The notes under the pieces: generated by a model
Told to the model about the DNA's origin: nothing
Seen by the model: the letters and a program-made list of their open reading frames with translations, nothing else
Database searches by the model: none
Translations under genes and position numbers: made by a program
Source: Hoyosella altamirensis
GTDB lineage: Bacteria > Actinomycetota > Actinomycetes > Mycobacteriales > Mycobacteriaceae
Reading direction: 5' to 3'
Assembly: GCF_014191505.1 (NCBI RefSeq)
Contig: NZ_JACHWS010000002.1
Span: 372,001-436,000, forward strand
Length of the DNA stretch: 64,000 bases
Shown here: positions 1 to 64,000 of the stretch, piece by piece
Position numbering within the stretch: position 1 is the first letter of the stretch
Layout of the letters: each line of letters begins with the position of its first letter

Positions 1-669
1 CTGGGTGTTGAAGTTGCGCACCTGCGCGTCGTTCTCGGCCAGTGCAGTCGATAGTTCCTGCAGGTTGCGGACGGTACCGAAGAAGTCTTCACGGTAATCC
101 GCAAAGACGCGTGAGGCCTCGGCTAGTTCGGTAATAGAGCGGCCTAGGGCCTCCCCATTTCCGACTAGGTTCTCGTGGGTAACGTCGATGAACTCACTGA
201 GTGCACCGTCGGCGTTCGCTCCGTCGGCACCCATTGCTTCTGTGAAGTCAGCGAGTGCTTGATAGATCTCATCGACCTCCACGGGAGTTGCTGTGCGCTC
301 ACGGGGGATCTCTGCGTTTGGCCCTTCGAGTTTCGGACCTTCTGAGTACGCGGGGGCGAGTTGGATGAAACGGTCTGAAACAAGCGACGGAGTCATCTGC
401 ATCGCGTGGACTTCAGCGGGAAGGTCCACGCCGCGATTGATGTTCATCTCCACGCGCACCTCGTCACCAACGGGGGTCACGCTTGAAACCTTGCCGACAT
501 CGATTCCGAGCACGCGAATGTTTGTGCCGCTGTAGATGCCTACCGTGGTCGGGAAGTAGGTCGTGATCTTCATGCCAGGCCGGAAGAAGAAGTACCAGAC
601 AACTATTCCGGCCAACAGGACCAGCACCAGGCCGGCGGCAATCACCCCGAACGTCTTTTGCCGCGTCAT
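1..669 (-). CDS. MceD-type MCE family protein, operon A (3' end outside window)
   Basis: This is the N-terminal 223 residues of an MCE-domain protein; the frame stays open to the left edge, so the C-terminus is missing. A membrane anchor at about residues 8-27 is followed by an MCE/MlaD domain (about 33-110) and the start of the helical region. It lacks a lipobox, and it follows mceC in an A-B-C order, so position argues for MceD. The start ATG overlaps the mceC stop by one base (TGATG), which implies translational coupling. MCE proteins form the periplasmic part of a lipid-import channel; the substrate here is unknown. Confidence 0.85.
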   Translation of the reverse strand, partial: MTRQKTFGVIAAGLVLVLLAGIVVWYFFFRPGMKITTYFPTTVGIYSGTNIRVLGIDVGKVSSVTPVGDEVRVEMNINRGVDLPAEVHAMQMTPSLVSDRFIQLAPAYSEGPKLEGPNAEIPRERTATPVEVDEIYQALADFTEAMGADGANADGALSEFIDVTHENLVGNGEALGRSITELAEASRVFADYREDFFGTVRNLQELSTALAENDAQVRNFNTQ

Positions 670-1664
670 CAGTTGCCTCCCACGGTGCGGATCGGTTCGC
701 GGATTCCAGGTACATCCGGGAGCCCTGGCGGAGTGATGTTGAGGATTGCAATGTCGAACCAGCGGCCATTAGCCAGCGTGTCGGCGAAGACGCGGTAGAA
801 CGGGGCCATCAGATTCACTGCTTGGCCAAGACTCTCCTGGTTCGCGACAAGCATGTCGGTGACGCCCTGCAGTTGCGCAAGCGCTGGACCGATCTGCTGC
901 TCGTTATCCGCGACCAGCCCGGTCAGTTCATTAGACAGGTCCTGAGTTGATGTCAGTAGGAGCGAAATCGCTTCACGCCGGATGTTCAGCTCTTGAAGCA
1001 GCAGCCCGGCGTTGGAGATCAACCGCTGGAACTCCTGGTTGCGGTCCGCGAAAATCTGCGTTGTAGTGCGTGTCTTCTCAAGAAGCTCGATCAGCTCCTG
1101 ATCGCGGCTAGAGATCGTCTCCGACAATCTGGTGACTCCCTCGATGGCGTTTTGCATATGCTCAGGTGTGTCACGGAATGCATCAGACAGCGTTTCGAAT
1201 GCCTCAGCTGCCTGCGGCATATCCACCTCGCCGAGTGTGCGCCCAGCTTCCTGGAACGCAGGCACGACGTCGTATGGAGCGACGGTGCGGTCCAATGGGA
1301 TTCGTACCGAAGGATCCAGCCCCTCAGTGCCGCGTGGTTCGAGTTCGACGTACTTCTGCCCCAGCAGGGTCTTGATCTGAATTGAGGCACTCGTTCGGTC
1401 ACCTATCCAGGTGTCCTGGACGAGCATGTCCACGACGACCCTGTCACCTTCGAGCTTGACGTCGGTGACGTCACCAACTTTGACCCCCGCTACTCGGACC
1501 TCGTCGCCGCTTTGCAGGCCGCTCGACTCGCTGAATTCAGCTGAATAGCGGTTAGACGCACCGTAAATGGGAACGTCAGACAGGTAGAAGGCGGACAGTG
1601 TGGCGAAGAGAAGGACCAACAAACCGATGAATCCGGTAATTACCGGGCTGCGGTGGGTCGTCAT
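669..1664 (-). CDS. MCE family protein MceC, operon A
   Basis: 331 residues. One N-terminal membrane segment (about 9-28), an MCE domain with the typical DEVRVAGVKVGDV motif near residues 54-66, then long helical segments expected to build the lipid tunnel. The C-terminal NGRWFDIAILN motif resembles the NGPW motif of other MceC proteins. The start ATG overlaps the mceB stop by four bases and the stop is coupled to the next mce gene. It should act as one subunit of a hetero-hexameric Mce complex in the cell envelope. Subunit letter is assigned from operon order and the C-terminal motif. Confidence 0.88.
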   Translation of the reverse strand: MTTHRSPVITGFIGLLVLLFATLSAFYLSDVPIYGASNRYSAEFSESSGLQSGDEVRVAGVKVGDVTDVKLEGDRVVVDMLVQDTWIGDRTSASIQIKTLLGQKYVELEPRGTEGLDPSVRIPLDRTVAPYDVVPAFQEAGRTLGEVDMPQAAEAFETLSDAFRDTPEHMQNAIEGVTRLSETISSRDQELIELLEKTRTTTQIFADRNQEFQRLISNAGLLLQELNIRREAISLLLTSTQDLSNELTGLVADNEQQIGPALAQLQGVTDMLVANQESLGQAVNLMAPFYRVFADTLANGRWFDIAILNITPPGLPDVPGIREPIRTVGGN

Positions 1665-2728
1665 TGGATACCCCCTGGCTGGCAGCGCGTTGCCGCATTG
1701 GTGTAGATCGGCTGGTTAATCTGCGGCAGGCCTGTCGGCAGGTTAAGCCGGGTTGGAGGGGCTCCCGGCCCGAGCGTGAGGTCGATTCCACACAGATAGA
1801 TCGAGAACCACGAGCCGTAGGAAGCGGTCTTGCCGACGCTTTCGAGCTTGACCGGCAGGTTCTGAATCGCGGATTCGACAGCGGGCCGTCCCGTATTGAG
1901 GTTGCCCGCAAGTTGATCGATTGCCGAAATGTTCCCTTGAATCGACGGGCGGGACGGCTCGAGCAGCGCGTTCAGTTCCTCAGACATCGAGGCAAGCGAA
2001 GCGAATGCGCTGCCCACCGTTTCGCGGTCATCGGAGAGCCCGGATACCAGGACGTCCAATGAGGACACCATGTCCCGAATGTCGTCGTCGTGCTCATTCA
2101 CCCGCTCGAGTACTGAGTTCAGGTTGTTGACCACAGCTCCGATTACGGCATCCCGGTCAGCAATCGCGTTGGTAAGCGTGCCGACGTTCGCGACCAGCTG
2201 AGTGATCGTCGCGGCTTCGCCCTGGAAGATCTGGATGATCTGGTCCGCGAGCCTGTTCACATCTTCCGGTTGCAAGGTTTCGAACAGCGGCCGGAAGCCG
2301 TTGAACAGCACCGTGAGGTTGACTGCATCTTTAGTGCTCGTGTTCGGGATGGTTGCGTCCGGCTCAAGTAGCTGACCATTCTGTGCATCACCTTGGTTGA
2401 GCAGGAGGTAACGCTGGCCTGCCAGGTGGCGGTAGCGGATCGCTGCTTGGACATCTGCCGGGAGTTCAATTCCCGGTCGCAACCGGAACTCGACTTCGGC
2501 CTCGCTTCGGTCAACAACCTTGAGACCGGTGACACTTCCAACGCGCACGCCCGCGATTCGAACCTCGTCACCCACATTCATGGAGGTGACATCCGTGAAT
2601 CGCGCCTTGTAGGTATTGCCGCCGGTGGGAAGGTAGTTGGCGATCGCAACGGCGAGCACGCTGACGGCGAGCACTGTGGCAACGATGAAGATGCCGAGCT
2701 TGATCAGTGGTGCTGCTAGGCCTCTCAT
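1661..2728 (-). CDS. MCE family protein MceB, operon A
   Basis: 355 residues. N-terminal anchor (about 7-30), MCE domain with GDEVRIAGVRVGSV near 53-66, helical region, and a C-terminal YGSWFSIYLC motif of the kind seen in MceB proteins; operon B's MceB has the matching YGSWLTLYIC. Four-base overlaps with mceA upstream and mceC downstream make this one coupled translation unit. Predicted subunit of the periplasmic lipid-transfer channel. Confidence 0.88.
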   Translation of the reverse strand: MRGLAAPLIKLGIFIVATVLAVSVLAVAIANYLPTGGNTYKARFTDVTSMNVGDEVRIAGVRVGSVTGLKVVDRSEAEVEFRLRPGIELPADVQAAIRYRHLAGQRYLLLNQGDAQNGQLLEPDATIPNTSTKDAVNLTVLFNGFRPLFETLQPEDVNRLADQIIQIFQGEAATITQLVANVGTLTNAIADRDAVIGAVVNNLNSVLERVNEHDDDIRDMVSSLDVLVSGLSDDRETVGSAFASLASMSEELNALLEPSRPSIQGNISAIDQLAGNLNTGRPAVESAIQNLPVKLESVGKTASYGSWFSIYLCGIDLTLGPGAPPTRLNLPTGLPQINQPIYTNAATRCQPGGIQ

Positions 2729-4071
2729 TCGAAGCTCACCTCTGCTCCCCGAAGAACTGGTGCCCCAATCAGCGTTGTCCAGCCGGGTACGTCCTCCGGC
2801 TCGAGGCCTGTCGCTTGGCCGTAGACGACGGACAGTGCGTCTCGTTCCGCTGGGCTTCCCGCGATGTCGGATGCGCTTCCGCTACCCCCCAAAGGTGCTA
2901 CGGAGGCCAACGGGTCTGGCAATTGCTGGAGGTTCTGAGGGCCTGGGTTGCGCGATGGCGGCGCGTAGGCGCCGTCGTTGATGGCGCCGCCCGGGTATTG
3001 GCCGAACTTGCCTTCAGTCGGAGGCACCGCCTGGTAGCAGATCGGTCCGCGCGTATCGAACATGCGTGGCTCATCCTGATTTGGTAGGTACTTTCCTCGC
3101 GGATTCGCGAGTTGCACTGTGACGTTGAGGCCGCCAGCGCGCCCGGTACCCGCCCCGAAGGCACGCTCGAACCGTGGCACCAGGTCAGCGAAATAACCGA
3201 TCGCGCAGCCGTAAGACGGCGAGTAGCGCGCGAGCAGTTCCAGCGTCTCGCGTGAGTCCGCTGCGATGTTGATGATCCTGTCCCCGTTGACATCGAGGAA
3301 ACCGCGCAGGTCTCCTGCAGCCAGGGTGAGAGTCTCAAGCATCAGATCTATTGAGGACCGCTGCTCCACGATTGTGGTGTTGGTCGTCCGGAATGTGTCA
3401 AGCGCGTCGACGATGTCGGGCAGCGCGTCACTGTAGGTATCCGCGAAGGTCGCGAAGTCCTGGATTGTGGCCTCGAGGTTCGGAAGTTCCCGGTTGATGC
3501 CCTCCGCCATTTCCTGGAAGCGCTCCACCATTACGCCGATGCGTTCACCACGTCCGCTGAACGCCTGGTTGAGCGATCCGAGGGTTACCGCGAGGTCTTG
3601 CGGCGGCACTGCGGTGAGGAGGTCATAGAAGACGTCATACATGCGGGAGGCGTCGATCGCGCTTCCCGAATCGTCCTCGGGAATGATCGCTCCGGCGGCG
3701 ATCGGCGGTCCCGGGTCTTCTGGCATGACGAGTTCGACGTACCGCTCACCGAAGAGCGTCTTCGGCAAGATCTGTGCGGTGACGTTGGCGGGCACGAAGT
3801 CGGCTTGGTCTCGGTCGATCGCGATGTCGATCTCAGCGCGCCCGTCCGGTGTTGACCGGGTGCCCCTGACCTCACCGATGATGACGCCGGAGATCTTGAC
3901 GTCGGCTTCTCTCTGCAGTGAGTTTCCAAGCGTCTCTACATTCACCACAGCCTTGGTTACGGGCTTGAACACCTTCGCGAATGTCATGGTCGTGAACAGG
4001 ACGAACGCGATGATGAGCACGATGAAGGTCAGCCCATAGATGCGAACTCTCGCTTTACCCGGCGCACTCAT
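2725..4071 (-). CDS. MCE family protein MceA, operon A
   Basis: 448 residues, the longest MCE protein of this operon. Membrane segment at about 9-32, MCE domain about 40-125 (VKISGVIIGEV motif), helical region to about 260, then a proline- and glycine-rich tail. The tail ends in LIGAPVLRGAEVSFE, recognisably related to the end of operon B's first MCE protein (LLGPIVRGTAVEVS). Its start overlaps the yrbEB stop by four bases. Being first after the permeases, it is MceA by position. Confidence 0.88.
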   Translation of the reverse strand: MSAPGKARVRIYGLTFIVLIIAFVLFTTMTFAKVFKPVTKAVVNVETLGNSLQREADVKISGVIIGEVRGTRSTPDGRAEIDIAIDRDQADFVPANVTAQILPKTLFGERYVELVMPEDPGPPIAAGAIIPEDDSGSAIDASRMYDVFYDLLTAVPPQDLAVTLGSLNQAFSGRGERIGVMVERFQEMAEGINRELPNLEATIQDFATFADTYSDALPDIVDALDTFRTTNTTIVEQRSSIDLMLETLTLAAGDLRGFLDVNGDRIINIAADSRETLELLARYSPSYGCAIGYFADLVPRFERAFGAGTGRAGGLNVTVQLANPRGKYLPNQDEPRMFDTRGPICYQAVPPTEGKFGQYPGGAINDGAYAPPSRNPGPQNLQQLPDPLASVAPLGGSGSASDIAGSPAERDALSVVYGQATGLEPEDVPGWTTLIGAPVLRGAEVSFE

Positions 4072-4928
4072 CCCGCAACCCTCACCGTCGTCGAAGTACC
4101 CCAGATCGCGAGACTGAGGAAGAAGTCAAGAATCGCGATCGTCACAATTACTGTCCGCACTGAAGAGCCCACCGCGACTCCCACGCCTGCGGGACCGCCG
4201 CTCGCGGTATAGCCATAGAAGCAATGCACCATGATCAGCACGAAGGCAAAGACCAGCACCTTGCCGAACGACCATAAGACGTCTTCAGGCGGCAAGAACA
4301 GGTTGAAATAGTGGTCGTACGCGCCTGTCGACTGCCCATTGAGGTAGATATTGATCGCTCTGGAGGCAAAGTAGGCAGACAGCAATCCGACGACGTAGAG
4401 CGGGATAACGGCGATGAAGCCGGCCACGATGCGGGTCGTGACGAGGAACGGAAGGCTTGGAACGGCCATAACCTCGACCGCGTCGATCTCCTCTGAGATG
4501 CGCATAGCGCCGAGCTGCGCGGTGAAGCCGCAACCGACCGTCGACGATAGGGCAAGCGCGGCAATCACAGGCGCGATCTCGCGAGTGTTGATGTACGCGG
4601 ACAGCATGCCCGTGAGCACCGAAGCGCCGATCTGATCCAGTGACGCGAAGCCCTGCATACCGACGACGACGCCGGTGAACATCGACATCGCGATGATGAC
4701 ACCAAAGGTGCCCGCGATCACTGCCAGACCACCGGTTCCAAAGGTGACCTCTGCAAGCAGACGGCTTACTTCTTTCGGGTACTTCTTTATCGTCGCCGGA
4801 ATCCAGCCGATGGCCCGGGCATAGAAGGCCATCTGCTCGCCCAGCGAGTCCAGCGCGCCGACGGGTTTCCGGACGACTGTTTTCGCCCGGCGACTCATCA
4901 CGTCGAGTCGGCCTCTCGTAGCAGTCAT
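4068..4928 (-). CDS. MCE-associated permease YrbEB, operon A
   Basis: 286 residues from the ATG at 4928, which has a GAGG ribosome-binding site; an upstream in-frame ATG at 5021 would run into yrbEA and is rejected. Multi-spanning MlaE/YrbE permease with the family motif EEIDAVEVM at residues 147-155. It pairs with YrbEA to form the inner-membrane permease of an Mce lipid importer energised by MceG. Four bases separate it from yrbEA, and it overlaps mceA by four. Confidence 0.92.
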   Translation of the reverse strand: MTATRGRLDVMSRRAKTVVRKPVGALDSLGEQMAFYARAIGWIPATIKKYPKEVSRLLAEVTFGTGGLAVIAGTFGVIIAMSMFTGVVVGMQGFASLDQIGASVLTGMLSAYINTREIAPVIAALALSSTVGCGFTAQLGAMRISEEIDAVEVMAVPSLPFLVTTRIVAGFIAVIPLYVVGLLSAYFASRAINIYLNGQSTGAYDHYFNLFLPPEDVLWSFGKVLVFAFVLIMVHCFYGYTASGGPAGVGVAVGSSVRTVIVTIAILDFFLSLAIWGTSTTVRVAG

Positions 4929-4932
4929 AACC

Positions 4933-5742
4933 TCATGCCCCCCTTGGAGGAACGATCTGGATGTACACCGCGGTGAGGATGAAGTTTGCGAAGAACAGGA
5001 GGAGGAATGTGATAACCACACCCTCGTTCACCGCATCGCCTACACCCTTCGGACCGCCCTTCGGATGGAGACCCTTATAGGCCGCGACCACACCCGCGAT
5101 GACACCGAAGATCATGCCCTTGATCTCACCGATCCACAGGTCGGGAAGTTGCGCCAGCGCCGAGAAGGCCGCCACGTAAGTACCTGGCGTGCCGTCTTGG
5201 AGCATGACGTTGAAGACGTATCCGCCGGCCACACCGATAACTGCGACCAGGCCGTTGAGCAGGGCTGCGATGAGAATCATCGCGAGCACGCGAGGAACGA
5301 CGAGGCGCTGGACCGGGTTGATCCCGAGGACCTCCATCGCGTCGATTTCCTCGCGGATGGTGCGCGAACCGAGGTCCGCTGTCACTGCGGATCCCGCGGC
5401 GCCAGCGACAAGTAGCGCGGTAACCATGGGGCTGATCTGCTGCACCACGGCGAGCGAGCTGGCAGAACCGGTGAAGCCCTCGGCACCTAGCTGCCGGATA
5501 ATCGCACCCGTCATCATGGACACAACTGCGCCGAACGGGATCGCGACGAGTGCCGTGGGCAGGATCGTCACGCTGGCGATAAACCAAGCCTGCTGGATGA
5601 ACTCTCGCGTCTGGAACGGCTTCCTGAAAGTGTTCCGGACGACGTCTACTAGCAGCTGAAGGATGAGACCCGCCTGGGCGAGCATCCCTTCAGCTGCTTG
5701 GCCAACCTTGTTGTTTCGCAGCGCACCAGCCGAGATAGCCAT
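4933..5742 (-). CDS. MCE-associated permease YrbEA, operon A
   Basis: 269 residues. MlaE-family integral membrane protein with about five hydrophobic segments and the conserved cytoplasmic motif EEIDAMEVLG at 131-140, thought to contact the ATPase. Its ATG overlaps the stop of mceG copy 1 (TGATG), so ATPase and permease are translationally coupled here. Operon B's YrbEA has its motif at the same residues but is clearly divergent in sequence, so the operons are paralogous and only mceG is near-identical. Confidence 0.92.
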   Translation of the reverse strand: MAISAGALRNNKVGQAAEGMLAQAGLILQLLVDVVRNTFRKPFQTREFIQQAWFIASVTILPTALVAIPFGAVVSMMTGAIIRQLGAEGFTGSASSLAVVQQISPMVTALLVAGAAGSAVTADLGSRTIREEIDAMEVLGINPVQRLVVPRVLAMILIAALLNGLVAVIGVAGGYVFNVMLQDGTPGTYVAAFSALAQLPDLWIGEIKGMIFGVIAGVVAAYKGLHPKGGPKGVGDAVNEGVVITFLLLFFANFILTAVYIQIVPPRGA

Positions 5743-6749
5743 CAGTTGCTTCCTGCCTGCGTTGCTTCGTATTCGCGGAGTTCTTCAAGGATCGCGCGGC
5801 GGGCAGGCTCGGGCAGATCGTCCATCAGATGCCGGACCCGTTCCCGGCGGCGCAACTCACCCTGACGCACCGGCATCCCCGGCGTCGGACGGATCTGCGG
5901 AATCACACCACGCACATCCTCATCCGGGGACCCATCACTATGACCAGCCTCCGCCATCGCCGCCTCAGCCGCCATCGTCGCCTCGTCCTTCTCCTCCGAC
6001 ATCCCGATCGGACCCAGACGACGACCATTCAGGAACTGCCCCACCACCGGCTCATCACTAGTCAGCAGCACCTCACGCGGACCAAACATCACCAGATGCT
6101 TCCTAAACAGCATCCCCAAGTTATCCGGCACCGTCCGCGCCATATTGATGTTGTGCGTCACGATCAGCACCGTGCAGTCAATCTGCGAATTGATATCCAG
6201 AATCAGCTGCGACAAATACGCCGTCCGCACCGGATCCAAACCCGAATCCGGCTCATCACACAACAAAATCTCCGGATTCAGCACCAACGACCGCGCCAGC
6301 CCCGCACGCTTACGCATCCCACCCGAAATCTCACCCGGAAGCTTGTTCTCCGCACCCAGCAGACCCACAAGCTCCATCTTCTCCATCACGATCTGACGGA
6401 CCTCAGACTCCGACTTCTTCGTATGCTCCCGCAACGGAAACGCCACATTGTCATACAAATCCATCGACCCGAACAGCGCACCATCCTGAAACAGCACACC
6501 GAACATCTTCCGCACCTCATACAGCTCCCGCTGCGTGCACTGCAAAATATCCGTGCCATCAATCACGATCGATCCCCGCTCCGGGCGGATCAAACCAATC
6601 AGCGACTTCAAAAACACCGACTTACCCGTACCCGACGGGCCCAGCAGCGCACTCACCTCCCCAACAGGAAGCGTGAACGTGACATCAGACCAGATGTTCT
6701 GCGAACCAAAGGTCTTCGTCAGACCCTCGACAGCGACCTCGACTCCCAC
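5742..6749 (-). CDS. mceG: MceG (Mkl) ATP-binding protein, copy 1
   Basis: 335 residues from a GTG start preceded by GGGAGG. ABC ATPase with Walker A GPSGTGKS (37-44), Q-loop Gln88, signature SGGMRKR (142-148), Walker B ILLCDEP (161-167) and H-loop His199. An approximately 90-residue C-terminal extension (SEEKDEATMAAEA onward) is typical of actinobacterial MceG. It should energise Mce lipid import. It differs from copy 2 at one internal residue (Lys111, Arg in copy 2) and by two extra C-terminal residues (SN). Codons end mostly in G or T, unlike the C-rich third positions of the flanking mce genes. Confidence 0.95.
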   Translation of the reverse strand: MGVEVAVEGLTKTFGSQNIWSDVTFTLPVGEVSALLGPSGTGKSVFLKSLIGLIRPERGSIVIDGTDILQCTQRELYEVRKMFGVLFQDGALFGSMDLYDNVAFPLREHTKKSESEVRQIVMEKMELVGLLGAENKLPGEISGGMRKRAGLARSLVLNPEILLCDEPDSGLDPVRTAYLSQLILDINSQIDCTVLIVTHNINMARTVPDNLGMLFRKHLVMFGPREVLLTSDEPVVGQFLNGRRLGPIGMSEEKDEATMAAEAAMAEAGHSDGSPDEDVRGVIPQIRPTPGMPVRQGELRRRERVRHLMDDLPEPARRAILEELREYEATQAGSN

Positions 6750-6772
6750 GGAACCTCCCAGCTAGGCCCACA
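5752..6772. repeat. 1,021-bp direct repeat, copy 1 (mceG)
   Basis: Aligns base for base with 16325-17345 at a constant offset of 10,573 and with no indel. By eye, 5752-6286 (535 bp) is identical, and the remaining 486 bp holds about 14 mismatches. The repeat covers all of mceG except the last bases before the stop, plus the ribosome-binding site and about 20 bp of leader. Homology stops sharply on the left just before the stop codon. Confidence 0.95.
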
Positions 6773-6791
6773 TCCATACACAGTGTGGGTT

Positions 6792-6804
6792 GCGTCACTT
6801 TAAC
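6792..6804 (-). promoter_or_regulatory. Putative -10 region of mce operon A
   Basis: On the minus strand this reads GTTAAAGTGACGC. The equivalent place upstream of operon B (17365-17377) reads GTTACAGTGACGC, at exactly the same distance (43 bp) from the GTG start, although the surrounding sequence has diverged. TAAAGT/TACAGT fit an actinobacterial -10 hexamer (TANNNT). No convincing -35 was found. The overlapping GTGGGTT/AACCCAC repeat could be an operator. Confidence 0.4.
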
Positions 6805-6983
6805 CCACCAATGGGACGCGTATGACCCCGAACGTTACTTCAGGTTCGAATTCCGCTTTACACCGCCCCTCCCCTTGTGGGCTGCGGATTCGATAGACGA
6901 CGAGTTACCCCAGGGGTCGTGTCGGGTAACCCATTGGCGCACAATAACTTTCACTCTTGACGAACACGTATCTTCCAGACAAA

Positions 6984-7012
6984 TCCCGCGTGTACATACA
7001 TTTGACACGGGA
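6984..7012. repeat. Imperfect inverted repeat between mce operons
   Basis: Arms TCCCGCGTGT and GACACGGGA pair with a one-base bulge around an A/T-rich centre. It lies about 77-105 bp downstream of the stop of operon B's last gene and about 235 bp upstream of operon A. It could be a regulator-binding site or part of a weak terminator. Confidence 0.3.
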
Positions 7013-7088
7013 TGGTTCACGCTTTGCGAGAGGTCGCTTCGCCCGCGCTCTCACAGGTAAATCTCAGCGATACCTCAGGTTCTGTTCG

Positions 7089-7715
7089 TTACATCGGCTG
7101 CACGTCGGATAGCAGCCAGCGATCTTCATCTCGCTCCAGCGAGACCACGAGGCGGCTGGCTTCGATCCCGCCTTCTGGCCTCAGGACGTTGGTCACTTCC
7201 TGGTTGAGAAAAACCAGAACCGTCGCCTGGTTCTGATCGACCGACTGCGCGGCAGCATGGATCGCGCTGCCCCGCGAAACGCCGCGGCTTTCCGTAACAG
7301 CGTCCCGCAACTCATTTGCGACGGTCTCATACTCCGCAGCGAATTCGGGGGTAGATACCGAAATTACGTCCGAAAAGCTCTGCTCGAGGTCGGTGTAGGT
7401 GTAGCTGCCCATGAGTTCGGCATAGGTTGAAGCGTCGCTGACAGCTTGAATCCGCAGGGTCTCTGCCTGTGCAAGTGCCCGCTCGCCACGCGAAGTGTCC
7501 CAATATAAGTAGCCCAGAACGCCGCAAAGTGCAATCAAGCCTGCGAAAGCAAGCACCAGAAGGGGTTTAGCCCTGCCGCGCGGTCCCGGCTTCTCCTCCT
7601 GAGCCTGGCCGGTTGGCGGCGACCCCACTGGCCCCGTTCCCGACTCGTCGACCGATGACACCTCGACTGTCTCCTGTTCGTCGTGCAACTCGAATGTTCG
7701 CGTGTCCGGCGTCAC
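7089..7715 (-). CDS. Mce-associated membrane protein, operon B
   Basis: 208 residues: an acidic, proline-rich cytoplasmic N-terminus (about 1-45), one membrane segment (about 50-70), and an extracytoplasmic domain with the layout of Mce-associated proteins, which often follow mceF. The C-terminus ends in WLLSDVQPM, a motif-like ending common in such proteins. Start overlaps the mceF stop by four bases. Such proteins are thought to stabilise or assist Mce complexes. Only one is present here, whereas many mce operons carry two or more. Confidence 0.75.
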   Translation of the reverse strand: MTPDTRTFELHDEQETVEVSSVDESGTGPVGSPPTGQAQEEKPGPRGRAKPLLVLAFAGLIALCGVLGYLYWDTSRGERALAQAETLRIQAVSDASTYAELMGSYTYTDLEQSFSDVISVSTPEFAAEYETVANELRDAVTESRGVSRGSAIHAAAQSVDQNQATVLVFLNQEVTNVLRPEGGIEASRLVVSLERDEDRWLLSDVQPM

Positions 7716-9016
7716 CGGGCGCCACCTGCACCCGGCAGTCCTGCATCACGAGCAGCCGCGTCTGCCGCGCCGAGAGCGGCGCGGGTGGCAGGGGCCAGGA
7801 TCAGCGGATCGCTGACAATGGGTGGACCGGTCTGAATTCCTGGTGACGTGTACTTCACCAGCCCGAGCCCGTCTGGCCGAGGGGCCGTCACCGCACCGCG
7901 TTGCGCGAGACCGTTTCCGGGCGGACAGAATACGCCGCGGTTTGGTTCGCGCGGGCTTTGGTCACCGACAACGCGCCTCGGTGTGTCGTAGTAGCACACC
8001 GGCCCTTGCGTCACGACAAGGTGGAAGTCAGCGATGCTTCCCCGGCTGATGCCCGCCGCAGCGTCAAGACCTCGGGGGAAATCGTCGACGAGCGCCCGAA
8101 GGGCAGCGTCACGGTTACCGAGGATGGGCGCGATATCGGCGAGGCCAGCCATCATGCTTTCCGCGTTGTCTTGATTGCTGACGAGAATGTCGGAAATCCG
8201 CCTCATCCCTCCCGGACCGGTATCGATCAGGCTCTCCAAATCGGGTGTGCTCTCGACCAACTGGCGCGTCCACGTGCGAAACGTGGTGAATGACGACGGT
8301 AGCGCGTCAGACGCATCCGCTATCAGCGCCATCGTTGCGGGCCCTTCGAGCCCTAACCATTCGACCGTCTCTGAATGCTTGTCGAATACATCCGCCAGAA
8401 GGCCTACGTTGTCGATGATGTCGCCAATATCCTCGCCGCGGCCCGTGAACGTATCTCCCAGCGTTGTGAGGAGTGCGCTGACAGAATCAACATCCACGGT
8501 TTCAATCACATCATTGAGCGCGACCAGGACTTCTCGGAAGTCCGCGCGCTGCAGAGCGGGATCAGCAACGAGCACTGCGCCGTCTTCCAGGTAAACGCCA
8601 GGCTGTGCATCCTCCCCGGGACGCAACTCGAGGTTGACGAGACCTGCAACATTCAACGTGGTGGACACAGGTGTTACGGAGTTGGAGACCTGTACGCCGG
8701 GGTCCAGCTGGAAGTCGACTTGGATCGGCATCTCGACAGGCCCTTGATCGGTGTCGACTGAACGTGTTTCCGACGGCGGGACCGGCCGTATTTCCCGGAT
8801 CTCGCCGACGACGACGCCCTGATATGTCACCACAGTTCCAGGCCCGAGACCGCGCCCATTATCGAAGTACGCCGTCCCAGAAACCGGCCGTTCCCCAAGG
8901 CCAATTGTGGAAAGACTCAGAAACTGAGCTCCCAGCGCGTACCGGGTACCGGCAGGAATGATGAATAGGGCCAGAGCGATAAAAAGGGCCAACTGAACCT
9001 TCGTGCTGCGCCTCAT
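7712..9016 (-). CDS. MCE family protein MceF, operon B
   Basis: 434 residues. Anchor at about 8-30, MCE domain (VVTYQGVVVGEI near 62-73), helical region, then a region with two Cys (CYYDTPRR and VFCPPGNG) and an alanine-rich end. It is the last of six MCE proteins, so MceF by position. Four-base overlaps with mceE and with the mce-associated gene. Confidence 0.88.
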   Translation of the reverse strand: MRRSTKVQLALFIALALFIIPAGTRYALGAQFLSLSTIGLGERPVSGTAYFDNGRGLGPGTVVTYQGVVVGEIREIRPVPPSETRSVDTDQGPVEMPIQVDFQLDPGVQVSNSVTPVSTTLNVAGLVNLELRPGEDAQPGVYLEDGAVLVADPALQRADFREVLVALNDVIETVDVDSVSALLTTLGDTFTGRGEDIGDIIDNVGLLADVFDKHSETVEWLGLEGPATMALIADASDALPSSFTTFRTWTRQLVESTPDLESLIDTGPGGMRRISDILVSNQDNAESMMAGLADIAPILGNRDAALRALVDDFPRGLDAAAGISRGSIADFHLVVTQGPVCYYDTPRRVVGDQSPREPNRGVFCPPGNGLAQRGAVTAPRPDGLGLVKYTSPGIQTGPPIVSDPLILAPATRAALGAADAAARDAGLPGAGGAR

Positions 9017-10038
9017 CGGGTGCCCCCTGTTTGTGCGACGCGTTCACCGATCAGCAGATATGAAAGCGCATCTGGAATGTTCAGAGTCCCGTCGAAGGCT
9101 AGATAATCACCACGCTGGGCATTCGCAACCCCGCTCAGGAAGTCCGTCATGGGAAGCAGTACGCTGCGAATCTCGACACTCCGCAGGGCCTCGAGCAAAT
9201 CAGCGAGTTCCGCTGGCAGTGCAAGTAAGTCGTCCTCAGACGCCGTCATAATCACGTCGAGCTCACCGGACAGCCCGCCGACACTTGCCATGAGGTCTGC
9301 GATTTGCGGCCACTGATCGTTCAGCTGATCAAACACAGGATTCGCGGCGTCGAGCCCACGCTCGAACGCATCTCGCTGCGCCGCCAACTGTTCAGACGCC
9401 CCAGCTGCCGCGGTGAGGGCGCGATCGATATTGCCAGACTGAGCGCTCAGCAACTGTGCAGTGCTACGCAGCGAAGTGACGAGCCTGTTGATTTCCTCGC
9501 CGCGATCGCCAACTGCGAGTTCCATTTCGTTGGCAATGACTTCGAGACTGCCCACTCCGCCTTCGCTGAGTACCAGAGAGAGGCTTGCGAGAGCATTCTC
9601 GAGGTCGGGACCTCTGAAGGTCTGTTCCTCGGTAATCCGGTCGCCCGGCTGAAACATCTCAGATGAAGGCTCATCAGGCAGCCGAACACGCAAATACGGG
9701 TTACCGAGGGTGTTTGGCAATTCAACGGTGATTGTCGCGTCCCGCGGAAGTTCAGCGTCGCTGTCCAGACTTACGGTCGCTACCGCGATTCGACGGCCAT
9801 CTGGAGCCACGTCGGTCCGCAGGTCTGCGACTCGGCCGAGTAGCCGCTGACCTAGGCGCACCTCACTACCGACCATGACCAGGTCTGCAGTTTCCAGCTC
9901 GACCTCAATCGGGTAGGTAGCTCGGCCTTCCACCAGATCGAAGGAAATGTTCTGCATTCCCATAGAGCATCCCGTCCCGGCAATCGCGATCGGAATGGCG
10001 ATGAGCGCGGAGAGGACCCCGTTCTTTATGAGCCTCAT
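9013..10038 (-). CDS. MCE family lipoprotein MceE, operon B
   Basis: 341 residues. The N-terminus is a lipoprotein-type signal with Cys24 in AGTGCS, the hallmark of the MceE (LprK-like) subunit; the -3 position is not the usual Leu, so the lipobox is slightly atypical. MCE domain follows (GSEVRLGQRLLGRV near 57-70), then helices and the short C-terminal YLLIGERV stretch. Start overlaps the mceD stop by one base. Confidence 0.88.
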   Translation of the reverse strand: MRLIKNGVLSALIAIPIAIAGTGCSMGMQNISFDLVEGRATYPIEVELETADLVMVGSEVRLGQRLLGRVADLRTDVAPDGRRIAVATVSLDSDAELPRDATITVELPNTLGNPYLRVRLPDEPSSEMFQPGDRITEEQTFRGPDLENALASLSLVLSEGGVGSLEVIANEMELAVGDRGEEINRLVTSLRSTAQLLSAQSGNIDRALTAAAGASEQLAAQRDAFERGLDAANPVFDQLNDQWPQIADLMASVGGLSGELDVIMTASEDDLLALPAELADLLEALRSVEIRSVLLPMTDFLSGVANAQRGDYLAFDGTLNIPDALSYLLIGERVAQTGGTR

Positions 10039-11156
10039 CAGCGTCCTCCCCTCACTGAGTTCTGCAGGATCGCACCGAGACCAAACGGGTCAGACGCGCT
10101 CGGCGGGATGGATATCGGATTCGTCAGCCCCGCTCCTGTGCAGAGTGCCGCGCCAAGGTCTCCGCACAGCGGTGCGAGACCCGGGAGTTGCTGGAGGTCT
10201 GTGGAGATGTTGAGGCGGATTCGCATGTGGTTATCGATGATTGCGCGATCGACGTTCTGCCCGATAAGTGGCAACACGTCGAGGATTTCCGCGAGGTCAG
10301 ACGGACTGTTGGCGAGCGTATTGGCGAGCACGTCAGTCGAGGCGATGATGTCGCTCAACTCGCCTCCGCGTTCGGTCACCACCCTGTCCGCCTCATCGAA
10401 CATCACCCGGATCCGGCTGATCATCGACCCAAGATCGATGTCTTGACGGCCGGCCTCTGCCGCCAGCGCGGTGAGCGATGTCGTGAACTCACGGATCTCA
10501 GCATCACGCGAGGAGATCATCCTCGCGATGTTGCCGAAGACTTCGAGGAGCTCGTCGATCTCGTCCGCGTTGTCTCCGAGCACTCTCGTCGCTCCCGCGA
10601 ATTGCTCGATGGCGCGGTTGGCTTCCGGGCCAATCCCTTCGAAAGCCTGCCCCATCCTCTCGACCGTTTCCCGAACGCCACCCAGTTCCTCTTGGTCACT
10701 GAGGCGTTCCGCAAGATCCTTGGCAGAGGTCAGAAGCATGTCGTAGTCGATGGGCACGTCGGTTCGCTCGAGCGGGATGACACCCCCGTCTGGGAATTCA
10801 CCAACCCGTTCACCCCTCGGTGGCAGCACGATCTCGACGTATCGGTCCGCCACCAAGGTTCGGTTCGTAATGAATGCACCAATATTTTCCGGGAGGTCCA
10901 CGTCCGGATTGACCTTCATCGTGACTAGCACACCACGCTCCGTGGGTTCGAGCTCAGCGATGTTACCCACATCGACACCGAGTAGCCGCACTTCGTTGTC
11001 GACATAAAGACCCGTCGCGACCTGGAACTCGGCCACAATTGTCTTGCTCGCGTCCCTGAGGAACACCACCCAGACTGTCACCGCAACCAGCACGACTATC
11101 AGCACGATCGCGATGATCCTGCCGATTTTCCCACTTACGCTCGCTGTATCGGTCAT
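10038..11156 (-). CDS. MCE family protein MceD, operon B
   Basis: 372 residues. Membrane anchor (about 12-31), MCE domain with NEVRLLGVDVGNI near 55-67, helical region, and a C-terminal segment with two Cys (LCGDLGAALC). It directly abuts the mceC stop and overlaps mceE by one base. Compared with the partial protein at the left edge it shares the anchor, the MCE domain and the TDVP/TPVE-type segment after it, as expected for MceD paralogues. Confidence 0.88.
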   Translation of the reverse strand: MTDTASVSGKIGRIIAIVLIVVLVAVTVWVVFLRDASKTIVAEFQVATGLYVDNEVRLLGVDVGNIAELEPTERGVLVTMKVNPDVDLPENIGAFITNRTLVADRYVEIVLPPRGERVGEFPDGGVIPLERTDVPIDYDMLLTSAKDLAERLSDQEELGGVRETVERMGQAFEGIGPEANRAIEQFAGATRVLGDNADEIDELLEVFGNIARMISSRDAEIREFTTSLTALAAEAGRQDIDLGSMISRIRVMFDEADRVVTERGGELSDIIASTDVLANTLANSPSDLAEILDVLPLIGQNVDRAIIDNHMRIRLNISTDLQQLPGLAPLCGDLGAALCTGAGLTNPISIPPSASDPFGLGAILQNSVRGGR

Positions 11157-12218
11157 TTACCGGCACCCCTCCATCACGCCGAGCAAGCAGAGCATGTTGT
11201 CCGGGAAGACGGCAGCTGGAGCGTTGACGTCGAGCCAGGGTCCGTTGCCGCTGGCATCAGCAACATGGCGGAACGCGGGGGCAACCTCGGCGAGATTTCG
11301 CTCGATCAGATCTGATTCGGCCGAGAGCATCGCGGTAACGTCCTGCAGACCCACCATCAGGCGGTCCCATTCACCGGATTCTGAATCAAGCAGTTCAGTC
11401 ATCCGTACGGAAACTGTCTCGAGGTCCCGTATGAGCCCGCTAATCAACTGCGCTCGCACACCGAGCGTGCCGAAGACGATCGCACCCTGGTCGAAGAGTC
11501 GCTCCAGTGTGTCTTGCTGAGCATCGACAATTTCGGCGAGCTCTCGCCCAGTTTCGAGCAGTCGCTGGATCTGGTCGCCGTTGTCATTGATGATCGCGGC
11601 AGCGTCCGCGAGTGCGGTCACCGCTTCGTCAGCGAGCGCCCGGTTCGGAATTGAGTCGTATGCGAGGTCAGTGAGGTACGCAATCTGCTCGTAGTCGATG
11701 GCCTCCCGGTCCGGCTCGTCGGTACGCGTCACGTCGTATGCGGCGCGGGCGATCTCGTCGAAGTGGAAGGGGACCGCAGCGCGCTCCAGTGGAATGACAC
11801 CCCCCTCGAGGGATCCCATGCCCTGCGGACGTATGTCCAGGTAGTAGGCGCCAAGGATGGTCCGTAGCTTGACTTCCGCCTCGGTCTGGTCGCCGAGTTC
11901 TTGTGATCGGTCTACGCGGAAGCCCGCGACAACCTCATCCCCCTCAATCTGGACGCTCTCAACTCGACCAGCGGGGAGACCCGCCACGTAGACGGGGTCA
12001 CCGGCTGACAGCCCGCCCGCCGAGGGCAAGACAACGCTGTATCCCGCGGTCCGCAAGTGGTAAACAGCCGTGGGAAACACGGCCGCAAATGCGAGCACCG
12101 CGACGACTATCACCGTGGCAACCGCGCCGATTAGCCCAGGTCGAGTCACATATACCTTGGAGATGCCTGAACCAACGAGTTGCTGGTTGAGATCTCTAAT
12201 CCAGCGGATCATCGGCAC
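11157..12218 (-). CDS. MCE family protein MceC, operon B
   Basis: 353 residues. A longer cytoplasmic N-terminus (about 1-24) precedes the anchor (about 29-50); MCE domain with GDPVYVAGLPAGRV near 73-86; helical region; C-terminal GNGPWLDVNAP motif typical of MceC. Its start lies ten bases inside the end of mceB. Part of the predicted operon B lipid channel. Confidence 0.87.
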   Translation of the reverse strand: MPMIRWIRDLNQQLVGSGISKVYVTRPGLIGAVATVIVVAVLAFAAVFPTAVYHLRTAGYSVVLPSAGGLSAGDPVYVAGLPAGRVESVQIEGDEVVAGFRVDRSQELGDQTEAEVKLRTILGAYYLDIRPQGMGSLEGGVIPLERAAVPFHFDEIARAAYDVTRTDEPDREAIDYEQIAYLTDLAYDSIPNRALADEAVTALADAAAIINDNGDQIQRLLETGRELAEIVDAQQDTLERLFDQGAIVFGTLGVRAQLISGLIRDLETVSVRMTELLDSESGEWDRLMVGLQDVTAMLSAESDLIERNLAEVAPAFRHVADASGNGPWLDVNAPAAVFPDNMLCLLGVMEGCR

Positions 12219-13231
12219 ACCTCCGAATGTGTTCCCCCGATGAGGTTGAACAGGTCTGCCTCGAAGTCATCGACCTGGACGCTCAGGGTGCAGATATAAA
12301 GCGTGAGCCAGGACCCGTAGTCCCCGTAGTGGTTGACAGCTTCGCCAGTCCGCAGCAGCGATTCCAGCAGTCCTCTGTACTCTTCAGTGTTTTGGCTCCA
12401 CTCCTCACTCACATCGATCCCCGCAGCGACTGAGCGGCGCAGATCAGGCATCGTGGTGTCGAGCAGCGTGGCGAACTTATCCATTGTTGATCCGCCCTGG
12501 TCGAGGAGCGCGATGATGTCGTCGTTGCGCGACGCCAGGTTTTCCGTGAGCGCAGTGAGTCCTTCGATTGCGGCTTCGACATCGTCCCGCCGCTCGATTA
12601 CAACGTCGAAAGCGTCGGGAAGAGTATTGGCTATCCGTTCGATTTCGGCTTGGCGGGCGAGCATCACATTCGCCACGTCGAGCATCCCGATCAGCATGGC
12701 TTCGAATACATCCGTATTGCCTTCAAGCGCTCCGATCAGCGATGCCGACATTTGGTTGAGTCTCGGGGGATCCAGCAGCCGGAAGACGGGGCGGAAGCCG
12801 TTGAACAGCTCCGTTACGTCCGTCGGTGGTTTACCCAGAGTCGTGAGTCTGTCGCCTCGTTCAAGGGCTGCAGCCCCGCCTGGGTCGATCAGCCCCAGGT
12901 AGCGAACGCCGAGCATGTCAGCGAACTTGACTTCCGCCCGGGCATTCTCGGTGAGCTCGACGTCGCGTTCGATCGCGAAACTCACCACCGCACGAACTGA
13001 GCCGTCGGACTGGCGTTCCCAGCCAGTGTCGCCGACCTTACCCACGCGCACACCCGCCAAAGTGACGTCGTCTCCACGCTTGAGGCTCGTCGCGTCGTCG
13101 AACTCCGCCGTATAGGTGGCCGAGCGTCCATCGACCGGAGGACTCAGTGTCTGCCACACGCTCACCGAGGTGAACAAAACGAGCACAAGAAAGACAACGA
13201 GGCCCGCCAGTGCACCTTTACTCAGCTTCAT
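12209..13231 (-). CDS. MCE family protein MceB, operon B
   Basis: 340 residues. Anchor about 7-28, MCE domain with GDDVTLAGVRVGKV near 53-66, helical region and a C-terminal YGSWLTLYIC motif shared with operon A's MceB. Four-base overlap with mceA; ten-base overlap with mceC. Confidence 0.88.
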   Translation of the reverse strand: MKLSKGALAGLVVFLVLVLFTSVSVWQTLSPPVDGRSATYTAEFDDATSLKRGDDVTLAGVRVGKVGDTGWERQSDGSVRAVVSFAIERDVELTENARAEVKFADMLGVRYLGLIDPGGAAALERGDRLTTLGKPPTDVTELFNGFRPVFRLLDPPRLNQMSASLIGALEGNTDVFEAMLIGMLDVANVMLARQAEIERIANTLPDAFDVVIERRDDVEAAIEGLTALTENLASRNDDIIALLDQGGSTMDKFATLLDTTMPDLRRSVAAGIDVSEEWSQNTEEYRGLLESLLRTGEAVNHYGDYGSWLTLYICTLSVQVDDFEADLFNLIGGTHSEVCR

Positions 13232-14577
13232 GAAACCTCCACCGCCGTCCCGCGGACGATCGGCCCGAGCAGCATTGCAGTGGCTGCACTGGGCCGGTCA
13301 GAAACACTGGGCCGGTCAGATCCGGGCTGCCCGGCGGCAGGCGCCGCCGCACCGCGGAGGCCACGCATAAGTTCCCTTTCGAGGACAGCAAGCGGATCCG
13401 CCTGCATTTCCGTCATTACTCCGTCAGCGGGCGCCCCCGCGGGAAACAGGCCCCGCAGGCCAGGGACCAGGTCTTCCGGTGAAAGTTCAGTCACCGTGCG
13501 CGCTTCAGCGGGACCGCATGTCGGCGACGAAAGACCGGGGTACTGCGGACAGTCAGCGGCCGAATAGGGAAGCGGATTCTCGAACGTCGCGAGTGCCTGA
13601 ATGTTGAGTCTGCCCGTTCGAAATACGGGTCCCAATGCCGTCCCGGCGTTCCGCAAGCCTCTTAGTGTGCCGTCAATTCCCTGGCCTGTGTTGAGCGCGG
13701 TAACTGCGACCGTTCCCCCGTCCAAGAAGACGACGGTGTCGTTGGCAATCGCTCCGAAGAAGTTCTCGGCGTCGCGGCCGAAGGCTGCGCCTGCGATGAG
13801 TACCTCGCGGATCCCCTCACTACGGCGAGTCAGGAGATCTGCAAGATCCGTCGAGTTTTCCATCGTCGCAACAATGTCGGGCAGCGAGACGTCGATATTT
13901 TCGAGCGTTCTTCGCAGATCTGGGATGACCTCGCCCTCGATGAGCGGCGAGAGGGACTCGAGGAGATCCGCGCCCTGGCCGATGAGAAGTCCCAGATCTT
14001 CGCCCCGGCCTTCGACACCGATCCGCAGTTCCCGCAGACCTTCGAGCGAGCCCTCGATATTCAGGTCATACACCGCACGCATGACCTTCTCGTAGACGTC
14101 GTAAAGTTCGCGCGCCTCGGGTCCGGTGTCCAGGATCAGCGTGTCCCCCGCAGTGAGGTTCACTGTCGACCGATCGGTGAGTTCCACGCCGTACGGCGCG
14201 ACAAGGTGAACCTCGTTGTCGCCGAAGACCGTCCTCGGAACGATCCTGGCTAGCGCGTCATTCGGTATTTCTTCGAGCACTCCCGGCGCGACCTGCATCT
14301 CTAACCGAGAAATCTCGCGGCCTGCCTCATCGATCACCCCGACCTGAATGTTGCTGACCCGCCCCACGATGACACCCTCGTAGCGCACCGCATTGTCCGA
14401 GCCCAGGAGCAAGCCGGATTCGCGTGGCCTTTCCTCACCTGCCACCTCAACTGCGGCTGGCACGTCCACATAGACCTTTGGTGACCGGTCCAGCGCACCC
14501 GCGCCGCGGGCAATCAACAGTGCGGAGATCACGAAGAGCAAGACAGCGATGATGACACCGCGAATTGATTTGATCAT
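13228..14577 (-). CDS. MCE family protein MceA, operon B
   Basis: 449 residues, nearly the same length as operon A's MceA but divergent. Anchor about 7-28; MCE domain (AVRYEGVIVGRV near 62-73); helical region; a long tail containing three Cys pairs' worth of loop residues (CPQYPGL, CGPAEA) and a Pro/Ser-rich stretch; ends LLGPIVRGTAVEVS. First MCE gene after the permeases, with a four-base overlap to yrbEB. Confidence 0.87.
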   Translation of the reverse strand: MIKSIRGVIIAVLLFVISALLIARGAGALDRSPKVYVDVPAAVEVAGEERPRESGLLLGSDNAVRYEGVIVGRVSNIQVGVIDEAGREISRLEMQVAPGVLEEIPNDALARIVPRTVFGDNEVHLVAPYGVELTDRSTVNLTAGDTLILDTGPEARELYDVYEKVMRAVYDLNIEGSLEGLRELRIGVEGRGEDLGLLIGQGADLLESLSPLIEGEVIPDLRRTLENIDVSLPDIVATMENSTDLADLLTRRSEGIREVLIAGAAFGRDAENFFGAIANDTVVFLDGGTVAVTALNTGQGIDGTLRGLRNAGTALGPVFRTGRLNIQALATFENPLPYSAADCPQYPGLSSPTCGPAEARTVTELSPEDLVPGLRGLFPAGAPADGVMTEMQADPLAVLERELMRGLRGAAAPAAGQPGSDRPSVSDRPSAATAMLLGPIVRGTAVEVS

Positions 14578-15440
14578 TCGAGTCCCATCCCTGGAATCGT
14601 CGGCGTCAGACCGTATAGACCAAAGATCAAGACCATGGCTGCAATGGCTACGGTGAGGATCGTTGTCCTGACGGCCGTGCCTGCCGCACGACCCACGCCC
14701 TCCGGCCCGCCCGACGCGTTATATCCATATGAGCAAGCGATGACAGCGATGATGACGGAGAAGATCACCGTCATCAGGATCGAATAGCCGAAGGCCTGAG
14801 GCGTTATCGATTGCCGGAAGTAATAGTCATAGGTGCCGGATGATTCCCCGAGCATCCCTACCACGACAAATCGGGAAGCGAGATACGCGCCGAGCAGTCC
14901 TACCATGTAGACGGGGGTGATCACGATAAGCATCGCGATCAGCCGTACCGTCGCCAGGAAGGTCACCGAAGGGACGCCGAGGGTGTCGAGCGCATCGATT
15001 TCTTCCGAGATTCGCATAGAACCCAGCTGAGCCGTGAAACCTGTCCCCACTTTTGCCGCGATCGCCAACGCAGCGATCAACGGTGCAAGGGCTTGGGTGT
15101 TCGCAATCGAAGCTGCGAGACCCGAGAGTGCCGTGAAGCCGAGCAGGCCTAGCGCACGGTGGATCTCGATCGACACCATGACTGCAGCGACGATGGCCAT
15201 ACCCGCGACGACACCGATCGTGCCCCCGCCAGAAAGCAGCGAGGCTTTTCCGAAGCTGATGTTGCCAACCTCGCGAAGCACGTGGGTTCGGTATCGCGTG
15301 ACCGCCATGGGAATGCCCGCAAACATTTTCACACCGAACATGACGTGACCATCAAGCGCCCCAAAGCTGCTCTTCAGCCTCCCAGCAGTCCCTGACGTGA
15401 CATCCTTCAGCCTCTGCGTGGCTGTCTGCGACAAGATCAT
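14574..15440 (-). CDS. MCE-associated permease YrbEB, operon B
   Basis: 288 residues. MlaE-family permease with EEIDALDTLG at 147-156, the same position as in operon A's YrbEB. Overlaps the yrbEA stop by four bases and mceA by four. Expected to form the inner-membrane translocator together with YrbEA and an MceG dimer. Confidence 0.92.
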   Translation of the reverse strand: MILSQTATQRLKDVTSGTAGRLKSSFGALDGHVMFGVKMFAGIPMAVTRYRTHVLREVGNISFGKASLLSGGGTIGVVAGMAIVAAVMVSIEIHRALGLLGFTALSGLAASIANTQALAPLIAALAIAAKVGTGFTAQLGSMRISEEIDALDTLGVPSVTFLATVRLIAMLIVITPVYMVGLLGAYLASRFVVVGMLGESSGTYDYYFRQSITPQAFGYSILMTVIFSVIIAVIACSYGYNASGGPEGVGRAAGTAVRTTILTVAIAAMVLIFGLYGLTPTIPGMGLE

Positions 15441-16252
15441 ATGTAATCTCCGACTGCTGGCACGACCACGATGTACATCTGGGTCAGAACGACGTTGATC
15501 ACGAAGACAGCGATGAACATCATGACGACGGCGTCGTTAACCGAGTTCGCCACTCCGGCCGATCCACCACGGGTCTGTGTTCCCTTATATGCAGCGACAA
15601 TTGAGCACGCAACACCGAAACAGAACGACTTAAATAGCGCCATCACAAAGTCGGACGTTCGCCCGTATGCCTGCAGTGTCAGCAAGAATCCGCCTTGCGA
15701 TTCACCAACTCCCACGACTTGGTAGGTGTACGTGAAAAAGATTCCGGCGAACGACACGATCGTGCACATCGATAGGGCCACGAAGACCAGGGCAAAGACT
15801 CGCGGGACGACGACGCGCTCCACCACGTCAACGCTCATCACCTGCAACGCGTCGATTTCCTCGCGGATCGTGCGAGCGCCGAGGTCAGAACAGATAGCGG
15901 CGCCTCCCACACCCGCGGCGATCAGCGCCGTTACGAGCGCAGCTGCCTGCCCGATAATTACGAACGAGACGACCGCACCCGAATACTGCGCCGCGCCTAC
16001 CCGGCCAGCCAGTCCGCCCATCATTACGGCAATAACCACGCCGATGGGAAGCATGAGCAGCAACGAGGGCCAGAAGCAGACCTTCACAAGAAAGGTTGTC
16101 TGGCTTACGAATTCGGCTAGCGGGAAACGCCGCTTGAGAATTGCCGCGAGGCCAGTCAGGAATGTCTGGGCCGCGAAAGTGACGAGCCCGCCTATCTCAT
16201 TAATTGCATCGGGGATGAGCCCCTTTTTGTTCGATTCGACTTGAACAGTCAA
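15437..16252 (-). CDS. MCE-associated permease YrbEA, operon B
   Basis: 271 residues from a TTG start at 16252, chosen because GAGGCAAGG lies just upstream and family homology begins soon after. MlaE-family protein with EEIDALQVMS at 131-140. Unlike operon A, a 68-bp gap separates it from mceG copy 2, so the ATPase and permease are not translationally coupled here. Confidence 0.9.
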   Translation of the reverse strand: MTVQVESNKKGLIPDAINEIGGLVTFAAQTFLTGLAAILKRRFPLAEFVSQTTFLVKVCFWPSLLLMLPIGVVIAVMMGGLAGRVGAAQYSGAVVSFVIIGQAAALVTALIAAGVGGAAICSDLGARTIREEIDALQVMSVDVVERVVVPRVFALVFVALSMCTIVSFAGIFFTYTYQVVGVGESQGGFLLTLQAYGRTSDFVMALFKSFCFGVACSIVAAYKGTQTRGGSAGVANSVNDAVVMMFIAVFVINVVLTQMYIVVVPAVGDYI

Positions 16253-16320
16253 CGCCTTGCCTCATCTTCGAGTGTCTGGAGACGTCCAGTGAATTGCGGG
16301 CCCGTGAGTTACGGGCGCGA

Positions 16321-17322
16321 CTACCCTGCCTGCGTTGCTTCGTATTCGCGGAGTTCTTCAAGGATCGCGCGGCGGGCAGGCTCGGGCAGATCGTCCATCA
16401 GATGCCGGACCCGTTCCCGGCGGCGCAACTCACCCTGACGCACCGGCATCCCCGGCGTCGGACGGATCTGCGGAATCACACCACGCACATCCTCATCCGG
16501 GGACCCATCACTATGACCAGCCTCCGCCATCGCCGCCTCAGCCGCCATCGTCGCCTCGTCCTTCTCCTCCGACATCCCGATCGGACCCAGACGACGACCA
16601 TTCAGGAACTGCCCCACCACCGGCTCATCACTAGTCAGCAGCACCTCACGCGGACCAAACATCACCAGATGCTTCCTAAACAGCATCCCCAAGTTATCCG
16701 GCACCGTCCGCGCCATATTGATGTTGTGCGTCACGATCAGCACCGTGCAGTCAATCTGCGAATTGATATCCAGAATCAGCTGCGACAAATACGCCGTCCG
16801 CACCGGATCCAAACCCGAATCCGGCTCATCACACAACAAAATCTCCGGATTCAGCACCAGCGACCGCGCCAGACCCGCACGCTTACGCATCCCGCCCGAA
16901 ATCTCACCCGGAAGCTTGTTCTCCGCCCCCAGCAGACCCACAAGCTCCATCTTCTCCATCACAATCTGACGGACCTCAGACTCCGACTTGCGCGTATGCT
17001 CCCGCAACGGAAACGCCACATTGTCATACAAATCCATCGACCCGAACAGCGCACCATCCTGAAACAGCACACCGAACATCTTCCGCACCTCATACAGCTC
17101 CCGCTGCGTGCACTGCAAAATATCAGTGCCATCAATCACGATCGAACCCCGCTCCGGGCGGATCAAACCAATCAGCGACTTCAGAAACACCGACTTACCC
17201 GTACCCGACGGGCCCAGCAGCGCACTCACCTCCCCAACCGGAAGCGTGAACGTGACATCAGACCAGATGTTCTGCGAACCAAAGGTCTTCGTCAGACCCT
17301 CGACAGCGACCTCGACACCCAC
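16321..17322 (-). CDS. mceG: MceG (Mkl) ATP-binding protein, copy 2
   Basis: 333 residues, GTG start with GGGAGG upstream. Identical to copy 1 except Arg111 (Lys in copy 1) and a C-terminus two residues shorter, ending in TAG. All ABC motifs are intact, so both copies should be functional. In M. tuberculosis the single mkl gene lies near rplL; this copy lies downstream of rplL here, so it is probably in the ancestral position and copy 1 is the duplicate (inference). It heads the complete operon B. Confidence 0.95.
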   Translation of the reverse strand: MGVEVAVEGLTKTFGSQNIWSDVTFTLPVGEVSALLGPSGTGKSVFLKSLIGLIRPERGSIVIDGTDILQCTQRELYEVRKMFGVLFQDGALFGSMDLYDNVAFPLREHTRKSESEVRQIVMEKMELVGLLGAENKLPGEISGGMRKRAGLARSLVLNPEILLCDEPDSGLDPVRTAYLSQLILDINSQIDCTVLIVTHNINMARTVPDNLGMLFRKHLVMFGPREVLLTSDEPVVGQFLNGRRLGPIGMSEEKDEATMAAEAAMAEAGHSDGSPDEDVRGVIPQIRPTPGMPVRQGELRRRERVRHLMDDLPEPARRAILEELREYEATQAG

Positions 17323-17345
17323 TGAACCTCCCAGCTAGGCCCACA
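16325..17345. repeat. 1,021-bp direct repeat, copy 2 (mceG)
   Basis: Partner of 5752-6772 in the same orientation. The mismatches are confined to the half nearest the gene start; the 535 bp nearest the gene end are identical by eye. Operon B and one mceG copy therefore lie within a 10,573-bp unit flanked by direct repeats. Confidence 0.95.
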
Positions 17346-17364
17346 CCGCTTCTTGATGTGGTCC

Positions 17365-17377
17365 GCGTCACTGTAAC
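17365..17377 (-). promoter_or_regulatory. Putative -10 region of mce operon B
   Basis: Minus strand GTTACAGTGACGC, conserved at 12 of 13 positions with 6792-6804 and at the same distance from the mceG start. Lies about 20 bp outside the long repeat, in sequence that otherwise differs between the copies, which suggests selection or a remnant of a longer duplication. Confidence 0.4.
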
Positions 17378-17677
17378 GTAACGGTCATGGTGCTGTTGCC
17401 AGGAATGCTACGAATGCGAGAAATTCCACAATTGAGAAAACGGCAACAGAATGTGATTTAAAAGAGATCCGTGTTGGTGTCGGTTTACACCTGCGACAGA
17501 ACCCGATCCGACACTTTGGCGGTGCACCAGAAGGCGTACAGGATTGTGGCGCACAAACTCACACTGTTGGCGTGGACTGCGCGTCCTGCCTATAAAAGAC
17601 AACCCGGACATCTTTTGTCAACCCCGGACGTCCACAACTCTTAGTCACGTGACGTTCCAGAAAGAGCGGGCACAACG

Positions 17678-17726
17678 CATCGTGGGGCCACCCAGCACAC
17701 GAAATGCACTGGATGACCCCACGATG
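17678..17726. terminator. Inverted repeat downstream of rplL
   Basis: Perfect 10-bp arms CATCGTGGGG (17678-17687) and CCCCACGATG (17717-17726), with a 29-nt centre that can add CCAG/CTGG pairs. It lies about 70-120 bp past the rplL stop. There is no T-run, so it would be a non-canonical terminator or an RNA-processing hairpin. Confidence 0.45.
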
Positions 17727-17797
17727 AGCAGTGCACTCGCTGATCATCGGACCTTCCGGCCCATGATCAGCGACAGCACGACCAAGTGATAGTCAGA

Positions 17798-18187
17798 TTA
17801 CTTGACGGAAACCTTCGCGCCAGCAGCCTCGAGCTTGTCCTTGGCAGCGTCAGCCTGGTCCTTGGCGACGTGCTCGAGGATGGCCTTCGGAGCGCTCTCG
17901 ACGAGTTCCTTAGCTTCCTTCAGTCCGAGGCTCGGGATGATCTCACGGACAACCTTGATGACGCCGATCTTCTTTTCACCAGCAGCCTCGAGAACGACGT
18001 CGAACTCGTCCTTCTCTTCAACAGCCTCGGCTGCACCAGCGGCCGGTGCACCAGCGGCAGCAACAGCGACGGGAGCGGCAGCAGTAACCTCGAAGGTGTC
18101 TTCGAAGACCTTGACGAACTCCGAGAGCTCGAGAAGGGTCATTTCCTTGAAAGCGTCGATCAGCTCGTCGGTGGTGAGCTTCGCCAT
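17798..18187 (-). CDS. rplL: 50S ribosomal protein L7/L12
   Basis: 129 residues. N-terminal dimerisation region ([20 protein letters not shown]), an alanine-rich hinge (about 37-58), and the conserved C-terminal domain ([22 protein letters not shown]) that recruits translation factors. Follows rplJ after a 94-bp spacer. Length is normal for the family. Confidence 0.97.
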
Positions 18188-18281
18188 GGTGGCGGTCCTT
18201 CCTTACGTTGTTCCCAGCCACATCCCATGACATGACCGAGTGTGGGGTAATCGTGTGCGCGGTGAAGAACGCAGGGTGCGT

Positions 18282-18827
18282 TCAGCTTTCCGCTGGGGCG
18301 CTCTCTGAGCCTTCGGCACCCTTCTTTTCCTGCAGTGCAGCAGCCAGACGCGCAACCTGCGAAGCAGGTGCGTTGAACAGGCCCGCAGCCTTCGCCAAGT
18401 TGCCCTTCATCGCGCCAGCGAGCTTGGCCAACAAGACCTCACGGGACTCAAGGTCCGCGATCTTGTCAACTTCGTCCACCGACAGCGGACGGCCATCCAT
18501 GTAGCCGCCCTTGATGACGAGGGCTTTGTTGTCCTTCGAGAACTTCTTGAGAGCCTTCGCGGCGTCAACGGGCTCACCCGTGATGAACGCAATCGCGGTC
18601 GGCCCCGAGAAAAGCTCGTCGAGTCCCTCAACTCCGGCATCGCGTGCCGCAATCTTCACGAGGGTGTTCTTGGCGACGGAGTACGAGGACCCCGCGCCGA
18701 GTGCCCGGCGCAGTTCGGTCAGGCCGGCAACACTGAGGCCACGGTATTCAGTAACGACGGTTGCGGTTGAGCTCTTGAACCGCTCGCTGATCTCCGCTAC
18801 CGCGGCGACCTTTTCAGCCTTTGCCAT
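18282..18827 (-). CDS. rplJ: 50S ribosomal protein L10
   Basis: 181 residues from the ATG at 18827, which has GAGGAGAGGAGG upstream; an in-frame extension to 18920 is rejected because the family begins at MAKAEKV. Contains the L10 core ([29 protein letters not shown]) and a C-terminal helix that binds L7/L12 dimers. Its leader carries a terminator-like hairpin, so the rplJL unit may be autoregulated or attenuated. Confidence 0.97.
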
Positions 18828-19237
18828 GCTTCGCCTCCTCTCCTCACTCAGCCGAATTCGCTGACCAACCAGAGGGCTCACATGCATACAAGGCCTGCGC
18901 ACAAGCCCTAGATACAGCAAAACCCCGGCGCAGAAAGCCGGGGCAAGTTGATATACGTACGTGGCGCATTAATGCGGCACATACCTTAGCCTCGTCCTCC
19001 TGCGTGGGCCGCCGGATTACTCCGGTCCTTCGCTCGCATACACAGGAGCGTATGCGATGACCAACGGTCTTCGGTGAACTTTACATTTGGGTAGATCCGC
19101 CCACGCGAGCGCGAGCAGACCAGACATAAGTCCGAAAGAAGGGTAGCGCGCCATGGCCAGAAACCCAAATCGGGTGGATTCCCGCGATCAGGCAGACTAG
19201 TGGTACCCAGTGTCCGCGTAGTTCTTAAGGAGGCGCG
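18828..19237. other. 410-bp divergent leader/promoter region (rplJ and hydrolase)
   Basis: No gene seen. On the minus strand it carries the promoter and leader of rplJL, including the hairpin at 18919-18943 and a CGCATAC/GTATGCG inverted repeat (19035-19056). On the plus strand it carries the promoter of the alpha/beta hydrolase, whose GTG start has AAGGAGG five bases upstream. I could not pick a convincing -35/-10 pair for either direction. Confidence 0.55.
18919..18943 (-). promoter_or_regulatory. Terminator-like hairpin in the rplJ leader (L10 leader candidate)
   Basis: Minus strand: seven-pair G/C stem CCCCGGC/GCCGGGG with a seven-base loop, followed directly by TTTT. It lies 92-116 nt upstream of the rplJ start and inside the only leader available. 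L10 leader structures that regulate rplJL are known in several bacterial phyla; the stem plus T-run suggests transcription attenuation here. Confidence 0.5.
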
Positions 19238-20182
19238 GTGTCAAACCGCTCTACAGAGACCGACAATGTTCCGCACAAGGCTGGCACCGCGACAACTCGA
19301 TCCATCCGCGTCGCGTACGAGGAGTTCGGCGCAACCGATGCACCCCCAATCCTGCTCATCATGGGGTTCGGTGCACAGTTGACTCTTTGGCCGACTGAAC
19401 TTTGCGAGAGCCTTGCCCGCGAGGGATTCCGTGTCATCCGCTTCGACAACCGGGACATCGGACTCTCGACGAAGTTCGAGGGCATGCGGGTCGATGGCTC
19501 ATCCCTCGCACGGATGGTACGTAGTCAACTGGGTATGCCCAGCACCGTGCCGTACACGCTGCACGACATGGCGGCCGACACACGCAACTTCCTCGATGCA
19601 CTCGGAATCGAACGAGCGCACCTCGTGGGCGCATCCATGGGAGGAATGATCACGCAACTCGTCGCTGCCACTTACCCCGCGCGTGTTGCTTCCGCATCAA
19701 TTGTCTTTTCGAGCACAAATGAACGCTTCCTGCCGCCACCTGCGCCGACGGCCCTCAAGGCGCTCCTGACTGCGCCGCCAAAGAATGCCACCATGGATGA
19801 GATAGTCGAGCACTCCGCACGGAACTTCCGGGTTCTTGGCGGCCCTGCTTTTCCCCGGGACCACGAGGAATTGCGCGAACTCTCCCGCACACAAATTGAA
19901 CGCAGCTACTACCCCCAGGGCATGGTGAGACAACTAGCTGCGGTACTCGGCAGTGGCAGCCTCCGCCCGTACGCACAACGCATCAAGGCGCCGACCACCG
20001 TCATCCATGGCACAGCAGATCCGCTGTTGCGGCCAGCGTGCGGACGTGCCGTCGCTCGCGCGATACCCGGTGCCCGCCTGAGCATGATCGAGGGGATGGG
20101 GCACGACCTGCCCGCTGCTGTCACACCGCGACTGGCATCCGAGATTCTTGAAAACATCGCGCGGGCGGCTGAAAACGAGTAA
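19238..20182 (+). CDS. Alpha/beta fold hydrolase (LipG-like)
   Basis: 314 residues, GTG start with AAGGAGG. Alpha/beta hydrolase with oxyanion region IMGFGAQ (41-47), nucleophile elbow GASMGG (Ser133), acid Asp in HGTADPL and base His in GMGHDLP, so the triad is complete. Probably an esterase or lipase; the substrate is unknown. It is the only plus-strand gene between the rplKA and rplJL units. In M. tuberculosis lipG also lies between rplA and rplJ, so this is likely its counterpart (recalled synteny). Confidence 0.88.
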   Translation: MSNRSTETDNVPHKAGTATTRSIRVAYEEFGATDAPPILLIMGFGAQLTLWPTELCESLAREGFRVIRFDNRDIGLSTKFEGMRVDGSSLARMVRSQLGMPSTVPYTLHDMAADTRNFLDALGIERAHLVGASMGGMITQLVAATYPARVASASIVFSSTNERFLPPPAPTALKALLTAPPKNATMDEIVEHSARNFRVLGGPAFPRDHEELRELSRTQIERSYYPQGMVRQLAAVLGSGSLRPYAQRIKAPTTVIHGTADPLLRPACGRAVARAIPGARLSMIEGMGHDLPAAVTPRLASEILENIARAAENE

Positions 20183-20250
20183 TCCGCACCCCTCCCGGCA
20201 CATCCGCACCGGAATCAACCGGTGCGGATGGCGCGCAAAGGGTGCGGATT
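20181..20250. terminator. Nested double inverted repeat between convergent genes
   Basis: Two nested perfect 11-bp repeats: outer AATCCGCACCC (20181-20191) with GGGTGCGGATT (20240-20250), inner ATCCGCACCGG (20202-20212) with CCGGTGCGGAT (20219-20229), loop six bases. All four arms share ATCCGCACC or its complement, so alternative pairings are possible. It starts within the hydrolase stop codon and ends 15 bp before the rplA stop; probably a bidirectional terminator. Confidence 0.7.
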
Positions 20251-20265
20251 CGCGCGACGCTCTAG

Positions 20266-20979
20266 TTACTCGCCGTCTTCGAGAAGGTTCCGGGTACGGT
20301 TCGGGTCCACCGGGATGCCCGGTCCGGTGGTCGTCGTCATCGTCACCTTCTTGACGTAGCGACCTTTCGCTGCGGACGGCTTGGCACGCAGGATCTCATC
20401 AAGTGCAGCGGTGTAGTTCTCGACCAGCTTGCGCTCATCGAAGGACGCCTTGCCAATGATCAGATGCAGGTTGGCCTGCTTGTCAACCCGGAAGTTGATC
20501 TTGCCGCCCTTGATGTCGCTGACGGCCTTCGCGACATCCATCGTGACTGTGCCCGTCTTGGGGTTCGGCATCAGGCCACGAGGACCGAGGATACGAGCAA
20601 TACGACCGACCTTCGCCATCTGGTCCGGGGTAGCAATCGCGGCATCGAAGTCGAGCCATCCACCCTGGATACGCTCGATCAGATCCTCAGCACCGACAGC
20701 GTCGGCGCCCGCAGCCTCGGCTTCATTCGCCTTCTCGCCAGCGGCGAATACGATAACGCGGACCGTCTTACCGGTTCCGTGCGGCAGGCTGACAGTGCCA
20801 CGCACCATCTGGTCTGCCTTGCGAGGGTCGACGCCAAGCCGGAGTGCTACCTCGACTGTCGCATCGAAGTTCTTCGACGACGTCTCACGCGCCAGGCGGA
20901 TCGCGTCGAGGGGTCCGTAAAGCTTCGAATGATCAATGAGCTCGGAAGCCGAGCGGTAATACTTGCTGCGCTTTGCCAT
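20266..20979 (-). CDS. rplA: 50S ribosomal protein L1
   Basis: 237 residues from the ATG at 20979 ([11 protein letters not shown], the usual family start); the upstream extension to 21009 is rejected. Contains the conserved [12 protein letters not shown] and [15 protein letters not shown] motifs. L1 binds the 23S rRNA stalk and in many bacteria represses its own operon by binding the rplK leader. Separated from rplK by 121 bp. Confidence 0.97.
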
Positions 20980-21100
20980 TTCTGTCCAATCTTTCGCCAC
21001 GAGTGGCACGGTCAGTTGTGGTGCGGACCAGCGCTAGGCCCTTCCACGAGTACGTTCATACCCCGGGGTTCAACTCCGGGATGACGCTTGCGCGCCATGT

Positions 21101-21535
21101 CTACTCGACAACGATTCCCATCGAGCGAGCGGTACCAGCAATGATCTTCGCAGCCTGATCAACGTCGTTAGCGTTGAGATCTTCTTGCTTGGTCTTGGCA
21201 ATTTCGCGAACCTGATCCCACGAGATCTTCGCGACCTTGTCCTTGTGCGGAGTCGGCGAACCCTTCTGCACACCTGCAGCCTTGAGCAGGAGCTTCGCAG
21301 CTGGAGGCGTCTTCAGCTTGAAGTCGAAAGACCGATCTTCGTAGACGAAGATCTCAACGGGGATGACGTTTCCGCGCTGGGCTTCCGTCGCCGCATTGTA
21401 GGCCTTGCAGAACTCCATGATGTTGACGCCGTGCTGACCGAGCGCGGGGCCGATTGGCGGGGCAGGATTCGCCTGGCCTGCCTGGATCTGAAGTTTGATA
21501 ACTCCAGAGAGCTTTTTCTTCTTCTTGGGGGGCAT
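21101..21535 (-). CDS. rplK: 50S ribosomal protein L11
   Basis: 144 residues. Conserved N-terminal [20 protein letters not shown] segment and the C-terminal rRNA-binding domain. The C-terminus ends [11 protein letters not shown], as usual. Follows nusG after 121 bp that contain a strong hairpin. Confidence 0.97.
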
Positions 21536-21578
21536 CTCAACTTCCCTGAACTGTTCAGTGTTTCCTGTTTTTCACACC

Positions 21579-21617
21579 TTGGGCGGCACCGGCCCTGTGA
21601 GGTCCTGTGCCGCCCAA
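21579..21617 (-). promoter_or_regulatory. Strong hairpin in the rplK leader
   Basis: Perfect 11-bp arms TTGGGCGGCAC (21579-21589) and GTGCCGCCCAA (21607-21617), 17-nt centre. Lies 44-82 nt upstream of the rplK start, between nusG and rplK. No T-run follows on the minus strand, so it looks less like a terminator than a leader structure, for example an L1-binding site or processing stem. Confidence 0.45.
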
Positions 21618-21656
21618 TCCTGCCCACAATTATGCAGGCCAGATGTGGATGTGAAG

Positions 21657-22439
<783 letters not shown>

Positions 22440-22515
22440 TCATGTGGGGCTCGTTCAAGCGTTCTCTTTCACCACTACCGAGTATCGACGCATAGCGTCC
22501 CGGTTTCGGTGAAGA

Positions 22516-22893
22516 TCACCCATAAAGCCAAAGTACGCCGCGGGCGAAGACTTGATCCAGCCCGAAGATCAGCGAAACCATGAAGATGAGGAAAACAAAC
22601 ACCACGATCGTGTAGGTGACCATCTGCTTCCGGTTCGGCCAGATGACCTTGCGAAGCTCCGAAATCACCTCGCGAAGGAATCGCACCATAGCCTGAATCG
22701 GATTCTCGCGTCTGCCCAGGGTGGCGACGTCTCTCCCCGCATGAGCTGCCGCGGCTGGTGAGCCTGCGGGCACTGGGCTCGGACGGCTGGCGCGCTTGCC
22801 CGACGGCCGAGGCGTCGCGCCACCGGCAGCCGAATCACCGGAGTCGGGGGGATCCCCGCCCTCGCCGGCGCTGCGGCCTCGCTGCTCACTCAC
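22516..22893 (-). CDS. secE: Preprotein translocase subunit SecE
   Basis: 125 residues. A long Ser/Pro/Ala-rich cytoplasmic N-terminus (about 1-65) is followed by the SecE core VRFLREVISELRKVIWPNR and one membrane helix (about 91-112). Part of the SecYEG channel. Lies 32 bp after tRNA-Trp on the same strand, so they are probably co-transcribed. Confidence 0.95.
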   Translation of the reverse strand: MSEQRGRSAGEGGDPPDSGDSAAGGATPRPSGKRASRPSPVPAGSPAAAAHAGRDVATLGRRENPIQAMVRFLREVISELRKVIWPNRKQMVTYTIVVFVFLIFMVSLIFGLDQVFARGVLWLYG

Positions 22894-22925
22894 CCAAAGG
22901 ATCCTTCCGTCGCTGACTTTCGCAG

Positions 22926-22998
<73 letters not shown>

Positions 22999-23193
22999 TC
23001 GCTAGCGGCACTACCAGAGCAACTCTAGTAGCGGCGCTGCCAAGCGTGACCATAAATCACGCGCCACCCTACGGGCGGCGCGCAGACTCTAGTCACAGGT
23101 CCCTCAGTGTACTTCACGATCGCCGCGCAGTCACAATCCCCCGCCCCACCGCTGGCCTTCGATCAAACGCAGCAATCGAATCTGCTGCGGGGC

Positions 23194-24321
23194 TCACCTA
23201 CTCAGCCGACGCGCCTGACGGCGCCCTCGCAACACGCCCAACTCATAGGTGGCGAGCAGAATGAGTGACAGAGCAGTGATCGGGATGACGAACCAGAGCA
23301 TCGCGGCACTGTACGGTTCGAGCGCTTCGTGGCCTGACGCCTGGAGAACCAGGTAGCCGATGTAGGCCCCATAGAACCCGGCAAAGAGGGCGCCTTCCCA
23401 GCGTTTAACGACCATGCCCGTGAAGGCGACGGGGAGCAGCACCAATGCAACCGCCAGCATAATCGGCAGGTCGAAACGGATAGCTGACGGGGCGACCTCA
23501 ATAGGGGTGATGAGGGCTGTGCTCCCGAGAACGGCGCCAATATTGAACACGTTGCTGCCCACGATGTTCCCTACAGCAAGGTCGCGCTCACCCCTGAATG
23601 CCGCGATTAGGCTCGTGGCGAGTTCTGGGAGCGACGTCCCGATTGCCACAACGGTCAGCCCGACAATCAGGTCGCTTACGCCGAGTCCCGCGGCGATATC
23701 ACTGGCAGCAGTGACGAGCAAGCGTGCCCCGACGACCAGCAGAAGTACACCGAGTGCCACCAGTCCAACACTGATGAGCACCGATTGCTTCGGCGAGCGG
23801 TCCACCGCCGCGCCCGTGCCACTTCCCTGCTCGCTTGCAGAGGTCGGTGCAACCGCAGGCTCCGGAGCGCGTCTTCTCGATGTCACTACCGTCACGACCA
23901 CATAGATCAGCAGTCCTCCGAGCAGCAGCAGACCATTGAGCCGGCTGATCGTGCCATCGATGGCGACAACCAGCAAAACCACCGAAAACCCCACCATGAT
24001 CGGGATATCAGTGCGGACAATCCGGGACTTAACGAGCAGCGGGGCTAACAGCGCTGTGAGCCCGATGACGAGCAGGATATTCGCGATGTTGCTACCCACC
24101 ACGTTGCCGACCGCCAATCCGGGGTGGCCACTGAGTGCGGCCCCAGCACTGACGGCGAGTTCCGGCGTCGAAGTGGCGAAAGCCACCACGGTGAGACCAA
24201 CGACGATCGGCGACATCCCGAGGGTTCGCGCCAATTGGCTCGCGCCACGAACCAGCGCCTCACCACCCGCGATAAGCAGCACGAACCCCGCGGCTAGAGC
24301 GATAATTGTCAGAGTGCCCAC
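23194..24321 (-). CDS. Calcium/sodium antiporter, CaCA family (YrbG-like)
   Basis: 375 residues, about ten hydrophobic segments in two inverted halves. Both alpha-repeats are intact: GLTVVAFATSTPELAVS (about 42-58) and GLTVVAIGTSLPELATS (about 221-237), each followed by GNVVGSN or GNIVGSN. A hydrophilic loop (about 150-178) joins the halves. Predicted membrane Na+(K+)/Ca2+ exchanger. It occupies the space between hadB and trpT where M. tuberculosis has hadC. Confidence 0.9.
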   Translation of the reverse strand: MGTLTIIALAAGFVLLIAGGEALVRGASQLARTLGMSPIVVGLTVVAFATSTPELAVSAGAALSGHPGLAVGNVVGSNIANILLVIGLTALLAPLLVKSRIVRTDIPIMVGFSVVLLVVAIDGTISRLNGLLLLGGLLIYVVVTVVTSRRRAPEPAVAPTSASEQGSGTGAAVDRSPKQSVLISVGLVALGVLLLVVGARLLVTAASDIAAGLGVSDLIVGLTVVAIGTSLPELATSLIAAFRGERDLAVGNIVGSNVFNIGAVLGSTALITPIEVAPSAIRFDLPIMLAVALVLLPVAFTGMVVKRWEGALFAGFYGAYIGYLVLQASGHEALEPYSAAMLWFVIPITALSLILLATYELGVLRGRRQARRLSR

Positions 24322-24380
24322 GTCGGAACCTTCTGGCGCGAGGCACGTATTATCACCGCGAAAGACATCACGGGAGCAAT

Positions 24381-24809
24381 CTACGTGAGCTGAACGATCG
24401 CGACTGCGCGACCGAAGATCCTTTTTCCCTCAGACTTGGCGACAAGCGCGATAACCGCGGTCTTGTCCTCGGGGTTCACCGACTTGATTTTTCCGGAGAA
24501 TTCGACACGACCGCCGACTCCGTCATCGGGGACATACACCGGGCTGGTGAATCTGACGCTGTACTCGAGAACTGAGCTAGGGTCACCCAGCCAGGACGTC
24601 ACGTAGGTCGCTCCGAGCCCCATTGAGAGCATTCCATGGGCGACTACATCTTTGAGCCCGACGGCCCGCACTATTGCGTCACTCCAGTGAATTGGATTCA
24701 GGTCACCGGAGACACCGGCGTAGTGAACGAGATCTGATCGGGTCAGAGTGTACTCAGCAGGGGGGATCTCAAGACCTTCATGCACTCCCGCGAAGGCGCG
24801 TGCGGTCAT
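24381..24809 (-). CDS. hadB: (3R)-hydroxyacyl-ACP dehydratase subunit HadB
   Basis: 142 residues, hot-dog fold. Hydratase-2 motif YAGVSGDLNPIHWSD (30-44) with catalytic Asp36 and His41. In mycobacteria HadB is the catalytic partner of HadA (and HadC) in the FAS-II cycle that elongates meromycolic acids. Start overlaps the hadA stop by one base. No hadC follows. Confidence 0.92.
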   Translation of the reverse strand: MTARAFAGVHEGLEIPPAEYTLTRSDLVHYAGVSGDLNPIHWSDAIVRAVGLKDVVAHGMLSMGLGATYVTSWLGDPSSVLEYSVRFTSPVYVPDDGVGGRVEFSGKIKSVNPEDKTAVIALVAKSEGKRIFGRAVAIVQLT

Positions 24810-25273
24810 CAGCCGATCCCCTCGATCTCGATGTCATCGCGGCGAATGAGGGTGGTGTACGCGGTGAGCACCACCTCGCCCTTATCGTCCAGCACCGAAT
24901 TTCGAGTCACGATGATGTCGGTCCCGGCGCTATGCCTGAACGACTCGACGCAGAGCTCGCCAGTCAAACGGTCGCCCGCGACGATTGGGCGGTGGAAGAT
25001 AAACCGCTGATCGGTCTGCATGATATTGCGGAGATCCGAGGCCCAGCCATACTCCTCGAACATTTGCTTAGTAGTGAGGATCCCGATGATGGAGACAAAC
25101 GTGAGCGGAGCGAGAAGTGTCTCATGCCCCAGTCTCAGCGCGGCGTCCTCAGAGTAATGAGCCGGGTGTGGATCTTTGACCGCCGTCGCGAACTCACGAA
25201 CCTTCTCGCGCCCGACTTCATAGAAGTCGGCCATCCGGAAGCGCACCCCTACGCTGTCAGCGGTAAACCCCAC
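24809..25273 (-). CDS. hadA: (3R)-hydroxyacyl-ACP dehydratase subunit HadA
   Basis: 154 residues, MaoC/hot-dog N-terminal type (FYEVGREKVREFATAVKD; LLAPLTFVSIIG; IVAGDRLTGEL). HadA lacks the catalytic hydratase motif and serves as the substrate-binding partner of HadB. Lies between rpmG and hadB on the same strand, so likely co-transcribed with rpmG. Confidence 0.92.
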   Translation of the reverse strand: MGFTADSVGVRFRMADFYEVGREKVREFATAVKDPHPAHYSEDAALRLGHETLLAPLTFVSIIGILTTKQMFEEYGWASDLRNIMQTDQRFIFHRPIVAGDRLTGELCVESFRHSAGTDIIVTRNSVLDDKGEVVLTAYTTLIRRDDIEIEGIG

Positions 25274-25335
25274 CGGCTCTCACCACCTCACTGTCGCCGA
25301 GCCGTCACACTCGCGGTGACTTAATGAACTTTAAG

Positions 25336-25500
25336 TCAGCGGGTTTCGCGATGCGCACGGTGGGTGCCACAGTTGGGGCAGAACTTCTTGATCTCGAGCC
25401 GATCTGGATCGTTGCGCCGGTTCTTGCGAGTGATGTAGTTCCGGTGCTTGCACTCCTCGCAGGCCAGCGTGATCTTCGGGCGAACGTCAGTGGCGGCCAC
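25336..25500 (-). CDS. rpmG: 50S ribosomal protein L33
   Basis: 54 residues from a GTG at 25500 with GAAGGAAGG upstream; a longer in-frame extension into the tRNA region is rejected. Four cysteines in CEEC and CPNC make this the zinc-binding (C+) form of L33. Sits directly after tRNA-Met and before hadA, as in mycobacteria. Confidence 0.95.
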
Positions 25501-25569
25501 GGGTTGCCTTCCTTCGATATCTGCTGAAGAGTCCGTCGGACCCTTCAGATGTCTTTCTTGACAAACAAG

Positions 25570-25642
25570 TAGCGGTGGCCGGACTTGAACCGGCGACACA
25601 GCGATTATGAGCCGCTTGCTCTACCGACTGAGCTACACCGCC
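25570..25642 (-). tRNA. tRNA-Met (CAT), elongator
   Basis: 73 nt. Acceptor GGCGGTG, anticodon loop CTCATAA, T-loop GGTTCAAGTCC, discriminator A. The first base pairs with the 3' strand, so it lacks the C1-A72 mismatch of an initiator tRNA. A lysidine-modified tRNA-Ile cannot be fully excluded by eye. Confidence 0.93.
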
Positions 25643-25694
25643 TCGACCGGACCCCCGCAACCGAGTTTCCAGTTGTGCTCGCTACTTTGAAGCG

Positions 25695-25767
25695 AGCCCC
25701 CTAACGGAATCGAACCGTTGACCTTTTCCTTACCATGGAAACGCTCTGCCGACTGAGCTAAGGGGGC
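25695..25767 (-). tRNA. tRNA-Thr (GGT)
   Basis: 73 nt. Acceptor GCCCCCT pairs with AGGGGGC; anticodon loop ATGGTAA gives GGT; T-arm ACGGTTCGATTCCGT. Upstream of tRNA-Met on the same strand, with a 52-bp spacer. Confidence 0.96.
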
Positions 25768-25839
25768 ACAGCCTTCACACACGCCGCTGACAGTCTCCTG
25801 GGAGTCGGACAGCAGAATGTGCGCTCAAGCCTTCAAGAG

Positions 25840-25867
25840 GTTACACAGGAACAACACCGACTGACAA
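25840..25867 (-). promoter_or_regulatory. Candidate promoter of tRNA-Thr/tRNA-Met/rpmG/hadAB
   Basis: Minus strand TTGTCA, 16-bp spacer, TGTAAC. About 73 bp upstream of tRNA-Thr and downstream of the tRNA-Tyr terminator, so well placed. Matches to consensus are moderate. Confidence 0.4.
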
Positions 25868-25913
25868 ACCGCCAGGTCAGCGCACCGCTCGCGGATAAGC
25901 CTCATTCAAACAT

Positions 25914-25948
25914 AAACCCCCGGGAGCTTCGTCAGCTACCGGGGGTTT
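25914..25948 (-). terminator. Rho-independent terminator of tRNA-Tyr
   Basis: Perfect 10-bp arms AAACCCCCGG and CCGGGGGTTT around a 15-nt centre that can extend with AGCT pairs. On the minus strand it begins five bases after tRNA-Tyr and ends in GGGGGTTTATGTTTG, a T-rich tail. Confidence 0.8.
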
Positions 25949-25952
25949 GTTG

Positions 25953-26034
25953 TGGCAGGTGTAGGATTCGAACCTACGTAGGCGATGCCGACGGATTTAC
26001 AGTCCGCTCCCTTTGGCCGCTCGGGCAACCTGCC
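25953..26034 (-). tRNA. tRNA-Tyr (GTA)
   Basis: 82 nt, class II with a long variable arm. Acceptor GGCAGGT, anticodon loop CTGTAAA gives GTA, T-loop GGTTCGAATCC, discriminator A. Monocistronic with its own terminator immediately downstream. Confidence 0.96.
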
Positions 26035-26222
26035 GTTACGCCTGTCTTGACCAACCGTGTCCCGCGTTGGCTGAACAAGGGCGTGAAGGCACAATACAAC
26101 GTTAGGTGCCCCCAGATGCAAATCGCCTGCCCAAAGCCGCACCCGAGCGGAGGCGCAGCGACCTGCAACTGCGGCGCTACATGGTCAAGTTCGGAAAAGC
26201 CGACATTGGGAACGAGGAGACA

Positions 26223-26714
26223 GTGGCAGATTCATCCTTCGACATCGTCAGCAAAGTCGATCGGCAGGAGGTCGACAATGCTCTGAACCAGGCCGCGAAG
26301 GAGATCTCAAACAGGTATGACTTCCGCGGCACGAACGCGCATATCGAGTGGTCTGGTGCCGAGAACATCGTGCTCAGCGCCGAAAGTGAGGACCGGGTGA
26401 AGGCAGCACTCGACGTCTTCCGTGAGAAGTTGGTACGGCGTGACATTTCGATGAAGGCTTTCAAGCCGGGCGACCCCGTTGCGTCCGGAAAGTCCTACAA
26501 GATCACCGGCTCAATCGTCCAGGGCATTGGGCAAGAGGAAGCCAAGAAGATCTCGAAGAAAGTCCGCGACGACGGGCCTAAGGGCGTGAAAGTGCAGATC
26601 CAGGGCGACGAACTGCGCGTTTCGAGTAAGAAGCGAGACGATCTGCAGACCGTAATCCAGCTGCTGAAGTCATCGGACTTCGACGTCGCACTGCAGTTCG
26701 TGAACTATCGGTAG
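26223..26714 (+). CDS. YajQ family nucleotide-binding protein
   Basis: 163 residues, the usual family length, from a GTG at 26223 with GAGGAGA upstream; an extension back to 26106 is rejected. Begins [20 protein letters not shown] and ends [12 protein letters not shown], both characteristic. YajQ (DUF520) proteins bind nucleotides or cyclic-di-GMP in some bacteria; the role here is unknown. The last ten bases overlap the convergent htpX stop. Confidence 0.95.
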
Positions 26715-27568
26715 TCCCTGGCCATACGCTCGAGGCGAGCGATCCGCTCGTGCATCGGCGGATGAGACGCGAACATTCCCGCGAACCGCTCCCCCGGACG
26801 GAACGGGTTCGCGATCATCAAGTGGGACTCAGCGGCAAGGCGCGGCTCCGGGGGCAGCGGAGCCTGCGCTACGCCGCGTTCAATCTTTCTCAGCGCAGCA
26901 GCGAGAGCGAGCGGGTCACCAGTGAGGCGAGCGCCTGACTCGTCGGCCTGGAATTCGCGTGATCTCGACACCGCCATCTGCACAAGCGCAGCGGCGATCG
27001 GCCCGAGCATTGCAACCATCAGCATCACCAGGGGATTTCGGTCGTCGTCCCGGCCGCTGAAGATCGAGGTGACTAGCGCGATATTTGCGAGCCCTGCCAC
27101 CGCTGAGGCCATGGCGCCAGCAACGGAGGAAATCAGTATGTCCCTGTTGTACACGTGCGCCAGTTCGTGGCCCAGGACGGCTCTGAGTTCACGTTCGGAG
27201 AGGAGTTGCAGAATCCCTGCCGTGCAGCACACCGCAGCGTTGCGTGGATTCCGGCCAGTCGCGAACGCGTTCGGGGCATTTGTGGGACTGATGTACAGCC
27301 GGGGCATCGGCTTATGGGCGGTTGTCGCGAGCTCCCGTACGATCCGATACATCACGGGCGCCTCCAACTCGGAGACTGGCCGTGCACGCATCGCGCGCAA
27401 CGCAAGTTTGTCGCTGAAAAAGTACGCGTACCCGTTCATTCCCAGCGCAACAAATATGGCTAGCCACAGCATCGTGGGGCTGCCGAAAAGCGAACCGGCA
27501 AATATGATCAGCGCTGACATCACACCGAGAAGTAACGCAGTCTTCAGACCATTCGCATGACCGGCCAT
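26705..27568 (-). CDS. htpX: Zinc metalloprotease HtpX
   Basis: 287 residues from the ATG at 27568 ([13 protein letters not shown]); an extension to 27631 is not supported by the family. Two N-terminal membrane segments, zinc motif HELAH in [13 protein letters not shown], third ligand Glu in [10 protein letters not shown]. Membrane quality-control protease. Conserved with mycobacterial HtpX over its whole length as far as I recall it. Confidence 0.95.
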
Positions 27569-27705
27569 CGCCGTTCTCCGATCTCTGCCTGCCCTTGAGT
27601 AACTGCCATCACCGCTGCTCACCAGCGCCAAGCTGAACCACCGCTATGTAAACGAGCAGGGTGGTGCAAGAGGTTCCAGCGGTTGCAGGGATCACGCCGT
27701 AAGGC

Positions 27706-28746
27706 TCACCCAACCCGCGCGATCGTGTACTCGATCAGCCTGTTCAGCGCCTCGTTGGCAGGTCCTTGCGGCAGGACACGGAGTTCCGCGCGCGCACGCT
27801 CTGCATACCCGTGGAGGGTGGCGCGGGCACGCCGCAAGCCTTCTGACTGCCGCAGTAGGCCGAGTGCTTCATCGACCTCCGCATCACTGGTGATAGGACC
27901 GCTCAACAGTTCGTGCAAGCGCTCAGCGGCTGGCCCTGTGTCTTGAAGGGCATAAAGCATCGGCAGCGTGCGCACGCCTTCGCGGAGGTCGGTGCCTGGT
28001 GTCTTTCCTGATTTCTCCGAGACCGAGGAAATGTCGATGATGTCGTCGCAAATCTGGAAGGCCATCCCGACCGCGTCTCCAAGACGGTCTAGGCGATCGA
28101 CTTGCGCGGCGTCCGCCCCGGAGAAGGTGCCGCCGAACTTCCCGCAGGCGGCAATCAGTGAAGCGGTCTTCTCCCGAATGACGGTCAGATAATGCGCGAC
28201 TGGATCTTCCGATGACTTTGCACCGATAGTTTCCCGCATCTGTCCGGTAACCAGCTCAGCGAATGTCTCGGCAATGACGCGGACTGCTTCTGGCCCAAGC
28301 GTCGACAGAAGTCGCGAAGCGTGTGCGAAGAGATAGTCACCAGCGAGGATCGCGATGCTATTACTCCACCGTTCGTTCGCGCTCACCGCGCCCCGGCGCA
28401 TCGTCGCTTCGTCCATGACGTCGTCGTGGTACAGCGTCGCGAGGTGCACCATCTCAACGACCGCTGCCGCTGTCACGATTGATGAACTCTCAGGTTCCGG
28501 ACCGAGTTTGCCGCAGAGCACGGTGAACAGCGGCCGAAACCGCTTACCGCCGGCTTTCGCGAGGTAGAGCGCGGTCTCGGTCAGAAACTCTTCGCCCGCC
28601 GAGAGCTCTTCGATGAGCAGCGCCTCGACTTCGCTCAGCGACGCCTGGACGCGCGAAGCCATTTCCGGATCTCCGATATCGATACCGGCAACCGTGCTGT
28701 CCGACAAACTGCCACCCGCCTCGTGCACTGAGTCGTCGCGATTCAC
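27706..28746 (-). CDS. Polyprenyl diphosphate synthase (GrcC1-like)
   Basis: 346 residues if the GTG at 28746 is used; a GTG at 28815 would add 23 residues, and the true start is uncertain because neither has a clear ribosome-binding site. First Asp-rich motif in LYHDDVMDEATMRRG and second in QICDDIIDISS, plus GGKRFRP substrate motif. An all-trans prenyltransferase, by position probably making the menaquinone side chain. Next to htpX, as grcC1 is in M. tuberculosis. Confidence 0.9.
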   Translation of the reverse strand: MNRDDSVHEAGGSLSDSTVAGIDIGDPEMASRVQASLSEVEALLIEELSAGEEFLTETALYLAKAGGKRFRPLFTVLCGKLGPEPESSSIVTAAAVVEMVHLATLYHDDVMDEATMRRGAVSANERWSNSIAILAGDYLFAHASRLLSTLGPEAVRVIAETFAELVTGQMRETIGAKSSEDPVAHYLTVIREKTASLIAACGKFGGTFSGADAAQVDRLDRLGDAVGMAFQICDDIIDISSVSEKSGKTPGTDLREGVRTLPMLYALQDTGPAAERLHELLSGPITSDAEVDEALGLLRQSEGLRRARATLHGYAERARAELRVLPQGPANEALNRLIEYTIARVG

Positions 28747-28963
28747 GATGTGCGCACCCGTCCTGTCAGAGCGCCGGAACTTATCCGCGGCTCGGTTGTC
28801 TCTAGACCCTCTCACAGTGGCATCCCACGGAAGACTTCGAATACTTGTTGTCTCCCCGCCACGGAAACACCGTAGCGAATGCCGGGCTTGCGCACCTCGC
28901 TGACTGCGCGGATTGGGCGCAACACCACTCTTTCACTGAGTGCACGGCATCGCCGTAATCCGA

Positions 28964-29728
28964 ATGTCTCAGACACTAAGTAAGCTTCAGGATGTGTCGG
29001 GAGATGAGAGCGATCGCAGTTCGGGGCCGGAAGCGCCGGTGGACGGCCGCAGTCTGCGCTGGGAAGACCACAAAGCCGCGCGGCGGAACCAGGTACTCGA
29101 CGCGGCGATGAGCGCGATCGACGCGGAAGGCGCCGGGGTGGGCGTTCAGCAGATCGCCGCGCGCGCGGGACTCCCCAGGTCAGTTGTCTATCGCCTCTTC
29201 CGTGAACGAGGTGACCTCGACGAGCAGGTGCGCGGGCACATCGTGTCGACGCTGATGGTGTCGCTCGCGCCCGCTCTTGCCCCCGAAGGCAAAGCTGAAA
29301 CTGCGATCGTTCGCGCCATCAACACCTACGTGTCGTGGATTGCGGAACACCCTAACCTGCACCATTTCCTCGGTAGCGGTTCGAAGCGCAGACCAGCAAC
29401 GGTTTCCAAAGTCGTCTCCGGGACGAAGACCGCGATCGGGCTATACGTCACGGACGTGTTCGCCACTGCGCTTCGCCGGGCCGGCGCCGACGAGTCTGGT
29501 GCTGAGACGATCGCGTTCGGGGTGATCGGCCTGGTCGACGCAGCGGTTAACCGCTGGCTAAGCAGCCGAACGCGATCAATCTCGAAGGACAAACTGGCTG
29601 AGCTCGTCAGCCGTAGTGCGTGGCACGTGATTCACGGCAGTCTCAGTGATCTCGGGATAGAGATCGACCCGGACACTCCCCTGTCAGAACTTACGGGCGA
29701 TATAAGACCCTTGCTTATCGCCCAGTAA
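28964..29728 (+). CDS. TetR family transcriptional regulator
   Basis: 254 residues from the ATG at 28964; a GTG at 28940 is the alternative. N-terminal helix-turn-helix (QQIAARAGLPRSVVYRLFRE) after a roughly 40-residue leader, then a ligand-binding domain. It converges on the racemase gene (29 bp between stops) and may control it through the palindrome at 30940-30958 (inference). Confidence 0.87.
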   Translation: MSQTLSKLQDVSGDESDRSSGPEAPVDGRSLRWEDHKAARRNQVLDAAMSAIDAEGAGVGVQQIAARAGLPRSVVYRLFRERGDLDEQVRGHIVSTLMVSLAPALAPEGKAETAIVRAINTYVSWIAEHPNLHHFLGSGSKRRPATVSKVVSGTKTAIGLYVTDVFATALRRAGADESGAETIAFGVIGLVDAAVNRWLSSRTRSISKDKLAELVSRSAWHVIHGSLSDLGIEIDPDTPLSELTGDIRPLLIAQ

Positions 29729-29757
29729 GTTCCGCGGGAGGTCAGGTACCCCAATCG

Positions 29758-30903
29758 CTAGCCGAGGCCCCCACCCTCGCGGGCAGCGGTGACGGCGCTT
29801 TCACTGAGACCCCAGCTCTTCAGGATCTCAGCGGACGCATCTGCGCCGCCATTGTCGCCAGCTGGCGACGGCACGGCTGCAGGCGTGCGGCTGAATCGGG
29901 GGGCTGGAGCGGGCTGTACGAGACCTCCGACCTCGATGTATGTCTGCCTCGCCTGATTGTGCGGGTGTTTATGCGCTTCCCATGCTGAGACGACAGGGGT
30001 CGCGCACGCATCAGACTCCGCAAACACTTCGGTCCACTCAGCGAGTGTCCGCTTCCGGAATCTTTCGGCGAGGATCTCGCGCAGGCGCTCAGCTTGACTC
30101 AGGTCCAAGTGGAAGGGCAGATCATCGACATTCTCCAGTTCAAGCTTCGCTACAAGCTCCGCGTAAAACTGGGGCTCCAGCGCGCCTACCGCCATGTAGC
30201 CGCCGTCCGATGTTTCGTAGGTGCCGTAGCACGCTGCACCACCATCGAGGAGGTTTGTACCGCGCGGGTTATTCCACATCCCGTTCGCGTGCATACCATG
30301 CATAAACGTGGTCAGAAGCGCCGCGCCGTCGACCATCGCTGCATCCACAACTTGGCCGTTGCCTGAGTTCTGCCGCTCATGCAGTGCAGCGAGCACGCCC
30401 AGCGCGAGAAGCATGCCGCCGCCCGCGAAATCGGCCAGAATGTTGGCTGGCGGCGTGGGGGGATCACCCGCCCTGCCAAGCAGGTCGAGCCCCCCAGAGA
30501 TCGCTGCGTAGTTGATGTCGTGTCCGGCGCGGGGCGCGAGCGGCCCGTCTTGGCCCCATCCGGTGATTCGGCCGTAGATGAGGCGCGGGTTGATTCCCAG
30601 CAAGTCATCTGGGCCGATTCCCAGGCGCTCGGCTACGCCTGGGCGGTAGCCCTCCACGAAGACATCCGCATTCCCGGCCAGTTCGCGTACGACCGCACGC
30701 CCGGAGTCGGATTTGAGGTCCACTGCAATCGTGTTCTTGCCACGGTCCATCGGGCCTTGTGGTGGCACGAGGCCCCCGCCCCCACCGGCACGTTCCACAC
30801 GGAGGACTTCAGCGCCGAGGTCGGCGAGCAACATGCAGCCAAACGGCCCCGGTGCCAGTCCTGCCATTTCAACCACGCGCACACCATGAAGCGGTCCGGG
30901 CAT
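29758..30903 (-). CDS. Alpha-methylacyl-CoA racemase (CoA-transferase family III)
   Basis: 381 residues from the ATG at 30903 with AAAGGAG upstream; longer starts are rejected. Family III fold, beginning LHGVRVVEMAGLAPGPF. The catalytic pair matches racemases: His in GHDINYAAISG and Asp in ANILADFAGGG; a formyl-CoA transferase would have Asp in the first place. Predicted to epimerise 2-methyl-branched acyl-CoAs, as needed to degrade sterol side chains or methyl-branched lipids, which fits a genome with mce importers. Confidence 0.88.
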   Translation of the reverse strand: MPGPLHGVRVVEMAGLAPGPFGCMLLADLGAEVLRVERAGGGGGLVPPQGPMDRGKNTIAVDLKSDSGRAVVRELAGNADVFVEGYRPGVAERLGIGPDDLLGINPRLIYGRITGWGQDGPLAPRAGHDINYAAISGGLDLLGRAGDPPTPPANILADFAGGGMLLALGVLAALHERQNSGNGQVVDAAMVDGAALLTTFMHGMHANGMWNNPRGTNLLDGGAACYGTYETSDGGYMAVGALEPQFYAELVAKLELENVDDLPFHLDLSQAERLREILAERFRKRTLAEWTEVFAESDACATPVVSAWEAHKHPHNQARQTYIEVGGLVQPAPAPRFSRTPAAVPSPAGDNGGADASAEILKSWGLSESAVTAAREGGGLG

Positions 30904-30939
30904 AGGGCTGTCTCCTTTTCGATCAACGCGACCTAATAC

Positions 30940-30958
30940 ATGTGACAGTTTGTCACAT
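30940..30958. promoter_or_regulatory. Palindromic operator candidate upstream of the racemase gene
   Basis: Perfect 8-bp arms ATGTGACA and TGTCACAT around GTT. It lies 37 bp upstream of the racemase start, between it and menG. Size and odd spacing suit a TetR-type operator. A CRP site would need a six-base gap between TGTGA and TCACA; here it is seven. Confidence 0.5.
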
Positions 30959-30988
30959 CTACTGCCTGCCGGGCATCCATGGCCAGCC

Positions 30989-31699
30989 TCACCGCCGCAC
31001 GGCGCGATGCAGTGCGACAACGCCACCAGTGAGGTTCCGCCACTGCACGTCCGACCAGCCGCTCGCGACGATTCGGCGCGCGAGACCCGCCTGATCCGGC
31101 CACGCCCTGATCGACTCGGCGAGGTAAACGTAGGCCTCCGGATTCGAACTCACTGCTCGCGCAACCGCAGGCAGAGCTCGCATCAGGTACTCCATGTAGG
31201 CAGTGCTGAAAACTGGAACGACCGGCGTCGAGAACTCACACACGACCAAACGGCCGCCACGCTTCGTCACCCGGCGCAACTCGGCAAGCGCGGCGTCGAT
31301 ATCAATGACGTTGCGCAAACCGAACGAGATCGTTGCGGCATCGAACGACTCGTCCGCAAACGGCAGGTGCAGCGCATCGCCCGCGACCATTGGAACTCGC
31401 CGGAACCGGCCCGCCTGCAACATTCCTTTAGAGAAATCCGCAGCCACCACCCAGGCACCGGACCGTGTGAGCTCAACTGTGGACACTCCGGTCCCCGCCG
31501 CAAGATCGAGAACCGCCTCACCCGGCTGCAGCCTGAGCGCGCGGCGCGTCGCCTTACGCCACACTCGATCACGACCGAACGAGAGGACCGTGTTGGTTAC
31601 GTCGTACCGCCGCGCCACTCCATCGAACATCGACGCGACGTCATGGGGGTTCTTATCCAGAGTTGCACGCAAAAGCTCCGGGGGCTCAACACTCGTCAC
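30989..31699 (-). CDS. menG: Demethylmenaquinone methyltransferase
   Basis: 236 residues. UbiE/MenG fold: [20 protein letters not shown] at the start, SAM motif [15 protein letters not shown], and [18 protein letters not shown] near the end. Catalyses the last step of menaquinone synthesis. Downstream of mgtA and menD on the same strand; conserved with the mycobacterial ubiE/menG gene beside pimB/mgtA. Confidence 0.95.
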
Positions 31700-31744
31700 G
31701 AGATCGAAACTACCCGGTGCACCTTTCCCTGGCAGTCACCGGAC

Positions 31745-32884
31745 TCAGGCGGATACTGCAAGCGGAGCACGGTCATGACCCGTCACCTCGGAATAATGGC
31801 CCAAAAGCTCGTCACAGATCGCCGGCCAGGTCCGCCGCATCACTGACCGGCGCGCCGCGCGCCCGAACTGCGACCGTGCGACCGGATGCGCAAAGGCGCC
31901 GACCGCGTCGGGGAGCAACTCCTCGAAGTGCGGAACTGGAAGCAAAAACCCCGTCCGCGCGTGCGCGATCAGATCTTTCGGGCCGCCAGCATCGGGCCCG
32001 ATGACTGGGATGCCGCTCGCGAGAGCCTCCTGCACCGCCTGACAAAACGTTTCATACTCCCCCGGGTGGACGAACACATCGAAGCTGGCGTATGCCTGCG
32101 CGAGCTCGATTCCACCCAGATGGCCGGTAAAAATTGCCTTCGGCATGCGCGCCTGCAGCTTCGGGCGATCAGGGCCGTCACCGACGACAACGATCTGAAA
32201 ATTCTCACAGTGGTTGAGCGCAGCGAGGCGCTCCACGTGCTTCTCAGGAGCAAGCCGACCGACGAATCCGACGATCAGTTTTCCTTCAGGAGTCCACCGT
32301 TCGCGCAGCTCGGCGCTGCGACGAGTCGGAGTGAACCGGTCAATATCGACGCCACGGCCCCAGCGATGAACGCGCGGAACGCCGTGGCGCTCAAGATCGG
32401 CAACAGACGCGGTGGACGGAGCGAGGGTGCGCGTTGCGCCGCGATGCAGCTTGCGAGTCCACCGCCACGCGGCCCGCGCTGTCAGGCCCAGCCCGTAGCT
32501 GCAGGCGAAACCCGCGACGTCCGTCTGAAAAACCGCGACAGTCGGCACATCGAGGCGACGGGCTGCACCCAATCCACCTGCCCCCAGCAAGAATGGCGAG
32601 GCAAGGTGAACGACGTCGGGGTCAAACGTGCGCATCACATCGGTCATCCACGGCTGCGGCAGCCCGACTGGCAGCGATGTCACCATCGGCACCATCACCG
32701 CAGGAACTCGATAGACAGGGAAGCCTTCATACTCCGGTACCGCAGTCTCGCCGCCCACCGCATCCGGTGCGATCACGATCGCTTCATGACCGCCACGCTT
32801 GAGATGCTCGAGCACTCGGAGAACGGAGTTAGTCACACCGTTGACATTCGGCAGGAAGGATTCGGTCACGACCGCTACTCGCAT
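31745..32884 (-). CDS. mgtA: GDP-mannose-dependent alpha-mannosyltransferase (MgtA/PimB-like)
   Basis: 379 residues from ATG 32884 ([13 protein letters not shown]); a GTG at 32902 is possible. GT4 fold: N-terminal [11 protein letters not shown] glycine-containing loop, C-terminal EX7E motif in [14 protein letters not shown]. The mycobacterial/corynebacterial orthologue mannosylates glucuronyl diacylglycerol in a lipomannan-like pathway at the membrane. Placed between menD and menG as in M. tuberculosis. Confidence 0.9.
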
Positions 32885-32982
32885 GCTCTCAGCGTCGCGC
32901 ACTTCAGGGAAATCGGAGAAATCGGCACGTGACCGTCAGGCGAACCGCAGCTGAATCTCTTGTTTACACCCGGACCGCGCAC

Positions 32983-33408
32983 TCAGCTGGGTTGTGCGTG
33001 CCGCAACTCCCGGCGCACGAATACCAGGAACGGCGCAGCGACTGCCCAAGTCACCACAATGACGGAGAGGGCGGGCACGACCGCGACTTTCGCGTCACGC
33101 CCCGCGACGCGAACCAGATCGGGATCGCGGTTCGCGTACTCGACCTCGATGCGCTGCCCCGCGGTTAGGTCGGTCGGGTAGAGCACACCCAGCCGCGGAT
33201 TGTGCAGAATTCCGTCTGGAGTGCTGAACAGAATCGCTGACCTGCGTACTCCGGCAGCCAGCACCTCCGCGGTAGCCGTACCCATATCGGCTTCGATGAT
33301 CATGTCGTTCCGCCAGCAGCCAATGACGAGAATCACCGCCAGCATGGAGATGCCGCCCGCGACAAGGTACACCGCTACCTTTGCGCGCCTCAGCATCCGG
33401 AACCTCAC
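32983..33408 (-). CDS. DUF3592-type membrane protein (Rv0556-like)
   Basis: 141 residues with one membrane helix near each end (about 11-31 and 108-130) and a small extracytoplasmic domain between (about 35-105) with the DUF3592 layout (ILHNPRLGVLYPTDLTAGQ; VEVEY-like strand). Function unknown. Position between menD and mgtA matches Rv0556. Lies 23 bp after menD. Confidence 0.75.
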   Translation of the reverse strand: MRFRMLRRAKVAVYLVAGGISMLAVILVIGCWRNDMIIEADMGTATAEVLAAGVRRSAILFSTPDGILHNPRLGVLYPTDLTAGQRIEVEYANRDPDLVRVAGRDAKVAVVPALSVIVVTWAVAAPFLVFVRRELRHAQPS

Positions 33409-33431
33409 GACTCAGAGCGTATCTGAGGGGT

Positions 33432-35072
33432 TCAGTGCATCCGCCGAGCGCGCTCCGATATGCCGTTGCGCACTGCAGCGTGTAGCTCACGCAAGCCCGA
33501 GCGGTCGGTACGCACTTCCACAACGCGTAATCCACCGGTGTCAGCCGCACCAAGATCAAGAACGGCGCCGAGTCCGTCCGCATCTGTCTGAATGTAGGGG
33601 ACTCCGTACGCCTGACATACCGCAGATACATTCACACCATGCGGCGTCCCGAAGATCCGCTCGAACGCACCCGCATACACAGGGTCACCTTGTTCTAGCA
33701 GTTCGAAGATCCCGCCGCCGTCGTCGTTAGCCACAACGACCGTGAGGTCCTGAGGTCTCGGCTCCTGCGGCCCCAGTAGCAAGCCTGAACTGTCATGCAG
33801 GAACGTCAGGTCACCTATCAAAGCGATTGCGCGTCCCCCATGCGCTGAGGCCGCACCGATCGCTGTCGACACCGTTCCGTCGATGCCCGCAACACCGCGA
33901 TTCGAAACAACGGAGGCGCCCGGCGGGACTGTCCCCGCCAGCGCAGCATCGCGCACTGGGTTTGATGCCCCGAGAATGAGCAGATCCCCCGGATGAACTC
34001 GCCGGACCACCTCGCTTGCTACATGCAGACCAGTGCTTTTCGGGTGATGCGCAAGCTCGTCTTCCATTACTTCGAACGCGGCAGCCGAGAGCACCCTGGC
34101 CTGCTCCAGCCACTCGTCACGCGGTGTGCCCGAGATAACCGCACGCGTTCCCGCCGCGGTGAGGTTGCCTGAGACATCGGGCCACCGCGGACCCGTTGTG
34201 AGTGCATAGACTGCGACTTTAGGGTCAGCGAGGACTGATGAAACGGCGCGATGCAGGGTGGGACGGCCAGTGATAATCGCCTGCTGCGGTCTGAGTTCGG
34301 CCAGCGCGTACGGGTGCACCGGAAAACCATGGACTGGGGCCGTGGGCTCGGCGACCGTCGGCATGCCGTCAAGTTCAGGGTGGGCACCCGAACCGTGTCC
34401 CGAGATCACGATCGTGTCGCGCGATAGGTCAATCGGCAGCGGAATGTCGAACAGGGTGTGCGGGGTCTCCGTCCAGGGCTGGCCGCCCTCCCGGCCTGGA
34501 GGTTCGTCTCCCTCACCAGGGCTGGGGACGAGTGGTTCACGCAGAGGTAAGTCAAACTGCACGGGGCCTGCATTGCCCGTCCGGTCACCGCGCGCAGCAG
34601 CGAGCACCCGGCACACGGCCGATCGCCACTGACTGTTCTGATCGCGATCCGCTTCGGCGATCCCCAGGCTGATGCACGCACGGACCTGGTTCCCAAACAT
34701 CCCCAACTGCTCGACCGTCTGGTTGGCACCGGTGCCGAGCAACTCATACGGCCTGTTTGCGCTCAGCACGATCATGGGTACGCGTGCATAGTTCGCTTCG
34801 AACACTGCCGGAGTGAGGTTCGCCACAGCGGTACCGGACGTCATGACGACAGGCACCGGCTGCTTCGAGCCGAGCGAGAGCCCAATGGCCAGGAAGCCCG
34901 CGGTGCGCTCATCAATCCGGACGTGAAGCCGGATACGGCCCGCTGTCTCGGCCGTATGCAGGGCAAAGGCCAGTGGGGCGTTACGCGAACCAGGGCAGAG
35001 CACGACGTCACGAACGCCACCGCGAATCAGTTCATCAACGACTGCGCGGGCCTGAGCTGTGGACGGGTTCAC
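33432..35072 (-). CDS. menD: 2-succinyl-5-enolpyruvyl-6-hydroxy-3-cyclohexene-1-carboxylate synthase
   Basis: 546 residues, GTG start with GGTGAG upstream. Thiamine-diphosphate enzyme: N-terminal [15 protein letters not shown], Glu-containing [12 protein letters not shown]-terminal ThDP motif [15 protein letters not shown]...NDDGGGIF. Joins isochorismate and 2-oxoglutarate. First gene of a menD-DUF3592-mgtA-menG run. Confidence 0.96.
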
Positions 35073-35152
35073 CTCACCAGAGTGGCAGATTCCGCGAACC
35101 CGCGTGCAGCGAGCCCTGTCCGACTAGGAAAAGTCAACGCGAGGGTGAAACG

Positions 35153-35758
35153 ATGGCCTCCGTGCGAACCCATTTCGACCCCACGCTCATGGACCCTGAT
35201 CGCGTCTATCAGCTGCTCACGTCGAGTGTGATTCCGAGGCCTATCGCCTGGGTTTCCACCCAGTCCGCCGAGGGAGTGGACAACCTCGCACCGTACAGCT
35301 TTTTCACCATCGCGAGCGTGCACCCGCCAATCGTCCAGTTCACCTCGGTTGGCCGGAAGGACAGTCTCGCGAACATCGAGGCGACCGGCGAGTTCGTCGT
35401 CAATCTCACATCTGAGCTGCTGATTGACCAGGTCAACGGAAGCTCAGCTGCGTATGACGCCGGAGTGAGCGAATTCGAGGCCCTCAAGGTCGTCTCGGCT
35501 CCGAGCGTCAAGGTTCGACCACTCCGAGTCAAAGCGGCACCTGTCAGTTTCGAATGTGTCCGCGAACAAGTCATCAGCATCGGTAACTCACATCTGATTC
35601 TCGGCCGCGTCGTCTTCGTCACCGCCAACAGCAGCACCCTCGACGACGACGGGCTTCCTGCGACGCAAGCAATCGCACCGCTCAGCCGGTTCGGCCGCAC
35701 CGAATGGGGTCTCACACCGGAAACCCGTCAGGTCGCACGGCCAATCACGCCTGAGTAG
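35153..35758 (+). CDS. Flavin reductase family protein (FMN-binding split barrel)
   Basis: 201 residues from ATG 35153 with GAGGGTG; longer upstream frames overlap menD and are rejected. Split-barrel flavoprotein: SSVIPRPIAWVSTQSAEG, APYSFFTIASVHPP (FMN phosphate region). Likely an FMN-dependent reductase of unknown substrate. It lies between menD and menC, where M. tuberculosis has bpoC. The stop overlaps the convergent menC stop by 14 bp. Confidence 0.87.
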   Translation: MASVRTHFDPTLMDPDRVYQLLTSSVIPRPIAWVSTQSAEGVDNLAPYSFFTIASVHPPIVQFTSVGRKDSLANIEATGEFVVNLTSELLIDQVNGSSAAYDAGVSEFEALKVVSAPSVKVRPLRVKAAPVSFECVREQVISIGNSHLILGRVVFVTANSSTLDDDGLPATQAIAPLSRFGRTEWGLTPETRQVARPITPE

Positions 35759-36731
35759 CCAGCACCGTGTAACACCGCGTCAGCCGCTCCCGCCACCATT
35801 TCGTGCACTCCTCTGACGCCGCGAGCCGTCTCAAGGCTAGTTCGTCTACCGTGCCCGGCCCGACACGGAGGCCGCCTTCCGCCCATTCCATGGGCGGCCC
35901 CACATCGTCGGCGAGCAGTTGCGTCGTACCGAGCCCGCAGGCCAACTCGAGCACCGGGAGCGCCGCAGCCGTTGCTGCGCCGAGAGAAATACCAACGACG
36001 GTATCGAGGGCGCTCGAAACGACCACGGGGATTCCAGCTTCGCCTAAACGCTCAGCGATTGTGACCACACGGCGCGCACCTCCAAGTGGTGCGACCTTGA
36101 GGACAGCCACATCAGCGCCGCCGGCCTCGACCACCCGAAAAGGGTCATCAGCGCGGCGGATGCTTTCATCGGCCGCCACCCGCACGGCACCGTCGAGCCG
36201 CTGCCGCAGTTCAGCAAGTTCCTCAACGGTGCGGCAGGGCTGCTCCACGTACTCAAGCGGTCCATGCTGCAGCAGCGCATCCAGCGCTCGCAGCGCATCA
36301 CTGACGGTCCAGGCACCATTGGCGTCGACGCGGACATTCGGAATCAGTTCGCGGACCGCATTCACGCGAGCTACGTCCTCGGCCAGCGACTGTCCTTTTT
36401 CCGCGACCTTCACCTTGGCAGTTCTCGCCCCCGCGAATCGCGCGAGAATGTCCGGCACCCGAGCGGCGGACACTGCTGGAACGGTGGCGTTAACCGCGAT
36501 GACGTCGCGGAGCGCGGGCGGCGGACCCTTCCACGCGGCTTCCACCGCGGAGGCGAGCCAAGCCGACGCCTCCACGTCCCCGTATTCGGGGAAGGGCGCA
36601 AACTCGGCCCAGCCCGCTGGACCACGGAAGAGCGTCGCCTCACGCGTCGTGATCCCTCGGAAGCGCACGCGCAGCGGGATGCTGACGACGTGCGCATCAG
36701 CCAAAATAGCGGAAAGTGGAGGCAGCTTCAC
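35745..36731 (-). CDS. menC: o-Succinylbenzoate synthase
   Basis: 328 residues, GTG start. Enolase-superfamily enzyme with AKVKVAEKG (catalytic Lys), metal ligands in VDANGAW, YVEQPC and AADES, and the second Lys in AVLKVAPLGG. Dehydrates SHCHC in menaquinone synthesis. Start overlaps the fprB stop by four bases (GTGA). Confidence 0.95.
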   Translation of the reverse strand: MKLPPLSAILADAHVVSIPLRVRFRGITTREATLFRGPAGWAEFAPFPEYGDVEASAWLASAVEAAWKGPPPALRDVIAVNATVPAVSAARVPDILARFAGARTAKVKVAEKGQSLAEDVARVNAVRELIPNVRVDANGAWTVSDALRALDALLQHGPLEYVEQPCRTVEELAELRQRLDGAVRVAADESIRRADDPFRVVEAGGADVAVLKVAPLGGARRVVTIAERLGEAGIPVVVSSALDTVVGISLGAATAAALPVLELACGLGTTQLLADDVGPPMEWAEGGLRVGPGTVDELALRRLAASEECTKWWRERLTRCYTVLATQA

Positions 36732-38431
36732 TTCCGTTCGAACACTCCCCGTTTGCGGCCCGCCTCCAGCATTTCGCTGACAGCGACAAGCTTGACCCGC
36801 GGTCGGCCCGCTTTGCTCCCAGCCGACGTCTCCTTTTCGTCAATCGACCGCCAGCCGCGCAAATCCACAGCCGCAGGCTGACGTTCACTGACGAGACGCG
36901 CTAGTTCATCGCGCGAGTGGACGGGGCGCTGCAACTTTTCGCTGTTGAAGTCGTCGATTATCTGCTGAACCGTCTCCGCCGCGTCGGTTTTGTTGGTTCC
37001 GATGACTCCGGTGGGGCCGCGTTTGATCCATCCAGCGACGTACACGCCGGGGATCCGCTGTCCGCCTGGCGCATCCAGCACTCTGCCGCGATCATTCGGA
37101 ATAGTTCCGCCCTTTTCATCAAACGGCACCCCCGGCAGCGCGGTGCCGCGGTATCCGACTGAACGCAGCACGAGCGACGTTTCGATGTCCTCCGTCTCGT
37201 CTGTCGGCTGTGCACGCAGGCCATTAGGTCCGCTCACCAGTTCGTTCCGAACCGCACGCAGTCCACTGACGCGCTCACCGCCGAGAATCTCCTGGGGCGA
37301 CACTTGATAGCGGAATACAATCTTGCGACGAGACGGGTCCGGTGTGTGTTTCGCGGCGGCGTCCGCGAACTCGTAAGCGAGCTGCACCTTGTACTGCGCC
37401 AATGGTTGGGGAGATTCTTCAACCGCTTTTTGGCTCAATTCGTCAAGTCTGGCCTCATCAGGATCAATGACGACGTCAACACCGGGAAGACTGCCCAGCG
37501 CGAGGAATTCCGGCACGCTGTACGCTGCCTGGGCCGGCCCACGGCGCCCGAGCAGAACAACTTCTCGCACCTTGCTTTCCTTCAGAGCCTCCAGCGCGTA
37601 GCCGGCGATGTCGGTCCGGGCGAGTAGTTCAGGATCGAGAGTGAGAATCCGCGCGACGTCCAGGGCGACGTTGCCGTTGCCAACGATCACGACTCGCTCG
37701 GATGAGAGGTCAAAAGTGCGGTCGGCGTAATCGGGATGACCGTTGTACCAGGCGACGAACTCAGTGGCAGCGTGACTACCTGGAAGTTCCTCGCCCGGAA
37801 TGTTCAAATGACGGTCCGCTGACGCACCCACCGCGTAGATGACGGCGTGGTGGTATTCCATCAGGTCCTCGTGCGAGAGGTGGTTCCCTATCTCAACATT
37901 CAGGTGGAAACGGAAAGCGGGTTTAGCGACCGTCCACCTGAACATGTCGGCGACCATCTTGGTCCCCGGATGATCCGGTGCAACACCCGCACGCACCAGT
38001 CCGTACGGGGTTGGAAGACGGTCGAACACCTCGACTTCCACGTTGGAATGACTCAGCAAGTCGCGGGCGGCGTACATCGCGGCAGGCCCAGAACCCACAA
38101 TCGCGACACGCAACGTACCGAGGTCTGTGCGTAGCGGAACTTCTGGAATATACGGCGGCAGTGTGGGATCAAGCGGGTACTTGCGGTAGTAGTTCTCGTT
38201 GATCTCCGCGTACCGGCCAAGCTGGGCGGGCAGCGCATCATCGGGGAAGATCGCGCTCACCGGGCACTCGTCCAGGCAGGCACCACAGTCGATGCAGACG
38301 TCCGGCTCGATGTACAGCATCTCGGTGGTGGCGAACTGCGGCTCGTCCGGAGTGGGGTGGATGCAGTTCACCGGGCAGACCGGCACACAGGAAGCATCGT
38401 TGCAACATGCCTGGGTGATGACGTAGGCCAT
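36728..38431 (-). CDS. fprB: Ferredoxin-fused ferredoxin-NADP+ reductase FprB
   Basis: 567 residues from ATG 38431; the extension to 38575 is rejected. N-terminal ferredoxin (about 1-80) with Cys 9, 10, 15, 19, 23 and the CIDCGACLDECP run (46-57), then an adrenodoxin-reductase-like domain with FAD motif VAIVGSGPAAMYAARD and NADP motif VIVGNGNVALDVAR. A self-contained electron-transfer protein. Translationally coupled to menC. In M. tuberculosis fprB is not, as I recall, in the men region. Confidence 0.93.
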   Translation of the reverse strand: MAYVITQACCNDASCVPVCPVNCIHPTPDEPQFATTEMLYIEPDVCIDCGACLDECPVSAIFPDDALPAQLGRYAEINENYYRKYPLDPTLPPYIPEVPLRTDLGTLRVAIVGSGPAAMYAARDLLSHSNVEVEVFDRLPTPYGLVRAGVAPDHPGTKMVADMFRWTVAKPAFRFHLNVEIGNHLSHEDLMEYHHAVIYAVGASADRHLNIPGEELPGSHAATEFVAWYNGHPDYADRTFDLSSERVVIVGNGNVALDVARILTLDPELLARTDIAGYALEALKESKVREVVLLGRRGPAQAAYSVPEFLALGSLPGVDVVIDPDEARLDELSQKAVEESPQPLAQYKVQLAYEFADAAAKHTPDPSRRKIVFRYQVSPQEILGGERVSGLRAVRNELVSGPNGLRAQPTDETEDIETSLVLRSVGYRGTALPGVPFDEKGGTIPNDRGRVLDAPGGQRIPGVYVAGWIKRGPTGVIGTNKTDAAETVQQIIDDFNSEKLQRPVHSRDELARLVSERQPAAVDLRGWRSIDEKETSAGSKAGRPRVKLVAVSEMLEAGRKRGVFERK

Positions 38432-38495
38432 GCATCCGACAGTACGCCTAATGCCCGGCAGCGAACCGTAATTCGCGGCCGGGCGAAGCGACAGG

Positions 38496-39143
38496 CTAGG
38501 AGAAGATATCCTCGATCGACCCGAAGTCAATACCGGGTACTTCCGGGGGATCTGGTACGAAATCGGGGTCCACATACGTCAGTGTGACCCGCGCCGGCTC
38601 GTCTGCCGGTATGGCTGGGCCCGTGGACGATCCGCCGCCGCCACCGGCACCTGACGCGGTTGTGCCCGCACCACCGCCGCCGCCACCGACGAGTCCGCCG
38701 CCGCCACCGCCGCCACCGTTCCCCGCGCCTGCTTGCGCATTCGCCCCGATGCCGCCCGTGCCGTTCGCGCCGCCCGCGGCTCCGCTGCCATTGGAGCCCG
38801 CGCCGCCCGCACCGGGAATCGTGCCAACCGCGCCGCGGCCACCTTCGGCTTCACTGTCAGATGCGCCCCCGTCCTGTCCGGCGTCACCGCCAGCCGCGCC
38901 CGGCCCGAAGGCGGTCCGCCCGCCGCCGCCACCACGAGCACCAACCGCAGTGACGTTGATGACGGTGACTCCCTCGGGCACTTCGAAGTCCTCTGTGCCC
39001 GCCGCATCGAACGTCACGGTGCAGATCCCCGACGAACATACGGGCACCTGGGCGGTCGCCGTACCGGAGGCGCCGAGCGCAGCGGCGCTGGCACCGAAAA
39101 CGACGCTGAAAGCGAGCGCACTAGGGCGGACTAAAGATTTCAT
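38496..39143 (-). CDS. Secreted glycine-rich protein
   Basis: 215 residues. Signal peptide (about 1-32, ending TATAQV), a short domain with a Cys pair (CSSGIC) and the strand FEVPEGVTVINVTAVGARGG, then a Gly/Ala/Ser-rich region (about 74-173) with several runs of glycine, and a short acidic C-terminus. The layout resembles glycine-rich surface proteins with a PEP-type beta domain. Function unknown. Lies 64 bp upstream of fprB and divergent from menB. Confidence 0.7.
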   Translation of the reverse strand: MKSLVRPSALAFSVVFGASAAALGASGTATAQVPVCSSGICTVTFDAAGTEDFEVPEGVTVINVTAVGARGGGGGRTAFGPGAAGGDAGQDGGASDSEAEGGRGAVGTIPGAGGAGSNGSGAAGGANGTGGIGANAQAGAGNGGGGGGGGLVGGGGGGAGTTASGAGGGGGSSTGPAIPADEPARVTLTYVDPDFVPDPPEVPGIDFGSIEDIFS

Positions 39144-39269
39144 CTCCTACCTCCGAGCGTTAAGACACCTCTTAGCGACAAATTAAAGCGGATTACTGAC
39201 AAATTTTTTTGTGAACTGCGCATTTAGCCCGCAACCTTCCCATGCGGCGCATCTAGATATGCTCACCTC

Positions 39270-40190
39270 GTGACTTCCGACGCTGCGCCTTTCAGTCCAG
39301 ACCTCTGGGAACCCGTCGCTGGATTCGACGACCTCACCGATATCACCTATCACCGCCACGTGCGTGATGGACAAAAGCGGGGAACAGTCAGAATCGCATT
39401 CGACCGGCCCGAGATCCGCAATGCCTTCCGGCCTCACACGGTCGATGAGCTCTATCGCACCCTTGAGCACGCGCGAATGACATCAGATGTGGGTGTCGTA
39501 CTCCTCACGGGCAACGGACCAAGCCCGAAAGACGGTGGCTGGGCGTTCTGTTCGGGCGGTGATCAGCGCATCAGAGGGCGGAGCGGTTACCAGTACGCGT
39601 CTGGTGAAACCGCCGAGACTGTCGATCCTGCCCGTGCAGGGCGACTTCACATTCTCGAGGTGCAGCGGCTGATCCGCTTTATGCCGAAGGTTGTGATGTG
39701 CCTCGTCAATGGGTGGGCCGCCGGCGGCGGGCATAGCCTGCATGCCGTCTGCGACATGACGCTGGCAAGTCGGGAACACGCTCGTTTCAAGCAGACCGAT
39801 GCCGATGTAGGCAGCTTCGACGCTGGTTATGGGTCGGCTTATCTTGCCAGGCAAGTTGGCCAGAAATTCGCTCGTGAGATCTTTTTCCTCGGGAGGCCTT
39901 ACACAGCAGAAGAGATGCACCACATGGGTGCCGTCAACGCGGTAATCGAGCACGCCGAACTCGAGAACACCGCTCTGGAATGGGCTGAGGAAATTCTCGG
40001 GAAGTCGCCGCAGGCCATCCGGATGCTGAAGTATGCATTCAACGCGATTGATGACGGACTCGTCGGTCAGCAGATCTTCGCCGGTGAAACTACGCGGCTG
40101 GCCTACATGACTGACGAAGCCGTGGAAGGCCGCGACTCGTTCCTGGAGAAGCGCAAGCCGGACTGGTCGGGTTACCCCTGGTATTACTAG
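39270..40190 (+). CDS. menB: 1,4-Dihydroxy-2-naphthoyl-CoA synthase
   Basis: 306 residues, GTG start. Crotonase fold with MenB-specific motifs: DGGWAFCSGGDQRIRGRSGY, VNGWAAGGGHSLHAVCD and DADVGSFDAGYGSAYLAR, and the C-terminal RKPDWSGYPWYY. Closes the second ring of the naphthoquinone. First gene of a plus-strand group (menB, VOC, DUF2993-like). Confidence 0.97.
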   Translation: MTSDAAPFSPDLWEPVAGFDDLTDITYHRHVRDGQKRGTVRIAFDRPEIRNAFRPHTVDELYRTLEHARMTSDVGVVLLTGNGPSPKDGGWAFCSGGDQRIRGRSGYQYASGETAETVDPARAGRLHILEVQRLIRFMPKVVMCLVNGWAAGGGHSLHAVCDMTLASREHARFKQTDADVGSFDAGYGSAYLARQVGQKFAREIFFLGRPYTAEEMHHMGAVNAVIEHAELENTALEWAEEILGKSPQAIRMLKYAFNAIDDGLVGQQIFAGETTRLAYMTDEAVEGRDSFLEKRKPDWSGYPWYY

Positions 40191-40235
40191 CGGGGATTGC
40201 TAGCAATCACTAATGCTCAACGAGAGGCGGGCGCG

Positions 40236-40631
40236 GTGCAGATACTCAGCAGCCGGATTATCCTCCGGCCGAGTGACTACGAGCGGACACTCAACTTCTA
40301 CCGCGACGTGCTCGGTCTCGCGATCTACCGCGAGTACCCGGGTGGGACGGTGTTCTTCGCTGGTCAGGGGCTCATCGAAGTCGCCTCCCACGGCAGAGCT
40401 TCCGATCGGGGAGCATTCACTGGAGCGCTGTGGCTGCAAACCCGAGATATCGCGGCGGCACAGACAGAACTCGAAACCAAGGGCATTACGATTCGCCGTG
40501 AAGCAATCCAGGAGCCTTGGGGCCTGATCGAAATGTGGATCGAGGACCCTGATGAGATTCCCATCGTGCTTGTCGAGATACCCGCCGATCACCCATTGCG
40601 TGGCGACCAGCGGCCGGCGCGCGATACTTAA
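40236..40631 (+). CDS. VOC family (glyoxalase-like) protein
   Basis: 131 residues from GTG 40236 (MQILSSRIILRPSDY), the start that matches the related mycobacterial protein near menB; an ATG-less extension to 40197 is less likely. One VOC domain (NFYRDVLGLAIYREYPGGTVFF ... IEMWIEDPDEIPIVLVEIP). Metal site partly visible (Glu near the C-terminus). Substrate unknown. 45 bp after menB. Confidence 0.8.
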   Translation: MQILSSRIILRPSDYERTLNFYRDVLGLAIYREYPGGTVFFAGQGLIEVASHGRASDRGAFTGALWLQTRDIAAAQTELETKGITIRREAIQEPWGLIEMWIEDPDEIPIVLVEIPADHPLRGDQRPARDT

Positions 40632-40634
40632 TCG

Positions 40635-41420
40635 ATGAATAGCCAGCGTCTGTTCGGCGATTGGCTTCCCTGGCGGGAGGTCGACCGTTTGCTTGCGCTG
40701 GGCAAGTCGCTCCGCCCGACCGTGCCGACGAGCCCGGCGGGTCTCGTCCAGCTCATTCTTCGCGTCGCATCGGACCGGTTACTCGGCCGCCGCATCACTA
40801 TCCAGACAGGTGATACGGACGTGTCGTTCACGCCAGTTGAGATCGACAGTGATTTTCACACTCTCGGTCTCGCGACCGGCCAGATAGCAGCAATTCGCTT
40901 CGTCGCGAACCATGTGCGCTGGGAACGAACGACACTTCAGCGGGTGGAAGTCACGTTCACCGACACCCGCTTACGCTCCCTCCCGGCACCGTATCTGGTG
41001 GTCGGACTGGTGACGGTGCGCATTACTGTCACCAGCACTGAAGTTCACCATTGGGTCAAGCAGGTCGCTCCTGACATTCATGTCGACATCACCAAAGAGG
41101 GCAAGGTCCAGGCAAGCTGGGCGCGGGCGCCCATGCTCGGTCACATTGAGTTGCGGCCTACCGCGGGCGACTCCGTAATCTATCTCGACCCGACGGGTCT
41201 GCAGATCTGGCAGCGCAGCCTCCCTGTCGCGCACCGGATGAAGCCCTTCGCGATCGCAGTCCCCGACCTTCCGCACGGGCTCCAGCTGACCAGCATCGAG
41301 ACAGGACCCGAGGAGCTCATCCTGCACGGTGTGACTGACCGGGTTCGCGAGCGTATCTCCTCGATGCCACTCGCCGATGTGCTCACCATGCTCTTGCGCC
41401 TGATCGATCAATTCACCTGA
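40635..41420 (+). CDS. DUF2993/LmeA-like protein, uncharacterised
   Basis: 261 residues starting three bases after the VOC stop. No signal peptide or membrane helix is obvious. The sequence has repeating beta-type segments (VDITKEGKVQASWARAP; GLQLTSIETGPEELILHG) ending in an amphipathic helix, which suggests the lipid-binding DUF2993 (LmeA) fold; I hold this loosely. Its stop abuts the convergent gene at 41421 with no gap. Confidence 0.6.
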   Translation: MNSQRLFGDWLPWREVDRLLALGKSLRPTVPTSPAGLVQLILRVASDRLLGRRITIQTGDTDVSFTPVEIDSDFHTLGLATGQIAAIRFVANHVRWERTTLQRVEVTFTDTRLRSLPAPYLVVGLVTVRITVTSTEVHHWVKQVAPDIHVDITKEGKVQASWARAPMLGHIELRPTAGDSVIYLDPTGLQIWQRSLPVAHRMKPFAIAVPDLPHGLQLTSIETGPEELILHGVTDRVRERISSMPLADVLTMLLRLIDQFT

Positions 41421-42749
41421 TTACCACTGCCGGAAGCGAGTGTGCACAGGGAAACGCGCGTGCAGCAGACGCTGGCGGAGCACGCCAAGCGCGAACGTCA
41501 CCACCTCGTCTTTGAGGACGTGCGGTGCAAGTCCGGGTCGTGTGACCACACCGAGGGTTCGCAACTCACCGATAGCCCGGTCCACGAAGGGCGCGACCGA
41601 ATACGGTTCGATCTCGTCACCACTAGCTGTCCATCCCTCATCAGCCAGCAGCGTCGCGGCGAGAATCGTGGGGTCTACATCATCGTCGCCGAGCGCCGGC
41701 CCAGCCGGATCGAGCGTGATCCCCTGGCCACGGCCTATCACCGCCATCAGCGCCTCTGCCGCGATCGTTTCCGTCGTGTAGGACGGCCCCAGCCAGTCAC
41801 GCAACAAGAACCCCAGCGCGTCGTCGATACCCGCGTCACGAGCGCGCGGTGTTGGCACGATGCGTCCGCGAACACGCCGCACCACCCGCATCCGCTGCAG
41901 GAGCTTCCACAGTTCGCTTACTTGATGCGCGGGCGGAGTCTGTAGGTCACTCCACCAGGGGTGCGCCTCGGGTTCCTCCTCGAGAATCACCTGATCGAGC
42001 TCAGCGGGCAGAGCACCGTTAGCCGAGACCGGCTTCCCTTCGCCGAGAAGAGTCAGGAAACGATGAACACGCCGGGCGACTGTATGCGGAACAACCGCGG
42101 CCGAATGCAGGCCATCGAGTAGGCCCTCGTACATCGCGGCACGCGTCTCGGACAGGCTTGACCACAGATCGATCCGGCAATCGACAACGTCTTCGAGAAG
42201 CGGGCGACCCTTACGCTCCGTGGCGAGCACCGCATGGGTCAGTTTGGCGCGGCGCTCCGCCGTTTCGTTCTTGCGCTCCCCAGTTCCGAACTCGCCCGTC
42301 ACCGCGGCAACTTCGAGGGTCGAGGAGATCTGTTCGACGATCGCGAGTTCCTCAGACGTGCACATGTGCTGCCACGTCACTTGATCAGTGTCGGGCGGCT
42401 CCACCCCCGAGGTCTCGAGGGCGAGCCGATACGCCTCAGACCACTCGTCGGGATCCATCAGGAACAGCAGCCGCCGCGTGGTTTCGCCGCGCGCGATAGC
42501 CGCGTAGCGCATCCGGCCGAGACGCTGCAGGAGCGCGCCGAGCGCGCAACTCTGCGCCCATGCTCGTTGCGGGTCACGCTCATCCTGCTCACGAAGCGCA
42601 GCCCAGCAGAGATGCTGCACACTCGCCTGTGTTGGCCCCTGGGGGGGCGATATTTCAGCCAGCTTTTCCCAGGCGTGGATGGCGTCAGCAGCGATCGCAG
42701 GGTCCTCCGCATCGAGGGCACTGAGTGCTGCTTCTACGGTCTCGTCCAC
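41421..42749 (-). CDS. Hypothetical protein, unrecognised
   Basis: 442 residues from GTG 42749, chosen so as not to overlap the divergent menE; a longer frame to 42941 exists. Soluble, helix-rich, with acidic N-terminal half (VDETVEAALSALDAEDPAIAADA) and a C-terminal part that looks winged-helix-like (VSELWKLLQRMRVVRRVRGRIVPTPRARD). I recognise no family. Possibly a DNA- or RNA-associated protein (inference). Confidence 0.65.
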   Translation of the reverse strand: MDETVEAALSALDAEDPAIAADAIHAWEKLAEISPPQGPTQASVQHLCWAALREQDERDPQRAWAQSCALGALLQRLGRMRYAAIARGETTRRLLFLMDPDEWSEAYRLALETSGVEPPDTDQVTWQHMCTSEELAIVEQISSTLEVAAVTGEFGTGERKNETAERRAKLTHAVLATERKGRPLLEDVVDCRIDLWSSLSETRAAMYEGLLDGLHSAAVVPHTVARRVHRFLTLLGEGKPVSANGALPAELDQVILEEEPEAHPWWSDLQTPPAHQVSELWKLLQRMRVVRRVRGRIVPTPRARDAGIDDALGFLLRDWLGPSYTTETIAAEALMAVIGRGQGITLDPAGPALGDDDVDPTILAATLLADEGWTASGDEIEPYSVAPFVDRAIGELRTLGVVTRPGLAPHVLKDEVVTFALGVLRQRLLHARFPVHTRFRQW

Positions 42750-42793
42750 GTCGCCACTGTATCGACTTACAGGCGGCGTGGGAGCATCGTGGC

Positions 42794-43942
42794 GTGACCA
42801 TTCTGCGCACGCTTCCCATTCCGGCAGGAAAATCAGTGTTGGGGCTGCTGCCACATCTTGAGAAAGCGCTGAACGGTCAGGCGTCGTGGCTGCCCGTGCC
42901 CGAATACGACGAACGCGAAGCCCGCCGCTTGACAGCCGCACTGGGCGCCGATGAGCCGATCGACCCCGCCATCAGTCTGGTCGTGGCTACCTCAGGAACC
43001 ACCGGGACACCGAAAGGTGCGATGGTTACAGCGTCGGCGCTGCGCGCGAGTATCGACGCCTCTCATGATCGGATTGGCGGGCCGGGACGCTGGGTACTTG
43101 CGCTTCCCCCTCATCACATCGCGGGTCTGCAGGTGTTGTTGCGCGCGATCATCTCCGGGACCACTCCGGTGGTCATCGACGTGCGCAACGGGTTCGACCC
43201 GGCAGGATTCGCCACTACCGTTCAGCGAGCGGCACGCGAGCCTGGACCGCTTTACGTCTCCCTGGTTCCCGGGCAGCTCATCAAGGCGATCGGATACCCA
43301 GCAGCCGTTGCGGCACTTCGCGAATGCAGTGCAGTCCTCATCGGCGGAGCAGCGCTTCCGCCGAACGTCAGTGCGCAGGCGCACGAGCTCAGCATTCCGG
43401 TTATCCGAACCTACGGGATGAGCGAAACGTGCGGTGGGTGCGTGTACGACGGCGTCCCCCTCGAGGGCGCTCGTGTCCGGATCGACAACGGTCGCGTCGT
43501 CCTTGGCGGGAAGATGCTTGCGGCCGGTTACCGGAACCTCCCCGGCCATCCCGCTTTTGGTGAAGCGGGCTGGTTTCGCACTGACGACGCCGGATCGTTG
43601 TCAGGAGGCATCCTGACGGTGCACGGACGGCTCGACGAAGCGATCTCGACTGGTGGTCTGACAATCGTTCCTCAAGTCGTCGAGTCGGCCCTGGCCAAGC
43701 TTCCCTCGGTCCGGGAGTGCGCGGTCGTGGGCCTTCGCGATCCTCGTCTGGGTGAGCGGGTAGTGGCGGCGATTGTCGCTGTACCGGGAACCACTGTGAG
43801 TCTGGCCGAGGCTCGCCGCGCTGTCACCGATCAGCTTGATTCGACCGCCGCGCCACGGCAGATCTTCATCATGAGTGACCTGCCTCTCCTTAGTTCCGGC
43901 AAGGTAGACCGCGCCGCTCTGCGAAATATGCTGCAGAACTGA
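42794..43942 (+). CDS. menE: o-Succinylbenzoate-CoA ligase
   Basis: 382 residues from GTG 42794 (VTILRTLPIPAGK). Adenylate-forming enzyme: P-loop VVATSGTTGTPKGAM, ALPPHHIAGLQVLLRA, YGMSETCGGCVYDG, and the C-terminal Lys in SSGKVDR. Shorter than typical acyl-CoA ligases, as usual for actinobacterial MenE. Twelve bases before menA. Confidence 0.95.
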   Translation: MTILRTLPIPAGKSVLGLLPHLEKALNGQASWLPVPEYDEREARRLTAALGADEPIDPAISLVVATSGTTGTPKGAMVTASALRASIDASHDRIGGPGRWVLALPPHHIAGLQVLLRAIISGTTPVVIDVRNGFDPAGFATTVQRAAREPGPLYVSLVPGQLIKAIGYPAAVAALRECSAVLIGGAALPPNVSAQAHELSIPVIRTYGMSETCGGCVYDGVPLEGARVRIDNGRVVLGGKMLAAGYRNLPGHPAFGEAGWFRTDDAGSLSGGILTVHGRLDEAISTGGLTIVPQVVESALAKLPSVRECAVVGLRDPRLGERVVAAIVAVPGTTVSLAEARRAVTDQLDSTAAPRQIFIMSDLPLLSSGKVDRAALRNMLQN

Positions 43943-43954
43943 GAAAATGACACC

Positions 43955-44824
43955 ATGGCGTCCACAGCGGAATGGATTGAAGGGGCTCGGCCCCGCACTT
44001 TGCCCAATGCGATAGCACCGGTGATCGCCGGGACAGGCGCAGCCGGGGCGCTGGGTGCTGCAGTGTGGTGGAAAGCCCTGCTCGCCCTCGTAGTTTCGCT
44101 CGCGCTGATCGTGGCGGTGAACTATGCCAACGACTACTCGGACGGCGTCCGGGGTACCGACGATGTCCGGGTGGGCCCGATGCGGCTGGTGGGATCCGGT
44201 GCCGCCACCCCCACCGCGGTCAAGAACGCGGCGTTCGCTGCTTTCGGAATCGCCGCCGTTGCAGGTGTAGTCCTTGCCCTAACGTCAGCGTGGTGGCTGA
44301 TCCTCGTGGGTGCGGCGTGCGTCGCCGGTGCGTGGTTCTACACAGGCGGGCGCAAACCCTATGGATATCTGGGGTTCGGCGAGGTCGCAGTATTCGTCTT
44401 CTTCGGCTTGGTCGCAGTACTCGGTACCCAGTTTGTGCAGGCTGGAACTATCAGCTGGGTCGGGTTGCTCTGTGCGATCAGCGTCGGTTGCTTCTCTAGC
44501 GCCGTGCTCGTAGCCAACAATCTTCGAGACATCGAAACAGACGCCGCTGCCGGGAAGAACACGCTTGCGGTCCGGCTTGGAGACGCCCGCACGCGGACAC
44601 TGCATGTCGTGTTACTCGCGATCCCCTTCCTGCTTACGCTTGCCCTGGCGTTTGACAGCGCGGCTGCGTTGATCGCGCTCGCTGCCGCGCCGTTGGCGGT
44701 CCGGGCGCACCTGCCGGTGCGGACCGGGCGAAAGGGTCTGGAACTCATCCCCGTACTTCGCGACACCGGCCTGGCGATGCTGGCGTGGTCGGTTCTTGTC
44801 GCGGTTGGCCTGAATCTCAGTTAA
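43955..44824 (+). CDS. menA: 1,4-Dihydroxy-2-naphthoate polyprenyltransferase
   Basis: 289 residues, about eight membrane segments. UbiA-family motifs [15 protein letters not shown] (first Asp-rich) and [22 protein letters not shown] (second). Attaches the prenyl chain, probably supplied by the GrcC1-like synthase, to DHNA. Co-directional with menE. Confidence 0.96.
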
Positions 44825-44830
44825 GGATCG

Positions 44831-45193
44831 ATGATGCTGCTCACACTTGCTGTGGGCACGGTTCTCGCCGTGCTTTTTGTACTGGAACTCATAGCGCTCG
44901 CCGCGATCGGCGTGCTGGCGTGGTCAGCGGGCGCTGCACTCTCCGGAACGGCCGCAGGGATTGCGTTCGGCGTACTAGCTGTAGCGGCCGCTGGGGCTGC
45001 ATGGTTTCTCTTCGCCGCTGAACGACCGTACTTCGATCATCCGCCCGCGCGGCTCGTCGTCAAAGTCGCCGTGTTCGCGATTGCAGCCTATTCCGTCTGG
45101 AGTCTGGCTTCACCGATGTGGGCGGGCGTTTTCGTCGCAGCACTGCTCGCTGTACACGCCATCGCGGGCCTGCGCATCTTGCCTGCCAACTGA
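44831..45193 (+). CDS. Small membrane protein, YrdB/DUF2568-like
   Basis: 120 residues, four hydrophobic segments covering almost the whole length. The ELIALAAIGVLAW start and the AERPYFDHP loop resemble the DUF2568 (YrdB) family. Function unknown. Six bases after menA, so likely co-transcribed. Confidence 0.65.
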   Translation: MMLLTLAVGTVLAVLFVLELIALAAIGVLAWSAGAALSGTAAGIAFGVLAVAAAGAAWFLFAAERPYFDHPPARLVVKVAVFAIAAYSVWSLASPMWAGVFVAALLAVHAIAGLRILPAN

Positions 45194-45293
45194 GGCCCAC
45201 TCCCACACCCCGCGCCTGCTGGGAAATACACACGGATCTTCGGGTTACACCGTGCGTTTCTCTGCAGGCGTCGGCGTCGGACTGTTCGCTTGA

Positions 45294-45674
45294 TCAGCGT
45301 TTACCTGGCACGACCATTCCGAGTACGAAGTTGACGATCGCGATCAGCAGGGCACCCCAGAACGCGGCCCAGAATCCAGCGATGTCGATGCCGTAGTCGA
45401 AGTAACTGGTCACCCATTCCGTGAGCAGCAACATCAAGGCGTTGATGACCAGCAGGAACAAGCCAAGCGTGAGGATCACAAGCGGTAGCGACAAGAGCTT
45501 CACGACCGGCTTGACCACCATGTTGACGAGCGTGAAGACGAGACCGATCAGCACGATCACGATCGCGTCAGCACCGATAGAATCTCCGGGCAGCCGGAGT
45601 GAGATCCCTGTAATCCACTCTGCGGCGAGCCAAATGGCGAATGAGTTAATCACCAAGCTTGCAATGAACAGCAT
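45294..45674 (-). CDS. Phage holin family (PF04020-type) membrane protein
   Basis: 126 residues with four hydrophobic helices; the FTLVNMVVKPVVKLLSLPLVILTLGLFLLVINALMLL-type core (about 50-86) is typical of the YvlD/superfamily IV holin-like group, which is chromosomal and not proof of a prophage. Role unknown. 25 bp downstream of the ABC permease. Confidence 0.8.
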   Translation of the reverse strand: MLFIASLVINSFAIWLAAEWITGISLRLPGDSIGADAIVIVLIGLVFTLVNMVVKPVVKLLSLPLVILTLGLFLLVINALMLLLTEWVTSYFDYGIDIAGFWAAFWGALLIAIVNFVLGMVVPGKR

Positions 45675-45698
45675 GCGTCTATCGTGACACGCTGATCG

Positions 45699-48233
45699 CT
45701 AATCCGCGCTCACTGCGCTGATGATGTCCATTCGTCCCGCTCGCCACGCTGGCACGAGCGCACCGCCGAGCGCGAGAAGCAGTGCCGCCGCCGCGTAGAG
45801 TCCGGCCACCGGCACGAGCGCAAAGTTGATCTGCACCGCAGTTGTCGCGGAAAGCGCAACCGTCGCGATGTAGTGAAGCGCTGTGCCGAACAGGAGTCCC
45901 ATCGCGCCGCCAACCACCCCGACCGCAAGGGCCTCGTACAGAACGGTCCGGGAAATGAACTTACGGCTGGCACCCATCGCGCGAAGAACCCCGAGTTCCC
46001 TGCGCCTGTCCAGGACCGAAAGCATAAGCGTGTTGAGGAGCGCAACGGCTGCGACCAGTGCGACGATCCACTGCACACCGACTGCCAGCGCTCCCGCCTG
46101 TTCCGTTGCCTGGCGGGCTGAAAGGAATGCCTCCTCACCCGTCTGGAGAAAAACCCCTTCGGGCAGCACCGATTCGACAGCGCTGACCACCTCAGCACGG
46201 TCAGCGTCAGCCGCCACTGCGGCTTCAATAAACGTCGCGCCGTCACGCTCGTACCACTGCTGCATCCGCGGCAGATCCATCGCGATCATGCCGGCTCCCA
46301 CAGCCAGATAATCGACCACCCCGACGACGTCGCCCCGCTGCAGCCCCGACGGGGTGGCGACATCAATGGAGTCGCCCACATCGACGTCCAGCGATCGGGC
46401 TAGCTGCCGTGAAAGCGCAATTCCATCGCCGCCGAGAACTTGCTGCCGCATTTCCGGAGTCATCGCGGTCAGAGCAGGAGCCGTCGACCCTTCGCTGGCA
46501 CCAAGCACCATCACCTTCAGGGGCGCGCTGTCGGGCGCCCCGAGATTGGCATATGCCCATTGGCCGGGAGTGGCCCGGGATATCCCAGGAATTGCTGCGA
46601 CGTCGTCGAGCACTCCATCTGGGACCACCGGACCAGCGGGTACGTTATCGACAGGCGCTGTCGTCAAGTAGAAGTCGGCGTCTGCGAGCGACGAGACGAG
46701 CCCGCCAGCAGACTCAACCAGATTACGCATCGAGCCCGTTGTCGAGACCGCGACCGCCACCGCGATCATCACGGTCATCGCGGTGGCCCACACGCGGCGC
46801 GGTGCCCGGGATGCTGATTCTGCACCCAGGCGGCCTGCCGGACCGCACGCGCCCGCCACACGCGATGTCAAGGCCCCGATCAATTTGATCAGCCCGTAGC
46901 AGAGCCCGAGAATCCCGACCGCGAAAAGGGCGCCCGCGAGCAGGGCCTTACGGTCATTGAAACTGAACGCCATCACGACGGCCGCAGCCATCGTCACGGC
47001 GCCAGCGATGAGCGCGGGGATGGTCCACGAGTCTGAGTGAACCTCGGCTGTCACCACATCCGCTGGTTGCAGCGCTTCGACCGGGGCCACGGAAAAGACT
47101 TGGCGTGCCGCGACCGCGGACGCGACAACGCTCGCCCCGACACAGAGAATCAGCGCGACGATGGGCGCATACCACTGAACCGCGAACACCACTTCCCCGC
47201 TGAAGGATTGCACGAGGACCGGCGGTACCCGGCCGACGGCGAGTTCCCCCATCACCGCACCCAGCGGGATTCCGGCGACACCACCGATGAGGCCTATCAA
47301 CGCGGCCTCGCCGACGAGTCCGCGAACAATTACCGCCCGTTGAGCTCCGAGCGCCCGGAGCGTCGCGATCGCGGGACGCCGCTGGGCAACTGTCATGTTC
47401 ATCGAGTTGAAAACAAGAAAGCCAGCGACAACGAGCCCGATCAGGGCGACGAGCAAAGTGGAGTCACGAGTCAGCGCGATGGATGTACCTGCCTGCGCAG
47501 CGCGGAACTCTGGCTCAGCGACCAGCGCCCTGCCGTCGATCGCCGCAGTGACCCGGTCCTGCAGCGAACTCACTGGAACCCCAGGTTCGGGAATGATAAA
47601 GATCGAGTCCAGCGTGCCCTCACGCCCCGCCAGCCGCTGCGCGACCGGTAACGCGGTGACGAGGAAATTCCCGCCGTTGATCGGTCTGGCAGCGGGATCG
47701 CTGGAGACCTGGATCACCTCGGCTTCGCCCCCCGGGAGCCGGAGCACGTCGCCGACCTGGACACCGGCTCCTGGACCGGCGATCACACCGCCACCCAGCA
47801 ACTCCGGCGCCAACTGCTGGAGATCACCATCGACCGCACCAACAAGATCGCCGCCAAGCGCGCCCGCAGATTGATCCGCACCGAAAATCAGCGTCCCCCG
47901 GCCCTCATACGCGACCGGCGCCCAGAGCAGCGGCGCAGCTGTCTCAACCCCCGGCACACGCCGCACCAGCGGCAGGACCCGGTCGTCGAAACCGGTATCC
48001 GCGATCGCGGTGACTTCGAGGGCAGCATCCCCCGCGACGGCCTGAGAGAGGCGATCCACAGACCCGGTCAGCGACCCATAAGTCGAAAGGACCGCGACGA
48101 GCAGGGCAGAGGAAACAGCAATGACACCGATCGAGATCGCCGAACGTATTGGGCGGGCGATAAGTTCACGCAGGTGGAGGAGCCACCATCTCCCCAGCGC
48201 CGCTCTGCTCACGGGCTTCCCCACTGCTCTCAC
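45699..48233 (-). CDS. FtsX-type ABC transporter permease
   Basis: 844 residues. Two FtsX/MacB modules: N-terminal helix (about 26-46), a large extracytoplasmic region, helices about 262-420; a second helix near 490, a second extracytoplasmic region, and C-terminal helices about 725-835. Such permeases drive lipoprotein or peptide extrusion or signalling rather than simple import. Starts two bases after the ATPase stop. Confidence 0.9.
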   Translation of the reverse strand: MRAVGKPVSRAALGRWWLLHLRELIARPIRSAISIGVIAVSSALLVAVLSTYGSLTGSVDRLSQAVAGDAALEVTAIADTGFDDRVLPLVRRVPGVETAAPLLWAPVAYEGRGTLIFGADQSAGALGGDLVGAVDGDLQQLAPELLGGGVIAGPGAGVQVGDVLRLPGGEAEVIQVSSDPAARPINGGNFLVTALPVAQRLAGREGTLDSIFIIPEPGVPVSSLQDRVTAAIDGRALVAEPEFRAAQAGTSIALTRDSTLLVALIGLVVAGFLVFNSMNMTVAQRRPAIATLRALGAQRAVIVRGLVGEAALIGLIGGVAGIPLGAVMGELAVGRVPPVLVQSFSGEVVFAVQWYAPIVALILCVGASVVASAVAARQVFSVAPVEALQPADVVTAEVHSDSWTIPALIAGAVTMAAAVVMAFSFNDRKALLAGALFAVGILGLCYGLIKLIGALTSRVAGACGPAGRLGAESASRAPRRVWATAMTVMIAVAVAVSTTGSMRNLVESAGGLVSSLADADFYLTTAPVDNVPAGPVVPDGVLDDVAAIPGISRATPGQWAYANLGAPDSAPLKVMVLGASEGSTAPALTAMTPEMRQQVLGGDGIALSRQLARSLDVDVGDSIDVATPSGLQRGDVVGVVDYLAVGAGMIAMDLPRMQQWYERDGATFIEAAVAADADRAEVVSAVESVLPEGVFLQTGEEAFLSARQATEQAGALAVGVQWIVALVAAVALLNTLMLSVLDRRRELGVLRAMGASRKFISRTVLYEALAVGVVGGAMGLLFGTALHYIATVALSATTAVQINFALVPVAGLYAAAALLLALGGALVPAWRAGRMDIISAVSAD

Positions 48234-48235
48234 CG

Positions 48236-48931
48236 CTACTGCGTTCCAGTGTGGGAGCCGTCGAGCCGCCCGTCACGCATCGTGATTGTTCGGTCCGTCA
48301 CGGCGGCGGCACTGCTGTCGTGAGTCACCATCACGACGAGACGGTCTGCACCACCGTGCGCCACCTCCGACAGAAGCGCGAGTATTCCGTGCCCGGTTTT
48401 CGAGTCGAGATTTCCAGTCGGCTCATCAGCCAGGATGAGCGGAGGGTTGTTGATGAGCGCACGCGCAACTGCGACCCGCTGCATCTGTCCTCCCGAGAGC
48501 TCTGCGGGCTTGTGATTGACGCGTTCTCCCAGCCCCACGCGTTCGAGCAGCGCTATCGCGTCTGCGCGCGCTGAACTCAGTGTCCGCCCGTCCAGCAGCC
48601 GCGGCACCGCTACGTTCTCCCACGCTGTGAGCGTGGGCAGAAGATTGAAGAACTGGAAAACGAAACCGATCCGGTGCCGCCGGAATTCAGCGAGACCCTC
48701 ATCGGACAGGGCGCCGATATCAGCCCCGCCAACCGTCACCGTTCCCTCTGTGGGCTGGTCGAGGCCACCCATGAGATGCAGGAGCGTGCTCTTGCCCGCG
48801 CCTGACGGCCCCACGATAGAGACGAACTGACCGCCCTCAAGGCTGAGATCTACGCCATCGAGTGCGCGCACAATTTGGCCACCCACCTGGTATTCACGAA
48901 CGACGTTCGCGAAGCGCACCGCCTCACCCAT
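48236..48931 (-). CDS. ABC transporter ATP-binding protein (LolD/MacB-like)
   Basis: 231 residues from ATG 48931. Walker [11 protein letters not shown]-loop [18 protein letters not shown], signature [16 protein letters not shown], Walker [18 protein letters not shown]-loop VTHD. FNLLP after the Q-loop is typical of LolD/MacB ATPases that pair with FtsX-type permeases. Its start lies eight bases inside the cysK2-like gene. Confidence 0.94.
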
Positions 48932-50063
48932 GCGTGGCCCATCTGCCAGTGGCGCTGAACTCCGCGAGCACGGCTTCAGCACCCGAGAGGTCCAAGCCTT
49001 CCTGATTGACCCACTCGTCGTCGAAATAGGTGCCGGAGTACCGGTCACCCGCGTCGCAGAGCAGCGTCACCACGCTCCCACTCCGGCCCTGCGCGGCCAT
49101 CTGCGCGACAAGGCTGAAAACCCCCCACAAGTTGGTTCCAGTTGAGCCACCCACCCGGCGCCCAAGCTGACTGCTTGCATACCGCGCTGCGGCGATCGAG
49201 GCCGCATCTGGAACCTTGACCATCCGATCGACCACTTCAGGAATGAACGACGGTTCAGCACGCGGCCGTCCGATCCCTTCTATCCGGGAACTGCAGGGGG
49301 CCGTGAGGGTCGGATCACCGGTACGCCACGAGTCGAAGAACACCGAATTCTCTGGGTCCACAACACAGAGGCGAGTGTGGTGGCGGCGATAGCGGATGTA
49401 CCGGCCGATAGTCGCGCTTGTTCCGCCGGTACCAGCACCCACGACGATCCAGTCCGGAATCGGGTGTTCTTCATGCTGGAGCTGGGTGAACATTGATTCA
49501 GCGATGTTGTTGTTGCCACGCCAGTCCGTCGCACGTTCTGCGTTCGTAAACTGATCGAGGTAGTGACCGCCCGTCTCACTTGCGAGGCGCTGCGCCTCGG
49601 CGTAGATCATTGCGGAGTCATTCACCAGATGGCACCGGCCGCCGTGCGCCTCGATCAGGGCAATCTTCGCGGGACTGGTGCCCGACGGCATTACGGCGAC
49701 AAAATCGAGGCCCAGCAACCGTGCAAAGTACGCCTCGGAGACTGCCGTCGAGCCGGAGGATGCCTCAATGACAGTTGTGTCGGCGCTGATCCAGCCGTTA
49801 CAGAGCCCGTAGAGAAACAGCGACCGCGCCAGCCGGTGCTTCAAGCTCCCCGTGATGTGCGTCGATTCATCTTTGAGATACACCTGAATCCGCGCCGCCG
49901 AGCCAGGCCACTGCTCGGGCAAGGGGTAACGCAGCAGGTGCGTGTCCGCGCTTCGCTGCGCGTCCGCCTCGATCAGCCGGACCGCATCGTCAGCCCAGGA
50001 GCGCGCCGGGGAACGGTCGACAATCAGGTCACCGGCACAAAGCCCTGGTTCACCGACTGTCAC
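48924..50063 (-). CDS. cysK2: CysK2-like S-sulfocysteine synthase
   Basis: 379 residues from GTG 50063; another GTG at 50102 would add 13. PLP-dependent family: [18 protein letters not shown] (Lys Schiff base), [36 protein letters not shown] phosphate loop. The sequence closely resembles what I recall of M. tuberculosis CysK2, which makes S-sulfocysteine from O-phosphoserine and thiosulfate. Overlaps the ABC ATPase by eight bases and DUF4229 by about 14. Confidence 0.85.
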
Positions 50064-50418
50064 TGGCGCGTCCGGAACGGAGCTTGGCTTCCAGTTCCGC
50101 ACGGTCGCGGCGGCGCTGCTCGTCGATCGCGGCGATCGCGCTCGTAATCCGGAACCTCAGCGGCCGGAACAACACAATCGACAGCGGCATCGCGATGATC
50201 ACCGCGAAAAGCAGTGCAACGAGAAGGTAAACCTCGACGCCGAAAAGCATGCCGATTCCGACTATCGCGGCAGTCAGCACGGCAGCCAGAACGATTCTGG
50301 CGAGGGTAAAGAGCAAGACGTCACGCGCGAGCCCGCGGCGCGTATACACGGGTTGTTCAGGCGTTACTGCAGATTCAGGAGTCTGGTGGGCGTCCTGTGT
50401 CGATTCACTCACCCCCAT
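50050..50418 (-). CDS. DUF4229 family membrane protein
   Basis: 122 residues: Pro-rich N-terminus, helices about 30-50 and 56-84, then a charged C-terminal helix ([16 protein letters not shown]) with the [12 protein letters not shown] motif of DUF4229. Function unknown. First gene of the DUF4229-cysK2-ABC unit; divergent from bldC. Confidence 0.8.
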
Positions 50419-50559
50419 AGGCTACCTAGTTTCTCGCGGGGTGAATTGCCCGCTTGGTCGCTTACCTCCCCTTTACCAACGACAGACCGTTCGAGTACCT
50501 GGGGGTTTTGGTGTCAATATGGCTTTGTCCACGCGGTCACAAACCGAAGGAGCACATAG

Positions 50560-50766
50560 ATGACAGCCATTGGATTCGATAACACTGAACGCCTCCTCAC
50601 CCCTGGCCAGGTCGCGTCCCTCTTCAGCGTCGACCCGAAGACGGTCTCTCGCTGGGCACTGGCGGGACGCCTCGGTTCGCTGCGCACGCCCGGTGGGCAT
50701 CGCCGCTTCCGCGAATCCGAGGTACGCGAGCTCCATGCTCGCCTGACCTCTGAGGCGCACCACTAG
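50560..50766 (+). CDS. bldC: BldC family transcriptional regulator
   Basis: 68 residues, MerR-like winged helix (LLTPGQVASLFSVDPKTVSRW; RTPGGHRRFRESEV). AAGGAG lies about ten bases upstream of the ATG. BldC in Streptomyces is a developmental regulator that binds DNA cooperatively; close orthologues occur throughout actinobacteria, including non-sporulating ones. Confidence 0.95.
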   Translation: MTAIGFDNTERLLTPGQVASLFSVDPKTVSRWALAGRLGSLRTPGGHRRFRESEVRELHARLTSEAHH

Positions 50767-50864
50767 TACCGGCTACATTCAAACCGCGCCGGAGCACGCC
50801 TCCCACCACGCCTTCTAGCACGCAGTGCGCTAAGGCAGCTACTCTCGTAGTGAGGAGGTGCGTC

Positions 50865-51080
50865 GTGATTTACATTTTGGCGTTGATCGGGCTGATAACG
50901 CTCGCAATTCTGATGTGGCGGGCCTTCGGCCCCTCACTTCTCGGGCGTACCGACAATGTTCCGCGCTCAATGGGCCCCGATGACGATCCGGATTTCCTGT
51001 GGAGGCTTGGCAGAGACGTTCGTCGCGACAAGTCAGGGCCCCATAGTGACGGGAATGAGTCACCCAACCCGGAGCACTGA
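50865..51080 (+). CDS. Small single-span membrane protein
   Basis: 71 residues from GTG 50865, preceded by AGGAGG. One membrane helix (about 1-20, IYILALIGLITLAILMW), then an acidic, proline-rich tail (GPDDDPDFLWRLGRD). No family recognised. Downstream of bldC, same strand, 98 bp apart. Confidence 0.6.
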   Translation: MIYILALIGLITLAILMWRAFGPSLLGRTDNVPRSMGPDDDPDFLWRLGRDVRRDKSGPHSDGNESPNPEH

Positions 51081-51101
51081 GTTCCAGGTAGGACGCTAGT
51101 A

Positions 51102-51175
51102 GCGAAACGCGTGTGAGCACCAGCCACCGTCGCGGGTCACCCCGGCGCTCATGGCGGTGCTCACACGCGTTTCGC
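51102..51175. terminator. Perfect 20-bp inverted repeat between convergent genes
   Basis: Arms 51102-51121 and 51156-51175 (GCGAAACGCGTGTGAGCACC and its complement), perfect over 20 bp with a 34-nt centre; four more pairs (GCCA/TGGC) form after one bulged base. It fills the space between two converging genes, so a bidirectional terminator is the simplest reading. There is no T-run. Confidence 0.75.
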
Positions 51176-51186
51176 CTGGAAACTGA

Positions 51187-52290
51187 CTAGCGTTGACCGA
51201 ATCCTTCGGCCATCGTTGCCGCGAGTTCCATCAAGGCGATCCTTGTCGCAGGCCGCAGCCGCTCCATATCGATCTCAGCGCCCTCTTCGAGATGCGCATC
51301 AAATGGCAGCAACCGCACGGTACGGCTGCGCCGAGCAAAATGCTCGATCACCCGATCGAGGTCGACTTTCCCCGCCTTCGGCCGCGCCGCGTTGATCACT
51401 GTCACCGACCGTGTCACCAGGTCGGCATATCCATGGGCTTCCAGCCAGTCCATCGTTGCCGACGCACTGCGCGCACCATCGACCGAGCCAGAGCTGATGA
51501 TGATCAGCGCATCCGCGTTGCTGAGCACCCCAGACATCGCGGAGTGCATGAGCCCTGTTCCGCAATCCGTGAGGACCAGATTGTAGAAACGCTCGAGGAC
51601 ATCGAGGACACGGCCGTAATCGTCCGCACTGAACGCTTCGGATACGGCTGGGTCTGTATCCGAAGCAAGAACCTCAAGACGGCTGAGCGCCTGTGACGTA
51701 TACGCCCGGACGTCGCTGTACCGCTGAATGTCCGGGCCTTGCTGCAGCAAGTCACGCACTGTCGCGTCAGTGTCGAGCGGAAGTTTGTTGCAGAGCGTGC
51801 CGCGGTCCGGGTTCGCGTCGACCGCGATTACCCGATCACCTCGCAGGGAGGCGAAAGTCGAGCCCAAAGCGGCGGTGACCGTCGTTTTCCCCACGCCACC
51901 CTTGAGGGACAGCACTGCGATCTTGTGGCATCCGTAGAGCGGAGCGTTGAGCTGCTTCGTGAGGGCAGCGAGGTAAGCCTCCCGCCTGCCATCCCCGAGA
52001 TTCACCGCTCCGCCTGTGCAGGAGTACACGGCTTTACGCCACCCGCGCCGTGGCGCGGCCTTCACTGGCTTGAGCAGAACGGAGCTGGACAGATCCCAGG
52101 AAGACGGGGGCTCAAAGGCTCCAGCTTCTACTCCGCGCGGTTGCGCCGGTTTCCGGAGCCCCAGCTCCTGGGGCACCACACGCTCAGCCGTGTTATCGGA
52201 CTGATAACCGAACTGGTCAGTGGCAAAAAACTCGGCTGAACGGTCGGTTTCCTGACCGAATATTGTTTGACTGTCGGCTGATGCAGGCAT
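51187..52290 (-). CDS. ParA/MinD-like ATPase (Rv0530-like)
   Basis: 367 residues from ATG 52290, preferred over ATG 52341 because AGGGGGAGGGG lies just upstream. An N-terminal region of about 120 residues rich in Ser/Pro/Gln precedes the ATPase domain: deviant Walker A LKGGVGKTT (130-138 in this numbering), switch VIAVDANPDRG and LVLTDCGTG. Resembles the ParA-like protein next to ccsB in M. tuberculosis. No ParB or parS seen. Role unknown. Confidence 0.8.
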   Translation of the reverse strand: MPASADSQTIFGQETDRSAEFFATDQFGYQSDNTAERVVPQELGLRKPAQPRGVEAGAFEPPSSWDLSSSVLLKPVKAAPRRGWRKAVYSCTGGAVNLGDGRREAYLAALTKQLNAPLYGCHKIAVLSLKGGVGKTTVTAALGSTFASLRGDRVIAVDANPDRGTLCNKLPLDTDATVRDLLQQGPDIQRYSDVRAYTSQALSRLEVLASDTDPAVSEAFSADDYGRVLDVLERFYNLVLTDCGTGLMHSAMSGVLSNADALIIISSGSVDGARSASATMDWLEAHGYADLVTRSVTVINAARPKAGKVDLDRVIEHFARRSRTVRLLPFDAHLEEGAEIDMERLRPATRIALMELAATMAEGFGQR

Positions 52291-52450
52291 CGCCGCCCCT
52301 CCCCCTGTAGCGCCCTGCGCAGTGACTGCGCAGATTCCCATTACGTGGCCATCCCCCGATTAGCCACATGAAGAGTAGGGCGAGAACCTCACCTGAACGC
52401 AAACTGACATTATGCCGCTTCTCAAAATGTGAGACGCGAACTGCGTGCCG

Positions 52451-52506
52451 CGCGGAATCGTGAAGCATTTTCCCTCATAGGGAGGGAAGATACTTCACGA
52501 TTCGCG
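52451..52506 (-). terminator. Long hairpin downstream of ccsB
   Basis: Arms of about 25 bases (CGCGGAATCGTGAAG...TTTTCCCTC against GAGGGAAG...CTTCACGATTCGCG), with one bulge and two mismatches and a four-base loop. It starts eight bases after the ccsB stop on the minus strand and lies 160 bp upstream of the ParA-like start. Probably the terminator of the hemL-ccsB operon. Confidence 0.7.
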
Positions 52507-52514
52507 AGGCTGGC

Positions 52515-53480
52515 TCAGTTCAGTCCTGCGTACGAGTGCAAGCCAGAAACAACCATGTTGATGAAGAACAGATTGAAGACCACCATCGCGAAACCCGTGA
52601 CGTTGATCCATGCTGCTTTCACGTCACGCCATCCGGCTGTGGCCCGCGCGTGCAAGTATGCGGCGTAAACAATCCAGGTCACGAAGGACATCGTTTCCTT
52701 GGGGTCCCAGCCCCAGAATCGTCCCCACGCCGCTTCCGCCCAGACAGCACCCAAGATGACACCGACGCCGAAGATCGGGAACGCGATGACCGTCGTCCGG
52801 TACGCGATCCGGTCAAGCGATTGCCCGCTCGGCAGATGTTCGGCGATCCGGCCGAAGAATCCCTTGCCCTCTGCACCCTCAGGCCGCCGGATACGGAGCA
52901 GGAACATCAAGCTCGCGACGCCAGAAACCAGGAAAAGCCCACTTCCGATGACCGCGAGAGACACATGGATGGGGAGCCAGAACGACTGCAGAGCGGGCAC
53001 TACGGGAGCCGCATCCGCGTACAGCACAGTGCCACAGAGGAAAACCAGCAGAACAACCGGAACTAGTACGAAGATCCACAACGGCCGGTGCTCAGGCTTG
53101 CGAATGAAGACCAGCCCGGAGACCACCGCGACGAGAACCATCGCCGACGTGAACTCGTACATGTTGCCCAGCGGGAAACGGTCGGTCGCAAGACCGCGCA
53201 GCACCAGCGACGCGAACTGACTGACCGCACCCACAACGATCAGCGCGTAGCCCATCCCGCCGAACTTGTCGCGCCACGAACGCTGCACGACGGGACCGAC
53301 GCGCGGGCCCGGTGTGCCGTGTGGTGTCACGGCGGCACCAACGAGTTCGCGCTCGTGCGCCTTCTTCACCCGCGCCGACGCATATTGACCCGCAAACATG
53401 AGCATGGCGAGGACATACACAGCGAACGCGGTCTGGAAGGTCAGATCGCTGTACCGCGCGAGGTCGGGGTCGATGTCCAT
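52515..53480 (-). CDS. ccsB: Cytochrome c biogenesis protein CcsB (ResC)
   Basis: 321 residues from ATG 53480; the longer frame is rejected. About eight membrane helices and the haem-handling WWD-type motif WGRFWGWDPKETMSF near residue 250. With ResB it forms the system II haem exporter and cytochrome c synthase. 17 bp after resB. Confidence 0.94.
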   Translation of the reverse strand: MDIDPDLARYSDLTFQTAFAVYVLAMLMFAGQYASARVKKAHERELVGAAVTPHGTPGPRVGPVVQRSWRDKFGGMGYALIVVGAVSQFASLVLRGLATDRFPLGNMYEFTSAMVLVAVVSGLVFIRKPEHRPLWIFVLVPVVLLVFLCGTVLYADAAPVVPALQSFWLPIHVSLAVIGSGLFLVSGVASLMFLLRIRRPEGAEGKGFFGRIAEHLPSGQSLDRIAYRTTVIAFPIFGVGVILGAVWAEAAWGRFWGWDPKETMSFVTWIVYAAYLHARATAGWRDVKAAWINVTGFAMVVFNLFFINMVVSGLHSYAGLN

Positions 53481-53497
53481 AGATCTTCGTGCCTTTC

Positions 53498-55105
53498 CTA
53501 CGTATCCAGGGAGCGACGGGCCGAGATGCGCGTGCACACCCGCTCGAATTCGCTGCCCCAGCCAGCCTGATCCGTTCTGGCCAGACCGCCAATTTCTACT
53601 ACAGTACGTCGTTCACCCGCGGTTGGGGCGTGCAGGTCGGGTGAGATCCGAACCCAGACACGTCGCCGCGTCACCAGTAGCGAGACCACCAGTCCCAGCG
53701 TCATCGCAATTGCGGAAGCCAGGACCCAGCCCTGTGCAGGATCATGCGACACCTGGAGCGACACCCACTCTTCCGCGCCGTCGAAGCGTACTTCGGTTCC
53801 ATCATCGAGGGTGGTGCTTTCCCCCTCCATGAGATTGACCCGTGCCTGCCGAACCAGTCGTTCCTGCTCGATCATCGACTGATCGAGACTGAAGATGTTC
53901 TGCGGCCGCCCCGCATCGAGCCCAATGTCACCCTTGTAGATGTCGATCGCGACAGCCGGGTCGTTCATTGCGGGGAAAACAGAGGTCAGCAGATCTCCTT
54001 CAAAGAAGGCGGTCGGCGCGAAGAGTCCCTCGATAGCGATTTGATTCTGTCGGCGCTCCGACTGATCCGGATACAAACCAGCCGGCGGGTCAAAACGCAT
54101 CGCCCCGCTACTTAAGAAGGTGGTGGCGTCCTCCGGTGCGAACTGGAGTGTTTCGCTGCGCGATTCACCGTTCGGGAACGTGACTGTGAACCTCGGCGCG
54201 AAGCCATGCCCGATTAGGTACAGGCGGTCGCCTTCAACCCGCAACGGATCGTTCACTCGCAGGGTGTACGGATTCCACTCGTTGGTCAGTAAGTCATCGC
54301 CCGCCTGGTATTCGATGTTCGACGTGAACATCTCAGCCTGTCCTGTCGCCAGATAGTCAGCCCTGAAGTCGTTGACTCGCACACAGAACGGCGTCAGATC
54401 AGTGCCATCTACGCTCAATCCAGCCCGAAACGAGTCGTAGACGGCGGGGCTGCCTGTGCAAATTCCAGGCCCACCGTTCGCAACCACAATGACTGACCCC
54501 TCGTACCCGAAGATTCGGCCCAGCGCGACAGAGGCGAGCACACCCAGCAGCGCAATGTGGAAGACGAGGTTGCCTGCCTCGCGGAGATGCCCCTTTTCGG
54601 CAGAGATCTCGATGACGTCGCCGTCCCTGCGCACCGTTCGACGCCACCTGCGGAACACCGGGAGGACTTTGGCTTCAGCCTCGTCCGCGGTCCCGGGCAG
54701 GGTGAGCGTTGAGTGGTGGGGTAAACGGCCGAGATTGCGGGGCACGCGCACAACCGAAGCACGCATCGCATGCCAGTGATCGATAGCGCGGGGGACGATG
54801 CAGCCGACGAGCGAGACAAACAGCAGGGCGTAGATTGCGGTGAACCAGAAGCTGCTGAACACATCGAACATCCCGAACTGGTCAAGGATCGGCCCGAGAG
54901 TAGGCCGCTCCGCGATGTACTCGCGAACAGCCTGGGCGTTCAGACTGTTTTGCGGCAGCAAGGCCCCGGGAATCGCCCCGAGAGCGAGCAGGAAAAGCAG
55001 CACCAGCGCCGTACCCATGCTCGTCAGGTTTCGCCACGCGTTTCTCAGCGATGCGATCACGCGGTGACGAGCTGGTTGCACTGTGCGGTCGTCCGTTTTG
55101 GTCAT
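53498..55105 (-). CDS. resB: Cytochrome c biogenesis protein ResB
   Basis: 535 residues from ATG 55105 (MTKTDDRTVQPARHR), which overlaps the ccdA stop by four bases. Three N-terminal helices (LTSMGTALVLLFLLALGAIPG first), a large extracytoplasmic domain (about 190-450), and a final helix near 460-480. Partner of CcsB. Confidence 0.94.
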   Translation of the reverse strand: MTKTDDRTVQPARHRVIASLRNAWRNLTSMGTALVLLFLLALGAIPGALLPQNSLNAQAVREYIAERPTLGPILDQFGMFDVFSSFWFTAIYALLFVSLVGCIVPRAIDHWHAMRASVVRVPRNLGRLPHHSTLTLPGTADEAEAKVLPVFRRWRRTVRRDGDVIEISAEKGHLREAGNLVFHIALLGVLASVALGRIFGYEGSVIVVANGGPGICTGSPAVYDSFRAGLSVDGTDLTPFCVRVNDFRADYLATGQAEMFTSNIEYQAGDDLLTNEWNPYTLRVNDPLRVEGDRLYLIGHGFAPRFTVTFPNGESRSETLQFAPEDATTFLSSGAMRFDPPAGLYPDQSERRQNQIAIEGLFAPTAFFEGDLLTSVFPAMNDPAVAIDIYKGDIGLDAGRPQNIFSLDQSMIEQERLVRQARVNLMEGESTTLDDGTEVRFDGAEEWVSLQVSHDPAQGWVLASAIAMTLGLVVSLLVTRRRVWVRISPDLHAPTAGERRTVVEIGGLARTDQAGWGSEFERVCTRISARRSLDT

Positions 55106-55935
55106 ATCGGCAGTACCACGTCGCTGATGAACGCCTCTCTCACCCAGCTCACAAAAACTTCCCATGCGCCGCTGACCAGCGCGATACCGACGAGGATCAG
55201 CATGATCCCACCGAAGACTTTCACTTCGCGCCCATGCCGGCGCAGCCAGCCCACGCCTCGCAGCGCAGACACCGAGCCGAACGCGAGCACGATAAATGGC
55301 AGGCCAAGACCGAGACAGTAGGCGACAATCAGGACGATGCCACGGGCCGCAGTCGACCCTTCCGTCCCCGCAGCGAGGGAGATCACCCCAGCGAGTGTCG
55401 GTCCCAAGCACGGTGTCCAGCCCAGGCCGAACACGCCTCCCAGCACCGGAGCGCCGGCCAGAGAGCTGAAGTGACGGGGCGAAAAGCGGGCGTCGCGCTG
55501 GAGGAGCGGGATGAATCCGATGAATACGAGACCCATCAGGATTGTCACAACGCCGCCGACCCGCTGCAGAAGTTCGCGGTTGAGGCTCAGCACACTGATC
55601 ATGCCGAAGATCGATGCAGTCGCCAGCACGAAAACGACAGTGAAGCCACTAACGAACAACGCGGCCGCGCCGGCGACTCGCCAACGCGTTCGGTCCCGCA
55701 GTTTCGTGAGCGTGGCAGTTCGCGACGCCTCATGCGGAGTCACTTCTGGAGCGTCAACCCCGACGAGCCCCGCCAGGTACGACAAATAGCCGGGGACTAG
55801 CGGCACCACACACGGCGAAGCAAACGAAACGAGCCCGGCGAGCATGCACACCGCGAGCGCGAGTAGCAGTGGGCCATCGACCGCCGTGTTCTGAAATGTT
55901 TCCCCGAGTGAGGAGGCAAGCACCATCGAGTTCAT
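55102..55935 (-). CDS. ccdA: Cytochrome c biogenesis protein CcdA
   Basis: 277 residues, six to seven helices. Redox cysteines in SFASPCVVPLVPGYLSYLAG (Cys42) and GWTPCLGPTLAG. Passes electrons from cytoplasmic thioredoxin to the ResA-like protein to keep apocytochrome c reduced. Four-base overlaps on both sides. Confidence 0.94.
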   Translation of the reverse strand: MNSMVLASSLGETFQNTAVDGPLLLALAVCMLAGLVSFASPCVVPLVPGYLSYLAGLVGVDAPEVTPHEASRTATLTKLRDRTRWRVAGAAALFVSGFTVVFVLATASIFGMISVLSLNRELLQRVGGVVTILMGLVFIGFIPLLQRDARFSPRHFSSLAGAPVLGGVFGLGWTPCLGPTLAGVISLAAGTEGSTAARGIVLIVAYCLGLGLPFIVLAFGSVSALRGVGWLRRHGREVKVFGGIMLILVGIALVSGAWEVFVSWVREAFISDVVLPI

Positions 55936-56537
55936 TCTTCTTGCGCCACCCGCTCGACTACCGGCTGCAGGTCTTCAACGAGGAGATCGCGCAAGAATAC
56001 GGCGGCAACGCGGTGTTCCCGGTCGAGCACGAAGGTCATGGGCACAACACTCGTCGGGATACCGCGCATCGCGATGAGCGTCCGCATGGATGGGTCATAG
56101 ATCGAAGGGAAGGTCAGACCGAAGTCCGTCACGAAGTCCTGCGCTTTATCAATTTGCGGATCGCGCACGTTTATGCCCAGGAACTGGACGCCAAGCTCCT
56201 TTGTTTCGTCATAGACCTCTTGCAACTCGGGCATCTCGGTCCGGCAGGGAGCGCACCACTGGCCCCAGACATTGAGCACGACAACCTGGCCCGCGAAGTC
56301 TTCAAGTTCTATCGTCTGGTCCGGATCCGCTAGGGAGGGGCCTACGAGCATCCCAATCGTTCCGCGTGACTCGGGAGGATCATAAAGAATCTCCGTCTGG
56401 CCACCTGGTGACACGAAGTTGAACGTACCGCCCTGGACGACGGCGTCAGTACCGGCGGTCGCACAGGCACTGAAGGTAAGAGCAGCGGCCGACGCAACTG
56501 CGACGGCGGCGAGCCTGATCCGCCGCCGTGACCTCAT
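55932..56537 (-). CDS. resA: TlpA/ResA-like thiol-disulfide oxidoreductase, lipoprotein
   Basis: 201 residues. Lipoprotein signal with Cys25 (TFSAC), then a thioredoxin fold with active site WCAPC (Cys95, Cys98) and cis-Pro in GIPTSVVPMTFV. Reduces apocytochrome c outside the membrane. Overlaps gpm-like and ccdA genes by four bases each. Confidence 0.93.
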   Translation of the reverse strand: MRSRRRIRLAAVAVASAAALTFSACATAGTDAVVQGGTFNFVSPGGQTEILYDPPESRGTIGMLVGPSLADPDQTIELEDFAGQVVVLNVWGQWCAPCRTEMPELQEVYDETKELGVQFLGINVRDPQIDKAQDFVTDFGLTFPSIYDPSMRTLIAMRGIPTSVVPMTFVLDREHRVAAVFLRDLLVEDLQPVVERVAQEE

Positions 56538-57205
56538 GCCCCAGTCACCGAAGGATCCGACTTGCCCGCCGGTTCCGAGTACACGATGTCTATCAGTTCG
56601 TCGCCTTCATAGACGAGGGACGTCAGGGACGCGAGCGAGCACTGCCGCTTGCGCGGGTCATGCCACAAGCGCTGACCATGCAGAAATCTGCGCAGCGACC
56701 ACACCGGCAACTGGTGGCTCACGCACACCGCTTCGTGCCCTGCTGCCGCGGCACGGGCGTTGTTGACCGCGGCGAGCATACGATGCGCGATTTGCAGGTA
56801 GGGCTCGCCCCAGGACGGGGTGAAGGGATCCCGCAGCTTCCACCAGTGACGTGGCCGCCGTAGCGCCCCATCACCCACCGAGACGCGAAGACCCTCGAAC
56901 TCGTTCTCAGCTTCGATTAGGTCTTCGTCGGTGTGAATGTTCAGGCCGTGGATGTCGGCGATTGGTGTGGCTGTTTGCTGTGCCCGCAGCAGTGGCGATG
57001 CCACGACGTGAGTGATGTCATGCTCAGCGAGCGACTTCGCGACAGTTCTGGCTTGCGCCTGCCCCGTCTCGGAGAGACGAAATCCAGGCAGCCGCCCGTA
57101 CAGGATCCCGGTCGGGTTATGCACCTCACCGTGGCGCACCAAATGCACGATCGTGCGGGTGGACTCCGCCCGCTGCGGGCCTGACTGCTCGTTGAGGTCC
57201 GTCAC
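56534..57205 (-). CDS. Histidine phosphatase (phosphoglycerate mutase) family protein
   Basis: 223 residues. Phospho-acceptor motif LVRHGEV with His25, second-histidine segment AVCVSHQLPVW. The family contains mutases and many phosphatases; the real substrate is unknown. Between hemL (43 bp) and resA (overlap), an arrangement conserved in mycobacteria. Confidence 0.9.
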   Translation of the reverse strand: MTDLNEQSGPQRAESTRTIVHLVRHGEVHNPTGILYGRLPGFRLSETGQAQARTVAKSLAEHDITHVVASPLLRAQQTATPIADIHGLNIHTDEDLIEAENEFEGLRVSVGDGALRRPRHWWKLRDPFTPSWGEPYLQIAHRMLAAVNNARAAAAGHEAVCVSHQLPVWSLRRFLHGQRLWHDPRKRQCSLASLTSLVYEGDELIDIVYSEPAGKSDPSVTGA

Positions 57206-57248
57206 GTCTCACGCTCCTGGTAAGGATCTTTAATTCGGTCAGGCGGGT

Positions 57249-58583
57249 TCACGCTCTGACTGGCTCTGGTGGTGATGCCTCTGCTGCCGCACGTGCAGCC
57301 GCTGGCATCGCATCCGCGATCACCGCGAACGCCTCGTCGTCGAGGGCTGCCGAGACGAACCACGCCTCGAAAGCACTCGGTGGCGCATACACCCCGCGCT
57401 CAAGCAGTGCGTGGAAGAACGCCGGGTACCGCCATGTCTCGCTGGCCTTGACCTGTGCATAGTTTTGCACGGGCTCGCCAGTGAAGAACACGCTCACCAT
57501 GGTGCCCGCTGATTGCACGCGATGGGAAATCCCGATCGTTCGCAGCGCCTCAGCAAGGAGATCACGCAACGCGGCGTGATTCTTCCGCAGTGCGGCGTAC
57601 ACCTCTGGTGTCGCGTGCCGCAGAGTGGCCAGCCCGGCGGCAACAGCGACGGGGTTACCTGACAGCGTGCCGGCCTGATACACAGACCCCGACGGCGCCA
57701 GATGCTCCATCACGTCGGCGCGCCCGCCGAACGCCGCGGCCGGAAGGCCGCCGCTCATGACCTTTCCAAACGTGTACAGATCCCCTGCAACGCCTTCTAG
57801 GCCGTACCAGCCTGCCGCGCTCACCCGGAAACCCGTCATCACCTCATCCATGATGAGCAGCGCGCCGTTTTCGCTGCACGCACGTTGCAGTCCGGCGTTG
57901 AAGCCGGGGAGTGGTGCGACGGCACCCATGTTTCCCACAGCGGCTTCGGTGATCACTGCTGCAATTTCGCCCGGGTGCGCGGCGAACGCCTGATGCACGG
58001 CCTCCAGGTCGTTGTAAGGCAGCACGATTGTGTCGCCCGCCTGGGCGCCTGTGACTCCTGGAGAGGTCGGCAGCGCGAAGGTGGCGACACCCGAACCGGC
58101 GTGAGCGAGAAGCGAATCAACATGACCGTGGTAACAACCGGCGAACTTTATGATTTTCGCCCTGCCGGTGTAGCCGCGAGCCAGTCGGACCGCACTCATT
58201 GTCGCTTCGGTCCCAGAGTTGACGAGACGGACGCGATCGACGGGAGCGACACGCTGGACGATCTCTTCGGCGAGTTCGACCTCAGCCTCAGTGGGCGCAC
58301 CGAATGACAGACCCTTGACCGCAGCTTCCCGCACGGCTTCAACAACAGCGGGATGCGCGTGCCCCAGAATCATCGGGCCCCACGAACACACCAAGTCGAC
58401 GTAGCGGTTGCCGTCCGCGTCGAAGAGCCAGCACCCCCGGGCCTCACGTATGAAGCGCGGCACCCCTCCCACAGCGCCGAACGCGCGAACTGGTGAGTTG
58501 ACGCCGCCGGGAATTACTGCCGATGCCCTTTCGAACAGCCGGGCGGACTGCTGCATACCTGAATGCTCGTCGGGAGATTTCAC
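57249..58583 (-). CDS. hemL: Glutamate-1-semialdehyde 2,1-aminomutase
   Basis: 444 residues. Class III PLP enzyme: [17 protein letters not shown]-like [33 protein letters not shown], and the PLP lysine in [17 protein letters not shown]. Makes 5-aminolevulinate for haem from glutamyl-tRNA-derived substrate. First gene of the haem/cytochrome c operon. Confidence 0.96.
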
Positions 58584-58640
58584 GGCTTCCAGTGTTCCAG
58601 CCCGCCGCGAATCCGTCGACGACGGGGTGTAGTAAGCGTT

Positions 58641-58883
58641 CTAACGTTCGTCTTCCTCATCCATCCGCAGGATTGCCTGTTTTTCGATGAACTCGATTTC
58701 ATCGATCTCCCCCGCGGCGAAGCGGCGACGTAATTCCTCCTCCGCTGGGCTGCGCTGCTTGAGCTGTGGGGGCGGCGGAGGCAGCTCCTGACGGGGCGGG
58801 GCGGCTTCCAGAACTCTAGCGATGATCACCAGGATCATCACTAGGGCGGCCACAGCCACGATGCCCAGCAGCAACGTCAACAT
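58641..58883 (-). CDS. SHOCT-domain small membrane protein
   Basis: 80 residues from ATG 58883; upstream starts are rejected. One N-terminal helix (about 1-25), a proline run (ELPPPPPQ), and a C-terminal SHOCT motif (AEEELRRRFAAGEIDEIEF). Function unknown; SHOCT domains are thought to mediate protein contacts. Divergent from the acyl-CoA oxidase gene. Confidence 0.75.
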   Translation of the reverse strand: MLTLLLGIVAVAALVMILVIIARVLEAAPPRQELPPPPPQLKQRSPAEEELRRRFAAGEIDEIEFIEKQAILRMDEEDER

Positions 58884-58947
58884 GCCTCCATGATGGCCCC
58901 CAGCGAACGACCTGCCAACATCATCCATGACAGCTATCGTCGGACTC

Positions 58948-60876
58948 ATGACGAAGACGACCGGGGAATATCTGCGCGACGCACTCGACGGGCCGTGGAA
59001 GGACATGCGCAATCAGTGCCGTGAATACCTGGCTTCGGACACGTTCACGACTGATCCGGCGCTGGACATGAAGGCTGCGAGAGCGCGCGCTCTAGAACAA
59101 ATGCAGGCACTCGTCGACACTGGTTACCCTGACCACGGGTTCCGGCGGGAGAACGGTGGAACGGGTGACGCCGGCGCCGCTGTGGCCGGATTCGAGATGC
59201 TCGCGCAGGCCGACCTCTCGCTGACCGTCAAAGCTGGCGTCCAGTGGGGTCTTTTCGGTGGCGCCATCGAGAATCTCGGTACTGAACGCCACCACGAGAA
59301 GTACATCCGGCCGCTGATGAAACTCGATCTGCTTGGGTGTTACGCGATGACGGAGTCAGGTCACGGCAGTGACGTGCAGCATCTCGAGACCACCGCCACT
59401 TATGACGCGGAGACTCAGGAATTCATCATCCACTCGCCTACCCCCTCAGCGCGGAAGGACTACATCGGCGGCGCCGCTGAACACGCAACAGTAGCTGCGG
59501 TATTCGCACAGCTGATCACTGAGGGCGAGTCACACGGAGTGCACTGCTTTGTGGTGCCGATCCGTGACGGAAACGGCGGTGACCTCGCTGGCGTCACCAC
59601 ATCGGACTGTGGCGCGAAGGGCGGGCTCCCCGGCGTCGACAACGGCCGCATCATCTTCGATAACGTCCGTATCCCCCGGGAGAACCTGCTCAACCGGTAT
59701 GCGGACGTGGACGAGGACGGTACCTACCGTTCGGAAATCGAGAACGACAGTCGCCGCTTCTTCACCACGCTCGGCACGTTAGTCCGCGGTCGCGTCAGTG
59801 TCGGGGGCGGTGCGGCCGCAGCAGCGCGGCTCGCTTTGACAATTGCGACCCGCTACGCGCTGAAGCGGCGTCAGTTCCGGCCTGCGCCGGGCGAACCGGA
59901 GACGGTGCTGCTTGACTACCGCATGCACCAGCGGCGCCTCCTGCCGCTCATCGCTAAGTCGTACGCTTACGCCTTCGCACAGAACGATCTGACGCGCAAG
60001 ATGCATCTGATCCAGACTGGGCAAAACAAGGATCCTCAGGGTCAGCGCGCACTGGAAAAGCGCGCTGCGGGCCTCAAAGCGGCGCAAACCTGGCACGCGA
60101 CGCGCACTATCCAGGAGTGCCGCGAAGCGTGTGGCGGTGCGGGTTACCTCGCCGAGAACAGGCTCACCACACTCAAGGCTGATACCGATGTTTTCACCTC
60201 ATTCGAAGGCGACAACGTCGTTCTCACGCAGCTGGTCGCGAAGGAACTGCTCACCGCGTACTCCGATGAGGTACGCGACTATGACGCGCTCGACTGGGTC
60301 AAATTCGCGGCGACGATGGCGCGCGACGTTGTACGCGAGAAGTCCGGGGTACGGCAACTGATCCAGACCCTGTCCGATCGCAGCAACGAAACAGTCGAGG
60401 AAGGGGACCTCTCGAAACGTGCTGTGCAGCTTCAGCTTCTCGCGGACCGGGAAGACTACCTGGTTCGCACGGCGGCGCAGCGCCTCCGGAATGGGACAAA
60501 GGAACTCGGCACACCATTCAAAGCCTTCAACAATGCGCAGGAGCACATCCTGTCAGCAGGTTCTGCGCACATTGATCGTCTCGTACTCGAGTCGTTCATC
60601 GAAGGACTGGACTTAATTCACGACGACGAGGCGCGCGCCATCGCAGAACTCGTCTGCGATCTGTTCGTCTTCACGACCCTCGAACAGCACCGGGACTGGT
60701 ACATCATGCACCGGTTCCTCTCGGTGGAGCGCGCCAAAGCGGTCCGTCGCGGAGTCAACGAACTTGTCGAAAAGCTCCGGCCTCATGCGCGAACACTCGT
60801 CGATGCGTTTGGCATCCCCGACGCTATGCTGCGTGCCGAGATGCTGGATGACGCGAGCGTGTACGTACGCGAATAG
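58948..60876 (+). CDS. Acyl-CoA oxidase/dehydrogenase family flavoprotein
   Basis: 642 residues from ATG 58948. Longer than ordinary acyl-CoA dehydrogenases (about 380) and with acyl-CoA oxidase-type motifs: CYAMTESGHGSDVQHLETTA, FIIHSPT, and SFEGDNVVLTQLVAKELL in place of the usual C-terminal catalytic region. A long C-terminal helical domain follows (about 460-642). Predicted to make trans-2-enoyl-CoA from fatty or sterol-derived acyl-CoA; whether O2 is the acceptor is not clear. Confidence 0.88.
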   Translation: MTKTTGEYLRDALDGPWKDMRNQCREYLASDTFTTDPALDMKAARARALEQMQALVDTGYPDHGFRRENGGTGDAGAAVAGFEMLAQADLSLTVKAGVQWGLFGGAIENLGTERHHEKYIRPLMKLDLLGCYAMTESGHGSDVQHLETTATYDAETQEFIIHSPTPSARKDYIGGAAEHATVAAVFAQLITEGESHGVHCFVVPIRDGNGGDLAGVTTSDCGAKGGLPGVDNGRIIFDNVRIPRENLLNRYADVDEDGTYRSEIENDSRRFFTTLGTLVRGRVSVGGGAAAAARLALTIATRYALKRRQFRPAPGEPETVLLDYRMHQRRLLPLIAKSYAYAFAQNDLTRKMHLIQTGQNKDPQGQRALEKRAAGLKAAQTWHATRTIQECREACGGAGYLAENRLTTLKADTDVFTSFEGDNVVLTQLVAKELLTAYSDEVRDYDALDWVKFAATMARDVVREKSGVRQLIQTLSDRSNETVEEGDLSKRAVQLQLLADREDYLVRTAAQRLRNGTKELGTPFKAFNNAQEHILSAGSAHIDRLVLESFIEGLDLIHDDEARAIAELVCDLFVFTTLEQHRDWYIMHRFLSVERAKAVRRGVNELVEKLRPHARTLVDAFGIPDAMLRAEMLDDASVYVRE

Positions 60877-60884
60877 ACCCAGAG

Positions 60885-60907
60885 TGCACCGTGGTGCCGC
60901 CGGTGCA
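60885..60907. terminator. Small inverted repeat between convergent genes
   Basis: Perfect 7-bp arms TGCACCG and CGGTGCA, nine-base loop, in the 42 bp between the acyl-CoA oxidase and rlmB stops. Candidate bidirectional terminator; no T-run. Confidence 0.4.
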
Positions 60908-60918
60908 GAAGCCCACGC

Positions 60919-61890
60919 TTACTGCGACCGGCGGCGCTGCCGTGCAATGTCCGCGAGGACCACACCCGCAGCGACTGACGCATTGAGTGATTCCACATCA
61001 CCAGCCATGGGCACGCTCACGATGACGTCGCACGTTTCCTTGACAAGCCGGGAGAGCCCCTTGCCTTCGGAGCCTACGACCAGCACAAGCGGCATGTCGG
61101 TGCTCGTGAACTCATCTAGGGGTACCGCTCCCTCGGAGTCGAGCCCAGCGATGAAGTACCCACTTTCGGCGAATGCTTTCAGGGCGCGTGTCAGGTTCGT
61201 TGCCCGCGCGACCGGCACACGAGCCGCAGCACCCGCGCTCGTCCGCCATGCGACCGCAGTGACGCTTGCCGATCGGCGTTCAGGAATCAGGACACCGTTC
61301 CCGCCGAATGCAGCGGTTGAGCGAATCACCGCGCCCAAGTTCCGTGGGTCTGTGATGTTGTCGAGCGCCACCACCAGACCGGGCTGATCGCTGCTGCGGC
61401 TGGCGTCGACCAGTTCCTCAGGATGCGCATACTGATACGGCGGTACCTGGAGCGCAACGCCCTGATGCAGGCCGTTGGTCGTCATCTTGTCGAGGTCACC
61501 TCGCGGCACCTCGAGGATGGAGATTCCGCGCTCGCCCGCGTAGTGGACGGCCTCCGTGACCCGCTCGTCAGGCTCGTTGCCAACAGCGAGGAACAAGGCC
61601 GTGGCAGGCACGCCGGCACGCAGGCACTCCACCACTGGGTTCCGTCCGAGCACGAGCTCAGGACCCTCAGCCGCACGCTTGCGCGCCGCCTGGGTCTGTG
61701 ACTTGCTTTGCTTCAGCCGCGCCGCTGCCGCCGCACGCCGGGCTGCCGGGTGGCCGACGCGCATCTCGGCGGGCGGGGTGGCGCCCCGACCGGACAGCCC
61801 GCGTTTCCGCTTGCCGCCTGAACCTTTGGTCGCGCCCTTCTTCGACCCTGCTTTGCGCACTGCGCCTTGCCGGCGTGAATTACCCGCCAT
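60919..61890 (-). CDS. rlmB: 23S rRNA 2'-O-ribose methyltransferase RlmB (SpoU family)
   Basis: 323 residues. A basic, low-complexity N-terminus (about 1-75), substrate-binding domain ([16 protein letters not shown]), then the SPOUT domain with motifs [31 protein letters not shown] and [17 protein letters not shown]. Methylates the ribose of a 23S rRNA guanosine (G2251 in E. coli numbering). 24 bp after cysS. Confidence 0.94.
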
Positions 61891-61914
61891 GATGTCCCCG
61901 TTTCTCGCTGACCG

Positions 61915-63321
61915 TCAGCGGTCAGTCTTCAATGCCCATTCTGGCCCTGCTGGAGTGTCCGTGATTTCAATACCGACGGCGAATAGCCGGTCCCTGATGT
62001 CGTCGGCCAATGCCCAGTCTTTATCGACGCGAGCTTGCTGTCTGCGCTCGAGTTCCGCCCTCACTAGTACGTCGAGGGCAGCGAGCGCCGCTCCGTCGCC
62101 AGCGTCACCGATCTCGTGCCAGTGTTCATCGAGTGGGTCGACGCCGAGGATGCCTAGCATCCCCCGCGCCTGGCTCGCGAGCACACGCGCCTTCTCGCCA
62201 TCACCGGATTCGAGTGCGGTGTTGGCGTTGCCTATCGTGTGGTGGATTTCGGCCAACGCCGCGGGCACTCCCAGATCGTCGTTAAGCGCGGCTTCGAATG
62301 CGTCCGTCCAAGGGCCCACTGAAACCGCACCAGCCCGCCGCTCTACCCGGCTGAAGAATGCCTCAATTCGCCGGTACGCTGCGGCCGCTTCCTGCAGCGC
62401 GTGCTCGGAATACTCGAGCATCGACCGGTAATGCGCGCTTCCAAGGTAGTAGCGAAGCTCCTGCGGCCGGACCCGCTCCAGCACCGCTGGGATAGACAAA
62501 GTATTGCCCAGCGACTTTGACATTTTTTCCCCGCCGAGGGTGACCCACCCATTGTGCAGCCAGTGCTGCGCGAAGCGATCTCCCGCTGCCCGGCTCTGTG
62601 CGATCTCATTCTCGTGGTGCGGGAAGACCAAGTCGAGGCCTCCGCAGTGAATATCGAATTCTGGCCCCAGATAGGCAGATGCCATGGCCGAACATTCCAG
62701 ATGCCAGCCGGGGCGGCCCGGTCCCCATGGGGTCGGCCACGATGGTTCGCCCGGCTTCGCCGCCTTCCACAACGTGAAGTCACGTGGATCCTGCTTATGG
62801 AGTCCCGCGCCTTCACCTTGGTGGACGTCATCGAGCCTGTGGCCCGATAGCGCTCCGTACTCAGCGAAGCTACGCACGTCGAAGTACACGTCACCGCCAG
62901 CGGCGTAGGCATGACCACGCTCGATGAGACGCTCGATCATCTCGATCATCTGGGTGATGTGTCCCGTGGCGCGCGGCGCGACGGACGGCGGCAACACCCC
63001 GAGCTGGTCGTACGCCCTCTCGAAGGCACGCTCGTAAGTCGTCGCCCATTCCCACCAGGGACGGCCGGCCTCGGCCGCCTTGGTAAGTATTTTGTCGTCG
63101 ATATCGGTGACATTGCGCACGAATGTCACGTCGTATCCCTGCGCGCTGAGCCAGCGCCGCAGCACATCAAAGGCAACTCCGCTGCGCACATGACCGATGT
63201 GTGGTTCACCCTGCACCGTGGCACCGCACAGGTACACCGACACCTTCCCCGGAGTGAGGGGCGTGAAGTCGCGCAGGGTCCGCGACTCGGTGTCGAAAAG
63301 GCGCAAGGTCGGCGAGGTCAC
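61915..63321 (-). CDS. cysS: Cysteinyl-tRNA synthetase
   Basis: 468 residues. Class I signature HIGH (41-44), KMSKS in [12 protein letters not shown], and zinc ligands in [13 protein letters not shown] and HHENE. Upstream of rlmB and downstream of ispF, the usual actinobacterial ispDF-cysS-rlmB order. Confidence 0.97.
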
Positions 63322-63376
63322 GGCGGAATCCTACTTGGTGTAGTGACGCACATCCGAATCTGACAGGCGGCGCGAG

Positions 63377-63847
63377 CTATGCTTCGGTCTCCACCAGTGC
63401 GGTCGCAACGGCGGCCATGCCTTCCCCGCGCCCCGTGAGACCCAGACCGTCGGTCGTCGTCGCCGAGACCGAAACCGGTGCACCCAAGATGCCGGATAGG
63501 ACCCTTTCTGCTTCGGCACGGCGTGGACCGACCCGCGGGCGGTTACCAATGATCTGCACTGCAGCGTTACCCACCGTCATACCGGCGACACCCACGAGCC
63601 GACGCACTTCGGTGAGAAGTTGCGCACCGCTCGCGCCCGACCATTCCGGGCGGCCCGTGCCGAAAACTGATCCAAGGTCACCCAGGCCAGCGGCCGAAAG
63701 CACGGCGTCGCACAAAGCGTGCGCGGCTACATCGCCATCTGAATGACCAGCACAACCGGACTCACCCTCGAACAACAGACCGGCCACCCAGCACGGTCTC
63801 CCTGGCTCGATGGGATGGACGTCAGTTCCGATTCCCACACGCATCAT
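63377..63847 (-). CDS. ispF: 2-C-methyl-D-erythritol 2,4-cyclodiphosphate synthase
   Basis: 156 residues. Metal ligands in GIGTDVHPI (Asp9, His11) and [15 protein letters not shown]. Makes cMEPP in the MEP isoprenoid pathway, which feeds the prenyl chains of menaquinone. ispD, its usual upstream partner, is not adjacent within the window. Confidence 0.96.
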
Positions 63848-63937
63848 CGGCCTACCCTAGCGTGGCACGGATGCTCTGGCGTGCTCACCTGAATGCACGC
63901 CCCCAGGGGCTTCGCGCTTGCCGCCTGGAACAGAAAC

Positions 63938-63973
63938 GGGCGCCCCACCAAGGAATAGCCTTGGGGAGCGCCC
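63938..63973. terminator. Hairpin upstream of ispF
   Basis: Stem GGGCGC/GCGCCC with an inner CCAAGG/CCTTGG stem separated by a small internal loop. On the minus strand it is followed by CGTTTCTGTT. It lies 90 bp upstream of ispF, which suggests that ispF starts a new transcript and that a gene outside the window ends here. Confidence 0.6.
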
Positions 63974-64000
63974 TGGAAAACTTGTCAGTTCAGACAGGTC

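What the first reader, a model, noticed from the sequence alone, without database searches (positions are those of the whole stretch)
5752..17345. Complete mce operon enclosed by two near-identical mceG direct repeats
mceG occurs twice in the same orientation as a 1,021-bp repeat (about 14 mismatches by eye), 10,573 bp apart, each heading its own yrbE-mce operon. In mycobacteria a single unlinked mkl serves all mce operons. Here recombination between the repeats could delete or amplify the whole operon B, leaving one mceG in front of operon A under operon B's promoter. The result would be a lipid importer whose copy number can change in one step.
Basis: partly seen in the sequence, partly recalled or inferred. 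Interest (0 to 1): 0.78.

Follow-up and report, generated by a model that had tools for sequence, protein, structure and literature searches.

The report
Twin mceG genes kept identical
Two lipid-importer gene clusters lie side by side in an actinobacterium, each starting with its own copy of the same motor gene, and comparison with relatives suggests that the copies are kept almost identical by gene conversion, with no sign among the species compared of the proposed loss or multiplication of a cluster.

Summary
The repeat is real: 1,021 bp, 14 mismatches, same orientation, offset 10,573 bp. It is nearly exactly the mceG gene plus 23 bp upstream. The enclosed operon B is complete (2 yrbE, 6 mce, one further ORF). 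The genome has a third near-identical mceG away from any mce operon.

The layout is old. All 7 genomes examined from the window's genus (3) and the genus of Lolliginicoccus suaedae (4) keep both operons; none shows the proposed deletion product. Neighbouring permeases are orthologous by position, yet the mceG coding sequences coalesce within each genus: 1 of 1,011 bases differs within L. suaedae, 188-190 of about 1,000 from the window's copies A and B. That is concerted evolution, most simply by gene conversion.

The rplJL-mceG-operon locus of rhodococci corresponds to operon A, not B. So operon B, a different mce type, was probably inserted, with promoter plus mceG duplicated. One congeneric draft genome lacks mceG-B but keeps operon B, implying that MceG made elsewhere serves it.

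Verdict: observation confirmed; one-step copy-number switch not supported at species level; a homogenised shared ATPase is the better reading.

The parts
669..5742 (-). Operon A, part in the window: yrbEA (4933-5742), yrbEB (4068-5021), MCE genes 2725-4071, 1661-2728, 669-1664; three more MCE genes lie beyond the window start
   Evidence: Pfam MlaE/MlaD/Mce4_CUP1; whole-genome MlaD hits; its yrbEA is orthologous to that of the rplL-linked mce operon of rhodococci
5742..6749 (-). mceG copy A, ATPase of an MCE lipid importer, 335 aa
   Evidence: ABC_tran; repeat copy 1 = 5752-6772
6784..6803 (-). Promoter-like element of mceG-A (TTAAAGTGACGCAACCCACA), of a kind conserved at rplL-linked mceG genes
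   Evidence: a pattern for its core is present at 16 of 16 rplL-site copies and 2 of 20 other copies of multi-copy genomes; promoter role inferred
7089..7715 (-). Last ORF of operon B, no Pfam or NCBIfam match; Mas-like by position only
   Evidence: conserved at this place in both genera
7712..14577 (-). Six MCE genes of operon B
   Evidence: Pfam MlaD in all six
14574..16252 (-). yrbEB and yrbEA permeases of operon B, each with an EExDA motif (EEIDA)
   Evidence: Pfam MlaE; motif
16321..17322 (-). mceG copy B, 333 aa
   Evidence: ABC_tran; repeat copy 2 = 16325-17345
17357..17376 (-). Promoter-like element of mceG-B (TTACAGTGACGCGGACCACA)
   Evidence: promoter role inferred
17798..18187 (-). 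rplL-position ORF (129 aa; L7/L12 by position and relatives); anchor of the rplJ-rplL-mceG locus
   Evidence: position next to rplJ and conserved in relatives; name recalled, not run against a family library
18282..18920 (-). rplJ (ribosomal protein L10), anchor of the locus
   Evidence: Pfam and NCBIfam L10

Best explanation
The locus is a stable compound of two different MCE lipid-importer operons that share one kind of ATPase. (1) Ancestral state: rplJ-rplL-promoter-mceG-operon A, as in rhodococci (inferred from gene order in relatives). (2) In the common ancestor of the window's genus (probably Hoyosella, recalled) and of Lolliginicoccus, a second mce operon of another type (B) came to lie between rplL-mceG and operon A, and promoter plus mceG was duplicated so that each operon has its own (inferred; the molecular route is not shown). 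(3) Since then yrbE and mce genes have diverged by position, while the mceG coding sequences have been repeatedly overwritten by one another: gene conversion between the direct repeats and, less clearly, with the third, unlinked copy (pattern shown; RecA-type mechanism inferred). (4) Likely reason: one MceG must dock on the EExDA loops of all YrbE pairs, so interchangeable copies are favoured or at least tolerated, and each operon gets its own co-expressed supply (inference). The near-identity is thus a product of homogenisation, not a device for removing or multiplying operon B.
For: Coding sequence: 1/1,011 differences within L. suaedae and 0/194 at fourfold sites, against 189-190/1,005 and 66/162 to the window's copy A. 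Neighbouring yrbEA: A versus B only 32-34% aa within each of four genomes compared, but 84-97% (A-A) and 92-98% (B-B) between G000 and G063 or G001; same gene order in both genera. Tree of the coding sequences groups A with B by species (G0A+G0B 0.936, G2A+G2B 0.910, G63A+G63B 0.988). Upstream 150 bp: in the tree the four A sequences split from the four B sequences with support 0.931 and the three B of the window's genus group with 0.997 (see the caveat under evidence against). Window pair: longest run of shared variable sites 28 of 47, reached in 0 of 5,000 permutations. The K/R codon 111 is exchanged between A and B in the two close species. Three drafts of genus g21 hold operon B as a separate contig of 9,453-9,652 bp, and G001 contigs end inside mceG, as expected if the copies are near-identical there too. 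G001 lacks mceG-B from about codon 8 to past the stop, with both flanks and operon B kept. All four YrbE of operons A and B have EEIDA.
Against: The upstream sequence does not place L. suaedae copy B firmly: pairwise it scores higher against the window's A (34) than B (17), and the near-identical stretch in that genome reaches 57 bp upstream, over the promoter-like element (1,079 aligned columns, 99.35%). So the age of the two positions there rests on gene order and the permeases. The permutation test is not significant for G2A/G2B (p 0.15) and weak for the third copy (G0A/G0C p 0.007, G2B/G2C p 0.03, uncorrected). In the window's genus within-species pairs (14 and 9 differences) are not far below between-species pairs (19-20), so conversion there is not constant. 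In other multi-copy genomes only 5 of 16 have a pair with fourfold difference of 0.07 or less. The route by which B arrived is unobserved. Direction and rate of conversion were not measured. Functional sharing of MceG is inferred, and the loss in G001 rests on one draft.
Confidence: 0.8

Rival explanations
1. One reading: the repeats are a recombination module that deletes or amplifies operon B, so importer copy number changes in one step.
For: 1,021 bp of 98.6% identity in direct orientation is ample for homologous recombination (general knowledge). Drafts with operon B as an isolated contig cannot exclude circles or tandem copies.
Against: Both operons are present in 7 of 7 genomes examined from two genera; the three resolved ones have one B unit. 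None of the 7 has rplL-mceG-operon A. The one loss seen took mceG-B, not operon B. Permeases of A and B are orthologous by position across the genera.
Confidence: 0.07
2. Recent independent duplication: in each lineage mceG was newly copied into place, without gene conversion between standing copies.
For: mceG does disperse: a third copy at one site in G000 and G002, apparently at another in G001; extra copies in rhodococci. The upstream sequence of L. suaedae copy B is not clearly B-like.
Against: The same two positions, between the same neighbours and in the same orientation, would have to be hit again in each genus; within the window's genus A and B upstream sequences are distinct and orthologous in three species. 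The window pair is a mosaic, diverged in the 5' half and nearly identical in the 3' half. Replacement of a standing copy by a new one is gene conversion in effect.
Confidence: 0.08
3. Strong purifying selection alone keeps the copies alike.
For: MceG is conserved (66-77% aa among the listed order-level matches from other genera).
Against: Fourfold-degenerate sites are also alike: 8/183 within the window pair and 0/194 in L. suaedae, against 66/162 between the genera.
Confidence: 0.02
4. Assembly artefact.
For: Repeats of this length break assemblies; four related drafts do break there.
Against: Same layout in G002 (4.74-Mb contig) and G063; upstream and downstream sequences are specific to each copy; 14 differences.
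Confidence: 0.01

Closest known systems
mkl/mceG-linked mce operon of non-mycobacterial actinomycetes (Casali & Riley 2007, PMC1810536; abstract, outline and passages seen)
   Same: mceG immediately upstream of yrbEA-yrbEB-six mce genes; here also at the rplJL locus
   [quoted passage not shown] here two adjacent operons of different type each have one, plus a third unlinked copy
tufA/tufB concerted evolution by gene conversion (PMC6053082, passages and section 6 seen; PMC5485169, abstract and outline only)
   Different: A transporter ATPase heading direct-repeat operons; mceG is not among the 26 genes in that survey's tables
Shared single MceG of M. tuberculosis (PMC9947336; passages seen)
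   Same: One kind of ATPase serves several Mce transporters
   Different: Sharing here would be through three near-identical genes, two of them in cis

Membership tests
Actinobacterial MCE (mce) ABC lipid-importer operon | Two yrbE (MlaE) plus six mce (MlaD) genes in a row | tested here: met
   Operon B: 2 MlaE and 6 MlaD ORFs 7712-16252; operon A: 2 MlaE ORFs and 6 MlaD hits partly outside the window
Actinobacterial MCE (mce) ABC lipid-importer operon | Mkl/MceG-type ATPase | tested here: met
   ABC_tran with best NCBIfam model MlaF, below its cut-off; 71-78% aa to the other 78 named loci, most of them at rplL
Actinobacterial MCE (mce) ABC lipid-importer operon | EExDA loop in the YrbE permeases | tested here: met
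   EEIDA in all four YrbE of A and B
Actinobacterial MCE (mce) ABC lipid-importer operon | Imports a lipid | not testable with these tools
   No transport data; substrate unknown
Concerted evolution by gene conversion | Paralogues within a genome closer than orthologues by position, at synonymous sites, at syntenic places | tested here: met
   Clear between the two genera; slight between G000 and G002
Concerted evolution by gene conversion | Mosaic tracts within the gene | tested here: met
   Window pair: run of 28 of 47 variable sites, 0 of 5,000 permutations; not significant for the G002 pair (p 0.15)
Concerted evolution by gene conversion | Non-reciprocal transfer observed | not testable with these tools
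   Needs strains or a marker experiment
Repeat-flanked amplifiable or deletable module | Copy-number variants of the enclosed unit among relatives | tested here: not met
   7 of 7 genomes keep both operons; 3 of 3 resolved have one B unit; within-species variation not testable
Repeat-flanked amplifiable or deletable module | Flanking direct repeats long enough for homologous recombination | tested here: met
   1,021 bp, 98.6%

The most novel reading that the evidence does not exclude
MceG behaves as a shared hub subunit whose dispersed genes are kept as effectively one allele by recurrent gene conversion in several lineages of the family, while operons, promoters and sometimes the C-terminal tail stay position-specific. 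In G122 and G165 the first 250 aligned codons differ by 0-1 aa and 1-2 fourfold sites between the two copies compared, but 22-28 of about 100 tail residues differ. This would make the gene a natural exchange point at which whole mce operons can be joined into, or cut out of, the rplL-mceG locus, operon B being one such arrival.
Probability: 0.4. Interest if true: 0.62.

Novelty: new variant of a known kind. Interest (0 to 1): 0.48.

Why it matters
How one ATPase is shared among several MCE transporters is a live question in the biology of mycolic-acid bacteria. Here evolution seems to have run the experiment: an operon that acquired its own mceG, copies held nearly identical, and one species that then lost that copy and kept the operon. 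It predicts that MceG copies are interchangeable and that cis supply is optional. It also warns that mceG copies collapse in draft assemblies: G047, G079 and G001 show no mceG hit and G022 only a part, with contigs ending at or in the gene, and G175 (rhodococcus-like) has only two contig-end fragments.

Tried and rejected
Operon deletion or amplification among relatives: looked for in 7 genomes of two genera, none seen. Assembly artefact: rejected. Purifying selection alone: rejected at fourfold sites. A cassette 'operon of B type plus 3' mceG', as found at a separate locus in G122, G134 and G165, was considered as the incoming unit. It is not favoured, because those 3' copies lack the rplL-site element that both A and B have here. 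The third copy: same surroundings in G000 and G002 (main aligned blocks 89-95%); in G001 the extra mceG end lies beside another mce operon and showed no aligned block over 150 bp with the G000 site, so it appears to be elsewhere. The 180 bp after the mceG-B stub in G001 matched the mceG coding sequence no better than shuffled sequence (score reached by 17 of 200 shuffles for G0A, 190 of 200 for G63B); its last 52 bp matched the normal mceG-yrbE junction (0 of 200).

Literature: no paper in the held library has both 'mceG' and 'gene conversion'. Searches were seen as listings with the starts of abstracts; apart from the four papers opened in part (PMC1810536, PMC9947336, PMC6053082, PMC5485169) nothing was read. 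The organism's name was not established by a call; Hoyosella is recalled from genome size, G+C and kinship to Lolliginicoccus. Structure prediction was not used.

In the yrbEB comparison the A rows of G001, G022, G047, G063 and G079 came out as 29-aa fragments (frame extended wrongly); I dropped them and use yrbEA only, save for yrbEB of operon B in G001.
Full report
OBSERVATION. The two stretches are ungapped direct repeats of 1,021 bp with 14 mismatches. They coincide with two mceG ORFs: each has 23 bp upstream, including a GGGAGG that looks like a ribosome-binding site, and lacks the last 10 or 4 bases of the gene. Operon B between them is complete: two MlaE-type permeases, six MlaD-type proteins and a further ORF. 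The window genome (G000, 11 contigs, 4.76 Mb) has 24 MlaD hits in four clusters of six, two on C2 (A and B) and two on C3, eight yrbE genes, and three near-identical mceG genes. The third lies about 50 kb from the nearest C3 operon.

RELATIVES. Of the 3 held genomes of the genus (the window's own included), G002 has the same three copies and layout; G001 has no mceG hit. Of 201 family genomes, 177 have mceG at E <= 1e-90; counting by eye in that listing, 29 have more than one. Their places are given together; same-strand pairs within 20 kb on one contig occur only in G000, G002 and G063. Among the 249 order-level genomes no further such pair is listed, but that list is cut. It has rplJ-rplL-mceG-operon B-mceG-operon A. 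G022, G047 and G079 are of the same genus (g21) by the tool's label.

FRAGMENTED ASSEMBLIES. In G022, G047 and G079 both operons are present, but A lies at a contig start and B is a whole contig of 9,566, 9,453 and 9,652 bp. G001 contigs C34 and C7 end inside the 3' part of mceG and C3 ends in the 5' part. Assemblies break this way at near-identical copies, so near-identity is likely in these four too; it is shown directly in 3 of the 7. Circles or tandem arrays cannot be excluded in the four.

CONCERTED EVOLUTION. Within L. suaedae the copies differ at 1 of 1,011 bases; from the window's copies A and B by 188-190 and from its third copy by 184-185 of about 1,000, with fourfold differences near 0.40. 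Within G000 A-B is 14/999, within G002 9/999; A-A and B-B between G000 and G002 are both 20, crosswise 19; the third copies are 21-30 from all others of the genus. The permeases next door differ between A and B at two thirds of residues in the four genomes compared, but are orthologous by position. The 150 bp upstream separate A from B clearly in the three species of the window's genus. L. suaedae A joins the A group (0.931), but L. suaedae B is not clearly B-like: pairwise it scores 34 to the window's A and 17 to its B. In that genome the near-identical stretch reaches 57 bp upstream and covers the promoter-like element; in G002 it is 1,021 bp with 8 mismatches. So the two positions are older than the split of the genera by gene order and permeases, and only the coding sequence (with a little upstream) is young: gene conversion or an equivalent replacement. 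The window pair is a mosaic (0 of 5,000 permutations); the G002 pair is not significant (p 0.15).

WHERE OPERON B CAME FROM. In 13 of 79 named loci mceG has rplL upstream and a yrbE downstream (L047 is the L. suaedae one); 59 have rplL but no yrbE in the stretch held, all mycobacterial by title; 1 has yrbE downstream without rplL, 3 have yrbE upstream, 3 neither. In the other 12, and in 15 of 16 rplL-site loci from multi-copy genomes (the sixteenth, L161, has no yrbE in reach), the downstream yrbEA matches operon A's at 69-81% and B's at 38-42%. Operon B's yrbEA has its nearest relative outside this locus on C3 of the same genome (64%), then 48-55% matches in other genera. So B looks like the newcomer. 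Both mceG-A and mceG-B have a promoter-like element whose core pattern occurs at 16 of 16 rplL-site copies but 2 of 20 others, and in 0.85% of random window stretches. The duplicated unit was therefore probably promoter plus mceG. I wrote the pattern, so it is not an independent motif; with a reach of 150 bp it occurs in 68 of 78 named loci.

LOSS OF ONE mceG. In G001 the rplL-yrbEA(B) gap holds the upstream element, the first 21 bases of mceG, about 128 bp of unplaced DNA and 52 bp of the normal mceG-yrbE junction; operon B's permeases are open and 95-98% alike to the window's. Operon B thus persists without its own mceG. mceG-A is present but split by an assembly gap, and another mceG 3' end lies beside a different mce operon. 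The inference is that MceG from elsewhere energises operon B. This rests on one draft genome.

WIDER PATTERN. I fetched 36 loci of 16 further multi-copy genomes (of 26; the other 10 were only located). Five of 16 (G046, G122, G130, G165, G194) have a pair with fourfold difference of 0.07 or less; 11 do not. In G122 and G165 the rplL-site copy and a copy behind another mce operon differ at 3/181 and 3/177 fourfold sites, against 25/185 and 28/180 between the same sites of the two genomes; G134 does not show this (20/174 within, 16/188 and 16/184 to G165). In G122 and G165 the first 250 aligned codons are homogenised while the tail differs between the copies at 28/106 and 22/97 residues; between the genomes the tails differ at 5/107 (rplL site) and 13/97 (second site).

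MECHANISM AND KNOWN SYSTEMS. Best reading: gene conversion among copies of a shared ATPase, as for tuf. Steps shown: layout, positional orthology of the neighbours, coding-sequence coalescence, mosaic in the window pair, absence of mceG-B in G001. Steps inferred: recombination machinery, interchangeability of MceG, selection for identity, arrival of B. [quoted passage not shown] the concerted-evolution survey PMC6053082 (section 6) does not list mceG in its tables; no held paper contains both mceG and gene conversion.

VERDICT. The proposed copy-number switch has no support in the species compared, where the layout is fixed; recombinants within a culture remain possible and untested. The finding is a new variant of a known kind: mce operons with linked mceG, combined with tuf-like concerted evolution.

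Noticed in passing
G000 C3:1036025-1037026 (L015:9026-10030): Third near-identical mceG, not in an mce operon and without the promoter-like element; same surroundings in G002, apparently not in G001.
   Followed up: partly
L178, L179, L180 (G134, G165, G122): B-type mce operons at a separate locus with an mceG about 1.7 kb behind the last matched operon ORF, without the rplL-site element.
   Followed up: partly
G175 C168 and C175, bases 2-250: Two contig ends that stop inside mceG with the same match range, identity and nearly the same score, suggesting collapsed near-identical mceG copies.
   Followed up: no
window 19238-20182 (+): Alpha/beta hydrolase whose best NCBIfam models are macrolide-esterase families, far below their cut-offs, lying between the ribosomal protein genes for L10 and L1.
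   Followed up: no
window 51102-51175: Inverted repeat of 74 bp with near-perfect outer arms (81% over 78 aligned columns as a whole).
   Followed up: no
G002 C3:1213463-1214942: G002 has a fifth pair of yrbE genes (10 hits against 8 in G000).
   Followed up: no
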